A DNA stretch of 20,497 nucleotides from a virus. Shown here piece after piece: positions 1-20,497 of this stretch. A program made the position numbers and the translations under genes. Where the stretch lies: positions 1 through 20,497 of the IMG/VR virus record IMGVR_UViG_3300037189_012839, one strand, 5' to 3'. The notes under the pieces were generated by a model that did not search any database, had not been told where the DNA came from, and saw only the letters and a program-made list of their open reading frames with translations. The stretch's first letter is position 1. Each line of letters opens with the position of its first letter.

Positions 1-2241
1 ATTCCATAACAGCATACCTTTTGGATATAGTGTTGGATCAGGAGCATCTGGGTCTAAGAAGTCGCTGGATAGTAATTGTACAATAGTACCGCTTGGAGCA
101 ACTGTTGCTGTGCCGCCACTTGTGCCTGCACGAGCATCGCCAAACACGATACCGTTTTCTGTTGTTTGGTCGCTGTTGTCAACCAATACCCACGTTGATG
201 ATTGATAGTTATACTTACGAATAACCGGGAAGTTTTCTAAATCACTAGTGTCTATCCATAGATCACCGTTGGCTAATGGAGTATTATCGCTTTGTACTGT
301 TGGCTTGCTTGCTGAAATAATAGGACCGTTAGGGTCTGTAGTTGTACCACCAGCTTGGTTTTGTGTATAACCCAAATATCCCTTCCAAGTCGTACCGTTG
401 TTGATCATAATATCAACAGAGCTAGCAATGTTAGTATTATACCATACAGTACCATCTGCTGGAACAGTCGATGGTGCAGTATCACTAATTGTTGCAAAAC
501 CGTTACCAGAAACGCCTGTTGAACTTGGGCTCCATAAGCTGGCCACATATTGACCTGTTGTGCCTGCTGGACTAGCAAAGAAATTTGATGTAGTTCCTAC
601 CGTGAACAATTTACCAATAGGACCAGTACCCGCCGCCGGTGCAGTATCTGTAAATCGCAGTTCACCACCTAGGCTGTGTGTAATTGTGATAACATTGGTT
701 GTGGTGTTGTAACTAGCAACAATATTTGTTGTAGCAGGTAATGCGGCTACCAAATACTGTACAAATGTAGCGGCATCAGCTGAAGTGGAGGCCGCTGTAA
801 ATGACACAGTAGTTGATATTAAACTAGTACTACCTGGAGAACTTTCTAATATATTAAATGTATTTGTTCCAGCTACAAATGTGCCAGTTGTAACAGCCAC
901 AGAAGTAATCGATGTCGTAGATCTAGCAGTACGTATGTAGGCTTTAAAATGTGTTAATGACGGTGATTGCTCGTCATCGTTATACTTGATATAAACTGTT
1001 CCTGCTGGTACATTGAGACCGCCACCGGTTGGATCTAAAGTTGCTAATGCACTTTGTCCGTTAGCATATAATCCCACTGGTTGCTCTTTCCATGCACCTG
1101 CGGCACTGTTGTATTTTTTAACAATCCAATCAGAACCTAAATTAGCACTGGTAGTTTTTAACCATACAGAGCCAGTTGGGCGACCGTTTGCTGTAGTGGT
1201 ATTATCGGTTGCTTTGTATAATGGAACACTGGTATGAGCACTTAATGTTAACGCTGGGCTCATATAGGTAGTTGCAACTAAACCAACTTTGGTCACTGCT
1301 GTACCACTAATAATTAGCAAGCCGTCTGCGGTACCGTTTGTACTTTTTGCTGTGCTGTCTACAAATAAATTTAAATAACCGTTGATATTAACCGCTGTTA
1401 CGCCTGTTACGTTTGCACCAATGGCTGTGATCAAACCAGTTAGCGTGGTAACACCGGTCATGTTAATAGTAATAGCGTTAATTGTTAATGTATCAGATGC
1501 TAGCGTAATAGAACTGTTATTAACGTTTCCTACAGCAGTCGGCCATGAATTTTGCCAGGCTGCTGTTCCAACTTCTACCCATGTACCTGCGGCACTTCCT
1601 GAAAGATATTTTTTAAAATATAATTTTTGTAATGTAGTTGCGGCCACAAGTGCATAGTCACCTAGTGCGCCAACGCTGGCCAACGGGGCTCCTGTACTAC
1701 TACCGCCAACTAATTTTGCAACATCAGTGATAACTGTTACGGGTTGTACGGTGAATGATTGACCACCAGTAGTAGTAGCGGCAGCGCCATTCCATTCAAA
1801 TACGCCATATTTGCTGTTAGCAGTATCAATCCAATAACTACCATCGACCGGATCGCCCACTGGAGTTTTAGTAGTTCCTGTTAGTGACCCTAGATCTAAA
1901 TCTGCACGTACTACATACGCACGGTTACTAACTCCTAAGAAACTATAAGCGGCTTCTAAGCCATATTCGTTTTGTTCTCCAGCATGGATAGGATTGTTTT
2001 CTGCATCTGTGTAAAATTTTGGAATACCAAAAGTATCTGATACATCTTTTTGGCTAGTAAGTAAGTATACTTGCCCAGCGTTCATAGCTAAGGTGCCCGG
2101 CGCTGTGCCAGTTCCTGAACCGTTTGGTTTATTTTCTGCCGAAGCAACAATGAATAGGGGTACTGTTCCTGCGCCTGCAGGTGTGTAGAAACTTTCATCT
2201 ACGACTGTGACCGCTACGCCTGGTGAACTTAATTGTGCCAT
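1..2241 (-). CDS. 18: Contractile tail sheath protein, T4 gp18-like (3' end beyond window)
   Basis: Subunit of the contractile sheath around the tail tube; it drives DNA injection. The reading frame is open from the ATG at 2241 to base 1 (747 codons seen, no stop), so the C-terminus is missing. The N-terminus MAQLSSPGVAVTVVDES has the S-P-G-V start typical of myovirus sheath proteins, followed by FIVASAENKPNGSG. The last visible stretch, DPTLYPKGMLLWN, matches the conserved core before the sheath C-terminal domain. T4 gp18 is 659 aa, so this protein is clearly longer. The middle, about residues 130-700, is Thr/Ser/Gly-rich and carries at least four short Trp modules (W137 in DGSYWIDT, W360 in VWLKTT, W600 in VWYNT, W662 in LWIDT), probably surface-exposed insertions. 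The start is supported by GGAGA at 2249-2253 and a late promoter at 2274-2281. Family call is secure; the role of the inserts is inference. Confidence 0.9.
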   Translation of the reverse strand, partial: MAQLSSPGVAVTVVDESFYTPAGAGTVPLFIVASAENKPNGSGTGTAPGTLAMNAGQVYLLTSQKDVSDTFGIPKFYTDAENNPIHAGEQNEYGLEAAYSFLGVSNRAYVVRADLDLGSLTGTTKTPVGDPVDGSYWIDTANSKYGVFEWNGAAATTTGGQSFTVQPVTVITDVAKLVGGSSTGAPLASVGALGDYALVAATTLQKLYFKKYLSGSAAGTWVEVGTAAWQNSWPTAVGNVNNSSITLASDTLTINAITINMTGVTTLTGLITAIGANVTGVTAVNINGYLNLFVDSTAKSTNGTADGLLIISGTAVTKVGLVATTYMSPALTLSAHTSVPLYKATDNTTTANGRPTGSVWLKTTSANLGSDWIVKKYNSAAGAWKEQPVGLYANGQSALATLDPTGGGLNVPAGTVYIKYNDDEQSPSLTHFKAYIRTARSTTSITSVAVTTGTFVAGTNTFNILESSPGSTSLISTTVSFTAASTSADAATFVQYLVAALPATTNIVASYNTTTNVITITHSLGGELRFTDTAPAAGTGPIGKLFTVGTTSNFFASPAGTTGQYVASLWSPSSTGVSGNGFATISDTAPSTVPADGTVWYNTNIASSVDIMINNGTTWKGYLGYTQNQAGGTTTDPNGPIISASKPTVQSDNTPLANGDLWIDTSDLENFPVIRKYNYQSSTWVLVDNSDQTTENGIVFGDARAGTSGGTATVAPSGTIVQLLSSDFLDPDAPDPTLYPKGMLLWN

Positions 2242-2252
2242 TTTATAATCTC

Positions 2253-2273
2253 CATGAAGACATGTTCTTCATG
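2253..2273. repeat. 8-bp inverted repeat in the sheath leader region
   Basis: CATGAAGA (2253-2260) and TCTTCATG (2266-2273) are perfect inverted arms around a 5-base loop. They lie between the late promoter and the Shine-Dalgarno GGAGA, which touches the repeat at 2253. A transcript starting at the predicted late site (about 2268) would lack part of one arm, so a full hairpin would form only in read-through RNA or as DNA. No function can be assigned. Confidence 0.5.
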
Positions 2274-2281
2274 TATTTATA
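2274..2281 (-). promoter_or_regulatory. T4-type late promoter for the sheath gene
   Basis: The minus strand reads TATAAATA, an exact match to the T4 late -10 octamer. Using the T4 spacing (last A at -6), the transcript would start near 2268, giving a leader of about 27 nt with GGAGA ahead of the ATG at 2241. Confidence 0.75.
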
Positions 2282-2307
2282 GTATTTGAACTTTTTGTAG
2301 CTAGTTA

Positions 2308-2336
2308 ACACCTTAAAAAAGGGGACAAAAAGGTGT
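2308..2336. repeat. Inverted repeat upstream of the HNH-like gene
   Basis: ACACCTT (2308-2314) pairs with AAGGTGT (2330-2336) around a 15-base loop. An alternative short palindrome, CCTT-AAAA-AAGG (2311-2322), shares an arm with it. The repeat ends about 10 bases before the ATG at 2346 and overlaps the possible late promoter 2334-2341. It could be an operator or a weak hairpin, or chance in an A-rich stretch. Confidence 0.35.
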
Positions 2337-2341
2337 AAATA
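2334..2341 (+). promoter_or_regulatory. Late-promoter-like octamer directly before the HNH-like gene
   Basis: TGTAAATA matches the T4 late octamer TATAAATA at 7 of 8 positions and ends four bases before the ATG at 2346. With T4 spacing the predicted start would fall at about 2347, essentially on the start codon, so a transcript would be leaderless or nearly so. A Shine-Dalgarno is weak here (AAAAAGG at 2327-2333). The same geometry recurs before 4161. Confidence 0.4.
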
Positions 2342-2345
2342 CTTT

Positions 2346-2681
2346 ATGAGACCACTTTGTTCCTGCGGATATAGACCAGCTGCCGTTAACTATGTTAAAG
2401 GTGGTCGTACCTATTATAGGCGACTGTGCGAACCTTGCCTAAGGGGAGGAAAATACTCTGGCATTGCACGATGGTTTCGTGCGGGGTATAAAATAAAAAA
2501 CGCCTGCGATAAATGCGGATTTAAATCACCGCATCGAGAAGTATTTTCAGTATTTCATGTAGACGGAGATTTAAATAACTGTAGCCATATAAATCTTAAG
2601 ACGGTATGTGCAAATTGCCAGCGTGTTCTACATAAGGAAGGGGTAAAGTGGCGCCAAGGGGATCTTGTACCAGACCTTTAA
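2346..2681 (+). CDS. Small HNH-like zinc-finger protein
   Basis: A 111-aa basic protein with paired Cys knuckles: C5/C7 and C28/C31 in the N-terminal half, then C54-x2-C57 and C88-x2-C91. Between the last two pairs lies FHVDGDLNNCSHINLKTV, which resembles the core of HNH nucleases (HIDG.xNN..NL), although the first His of the usual HH pair is Phe here. It therefore looks like an HNH/treble-clef Zn fold, possibly a nuclease, possibly only DNA-binding. I recall similar small proteins near the sheath gene in marine T4-like phages. It is the only plus-strand gene between two minus-strand ones and shares its last 86 bases with the 3' end of the dNMP kinase gene. The start at 2346 is chosen because Cys5 and Cys7 of the first knuckle follow it directly. 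No intron or inserted-gene context is seen, so a homing role is not supported. Confidence 0.75.
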   Translation: MRPLCSCGYRPAAVNYVKGGRTYYRRLCEPCLRGGKYSGIARWFRAGYKIKNACDKCGFKSPHREVFSVFHVDGDLNNCSHINLKTVCANCQRVLHKEGVKWRQGDLVPDL

Positions 2682-3276
2682 CCTGCGTATATAGATCGTC
2701 TATAGTTTCATTATTGTCTAATACATGGTCAAACTCAGTGCCAACCCAAGCAGTTTCGCTAGCATGGACTCCATAACTAGATAATTTTTCCTTGAACATT
2801 TCCTTACCTTCGTTGGCATATTTGGCCACTTCATACCATTCGGGTTCCGCGCCACGAACTACACGAATAACAATGCCGCCTGCGGCTTTAATTGATTTGA
2901 TCTCATTAGGAAAACGGCAGTCGCTTATAACAATGTCGTCTCTGCTGTTGCGAAGTTTATTCTCTAAGCTGGCAATCCAAATATCGTCATGAAAACCTTT
3001 ACGGCAAACTTCTGTGCCCCAGTACTGTAGTACCCACCGTGGAGTTAAGTTAGGCATGTTTAAGCGTTCAGCCCACCACGGATCTATTTGTTCTCGCCAC
3101 TCTCGAGCCTGTTTAGTTCGACCCTCTAGCATCATGCGATCCCAACCAAATACTTGGGCAACAGCATCTTTTAAACTGTTGGCAAAACTTTCTCTTCGAA
3201 AACCATGGAAATTAGTAAGATAATCGGCAATAGTATCTTTGCCAGAACCGATAAAACCGCACACGCCTATAATCAT
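2596..3276 (-). CDS. 1: Deoxynucleoside monophosphate kinase, T4 gp1-like
   Basis: Phosphorylates dNMPs to dNDPs for phage DNA synthesis, with ATP as donor, in the cytoplasm. The N-terminus MIIGVCGFIGSGKDT holds the P-loop (GxxGSGKDT, residues 7-15, Lys13). Further family features are the LQYWGTEVCR segment, DIWIASLE, and the ISDCRFPNE strand (Asp in the Walker-B/LID area) followed by VIRVVRG. T4 gp1 is 241 aa; this one is 226 aa. It starts at the ATG 3276 behind AGGGGG and a strong sigma70-type promoter (3298-3326), so it is probably expressed early by host polymerase, unlike its structural neighbours. The last 28 codons and stop lie antisense to the HNH-like gene; the extreme C-terminal tail (LPLPYVEHAGNLHIPS) is thus an overprinted extension and may be dispensable. 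Confidence 0.9.
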   Translation of the reverse strand: MIIGVCGFIGSGKDTIADYLTNFHGFRRESFANSLKDAVAQVFGWDRMMLEGRTKQAREWREQIDPWWAERLNMPNLTPRWVLQYWGTEVCRKGFHDDIWIASLENKLRNSRDDIVISDCRFPNEIKSIKAAGGIVIRVVRGAEPEWYEVAKYANEGKEMFKEKLSSYGVHASETAWVGTEFDHVLDNNETIDDLYTQVKGLVQDPLGATLPLPYVEHAGNLHIPS

Positions 3277-3297
3277 AGAGCCCCCTAAAGTAACTCT

Positions 3298-3326
3298 AGT
3301 ATATAACAGTTAGATTACAATGTCAA
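3298..3326 (-). promoter_or_regulatory. Sigma70-type promoter for the dNMP kinase gene
   Basis: On the minus strand TTGACA (3321-3326) and TATACT (3298-3303) are separated by exactly 17 bases. This is a consensus -35 and a 5-of-6 -10 hexamer, about 20 bases upstream of the kinase ATG. It lies just downstream of the stop of the gp13-like gene on the same strand, so the kinase can be switched on independently of late transcription. Confidence 0.8.
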
Positions 3327-3334
3327 TTTATTTG

Positions 3335-4117
3335 TTAGCCAAGAACAAAATAGTAGCCAGTACCGCCAGCAGTAAAGTCCATTAATTCTTTATCTAATTT
3401 GTCCAACTCTGTATTTCCAGCAGTTAATAATGCAGTACCGTTAAGGGTGATTGGACTACCTGGTCCTGCAATACTACCAAATTTACTACGTGCTTCGCCT
3501 AGCATTAGTTTAGCAGTGGCCAGCGTATAGTCTTTGAGCCATTGTTTAGCATAGGTGTCTTGTAGTAAAACCCAGTCCGGGCGGAAATTGTAACTTTGTA
3601 CAAGGATTTGTTCTCCTTGAGCAAATGGCCGTTGTAAAATGTTTAGTATGTGGCTAGTAGGTTTCCAGCTAAATTCAATGTAGCTACCAAACATACGACC
3701 TACTAACTTTTGATACCCAGCAAACATATCGTATGTTGCTAGACCGCCCATCATACTGCCGCTCATCAAATAAGTGTTAGTGTACGCCAAGTTGAATGGT
3801 TCGAACAATGTTCCACCTGCACCTATACCACTTCTTGATCCAACAGCTCTACGGAAAACTTGTCTAACCGTGATAACTTCATCGGGCAACCTATACTCAT
3901 TTTGATCTTGGATCAGTTCAAGGAATAAGTAGCTTTCTTCAACAGCATTTGGGCTTTTTTGACGATAGCGATTTAGGGCTCGATCTAGGGCTGTTTCATA
4001 ATGAATAGGGTCTAACTCAACCTCAATCATACCATCGCCCAACATGGTTTTTACATAGTCGAATACCTTGTTGCGCTCAGTAGTAGAATTAGAGTCGGTT
4101 GTTGCTATTTCGTCCAT
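3335..4117 (-). CDS. 13: Neck protein, T4 gp13-like
   Basis: Part of the head-neck connector that closes the filled capsid and joins it to the tail. In this 260-aa protein residues 17-65 (NKVFDYVKTMLGD..IEVELDP..YETALDRAL..Y) align with the N-terminal part of T4 gp13 (..[26 protein letters not shown]). The C-terminal WLKDYTLATAKLMLGEARSKF, a following Gly/Pro turn, TLNG, and the closing YYFVLG align with the end of T4 gp13. It is shorter than T4 gp13 (309 aa). The start at 4117 has a good AGGAGAA at 4125-4131. It diverges from the gp14-like gene across only 43 bases that contain back-to-back late promoters. The call rests on remembered family sequences and on the gp14/gp15 neighbours. Confidence 0.85.
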   Translation of the reverse strand: MDEIATTDSNSTTERNKVFDYVKTMLGDGMIEVELDPIHYETALDRALNRYRQKSPNAVEESYLFLELIQDQNEYRLPDEVITVRQVFRRAVGSRSGIGAGGTLFEPFNLAYTNTYLMSGSMMGGLATYDMFAGYQKLVGRMFGSYIEFSWKPTSHILNILQRPFAQGEQILVQSYNFRPDWVLLQDTYAKQWLKDYTLATAKLMLGEARSKFGSIAGPGSPITLNGTALLTAGNTELDKLDKELMDFTAGGTGYYFVLG

Positions 4118-4135
4118 TTTTTAGTTCTCCTAGTA

Positions 4136-4143
4136 TATTTAGC
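4136..4143 (-). promoter_or_regulatory. Late promoter for the gp13-like gene
   Basis: The minus strand reads GCTAAATA, a late-octamer variant (the CTAAATA form is common in marine T4-like phages). It sits just upstream of the AGGAGAA (4125-4131) and ATG (4117), so any leader would be very short, about 13 nt. Confidence 0.55.
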
Positions 4144-4147
4144 TGGC

Positions 4148-4155
4148 GATAAATA
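4148..4155 (+). promoter_or_regulatory. Late promoter abutting the gp14-like start codon
   Basis: GATAAATA matches TATAAATA at 7 of 8 positions. With T4 spacing the predicted transcription start is 4161, which is the A of the gp14-like ATG. There is no Shine-Dalgarno in the 20 bases before the ATG, so the operon's first message may be leaderless. It lies four bases from the divergent promoter 4136-4143. Confidence 0.55.
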
Positions 4156-4160
4156 TCATT

Positions 4161-5600
4161 ATGCCAAGACTCTCCCTATACAAACCAGAAAAAGGCAACG
4201 ACTATAAATTTATAGATCGTCAAGCCAGTGAAATGTTCCAAGCTGGCGGAACTGACGTATATTTGCACAAATATCTAGGTCCTAGCACCGGTGTTACGCA
4301 AAGTGCAGATCAGCCTGCGTATGCTACACAAAATGTAGCCAATATACAAGATCTACTATTTTTAGAAAATCGTGATCGTAAATACGATACTGAAATTTAT
4401 CGCATTAGAGGTTTATATAATGTACAAAATATTGATTTTAATCTAAGTCAATTTGGCTTGTTTATCGACAACGATACATTGTACATGACTGTACACATTA
4501 ATGATTTTATCAAATATATTGGTCGTAAACCGATTAGTGGCGATGTGCTAGAGTTGCCGCATTTGCGAGATGATTTTGCTCTCAACGATTTTGATATTAG
4601 TTTACCTAGATACTATGTCATTGAAGATGTAGGTCGTGCCAGTGAAGGATTTTCAGTAACTTGGTTCCCGCATCTGTATCGATTAAAACTTAAAAAGATT
4701 ACAGACAGTCAGCAATTTGCCGATATACTAAATCAGCCAGCGGTTGATGCTAACGGCAATCCTAGCGATACTACACTACGAGATTTAATCAGCACTCACA
4801 GCAAAGAATTACAAATTAATGATCAAGTAATTGCTCAGGCCGAAGCAGATGCTCCTAAGAGTGGTTACGAGACTAGACAATTTTATACACTAGCTGTAGA
4901 TGCAGATACCGGTAAATCACTATTACAAACCGCTGACGAAGCAGACATACTGGCCAGTAATGTTAGTACATCGGTCCGCGCCGGTAATGTTACTGATGTA
5001 CCGGTACGTAGCGGATACTCGGGATATATGTTAGGTGACGGATTTCCAGCCAACGGGTATGAATTTGGGTTTGGAATTCAGTTTCCAGATACGGCTCAGC
5101 AAAATGATTTCTTCTTGCGTACAGATTTTATGCCCAATAGATTATTTAGATTTGATAGTACTCGCTGGGTTAAAGTTGAAGATAATGTGCGTATGAATAT
5201 GACTAATAACGATACAAGACAAACATTAAAAGCTGGATTTATCAACAATAACAACTACACATATAACAATGACGTTGGTTCAGATTATGTAACATTAACG
5301 GTTGGCGATAGCACTGTTAATACCACTATTGATTATGTATTACCTACCTATGTTGTTTTAAAATATGACACACTAATGTTAGATTATGCTGTATCAGATT
5401 ATCCTAATCTAGTTACATCATATAGCTATCTAAGTCCGGCAGGCTTACGCAGTAATAAGGTTAGAGTTAACCTACCAATAATTGCCGGTGTTCAACAAAC
5501 CATACCTAATGCAGGTGCATGGAATGTGACGCTATATAACTATAGAGAAAATCAAAGACAGAGTCTTTCAACAGCTCTTAAACCTAAGGCGGATTTCTAA
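4161..5600 (+). CDS. 14: Neck protein, probable T4 gp14-like
   Basis: A 479-aa protein beginning MPRLSLYKPEKGNDYKF, an N-terminus I recognise from neck/structural proteins of marine T4-like phages. Residues 100-190 carry a hydrophobic strand (LYMTVHINDF), then GRKPISGDVLELPH and FVIEDV-type strands ending WFPHLYRLKLKKI. This parallels the T4 gp14 order (NGKEPKEGDLIYFPMDN ... PYDPFYQLG ... RKITAGKF). T4 gp14 is 256 aa, so about 220 extra residues are present, mostly in the C-terminal half (from about residue 240), whose function I cannot name. Position between gp13-like and gp15-like genes supports the call. Its stop overlaps the next ATG by one base (TAATG), implying translational coupling. 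The start has no Shine-Dalgarno but is supported by the conserved-looking N-terminus. It could be another neck/collar component. Confidence 0.7.
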   Translation: MPRLSLYKPEKGNDYKFIDRQASEMFQAGGTDVYLHKYLGPSTGVTQSADQPAYATQNVANIQDLLFLENRDRKYDTEIYRIRGLYNVQNIDFNLSQFGLFIDNDTLYMTVHINDFIKYIGRKPISGDVLELPHLRDDFALNDFDISLPRYYVIEDVGRASEGFSVTWFPHLYRLKLKKITDSQQFADILNQPAVDANGNPSDTTLRDLISTHSKELQINDQVIAQAEADAPKSGYETRQFYTLAVDADTGKSLLQTADEADILASNVSTSVRAGNVTDVPVRSGYSGYMLGDGFPANGYEFGFGIQFPDTAQQNDFFLRTDFMPNRLFRFDSTRWVKVEDNVRMNMTNNDTRQTLKAGFINNNNYTYNNDVGSDYVTLTVGDSTVNTTIDYVLPTYVVLKYDTLMLDYAVSDYPNLVTSYSYLSPAGLRSNKVRVNLPIIAGVQQTIPNAGAWNVTLYNYRENQRQSLSTALKPKADF

Positions 5601-7099
5601 TGCAATGGTTCTATGACGGGCAGATACGTAGATATCTTACCCAAACTATTAGAGTTTTCAGTAATTTTGTAGTCAAATACGGTGACGGTACTTTGGTACG
5701 TATACCAGTTATGTACGGTGATGCCGACAGACAGGTGGCTAGCATTATGAGAAATAACAGCGAAAACAAAATTAACTCTGTTCCTCGAATGTCGGTATAT
5801 GTTAGCGGATTAACCCCCGATGCAAGTCGTTTAAGCGATAGTACTTATGTAGGCAAACTACATTTTAGAGAGCGCGGGATTGATAATACCACTGGCGATT
5901 ATACCAACGGGCAAGGACGTAACTATACCGTTGAACGTCTAATGCCAACACCCTATAAACTAACCATGAAGTTAGATATTTGGTCTGCTAACACTGATCA
6001 GAAATTACAAATACTTGAACAAATTTTAGTCTTGTTTAATCCTACACTAGAATTACAAACAACCGACAACTACATTGATTGGACTAGTATAAGCACTCTC
6101 AATATAAATGATATTAATTGGTCTAGTAGGACAGTTCCTGTGGGGAATGATACTCCGATAGAAGTAGCGACCCTTACATTAGAAACACCGATATGGTTAA
6201 GTCCGCCGGTCAAAGTTAAACATCTCGGTGTTATTACTAAAATTGTTACCGGACTTTGGGGTAGTAAAGGAACAAATGAAACAGGATACATTGACGGTCT
6301 TGGTGCTGATTTGGCCGGTACTGGGGATTATACATTTTCAGATCAACTGGCATCTGTAGTTACTACAATAACTGATTACTCTTTACAAGTGTATAACGGC
6401 CAAGCTGTAGTTTTAGGTGCAACAGAAAATGTTGTACCGAGAGAACCTACATTGGATATTCCAACACGCATGGGCACTCCTATTGATTGGAATGATGTGT
6501 TTAATCGATATCCTGGAACGTACACTGCCGGATCAAGTAGATTATACCTTACACAACCAAATGGTAGTTATGTTGTTGGTACTGTTGCAATAAACCCCAC
6601 TGATTCAACTTTACTAGCAGTCTCTTGGGATCCGGATACATTAACGACTAACACCGGAATTGATAGCACAGCAAAATTAGATGTTGATCCTGGTTATAGT
6701 GCTGCCGGTAGTTATAGACCTAATAGTCCCGGAACATTCGATGCTATTATAAACCCTTTAACATTTAACCCAGGAACAGTTGTTGTTGGTACTAGATATC
6801 TTATTATAGATGATATTGGATCTTCTGTTAATTTAAAAGATAGCCAGTGGACTGGTACCCCTGGTACTGCTGCCGCTAATTATTCTCTTACTTGGGGTCC
6901 ATTAGTCGCACCTGCTAATAGCATTATAGAATACACCGGAACCGGTTGGAATACAATTTTTAATGCCGCCCAAGAAACCACTGTTATGGTCTGGCAAACT
7001 AATATATACACTGGAGTTCAATACAAATGGGACGGCGTGTCCTGGAGCAAGAGCTTTGAAGGTGAATATGAGCCAGGATCATGGAGACTAGAGTTATAG
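5600..7099 (+). CDS. 15: Tail terminator / sheath stabiliser, T4 gp15-like with C-terminal extension
   Basis: Caps the tail tube and sheath and docks the tail to the neck. Residues 1-215 follow T4 gp15 closely in pattern: FYDGQIRRYLTQ..RVFSNF (T4: FYNSSFRRYATL..DLFSNI), then RIPVMYGD, PRMSVYVSGL, PTPYKLTMKLDIWS, and LQILEQILVLFNPTLELQ (T4: FQIVEQILPYFQPHFN). T4 gp15 is 272 aa; this protein is 499 aa. The added residues from about 260 to 499 are repeat-like, with GTRYLIIDDIG, IIEYTGTGWN and the closing YKWDGVSWSKSFEGEYEPGSW, resembling Trp modules in the sheath gene of this window. AAGGCGGA at 5586-5593 supports the ATG at 5600. The last 19 bases overlap the Nudix gene. The core call is strong; the role of the extension is unknown. 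Confidence 0.85.
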   Translation: MQWFYDGQIRRYLTQTIRVFSNFVVKYGDGTLVRIPVMYGDADRQVASIMRNNSENKINSVPRMSVYVSGLTPDASRLSDSTYVGKLHFRERGIDNTTGDYTNGQGRNYTVERLMPTPYKLTMKLDIWSANTDQKLQILEQILVLFNPTLELQTTDNYIDWTSISTLNINDINWSSRTVPVGNDTPIEVATLTLETPIWLSPPVKVKHLGVITKIVTGLWGSKGTNETGYIDGLGADLAGTGDYTFSDQLASVVTTITDYSLQVYNGQAVVLGATENVVPREPTLDIPTRMGTPIDWNDVFNRYPGTYTAGSSRLYLTQPNGSYVVGTVAINPTDSTLLAVSWDPDTLTTNTGIDSTAKLDVDPGYSAAGSYRPNSPGTFDAIINPLTFNPGTVVVGTRYLIIDDIGSSVNLKDSQWTGTPGTAAANYSLTWGPLVAPANSIIEYTGTGWNTIFNAAQETTVMVWQTNIYTGVQYKWDGVSWSKSFEGEYEPGSWRLEL

Positions 7100-7530
7100 C
7101 AGATCAGATTATATGTAGTGGTGCGTTATTTTACGCTAAATCTACGCGACGAATATTGCTGTTGCAAAAAACAGACGGTAAACACAGTGGTACTTGGGGA
7201 CTTGTAGGCGGTACCAACAATCCTTCAGAGACACCGTGGCAGGGACTACAAAGAGAAATTACAGAAGAAATAGGTCTGTTGCCCGACATTAAAAAAGTAT
7301 TACCATTAGAAAAATTTACCAGCAACGATGCTGTATTTAATTTTCACACATATTTTTGTATAGTAGAAGAAGAATTTATTCCTTCTCTTAGTGCTGAGCA
7401 TTCTGCTTGGGGTTGGTTTTCTATGGGTCAACTGCCTAAACCTGTTCATCGTGGGCTTGACCTAAGTCTTCGAAATAAAATAATTCAAACTAAAATTCAA
7501 ACAATTATAGACCTTATAGATAGTCTATAA
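7081..7530 (+). CDS. Nudix hydrolase (MutT-like)
   Basis: A 149-aa Nudix-fold pyrophosphohydrolase, expected to cleave a nucleoside diphosphate linked to another moiety (X) with divalent metal. The Nudix box is complete and canonical at residues 44-66: Gly44, Glu50, then R58-E59-I-T-E62-E63-I-G65-L. The preceding strand LLLQK and WGLVGG, and the later WGWFSMGQLP, are typical MutT-family positions. Substrate cannot be read from sequence; T4 has NudE (ADP-ribose/Ap3A type), but this protein's substrate-specific region is different enough that I do not assign it. The ATG lies inside the 3' end of the gp15-like gene with AGGA at 7075-7078, so it is translated from the same late message as the neck and tail genes. 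A terminator follows immediately. Confidence 0.88.
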   Translation: METRVIADQIICSGALFYAKSTRRILLLQKTDGKHSGTWGLVGGTNNPSETPWQGLQREITEEIGLLPDIKKVLPLEKFTSNDAVFNFHTYFCIVEEEFIPSLSAEHSAWGWFSMGQLPKPVHRGLDLSLRNKIIQTKIQTIIDLIDSL

Positions 7531-7556
7531 AAAAGCCCACGCAAGGTGGGCTTTTT
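7530..7556. terminator. Bidirectional intrinsic terminator
   Basis: AAAAAGCCCAC (7530-7540) pairs with GTGGGCTTTTT (7546-7556) around GCAAG. The GC stem is flanked by A and T tracts on both sides, so it can end the plus-strand gp14-gp15-Nudix message and the minus-strand giant-protein message, which converge here. Confidence 0.9.
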
Positions 7557-7576
7557 GTTTACTGCTGACGAAATCG

Positions 7577-10500
7577 TTAAGCCTGCGCTTCACCCCAACG
7601 CAGAACCAAGTTACTTAAAACTGGGTTACCTTGGGTTAGATAAACGTTAATCATAAGCACATCTGGACCGTTCGGGAATGTACCACGACCGCCTAATGGT
7701 GTTGATGTTAATTCTTTCAATGCTGATAGATCCAGACCGTCTTTGGAGCTTGGACTATTAATGAACGAAAATACTGTTTCACCAGGCGATGCATAAGTGT
7801 TACGACTAAATGATACTGTAGAGTTTAATGTGATTGCAGCCTGTAGTGGTTGATTCAATGTAACGCTGTACATTGACGCAGTCATATTGGTTGCTGAGCC
7901 AACTGTATTAGTTTGGTTTAGGACCCAGTTATTACCGGAACCGCTAACAATATATGTATTTGGTGCTACGCCAACTCCAAACACACCCATACCTATGATA
8001 ACAGTACCGCTAGCCAACGAGCTAATAGTTAATCCAGTACCACTAATAGTGGCAGTGAATGCGGCATTACTAGTATTAACTATGTTAGAAATTTTAGTTT
8101 GTCCCAGTACCCCGTTAGTAGTAGCCGGAAAAAATACGTCGTCATTAACTTGTACGCCTAAGATTGAACTAACAAATATTGCATTAGCACCCAAGCTGGC
8201 TGCTAAACTTACAAAAGGTTGATTAGTAGCAGAACCATCAAAAGTAATACTGGTACCAGCTGCCACTTGTGAGAAGCTTGGTTGTCCTGTTGGGATCACT
8301 GTTGAACTTAAACTGTTATAACTAATGTTGTTTACCGGTGTTGGGTAATTGCTTGGATTTAAAACTCCTTCAATTACCAATGCTGAGTTAGTATTACTTG
8401 TACCTCCAGCAGTAATCTCAATACCTTGTAGTAGGAACTGCGCACGGTTTAACAAGTCTCTAGTACCTAAGTCACCGGTTAACGCATTACTTACACTAGG
8501 TGCTAGACGAATAGCAAACGCAGTGGTTTTCTTAGTTGAAATGCTAACGTTTGGAGCTTGGTAGCTGAAAATGTATCCACGATCTGAATCAAAGCCACCG
8601 TCTTGTAGGAACGCCGCACCCCAGTGGCTGACGATTGGACTACATGTAGGAGCACAATGCAATACACCAGTTAATGGTTGGTGTGTTGCGGCTGGACCTG
8701 CGGTAAATGTTCTATAACCGCCAGCTGACCATTGAGTAGTACTTGTACCTCTTGTACAGCCAACGATAGCGGCAACAGTTAATAGCTGGGTAGGACTGGC
8801 TACCACTGTTGAAACAGTTACTTGTGGGGTCGACGATGAAATTGTTGAAACAGCCGCTAAGGTTAATTGTGTGCTCGATGGAATATTTAAAATCCAATAA
8901 GTTTTTCCACTGGAAATTCCGCCTAACACACTAGATGCTAATGGAAATGCAGTATTATTGATCGGCACTATTGGATGGCCTATGGCCATCAGTGTGGTGT
9001 TTGTTATAGTTACAACATCTAATGTACCAGTCAAGTTAGTTGAACTTACTGATTGGCTTGTACTCACAGTCCATGCAAGTCCTGATCCTGCTGTAATAAA
9101 GCAGTTACCAACAATGTTAGTACCAGTTACCAACATGCCTATAGCCCAAGTTCCTGTAATAGTTCCCGATAAACTTAATGTAGTTCCCGAAATACTAGCC
9201 GCATTACTTGTAGCCACTGAGTGTACAGTACCAGTAATAGTAGCTTCGTGTTCGCCGGTATATGTAATAATTTCATTGTCAACATATACCTGTCCAGCCG
9301 CTGGAATCAATGTTCCGTCAGCTACTGGAATTACTGTATCAGTTGTACCGATCGTTTGATCTCCAACAATGGTTGTTTTACCGCCTTCGGTTTGTACTTC
9401 ATAACGCACTGGCATGTTACCAGTACGCATCCATGCTTCATTATTCACGTTGTTATTACGTAAACGATGTACAGTTACATATTTGCCGTTAGGGCCTCTA
9501 AACATAAAGTCAATAAATCCAGCACCGTACCATGTCCATTGCATACCCACCATCTGCATTCTAGTTGGGTTGATGCTATATCCGCTTGGGTTGAACGGAC
9601 TGCTTGTGCCGTCGAAACGGTCTAGATTCCAACGCTGTTGTGGAATTACATAGTCGATAGTTTTGGTCATTTTAATACCGCTGGCATTGACAGCACTTCT
9701 AAATCCAGGATTAACATATAATAGTGTATCATGAATAATATTAGTGACCACATGAGTCATACCGCGGATTACCACGCGGTCGCCAGCAGCCAGCTGATTA
9801 GTAAATCGCGAATTTATGCCGATAACCGTGTTGCCGCCTGCATTGATGCTGACCGTGCCGGCTAATTGGAACGTACTGGCACGCTTTACTGCTGATATAA
9901 ATTGTCCATCATATTGTAAAAATACGCCGTTTTGTTCATCAAATGTACCGGTACGCACAGTTGCGCCTTTCCAGAATAATACGCTAAGTAGGCAAGGATC
10001 AGTAATAACAGGATTTACAGAACCAAGTGTTTGAGTAGCAACTACTGTTAATACACGTTCGTCGATAATACCAGTAACTGTATAATTTCCATTGTAGCCT
10101 AATGTTACTATACCACTTAGATTAATAACACAGCCAATTTGACATCCATGGTCTACGTCATCGCAAGAAATAGTGATTGTTGATCCCACTGTTGTTCCTG
10201 ATGCAACAACTGATCGAACGAAATAGTTTGGTGCAAATAGCGCACCGGTGTTAAAGTTAATAGCTTTACCAGACTGATAGCGGATATATTTTTTACTTTG
10301 ACGTGTTGCTTGGCCGCCGTACGCTGGTGATCCTGTGCCTAATTGCACACCGCCGTCAAGCGGTCTATGCGTATAGAAACTATCCGGACGAGCATATACC
10401 GTGCCTAGCAATGTTGTGCCTCCAGTTAATGCTCCAGTTTGTCTAGCCGTGTAGGTAAATGTTGTTAGACTAGGTACTCCTTCAACAAAGAACGGACCGT

Positions 10501-12427
10501 TTGCCAGTGTATGATTGTTTGTTCCGTTATCGCTGGTAATTTGCACGTTAACTGTTCCACCTGGCAATAGACCGTGTGGGCTGGCTGAGGTTACTGTAAT
10601 GGTGCTAAATCCAGAATATGCATTTATTGCGGTACCGCTAGCAATATAAGCACTAGATGTACTGACTGTGTATGTTCCAGTTCCGCCTGAGCCTGTACCT
10701 AGAGCAATAATAGTCGTACCTGAAGGAACACCTGTGCCACTAATGCCTTGACCAATGGCTAATGCTCCGCTGGTAACGTTACTAACGTTTAAAATATTTC
10801 CTGCGGCACCAGAGCCGTTGCTTAATGTAGCTGTTACTGCGGCACTTACTACCGGTGTTGAGAAACTAAATGCTACACTGCTAACTGCTTGAACTCCCAA
10901 GTAGCCAGTGGCTGTAGTCAATGCTACTGTTCCACCTGCCACTACCGTCATATTACCAAATGCTGATGTTACACTAAGTACACTACCAGCAACGCCGTTA
11001 GAAATGCTTGTTGATACGGTAATGGTATTACTGTTAATAATCTGCACAACATAATATTGTGTACTTGTATTTAGACCACCAAATGCCGAACCAGCAAACA
11101 CAATTGGTTCGTTGGCTGTCATGTTTACAGTAGTTCCAACTGTAATATAGTTTGAACCTGAGTATACGGCTGTGGCTGTTGTTGTTACTGTGATGTTAGG
11201 GCTAATTGTAATAACTGTACCGCTAACAATTGACTGAATATAATACTGTGTACCACTTACTATACCACCAAAACTGGCTCCGCCAGTGATATACATATTT
11301 CCACCTGATGCAGTAACCGTAGGAGTAAAGACTGGAGTCAATGAAGGACTAATACTCATAGTAATAGTCTTAGTGTCAATAATGCTGGCTACATAGTATG
11401 TTGTACCAGTAACCACGTTACCAAATGTCAAACCAGTGGTAGCTAACGGCATACCAACTGCCATACCTAGCGTAGTACCAACTGTAATCTGTTGATTAGT
11501 GTTAATACCGGTGATATTTGTTCTTACCTGTGCAAATGTGATAGGACTGTTTACAGTCATACCAGTAGTTGATGCAACTGTTACATAGTTGCTTGTGACT
11601 GCTGTGGCTGTACAAGCTGTGTTGATTGTACTAGACACGTTAGCATTGGCATAAAATCCGCCTTTACGTATTTGTAAAAATGTAGTCCAAATGCTGTCGC
11701 CAGCATTGAAACCTACTTTGCCTTTGGCAATGAATCTAAAAGTTGTTAGGGATGGCACATCATAAACAATAAATGTACCTTCAGCACGATCAAATCCTGT
11801 AATAGCGGCATCCATGCCGCGAACAGTAATTGGGGTGCCGGTAATTAAACCATGTGCTGTTGCTGTAGTAATAGTAATATAACTTTCTGCTGTTGCTAAT
11901 CCACCACCTGCTAAACTAGCATCGGTTGTGGCAGCGGTTGTAACAAAATCAGTACCCGGAATTTCATAAATGTTAGGATAGCCACGCTGTAAACTTACAG
12001 TTAACCACTTAGTTGGTTGTAATCCATACTCAAAGTCAGCGTCAAGCATGGATGTAGGTGGAGATACGCGAGTACGTTCAAACGCATCAGTACCGACTTC
12101 AGGCATACGAACAATTTGTTCTGGATTTTCATAAAATATTTGGATTGTATCGCCGGCCAACTGTGCTGATGTATCTATGCTTAATCTAATAGTAGTAACA
12201 CCGTCGGTATTATCTAGTGTTGTAACAAAGTTAAGATCGTTTGCTCTTGAAAATGTTACTATAGTACCCGCATAGGTAATATCTGCAAAATTGTAAAGGA
12301 TTACATTTCGTGTGGTGTTGGTTATAATTAATAACTGTTGCAGATCAATCTTACCTGGTACCGAAATGGTCCCATTGCCGGCTGTGCCCGGTGTAAAAAC
12401 ATACTGTCTAAGCTGACTTTTGGCCAT
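7577..12427 (-). CDS. Giant virion structural protein (baseplate/fibre type), 1616 aa
   Basis: I recognise the N-terminus (MAKSQLRQYVFTPGTAGNGT) and a central core (NLDRFDGTSSPFNPSGYS..RMQMVGMQWTWYGAGFIDF, residues 934-975, then NNNVNNEAWMRTGNMPVRYE) from large structural proteins of marine T4-like phages, likely baseplate-wedge or tail-associated; the exact T4 counterpart is uncertain (gp7-like is possible). The core is interrupted by Thr/Ser/Gly-rich beta modules of at least four types: TYYV modules (residues 278-358, 363-409, 413-474, 1137-1192), SGTGV modules (531-601, 1070-1135, 1453-1519), HGL..VPSLTTF modules (181-238, 604-665) and one VTGxxSxF-type module (851-923). No signal peptide or membrane segment is seen. 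A late promoter (12455-12462) and GGAGAAATAA before the ATG support the start. It ends at a shared terminator. Likely outward-facing and host-contacting, by inference. Confidence 0.85.
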   Translation of the reverse strand: MAKSQLRQYVFTPGTAGNGTISVPGKIDLQQLLIITNTTRNVILYNFADITYAGTIVTFSRANDLNFVTTLDNTDGVTTIRLSIDTSAQLAGDTIQIFYENPEQIVRMPEVGTDAFERTRVSPPTSMLDADFEYGLQPTKWLTVSLQRGYPNIYEIPGTDFVTTAATTDASLAGGGLATAESYITITTATAHGLITGTPITVRGMDAAITGFDRAEGTFIVYDVPSLTTFRFIAKGKVGFNAGDSIWTTFLQIRKGGFYANANVSSTINTACTATAVTSNYVTVASTTGMTVNSPITFAQVRTNITGINTNQQITVGTTLGMAVGMPLATTGLTFGNVVTGTTYYVASIIDTKTITMSISPSLTPVFTPTVTASGGNMYITGGASFGGIVSGTQYYIQSIVSGTVITISPNITVTTTATAVYSGSNYITVGTTVNMTANEPIVFAGSAFGGLNTSTQYYVVQIINSNTITVSTSISNGVAGSVLSVTSAFGNMTVVAGGTVALTTATGYLGVQAVSSVAFSFSTPVVSAAVTATLSNGSGAAGNILNVSNVTSGALAIGQGISGTGVPSGTTIIALGTGSGGTGTYTVSTSSAYIASGTAINAYSGFSTITVTSASPHGLLPGGTVNVQITSDNGTNNHTLANGPFFVEGVPSLTTFTYTARQTGALTGGTTLLGTVYARPDSFYTHRPLDGGVQLGTGSPAYGGQATRQSKKYIRYQSGKAINFNTGALFAPNYFVRSVVASGTTVGSTITISCDDVDHGCQIGCVINLSGIVTLGYNGNYTVTGIIDERVLTVVATQTLGSVNPVITDPCLLSVLFWKGATVRTGTFDEQNGVFLQYDGQFISAVKRASTFQLAGTVSINAGGNTVIGINSRFTNQLAAGDRVVIRGMTHVVTNIIHDTLLYVNPGFRSAVNASGIKMTKTIDYVIPQQRWNLDRFDGTSSPFNPSGYSINPTRMQMVGMQWTWYGAGFIDFMFRGPNGKYVTVHRLRNNNVNNEAWMRTGNMPVRYEVQTEGGKTTIVGDQTIGTTDTVIPVADGTLIPAAGQVYVDNEIITYTGEHEATITGTVHSVATSNAASISGTTLSLSGTITGTWAIGMLVTGTNIVGNCFITAGSGLAWTVSTSQSVSSTNLTGTLDVVTITNTTLMAIGHPIVPINNTAFPLASSVLGGISSGKTYWILNIPSSTQLTLAAVSTISSSTPQVTVSTVVASPTQLLTVAAIVGCTRGTSTTQWSAGGYRTFTAGPAATHQPLTGVLHCAPTCSPIVSHWGAAFLQDGGFDSDRGYIFSYQAPNVSISTKKTTAFAIRLAPSVSNALTGDLGTRDLLNRAQFLLQGIEITAGGTSNTNSALVIEGVLNPSNYPTPVNNISYNSLSSTVIPTGQPSFSQVAAGTSITFDGSATNQPFVSLAASLGANAIFVSSILGVQVNDDVFFPATTNGVLGQTKISNIVNTSNAAFTATISGTGLTISSLASGTVIIGMGVFGVGVAPNTYIVSGSGNNWVLNQTNTVGSATNMTASMYSVTLNQPLQAAITLNSTVSFSRNTYASPGETVFSFINSPSSKDGLDLSALKELTSTPLGGRGTFPNGPDVLMINVYLTQGNPVLSNLVLRWGEAQA
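7871..8071 (-). repeat. SGTGV-type module, copy 3
   Basis: Residues 1453-1519: ISGTGLTISSLASGTVIIG, VFGVGVAPNTYIVSGSG, WVLNQTNTV. It sits close to the C-terminal conserved end of the giant protein and matches copies 1 and 2 in motif order and length. Confidence 0.65.
8852..9019 (-). repeat. Fourth, distant TYYV-type module
   Basis: Residues 1137-1192 of the giant protein (VVTITNTTLMAIGHPI ... GKTYWILNIPSSTQLTLA) match the three tandem modules at 11006-11596 in order and spacing of motifs, with YW replacing YY. It directly follows an SGTGV-type module, so two module types are inserted side by side here. Confidence 0.65.
9023..9220 (-). repeat. SGTGV-type module, copy 2
   Basis: Residues 1070-1135: ISGTTLSLSGTITGTWAIG, LVTGTNIVGNCFITAGSG, WTVSTSQ. 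It has diverged from copy 1 (TGTNI for SGTGV) but keeps the order TxxxAIGxxxxG, then xTxxxxG, then WTVSTSQ-type strand. Confidence 0.65.
10625..10837 (-). repeat. SGTGV-type module, copy 1
   Basis: Residues 531-601 of the giant protein: LNVSNVTSGALAIGQ, ISGTGVPSGTTIIALGTG, TYTVSTS. The same G-x-G-V-x-x-x-T-x-I core recurs at 9023-9220, 7871-8071 and, in a different gene, at 19661-19855. Confidence 0.7.
11006..11596 (-). repeat. Three TYYV-type beta modules in tandem in the giant protein
   Basis: Residues 278-358, 363-409 and 413-474 each end with a G-T-x-Y-Y-x-x-x-x-I motif followed by x-T-I-T-x-S: GTTYYVASII/KTITMS, GTQYYIQSIV/TVITIS, STQYYVVQII/NTITVS. Preceding residues (SNYVTVAST, SNYITVGTT) also match between copies. 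A fourth copy (GKTYWILNI) lies at 8852-9019. Module of unknown function seen repeatedly in phage tail proteins. Confidence 0.75.
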
Positions 12428-12454
12428 TTATTTCTCCGAATATATCATTAACTT

Positions 12455-12462
12455 TATTTAGT
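12455..12462 (-). promoter_or_regulatory. Late promoter for the giant virion protein
   Basis: The minus strand reads ACTAAATA (the CTAAATA late form). The predicted start is near 12449, giving a leader of about 22 nt that includes GGAGA at 12433-12437 before the ATG at 12427. Confidence 0.6.
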
Positions 12463-12496
12463 TAAAATAAGTGTTTAATTTTAGATACAGGCTATA

Positions 12497-13225
12497 TCAC
12501 TGACCCATGGCAAAAAATGCCTGCATCCACCCTGTTGTTTCCATGTATCGTTTTGTAGCTACTTGTGTTCTACTTGTGTTCCATTTTTCATCGTTAGCTG
12601 TTAAGGTTACGGTGAGAAATCGTCCTGCAGCCGCTACATTTTGCCCAATATTTACGTTGTCAATACTGCCTAAGCGTGTTGGCTGGATGGTTAGTTGTGC
12701 TCCATCCGTTGGAGTTATCGTAACGCTTTGATTACCAAGTACTGTAATATGTCCCAGAAAATTTGTAGTTTGTGTTGCTGTGCCTAGGGTAAGTGTTCCC
12801 ACCGGGCTAAGTGTTAAAGTTCCGCTAGGCGCAATAGTTGTTGGCCCCGTGACTGACAAGCTGGAAAAACGACCGGCTGCCGGAGCAGTAGCACCAATAG
12901 ATATATTATCCATTGTTCCAGTAGTTGTTGGTGCAATATTGACTACAGCACCTGCGCCGGTGACGCTTAGATTTCCAGTTAGGGTAGTCGGGCCGCTGAC
13001 TTTAAGACCTGTTAATGTTCCTGCTATATTGGTAACTGTACTGCCTAGTGTAGTTTGAGATAATAATGATTGTCCAGCATAACTAAGATAGGATCCCTGT
13101 GTTAGTTCAAGTCGGCTACCTGTTACTGTGATAGTTTGGCTGATTAAATTGCCGTCAACATCAACAACAAAATATGGGCTTTCAAAGCCGTGTGTAGATC
13201 TTAGTTGTTTCTTGGCCACTGTCAT
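12497..13225 (-). CDS. Repeat-bearing virion protein C (third of three paralogues)
   Basis: A 242-aa Thr/Gly/Ala-rich beta-type protein without catalytic motifs. Residues 94-128 (IAPTTTGTMDNISIGA..PAAGRFSSLSVTG) and 176-209 (GAQLTIQPTRLGSIDNVNIG..AAAGRF) are two copies of a roughly 33-residue motif also found twice in each of the two upstream genes. The C-terminus has VATKRYMETTGW, an ATKxY ending also seen in the middle gene. Its start codon overlaps the stop of the upstream gene (ATGA, 13222-13225), so it is translationally coupled. Probably a tail or fibre/baseplate-associated structural component of the same late transcript; no T4 counterpart is recognised. Confidence 0.75.
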   Translation of the reverse strand: MTVAKKQLRSTHGFESPYFVVDVDGNLISQTITVTGSRLELTQGSYLSYAGQSLLSQTTLGSTVTNIAGTLTGLKVSGPTTLTGNLSVTGAGAVVNIAPTTTGTMDNISIGATAPAAGRFSSLSVTGPTTIAPSGTLTLSPVGTLTLGTATQTTNFLGHITVLGNQSVTITPTDGAQLTIQPTRLGSIDNVNIGQNVAAAGRFLTVTLTANDEKWNTSRTQVATKRYMETTGWMQAFFAMGQ

Positions 13226-14070
13226 GATAATGCTACTCCATAGGCTGCTGAAAGTGCTGCCACGTATCCTTTTGTAACCGCACTGTTAATTGTGTTGGGC
13301 TGAGTGGTTGTTAAGGTAATACTGCTGAAAGAACCAGCGACCGGAGTAGTAGCACCAATAATAACATTGTCAATGTTGCCAGTGACTGCCGGATTAACCA
13401 CTAGTGTTCCTGTGCCAGTTGGGCTGATAGTTATGTTAGCATTTGCTGGACTTAATGTTACTGCGCCGGTTGTTGCCAGTGTACTGAACACGCCAGTTGA
13501 CGGCGTAGTGGCACCAATCGTTATGTTATCTAAAGTGCTAGGTGTAGTTGGATTGATATTTAAACTAGATGTAACTGTAAAATTTGCTACAGAAAAACTT
13601 TGACTACTTAGATTAAATGTAAGTGTGTTAGTTGAAGTATTTGTGGCAATAGTTAAACCACCTTGACCCTGCACATTTAGCGTATTGTTTGTGGCAGTAA
13701 GCGCAATCGTTCCTTGCCCAGGTACCGCTATATAGGAATATCCATTCATTTATATTGCTCCAAGTAAAAGTCTACCATTAATCTGTGCTAATGAGACCAG
13801 TTGAGAATTATTAGTAGTCGGTTGTGTCACTGTTATACTAGTGAAACGGGCCGATCTAGGGGTGGTAGCACCAAATCTAACGTTGTTAATTCGTCCGGCT
13901 GTAACAGGATTAATAGTAACTGTACCGGTACCTGTTGGTGCCAGGCTAACAACCGCATTAGGTGATGATAATGCGACTGCGCCTGTACTGGAAATTGTAG
14001 TAAAACGTCCGCCTGCAGGTACGATTGAACCAATTTGAACATTATTAATGCTTGACGATTGAGTTAGTGT
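12599..14070 (-). repeat. Six copies of an IDNVxIG..P..GRF motif across three genes
   Basis: Each of the three adjacent genes ends with two copies of a motif of the form I/L-x-N-V/I-x-I-G-x-x-x-P-x-x-G-x-F-x-x-I/L. The copies lie at 13822-14070 (gene A), 13306-13563 (gene B) and 12599-12946 (gene C). Spacing between paired copies is about 50 residues in A and B and about 80 in C, where extra sequence is inserted. The DNA is also recognisably similar (a GTAGTAGCACCAAT-like stretch recurs), so these arose by duplication. Confidence 0.8.
13222..13749 (-). CDS. Repeat-bearing virion protein B (second of three paralogues)
   Basis: A 175-aa Thr/Asn-rich beta-type protein. Residues 63-98 (NINPTTPSTLDNITIGATTP..GVFSTLATTG) and 116-148 (VVNPAVTGNIDNVIIGATTP..GSFSSI) are the two clearest copies of the shared motif, and the C-terminus has AVTKGYVAALSAAYG. 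It is essentially the repeat-bearing half of its neighbours without their N-terminal domains. It begins on the base after the stop of the upstream gene and overlaps the downstream gene by four bases, so all three are one operon. Function is inferred as structural only; no enzyme motif is seen. Confidence 0.72.
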   Translation of the reverse strand: MNGYSYIAVPGQGTIALTATNNTLNVQGQGGLTIATNTSTNTLTFNLSSQSFSVANFTVTSSLNINPTTPSTLDNITIGATTPSTGVFSTLATTGAVTLSPANANITISPTGTGTLVVNPAVTGNIDNVIIGATTPVAGSFSSITLTTTQPNTINSAVTKGYVAALSAAYGVALS

Positions 14071-14793
14071 TGCTGTTACTGATCCAGTAACAGTTAAATT
14101 TGGAATATTAGTCAGTGCAAAAGTTAAACTGTCAATGCCGGGAGTAGGAACAGTAGTAATTGCTAGATTGCCATCTGTGTTTTGTATGTTTATTGTGTCA
14201 AGAATAAACTTAGAATTGAGAGTATTGGTGGAGTTAACAATAACAGTTTTAATATTACTAATAGTCATACCACCGTCATCAGACACTTGTCCAAATCCGT
14301 CGTCAATGTTAGTATTTCGCCAATTAAGACCAAATCCCATAGCGCCGCCTGCGCTGGTAGTTTCGCCAGTGGTTGTCGGAACACTGATTGCAGTTAGTCT
14401 TTCAGCATAGGTGGCTTTGTATGTTAAGCGTACTCCTACCAATGCTGTTACAGCATCGGCTTGGTAATAGGGGCTGGCAATAACTGAAACAAACGAATTA
14501 TCTACCGTAGCTGTAAATTTTACTAGATCTCTGCCTAGATTTGTACGACCAAATGCTGTGATACTGGCTTGGCCTGGTCTTGCTGAAACTGTTACTCTCA
14601 GGGTTTCTACGTCATCATTTCCGTATTCTACTGCTATTTCATATTCTGCACTGGAAAAATTACCCACTGCCCACTTGTCTATAACCGTGTTAGGTTGTAC
14701 CGGAATTACTTCGCCTTTATAGGAAAAATTAGCCCGATTTTTAAACTTTAGGGTATTGCCCAGTCCGTTTGTAAAGTAGTCAAGAAAGTTCAT
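13750..14793 (-). CDS. Virion structural protein A (first of three paralogues)
   Basis: A 347-aa protein with a distinct N-terminal domain (MNFLDYFTNGLGNTLKF to about residue 135), a type I recall from structural proteins of marine T4-like phages. A Thr/Asn-rich region follows, then the shared repeat at residues 242-271 (SSSINNVQIGSIVPAGGRFTTI) and 293-324 (INPVTAGRINNVRFGATTP). It heads a three-gene operon behind a late promoter (14814-14821). GGTGAT is a modest Shine-Dalgarno before the ATG at 14793. The N-terminal domain may anchor the protein to the particle and the C-terminal repeats may pack against proteins B and C; that is inference. Confidence 0.78.
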   Translation of the reverse strand: MNFLDYFTNGLGNTLKFKNRANFSYKGEVIPVQPNTVIDKWAVGNFSSAEYEIAVEYGNDDVETLRVTVSARPGQASITAFGRTNLGRDLVKFTATVDNSFVSVIASPYYQADAVTALVGVRLTYKATYAERLTAISVPTTTGETTSAGGAMGFGLNWRNTNIDDGFGQVSDDGGMTISNIKTVIVNSTNTLNSKFILDTINIQNTDGNLAITTVPTPGIDSLTFALTNIPNLTVTGSVTATLTQSSSINNVQIGSIVPAGGRFTTISSTGAVALSSPNAVVSLAPTGTGTVTINPVTAGRINNVRFGATTPRSARFTSITVTQPTTNNSQLVSLAQINGRLLLGAI

Positions 14794-14813
14794 ATGATAT
14801 CACCATTCATATG

Positions 14814-14821
14814 TATTTATT
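14814..14821 (-). promoter_or_regulatory. Late promoter for the three-gene structural operon
   Basis: The minus strand reads AATAAATA, 7 of 8 to the T4 late octamer. The predicted start near 14808 gives a leader of about 15 nt to the ATG at 14793. Confidence 0.6.
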
Positions 14822-14843
14822 CATATCCAGTATGGCTGCAATC

Positions 14844-14872
14844 TTGCAGGAAAGATGCTAAATTAATATAGT
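14844..14872 (+). promoter_or_regulatory. Sigma70-type promoter for the HAD-like gene
   Basis: TTGCAG (14844-14849) and TATAGT (14867-14872) are exactly 17 bases apart, and the gene's AAGGA (14881-14885) and ATG (14893) follow. No late octamer lies between this and the ATG, which suggests early or middle expression by host-type sigma, back to back with a late promoter on the other strand. Confidence 0.6.
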
Positions 14873-14892
14873 GCTTTATTAAGGAAAAAAAT

Positions 14893-15528
14893 ATGAATTT
14901 AAGAAATTTACTAGAAGAAGACGAAATTAATTTAGGCGATGTTTCGCGTTATTCTGTAAAATCAGCGGTTAGTGCGTATACTAAACCGGTTATTGGCCTG
15001 TCTAGAGATGTGCTGATAAAAGCTCGACCTGACCATGTTAAAAATCCATCTGAAGTTGATCCAATTGTTGATGCTCTTAAAGCCGTGGCTCTTATACGAA
15101 GTAAGGGTTATAAGATTGTGATTTTCTCCAATCAATACGGAATTGGCGAAAGAAAACTTAGCCAAGTTGACGTTGATGTAGTACATCAGCATCTATTAAA
15201 ACTACTAGGTGAAGCGGGTTGTATGACCATTGAAGGATTATACTACTCTACAACTAAATTAAAAGAAGACATCTACGCATTGCCAAATATAGGCATGCTT
15301 CAACGTGCCGAGAAAGAGACAAAGGTCAAATTTAGCGAAGGATGGTTTGTTGGGGATAAAATAAGTGATCTAAAAGCCGCCCAAACTAGTAAGGCTAAAC
15401 CTATATTGATTAAATCGATGGATGGAGAAGAAGCCTTAAAGAAATTAGGTTCTTTTGCCAATCAAGATTTAAAGCGAAAAGTAACTGTTTTTGAAACACT
15501 TTTAGAATTTGCAGAAAGTTTAGAATAA
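14893..15528 (+). CDS. HAD-superfamily phosphatase-like protein with altered catalytic motifs
   Basis: A 211-aa protein with the layout of histidinol-phosphate/GmhB-type HAD phosphatases. Strand one and motif I lie at VIGLSRDVLI (33-42). A helix ALKAVALIRSKGYKIV leads to motif II FSNQYGIG (78-85, like the family's TNQSGIG), then a long helix, and motif IV FVGDKISDLKAAQ (152-164, Asp155 and Asp159). The motif I nucleophile Asp (DRDG in relatives) appears as Ser37, leaving Asp39. The family's KPxPGM loop reads LPNIGML, and the Cys residues that bind zinc in GmhB are absent. It may therefore be catalytically inactive or changed in activity. The first 30 residues are an extra leader beginning MNLRNLLEEDE. 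It has its own sigma70-like promoter and a terminator shared with the carbamoyltransferase operon. Substrate unknown. Confidence 0.7.
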   Translation: MNLRNLLEEDEINLGDVSRYSVKSAVSAYTKPVIGLSRDVLIKARPDHVKNPSEVDPIVDALKAVALIRSKGYKIVIFSNQYGIGERKLSQVDVDVVHQHLLKLLGEAGCMTIEGLYYSTTKLKEDIYALPNIGMLQRAEKETKVKFSEGWFVGDKISDLKAAQTSKAKPILIKSMDGEEALKKLGSFANQDLKRKVTVFETLLEFAESLE

Positions 15529-15554
15529 AAAAAGCCGCGTTAAGCGGCTTTTTT
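15527..15554. terminator. Bidirectional intrinsic terminator
   Basis: GCCGC (15534-15538) pairs with GCGGC (15544-15548) around GTTAA, with an A tract (15527-15533) on the left and six Ts (15549-15554) on the right. It serves the convergent HAD-like (+) and carbamoyltransferase (-) genes; their stop codons lie at or next to its edges. Confidence 0.9.
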
Positions 15555-15555
15555 A

Positions 15556-17355
15556 TTACTCTTGATTAGCTACTTTAATCAATTTGCCGTATTCTGGCAG
15601 ATACAAATATTCAACTTCACTCTTAACCAAAGTTTCTACAGCATCTTCTAATGTTTCAACTAGAGGATCACCACCTAGGTTAAAGCTAGTATTAAAGATA
15701 ATAGGACAACCTGTTTTATCTTTAAAGGTTTTGATCAAATCATAATAGTGTTTATTTTGTTTAGCTGTTACTGTTTGTATACGGCAAGTGCCATCAACGT
15801 GGATAATTGCTGGAATCTTTTCTTCAATTCCAGGTTGGCAATTTACAGCATACATCATAGTAGGACTGCTAGGCATTCCACGTAGATCAAACCACTTGTG
15901 TACATCTTCTTCTAGTATTGATCCTGCAAAGGGACGGAAATATTCCCGACGCTTGACTTCGTTAACAAAATCTTTGCCGTCTTTAAATCGTGGATCAAAT
16001 AAGAAGCTACGATTACCCAAAGCACGTGGCCCATTTTCTGATCGGCCTTGAAATAGTGCAACAATATTTTTATTGATCAATAATTCTACAACATCTGAGT
16101 GTTTAGCATCAGTTAATTCGCCGCCCACTTCATCGACTAACGATTGAATATTTTCGCTAGTATATGAGTATGATGGTCCAAGATATAGCGTGTCAGCACG
16201 GTCAAACTTGGTATCATCTTGTGTTAACGATCTATAGAACATTAGTGCGGCGCCCATAGCAGTTCCAGCATCGTTGCTAACTGGTTCAACATACAGTTCA
16301 ATACCGTCATCTTTTAGTGCTTCAAGATAGTGATAGTTGGCCACGCAATTTAATCCGTATCCGCCACTTAATACTACTTTATTAGTGCCAGTATCTTTAA
16401 CTGCTTTACGAATTAGCTTAACCACTTGATCCTGGGTTTGTGTTTGACAAGCATAGGCAAGATCTCTACGATTTTGTAATTTTGTTACATCTGAACTAGT
16501 GGTATCAGCTAGTTCATCAAAGAAACCAGCATTAACAATAGCACCATTTGGGTAATTAGGAATAATCACGTTCCTATCAGATACTGGATATCTGCCGCTA
16601 TCTACAAACAATGGAGGAATTTTATCGTTGGGCTTACCGTATGGAAATAGTCCCATGGTTTTTCCTGCTTCGATCGAACTAAATCCACAATATTCTGTTA
16701 CTGCCTCGTATACTTTGGTAATTCCTGCATGGTCGTCAATAACACACTCGTGTACACCTTCTTCACCATAGAACTGACTGGTCATTGCTTTATCATACAG
16801 TGCAGGAGTTGGCCCACGCAAACCGATGTGTTTGAATACTGTATTGAAATTAGCAGGATATTCGCAGGTATATATTGTTTCTACTTCCCATCCAGTAACC
16901 GGATCATTACCAACATTTAATGGGATAAATGTTCCGGCGCCGTCAACTACCACCGCTACTGCTGTGTCAAACCCTGAACGATAAAATGCGCAGGCGGCGT
17001 GTAATTTATGATGTACATAACTTAAATCAATAACTTGCGGATGTTGATAGATATTGTCTTTTCTATTGATCAATCCTAACTTTCGAGCCAGACCAGTGTA
17101 TACGTCATCGCCGGTAAAATCAACTCTGCCGGCAGTTTCTTTTAGTGGCTGTGTATGCGCAATCACTAGATAGTCAAGACGATTAGTATATTCTAAAATC
17201 TTAACCATTGCGGCATACGGGCCTCCATCATATTTTTGGCGACTAATACGTTCTTCTTCGATGCTGAAAATTATTTCGCCATCTTTAAGTAGACATACTC
17301 CTGCATTGTGGCCGCGAGCTATTGCGGCTATCCATACTGAATTATCTTTTTTCAT
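15556..17355 (-). CDS. O-carbamoyltransferase, NodU/CmcH/TobZ family
   Basis: Transfers a carbamoyl group from carbamoyl phosphate, via an adenylated intermediate, to a hydroxyl of an acceptor. The 599-aa length fits the family. The N-terminal metal/ASKHA-like domain shows GHNAG (15-19), EEERISRQKY (33-42), YVHHKLHAACA (113-123, His115/116/119), DGAGT (138-142), GKTMGLFPYG (231-240), SGGYGLNCVAN (330-340) and SNDAGTAMGAA (360-370). The C-terminal YrdC-like domain shows GRSENGPRALGNRS (437-450), REYFRPFA (470-477) and NTSFNLGGDP (555-564). All key family motifs look intact. It starts immediately after the stop of the GT9-like gene (GTA-TAA-ATG), with AAGGAAC as Shine-Dalgarno. Known acceptors in the family include sugars of Nod factors and antibiotics and LPS heptose, and I recall a phage member acting on 5-hydroxymethylcytosine in DNA. 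The acceptor here is unknown. Confidence 0.92.
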   Translation of the reverse strand: MKKDNSVWIAAIARGHNAGVCLLKDGEIIFSIEEERISRQKYDGGPYAAMVKILEYTNRLDYLVIAHTQPLKETAGRVDFTGDDVYTGLARKLGLINRKDNIYQHPQVIDLSYVHHKLHAACAFYRSGFDTAVAVVVDGAGTFIPLNVGNDPVTGWEVETIYTCEYPANFNTVFKHIGLRGPTPALYDKAMTSQFYGEEGVHECVIDDHAGITKVYEAVTEYCGFSSIEAGKTMGLFPYGKPNDKIPPLFVDSGRYPVSDRNVIIPNYPNGAIVNAGFFDELADTTSSDVTKLQNRRDLAYACQTQTQDQVVKLIRKAVKDTGTNKVVLSGGYGLNCVANYHYLEALKDDGIELYVEPVSNDAGTAMGAALMFYRSLTQDDTKFDRADTLYLGPSYSYTSENIQSLVDEVGGELTDAKHSDVVELLINKNIVALFQGRSENGPRALGNRSFLFDPRFKDGKDFVNEVKRREYFRPFAGSILEEDVHKWFDLRGMPSSPTMMYAVNCQPGIEEKIPAIIHVDGTCRIQTVTAKQNKHYYDLIKTFKDKTGCPIIFNTSFNLGGDPLVETLEDAVETLVKSEVEYLYLPEYGKLIKVANQE

Positions 17356-18471
17356 TTATACTTGTTCCTTTTTGGGTGCGATCGGTAGCTTTGGTCTCGT
17401 TACAGCCGGCATAACTGACGATACAGCTGATGGTTGTGTCTGAAACTCATGGGTATGTGGTTGTTGTGGATTTCCGCCTGCTGGCGATGCAACAGTTCCA
17501 CTAATCTTTGGTAATGTTGGGGACATAGGCTTAGTATAATACTTTTCGACCAGTGTGTCAACCGATTTAACGATAACATCTTCAATTTTTTCGTTCATAA
17601 TCATGATGCCATCATTGGTTCTATCAGAATCTTCATCGGGGCAAATTCTAATCGGACTATACTTGCGTAGCCCTTCACCCATGTCTAAAATATCAAACTT
17701 TTCGTATTCTGGATATGATACATTAACTGCAAATGTTGAACCTAATACCACAGTGGCTGTTCTGTTTAATGAATATGCAATATGTTGGCCTACACTATCA
17801 CATCCTAAAAAATGATCGCAAGCGGCAATAATTCCAGCCCATTGGCGAATATGAATTTGTTGTGGTTGTGCCACCATGCCGGCACCTTCTGCTTCAAAGT
17901 TCATTTGAAATTCAGCCATTAATATCACGGCATAATTTTTTTGTAATTTTTTAACAATATTAACCACGTTTTTATAATCAAAACTGCGACCACTGCTGTC
18001 GTACACTACTTCGTTATTAACTGTAACTCCTCGACCGTATGGTTGAAATACCACCACTTTATCTTTGCCAGTTTTTTGTCTAACTTCATTAATAGTTAAC
18101 TGTCCTTGGATTAGTTCTTCTGTCGACAATTTAATTTTTGGTTTTTGTAAATCCCTAAGTCCTTTATTGTTAATATCAATATCAAAAGCCTGTGCTAGAC
18201 TGGCCTGCTGATTATAGTATTCCCAAACACGATAGGGTTCTGGGGTTTTAACATCCATATTTACTAGGCGTTCTCTAAATAGATTTTTATGCCATACATC
18301 ATAAACTCTATGATACAATTTTGGATGGCCTTTATAAAAGTCTGTGCCTGCTTCGCATACGATTAAAAAATCTTCGTTTGGGTTATCTTCGGCGTATTTC
18401 TCCAGCGCCGGAATTGAGCATATCACGCGGCCAGCGCCACCATTGATAAAAAAAGCTGAGGGTCGTTTCAT
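17356..18471 (-). CDS. GT9-like (heptosyltransferase-type) glycosyltransferase
   Basis: A GT-B-fold glycosyltransferase resembling ADP-heptose:LPS heptosyltransferases. From the chosen start MKRPSAFF there are 371 aa. The glycine-rich loop NGGAGRVICSIPALEKY (10-26) matches the family's GD-LL-T-P-L motif region. FQPYGRG (142-148) begins the C-terminal nucleotide-binding domain. WAGIIAACDHFLGCDSVGQH (211-230), followed by IAYSL and VVLGST, matches the family's LAxLIxxADLxVGNDTGxxHLAxALG. Residues 313-371 are a Pro/Gln/Ser/Thr-rich tail not expected in GT9 enzymes. The frame opens at an upstream ATG (18489), but AAGGAC (18475-18480) sits correctly only for 18471. A perfect late promoter is at 18507-18514, and the carbamoyltransferase gene follows with no gap. 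Donor and acceptor are unknown. Confidence 0.8.
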   Translation of the reverse strand: MKRPSAFFINGGAGRVICSIPALEKYAEDNPNEDFLIVCEAGTDFYKGHPKLYHRVYDVWHKNLFRERLVNMDVKTPEPYRVWEYYNQQASLAQAFDIDINNKGLRDLQKPKIKLSTEELIQGQLTINEVRQKTGKDKVVVFQPYGRGVTVNNEVVYDSSGRSFDYKNVVNIVKKLQKNYAVILMAEFQMNFEAEGAGMVAQPQQIHIRQWAGIIAACDHFLGCDSVGQHIAYSLNRTATVVLGSTFAVNVSYPEYEKFDILDMGEGLRKYSPIRICPDEDSDRTNDGIMIMNEKIEDVIVKSVDTLVEKYYTKPMSPTLPKISGTVASPAGGNPQQPHTHEFQTQPSAVSSVMPAVTRPKLPIAPKKEQV

Positions 18472-18506
18472 AATGTCCTTTATGTACACAGTTAATGATT
18501 GTGAGA

Positions 18507-18514
18507 TATTTATA
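18507..18514 (-). promoter_or_regulatory. T4-type late promoter for the GT9/carbamoyltransferase operon
   Basis: The minus strand reads TATAAATA, a perfect late octamer. The predicted start is near 18501, giving a 30-nt leader to the ATG at 18471. This puts two enzyme genes in the late, structural expression class. Confidence 0.75.
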
Positions 18515-18535
18515 GTCTACAGACATTGAGGTGAT

Positions 18536-18561
18536 AAAAAAAGGCTCCGAAGAGCCTTTTT
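18536..18561 (-). terminator. Intrinsic terminator with UUCG tetraloop
   Basis: On the minus strand the stem GGCTC/GAGCC (18552-18556 with 18543-18547) closes the loop TTCG, forming the extra-stable C(UUCG)G tetraloop, and runs into seven Ts (18542-18536). It ends the 18576-19307 message upstream of the next late promoter at 18507-18514. Confidence 0.88.
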
Positions 18562-18575
18562 AAGATAATAACCAA

Positions 18576-19307
18576 TTAGTCTTTATGATCTGACGGATTT
18601 GGTTCGTCTGGTTTTTGTGTCGGATCAGCTGGCGGAGTTGGCAGCGGTTCTGCACGTGGATCATTTGGGAATGGAATTTGCCATGGGTCTAAATGTCCGT
18701 GTGTTTCTGGGATTGCTTCCATTTCTTTAATCACGGCTTCAATGGCTTTACGCATTTCTGGTGAATAGTCATTAAATTCGTCAGCTAAATCTCGCTTGTA
18801 TCCTTCAATCACGTTTAGGCGAGCCTGATCGTGTTGTTCTGCGTTAATATGCGGTTTCTTAAATGGAAACGGTCTATTCCAAGATTTAGTTTCAAGATTA
18901 TAAGTAATTTCTTCAACTTGGTATGTATGATCCGGATATGTAGGATCAGGACGAGCATAATGTACAGTTCCATCGGCTAATTTATATTCTTTTACTGTAT
19001 AAGTATCTGGATGTAAATCAACATAGAAACTAGCAACCACTGGCTCATCTTTTGCATCAATTAATACTGCAACAAAGTTTTGTCCAGCTTTAGCTTGGGC
19101 TGTTGCTTCTGAGACTTTTGGATCTCTAGGTTCGACTTCAACGTAACCGTAGTTATATTGTATTTTACCAGTTTCCTTATTTACTAAGATCCAAATTTGT
19201 TCTGGACCTTCATAGATACCTTTAGCTTTTAGGCCTAAAGTAGCCTGGTCACTCAGATATTCATCTGGTAAGTCGTATTCGAATTCAAATTTTATTTTTT
19301 TTGGCAC
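18576..19307 (-). CDS. Acidic, Pro-rich protein of unknown function downstream of a fibre gene
   Basis: A 243-aa protein I do not recognise with confidence. Residues 1-60 are basic then acidic with aromatic strands (KIKFEFEYDLP, IWILVNKETGKIQYNYGYVE). The middle has strands with repeated Tyr/Asp/Pro (ARPDPTYPDHTYQVEEITYNL) and SWNRPFPFKKPH, and residues 155-205 form charged helices. The last 30 residues are Pro/Asp/Glu-rich (PLPTPPADPTQKPDEPNPSD). No signal peptide, membrane segment or catalytic motif is visible. It starts at GTG (19307) with GGAGAAA upstream, 14 bases after the stop of the Cys-rich virion protein, so it is in the same message. Position after a fibre-type gene and small size allow a fibre-associated or chaperone role, but nothing in the sequence proves it. 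Confidence 0.7.
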   Translation of the reverse strand: MPKKIKFEFEYDLPDEYLSDQATLGLKAKGIYEGPEQIWILVNKETGKIQYNYGYVEVEPRDPKVSEATAQAKAGQNFVAVLIDAKDEPVVASFYVDLHPDTYTVKEYKLADGTVHYARPDPTYPDHTYQVEEITYNLETKSWNRPFPFKKPHINAEQHDQARLNVIEGYKRDLADEFNDYSPEMRKAIEAVIKEMEAIPETHGHLDPWQIPFPNDPRAEPLPTPPADPTQKPDEPNPSDHKD

Positions 19308-19321
19308 TTTTATTTCTCCGA

Positions 19322-20497
19322 TTATCTGTAAGTTATTTTAATCATTCCTGGGCGACCTGGCATTCCTTGGGCACAACCTTGGCCAGTTACATAGTGCGTA
19401 ACGCCCCCGATGCCCGGAACATACTGCGAATTTTGAGTCGACCAACCGATATAGCTAGCTGCCACACAATATGGTGTATCTGCGTAACCAGAACCTGTAA
19501 TACCCATTACCGTAACACCACCACACTGGTTAACTAAACCAGCTGGGAATGGTATGAAATGTTTATTCCAGCAAGCGTTATCACAGCAAATATGATAGTA
19601 GCATCCTTTAACTCCCTGGATATTTATGTCTCCGCCGTAGGCGTTAGGTAATAATGGTGCTGTACCGGTTATTGCGGTAGCTGTAGTTGTTTGTGTTCTG
19701 TCCACAGTCCAAGTAGTGGTGTTTGTGCAACCAATAATAGTTGTACCAGCAGTAACACCAGTTCCGGTTAATACATAGTTTAAACCAAATGATCCTGTAA
19801 CTGTTCCGCCTGCTGTAAATGTAGTTCCACTAATTATGCCGGCTGTTGCTGATGCAGTTGCCGCACCTGAACCGCCTGGGCTACATGTGCAATATGAAAA
19901 ACAGCAAGCTGGATTACAATATGAGCATCCGCCGTAGCCGCCTTCTGCACAGAAGTTATTCAAGCAGTATGGAGCGCCGTAACTGACACAATATAGTGCA
20001 TTGTTGCTGTTGGTTGCTGTGGCCGCTTGGCTCAGTGTGGCCGCAAAACCATAGATCGGAGCAGGACCCCATGTAAAGTTTTGGTTAATACCCCACTGTG
20101 AACCTACACCAGTACCGGTAATGTTACAGCAAATATAAGTGTTACCACTGAAACATGCTCCACCGCCACCTACGTTAGGTGCGGCTGGCATAGCTGACCA
20201 TAGGCACATGCCTACTACTGGGGTTCCGCTACATAGCAGTGCTCCAGTATAAAATACCTGTCCGCTAATACAACCTTGTGGTGCTAGCATACAATTAACT
20301 GCGGTAATAGTTGTTGATCCAGGAATACCTGTACCTTGGACTGTTGCGCCTACCATACCTATAGTATTCATAGATGTGCCAAATACAAACTGACGATTAT
20401 CAGCATTGGTTGTTGCACAAGTTGTTCCGCAAACGTTTAATATCGGTCCTATTACTGAAGTAGTGCTACCTCTTTGGCCTGTACTACCGCAAGCACA
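19322..20497 (-). CDS. Cysteine-rich virion/fibre-type protein (N-terminus beyond window)
   Basis: The minus-strand frame is open from 20497 to the stop at 19322; the first 42 codons upstream of the internal ATG at 20371 are also open, so the true start lies outside. The 391 visible residues contain about 28 Cys, clustered in the 48 residues encoded at 19877-20020 (CAEGGYGGCSYCNPACC, CTCSPGG) and again at GCYYHICCDNACW. Glycine runs (VGGGGACF) and the ending GRPGMIKITYR resemble Gly/Cys-rich structural proteins of marine T4-like phages. An SGTGV-type beta module (19661-19855) sits between the Cys clusters. There is no export signal in the visible part. Probably an exposed, possibly metal- or disulfide-stabilised, virion protein; the role is inference. 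Confidence 0.8.
   Translation of the reverse strand, partial: CACGSTGQRGSTTSVIGPILNVCGTTCATTNADNRQFVFGTSMNTIGMVGATVQGTGIPGSTTITAVNCMLAPQGCISGQVFYTGALLCSGTPVVGMCLWSAMPAAPNVGGGGACFSGNTYICCNITGTGVGSQWGINQNFTWGPAPIYGFAATLSQAATATNSNNALYCVSYGAPYCLNNFCAEGGYGGCSYCNPACCFSYCTCSPGGSGAATASATAGIISGTTFTAGGTVTGSFGLNYVLTGTGVTAGTTIIGCTNTTTWTVDRTQTTTATAITGTAPLLPNAYGGDINIQGVKGCYYHICCDNACWNKHFIPFPAGLVNQCGGVTVMGITGSGYADTPYCVAASYIGWSTQNSQYVPGIGGVTHYVTGQGCAQGMPGRPGMIKITYR
19661..19855 (-). repeat. SGTGV-type module inside the Cys-rich protein
   Basis: ISGTTFTAGGTVTGSFG, VLTGTGVTAGTTIIGCTN and TWTVDRTQT match, in order, the three SGTGV modules of the giant protein more than 7 kb away (compare ISGTGVPSGTTIIALGTG). 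The DNA also resembles copy 1 around the GTTII core. A second, partial echo (QGTGIPGSTTITAV) lies at about 20290-20340. Confidence 0.65.

Follow-up and report, generated by a model that had tools for sequence, protein, structure and literature searches.

A cysteine-rich, triplet-encoded phage protein family as the probable receptor-binding tip of myovirus tail fibres

What would a phage structural protein do with an extreme number of cysteines? The question is raised by an open reading frame (ORF) at one end of the window, by which we mean the whole stretch of 20,497 nucleotides analysed here (IMG/VR virus record IMGVR_UViG_3300037189_012839):

19322-20497, minus strand: Cys-rich ORF, the C-terminal 391 residues of a predicted adhesin subunit of about 500 aa (phrog_4205 match, 8e-13; placed by alignment and tree)

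The stop codon of this ORF is at 19322-19324 and the frame stays open up to the contig end. Its 5' end lies beyond the contig, the whole record being exactly 20,497 bases. The closest relative found (L060:7988-9451, IMG/VR 3300037189_001544) is 71% identical to the window ORF in the alignment and is complete, with 488 aa and 46 Cys. Residue 1 of the window ORF aligns to residue 109 of this protein, so the ATG inside the window ORF at 20371 is an unlikely start.

The window ORF has 28 Cys in 391 residues (7.2%) and 16.6% Gly. The preliminary description gave the same count, and it holds. The window ORFs with a structural PHROG match (747, 260, 479 and 499 aa) contain no Cys, nor do three presumed fibre-like ORFs without PHROG match (242, 175 and 347 aa), and a 1616-aa ORF contains 9; across these other structural or presumed structural ORFs, Cys amounts to 0-0.6%. 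The richness is shared by the whole family, which has a mean of 29.9 Cys per protein; in the 257 proteins of 88 complete gene arrays Cys makes up 6.8-12.7% (median 10.0). These figures describe a non-independent sample, as relatives were gathered by similarity to Cys-rich members.

That base composition, misassembly or a wrong frame produced the Cys content has a vanishingly small probability. From its own codon-position base composition, the window ORF would be expected to have 14.7 +/- 3.2 Cys, so that composition alone predicts about 15; however, 28 are seen, 25 of the 28 are kept in the L060 relative at 71% identity, and 254 distinct relatives have a similar content. A chance, compositional or wrong-frame origin was ruled out on these grounds. 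Also against it are the other cyanophage matches to the Pfam domain Gly_rich_2 (PF21722), which have only 0-1.8% Cys (8 loci read of 19 PF21722 places, with L102 left out and L092 and L097 set aside as members of the Cys-rich family). These include S-SM1 (0/350), syn9 (2/266 and 7/392) and P-SSM2 (2/485), as well as the S-CAM3 Gly_rich_2 place (L101), which is below the Pfam cut-off and has 3 Cys in 533 residues. S-SM1 has no match to the Cys-rich family. Since these other Gly_rich_2 matches are Cys-poor, it is the Cys-rich family that the Cys mark, rather than the fold.

The window ORF matches PHROG 4205 over residues 111-390. Members of this PHROG are SXBG_00224 to 00226 of S-CAM1 (match at 5.8e-98), gp156-158 of S-CAM3 and SSSM7_114-116 of S-SSM7. 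To survey the family, we kept 78 loci from 241 matching stretches and examined 65 of the 78; a second survey kept 80 loci from at least 150 matches, of which 73 new ones were examined. Arrays were defined by a Cys content of at least 5.5%, Gly above 10%, a length of at least 120 aa and 1.2 kb margins. When each distinct protein set is counted once, 81 of 88 complete arrays have three Cys-rich genes and seven have two (L004, P-SSM2, L071, L144, L150, L154 and L167); array size is less exposed than Cys content to the bias of similarity searching, and loci near the threshold for "distinct" may be close kin. The feature is real, conserved and widespread. From its place on the family tree, the Cys-rich ORF is predicted to be the third gene of such a triplet; only this cut gene is visible in the window, and the other two are presumably present in the window's virus. 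It should also be noted that one incomplete locus, L152, has five Cys-rich ORFs by the array criteria, and that three relatives (L192, L193 and L194) are on contigs of metagenome-assembled genomes labelled Flavobacteriales, Actinomycetota and Rhodobacteraceae, perhaps as binned phage fragments. These three contigs came from a genome-contig search with a family alignment; the same kind of search with L060 returned nothing, and locus searches that started from the window protein alone or from the phrog_9740 protein yielded no relatives.

Three genes on the same strand follow the Cys-rich ORF in the window:

18576-19307, minus strand: phrog_9740 protein, constant neighbour of the array
17356-18489, minus strand: phrog_8954 protein, weakly glycosyltransferase-9-like (Pfam E 0.095, below cut-off)
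15556-17355, minus strand: carbamoyltransferase (PF16861, 6.9e-58)

A phrog_9740-type gene is beside or inside the array in all 88 cases and directly after it in 82, as judged with an 11-row profile in which all rows but one came from the window or kin of surveyed loci. In S-CAM1, SXBG_00223 is the phrog_9740-like protein. Where the contig leaves room, a phrog_8954-like gene accompanies 81 of 85 arrays and a carbamoyltransferase gene 68 of 72. The phrog_9740 protein is a candidate assembly chaperone or adaptor. A profile search against the PDB found no recognisable relative of known structure for it; the best matches (down to 2.6e-7) were designed repeat proteins, with single repeats scoring only 4-5 bits, and were discounted along with the others. 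Genes with a tail-fibre annotation or match are found upstream of the family genes, and in L060 and L144 two small genes upstream of the array match tail-fibre PHROGs.

The fold was approached through relatives of the window ORF. PF21722 has no match in the window fragment at E 0.1, and the fragment is without the N-terminal WxVP..FEIWGGGG part that is present in the aligned relatives. The third-position orthologues of S-CAM1 (SXBG_00224, 40.4 bits) and S-CAM3 (gp156, 33.9 bits) exceed the cut-off of 24.3 bits; the second-position paralogues of the same phages stay below it (16.0 and 19.3 bits) and the first-position paralogues have no match. Among eight further members, two pass, three fall below and three lack a match. 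An AlphaFold2 model of the L007 protein, identical to that of S-CAM1 (73 aligned rows; pLDDT 79.0, pTM 0.79), has as its best PDB match the Pam3 fibre protein gp24 (7ypx; Z 18.3, rmsd 2.9, 196 residues), followed by the Bxb1 tail tip (Z 14.2) and the glycine-rich domains of ALK/LTK (Z 7.9-9.3). The L060 model has a lower pLDDT of 59.9, higher in the core and mostly under 50 in its inserts, and its core likewise matches 7ypx (Z 17.8, rmsd 2.9, 193 residues). Both models are of relatives, not of the window fragment. A search of the family profile against PDB sequences gave a single match, enoyl-CoA hydratase at E 0.8. The modelled fold of the relatives, which is that of a trimeric fibre protein, and the gene order give good support to the earlier assignment as a phage structural protein. 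Among phage adhesins of the known TNF-like/glycine-rich kind, the family is a variant that is rich in Cys and encoded in triplets. Searches of openly accessible main texts on cyanophage Cys-rich, disulfide and tail-fibre proteins found no description of the Cys-rich triplet, and the accessible part of the S-CREM2 virion proteome report does not mention cysteine (PMC10665884).

We give a probability of about 0.6 to the reading that the Cys-rich ORF is a subunit, the third of three paralogues, of a fibre tip that binds the receptor, carries a cysteine cap and is probably a heterotrimer. Three tandem paralogous genes would encode the tip with which the tail fibre of a myovirus binds its receptor, and each subunit would combine a TNF-like beta-sandwich with a glycine-rich loop domain and, at its N-terminus, a short segment for attachment, like Pam3 gp24. 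The three paralogues would most likely form one heterotrimer, and the phrog_9740 product would help to assemble it. The seven arrays with two genes speak against this reading. It is possible, though somewhat unlikely, that the paralogues instead form three separate homotrimers, giving one phage tips of different receptor specificity. Such an arrangement would agree with the best fold match, since Pam3 gp24 is described as a homotrimer (PMC9608196), and with the divergence of the paralogues, first- and second-position proteins being 26-37% identical to L007 (25 rows at the end of the alignment). However, free-standing adhesins would be expected to vary more in number, and three recurs in 81 of 88 arrays and also in trios that formed separately.

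The separate trios were found in a maximum-likelihood tree of 26 triplet loci, one per cluster, plus the window. The window ORF clusters with third-position genes, first that of L060 (100/99) and then those of L059 and L058, and the second-position genes of 15 loci form a single clade (98/97). Some trios form clades of their own, namely L078 (100/99), L062/L066 (99/95) and L063/L064/L068/L072 (95/86). Position labels are clustered on the tree, with 12 label changes compared to 37.3 after shuffling, and every label changes at least 5 times on supported branches. Since each label needs this many supported changes, the triplets must have been re-made or homogenised more than once, yet there are still three genes.

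Five of the cysteines in the window ORF are Cys in nearly all of 35 relatives:

19949-19951, minus strand: codon of Cys183, Cys in 33/35 relatives
19916-19918, minus strand: codon of Cys194, Cys in 35/35 relatives
19586-19588, minus strand: codon of Cys304, Cys in 31/31 relatives with a residue there (of 35)
19571-19573, minus strand: codon of Cys309, Cys in 33/35 relatives
19373-19375, minus strand: codon of Cys375, Cys in 32/35 relatives

In an alignment of 79 rows covering all triplet positions and numbered by S-CAM1, Cys exceeds 90% at positions 153, 164, 183 and 277, reaches 85-90% at 90, 91, 92 and 209, and is found in 86% and 82% of rows at 47 and 204. The window ORF has Leu in the column of S-CAM1 Cys183, which is Cys in 92% of family rows, and the conserved CCC is within the N-terminal part missing from the window fragment. 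Along the chain, the CCC comes right after the first Gly run and Cys277 lies between the last two Gly motifs. By analogy with Pam3, the CCC and Cys277 would sit at the outer ends of the central loops, which places the most conserved Cys (the CCC after the first Gly-rich stretch and the Cys near the last) towards the far ends of the Gly-rich loops. Cross-links between them probably form a cystine-rich cap after lysis into oxygenated water, and such a cap would keep the variable, receptor-contacting loops in shape. Hardening of the virion by Cys is possible.

Most Cys columns of the family are variable. The tree gave no sign that two such columns are gained or lost together (181 same-direction co-changes vs 240 expected), no column pair of 703 reached p<0.001, and nine control residues behaved like Cys in the same test. 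Even Cys totals are not in excess (42 even and 36 odd among 78 proteins). Strict disulfide pairs are thus unsupported, there being neither pairwise co-change nor an excess of even totals. The residues that replace Cys above background are Tyr, Arg, His, Phe, Gln, Asn, Asp and Lys, and those below background are Gly and Ala.

Motif statistics bear on whether the Cys bind zinc, iron or copper as a cluster in the fibre tip, an idea that we regard as unlikely. The many CC and CxC pairs noted earlier in the window ORF turned out to be at shuffle level (3 CC, 2 CxC and 1 CxxC against a shuffle mean of 1.9 each; P 0.30, 0.59 and 0.87). Across the family (141 thinned proteins out of 254 distinct, compared with shuffles), CC occurs 750 times vs 406 expected (z 18), and CxC and CxxxC are slightly in excess (z 2.8 and 3.2). 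A metal cluster would fit the strong over-representation of CCC (182 vs 39 expected, z 22), the small set of near-invariant columns, the lack of paired Cys gain or loss, and HxH motifs, of which 33 are found vs 16 expected (z 4.3) in 28 of the 141 proteins. However, CxxC, the usual motif of zinc and iron-sulfur sites, has no excess (381 vs 404 expected, z -1.3), most Cys columns vary, and the window ORF has 3 His and no HxH. With no HxH in the window ORF and nothing else in its favour, the preliminary proposal of an iron-binding tail that exploits siderophore receptors found no support and was rejected.

It is also improbable that the Cys are mostly free thiols engaged in host contact, for example in thiol exchange or redox-dependent adsorption. 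Against it, free thiols oxidise in seawater, and S-PM2, a Synechococcus cyanomyovirus known to adsorb light-dependently, has no phrog_4205 match. What such a role would explain is the exchange of Cys columns with the residues listed above, as contact residues would do, and light-dependent adsorption has been reported for some marine cyanomyoviruses (PMC2984593). As a side observation, a glutaredoxin gene (L083:17827-18075) and a second gene labelled cysteine dioxygenase (L083:14578-14934), which may be a generic cupin label, lie downstream of the Cys-rich genes in P-SSM2 (L083); they may or may not bear on thiol chemistry.

The window member of the family differs from most relatives in two insertions, and a stretch similar to one of them occurs elsewhere in the window:

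19970-20446, minus strand: insert A, residues about 18-176, absent from 34/35 aligned relatives and present in L060
19634-19882, minus strand: insert B, residues about 206-288, a repeat module of fibre type that L059 and L060 share
9014-9220, minus strand: insert-B-like stretch, residues 1070-1138 of the 1616-aa ORF at 7577-12427 (E 3.4e-4)

The third-position protein of L058 has neither insert. It looks as if the loops of one lineage grew step by step through the addition of repeat modules from fibres.

The window's virus can be placed by a gene at the other end of the contig:

1-2241, minus strand: tail sheath, cut by the contig end, with best matches in jumbo phages and not in T4-like ones; it marks the virus lineage

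This sheath matches Atu_ph07 and Phosso at 37% over 77-78% (among 15 of 60 matching records), and cassette-bearing contigs with relatives of the window-type sheath reach 363,943 bases. We compared sheath types in 24 cassette records, which were hand-picked from the loci and include the near-duplicates L060/L061, L002/L007 and L144/L145: 14 have the window type, 8 the T4 type (PF04984), none both and 2 neither. On the adhesin tree, S-CAM1 and L041 (T4-type) share a clade with L058-L060 (window-type), and S-SSM7 and L067 (T4-type) share one with L078 (window-type). As both sheath types interleave in this way, the cassette has probably moved between lineages. A Photo_RC gene (psbA/psbD) was found in 6 of the 24 records, all of them T4-type, and none was found in the 14 records with a window-type sheath, most of which are fragments. 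The window's virus may thus have a host other than a cyanobacterium.

Several other parts of the window were recorded by eye or by annotation. By eye, repeats of the form NI..GxxxPxxGxFxS/T recur in all three adjacent Cys-free ORFs at 12497-14793 (minus strand; 242, 175 and 347 aa). A 111-aa ORF at 2346-2681 (plus strand) has 9 Cys, several of which stand, again by eye, in zinc-finger-like CxxC pairs; it has no Pfam match above cut-off and overlaps, on the opposite strand, the 3' end of a dNMP-kinase-like ORF (2596-3276, minus strand). Two plus-strand genes stand among the structural genes, encoding a HAD/PNK3P-like phosphatase (14893-15528) and a NUDIX hydrolase (7081-7530).

Receptor-binding proteins determine which bacteria a phage kills, and to our knowledge those of most marine phages have not been identified. 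With Cys richness, genes in threes and the partner gene as sequence marks, candidate host-range genes could be found in uncultured myoviruses, and isolates that carry the cassette exist (S-CAM1, S-CAM3 and S-SSM7). The occurrence of the cassette in two tail lineages suggests a modular transfer of host recognition. A trimeric tip would have about 90 Cys and be made in a reducing cytoplasm, which raises the question of when it is oxidised or loaded with metal. More tentatively, and at somewhat less than even odds, the family may represent a new class of adhesin: a heterotrimer of three co-encoded paralogues with a redox-active cystine or metal-thiolate cap, which would be assembled reduced in the cytoplasm and lock on release into seawater, and whose cassette, together with the genes for its assembly partner and for sugar modification, would pass between T4-like cyanophages and phages with jumbo-type tails.

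Among known systems, a metal has been proposed at the HxH fibres T4 gp37 and that of alterophage R22Y, and HxH has been discussed as an iron motif of phage fibres (PMC11705849), whereas the motif is absent from the window ORF and present in only the minority of thinned family members counted above. The tip adhesins of the T2-type gp38 group (S16, PP01) have a glycine-rich stem and variable outer loops at the fibre tip (PMC12892980), as the family would; gp38 differs in capping the tip of a gp37 trimer and in its beta-helix domain. The S16 gp38 / PGII sandwich fold is not among the fold matches listed for the models, which excludes nothing. The extracellular TNF-like glycine-rich domain of ALK/LTK resembles the models at Z 7.9-9.6, but it belongs to a eukaryotic receptor and is related at fold level only. 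Pam3 gp24 (7ypx, 7yfw) shares its TNF-like and glycine-rich fold with both modelled family members. It is encoded by a single gene and forms a homotrimer, whereas the Cys-rich family occurs mostly in threes; the main text of the gp24 paper does not mention cysteine (PMC9608196), in contrast to a family content of at least 6.8%, and the two modelled Cys-rich members have only short N-terminal helices, unlike gp24. A fibre of the Pam3 type also has a dedicated chaperone, made of a beta domain and a helical domain; the phrog_9740-type gene present at all 88 arrays is a candidate counterpart. PHROG 4205 itself belongs to the same sequence family, has the same Cys content, and lies in loci with the same order of phrog_9740-like, phrog_8954-like and carbamoyltransferase genes. 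From its named members, the window member differs by its two inserts and by its setting in a virus with a jumbo-type tail sheath.
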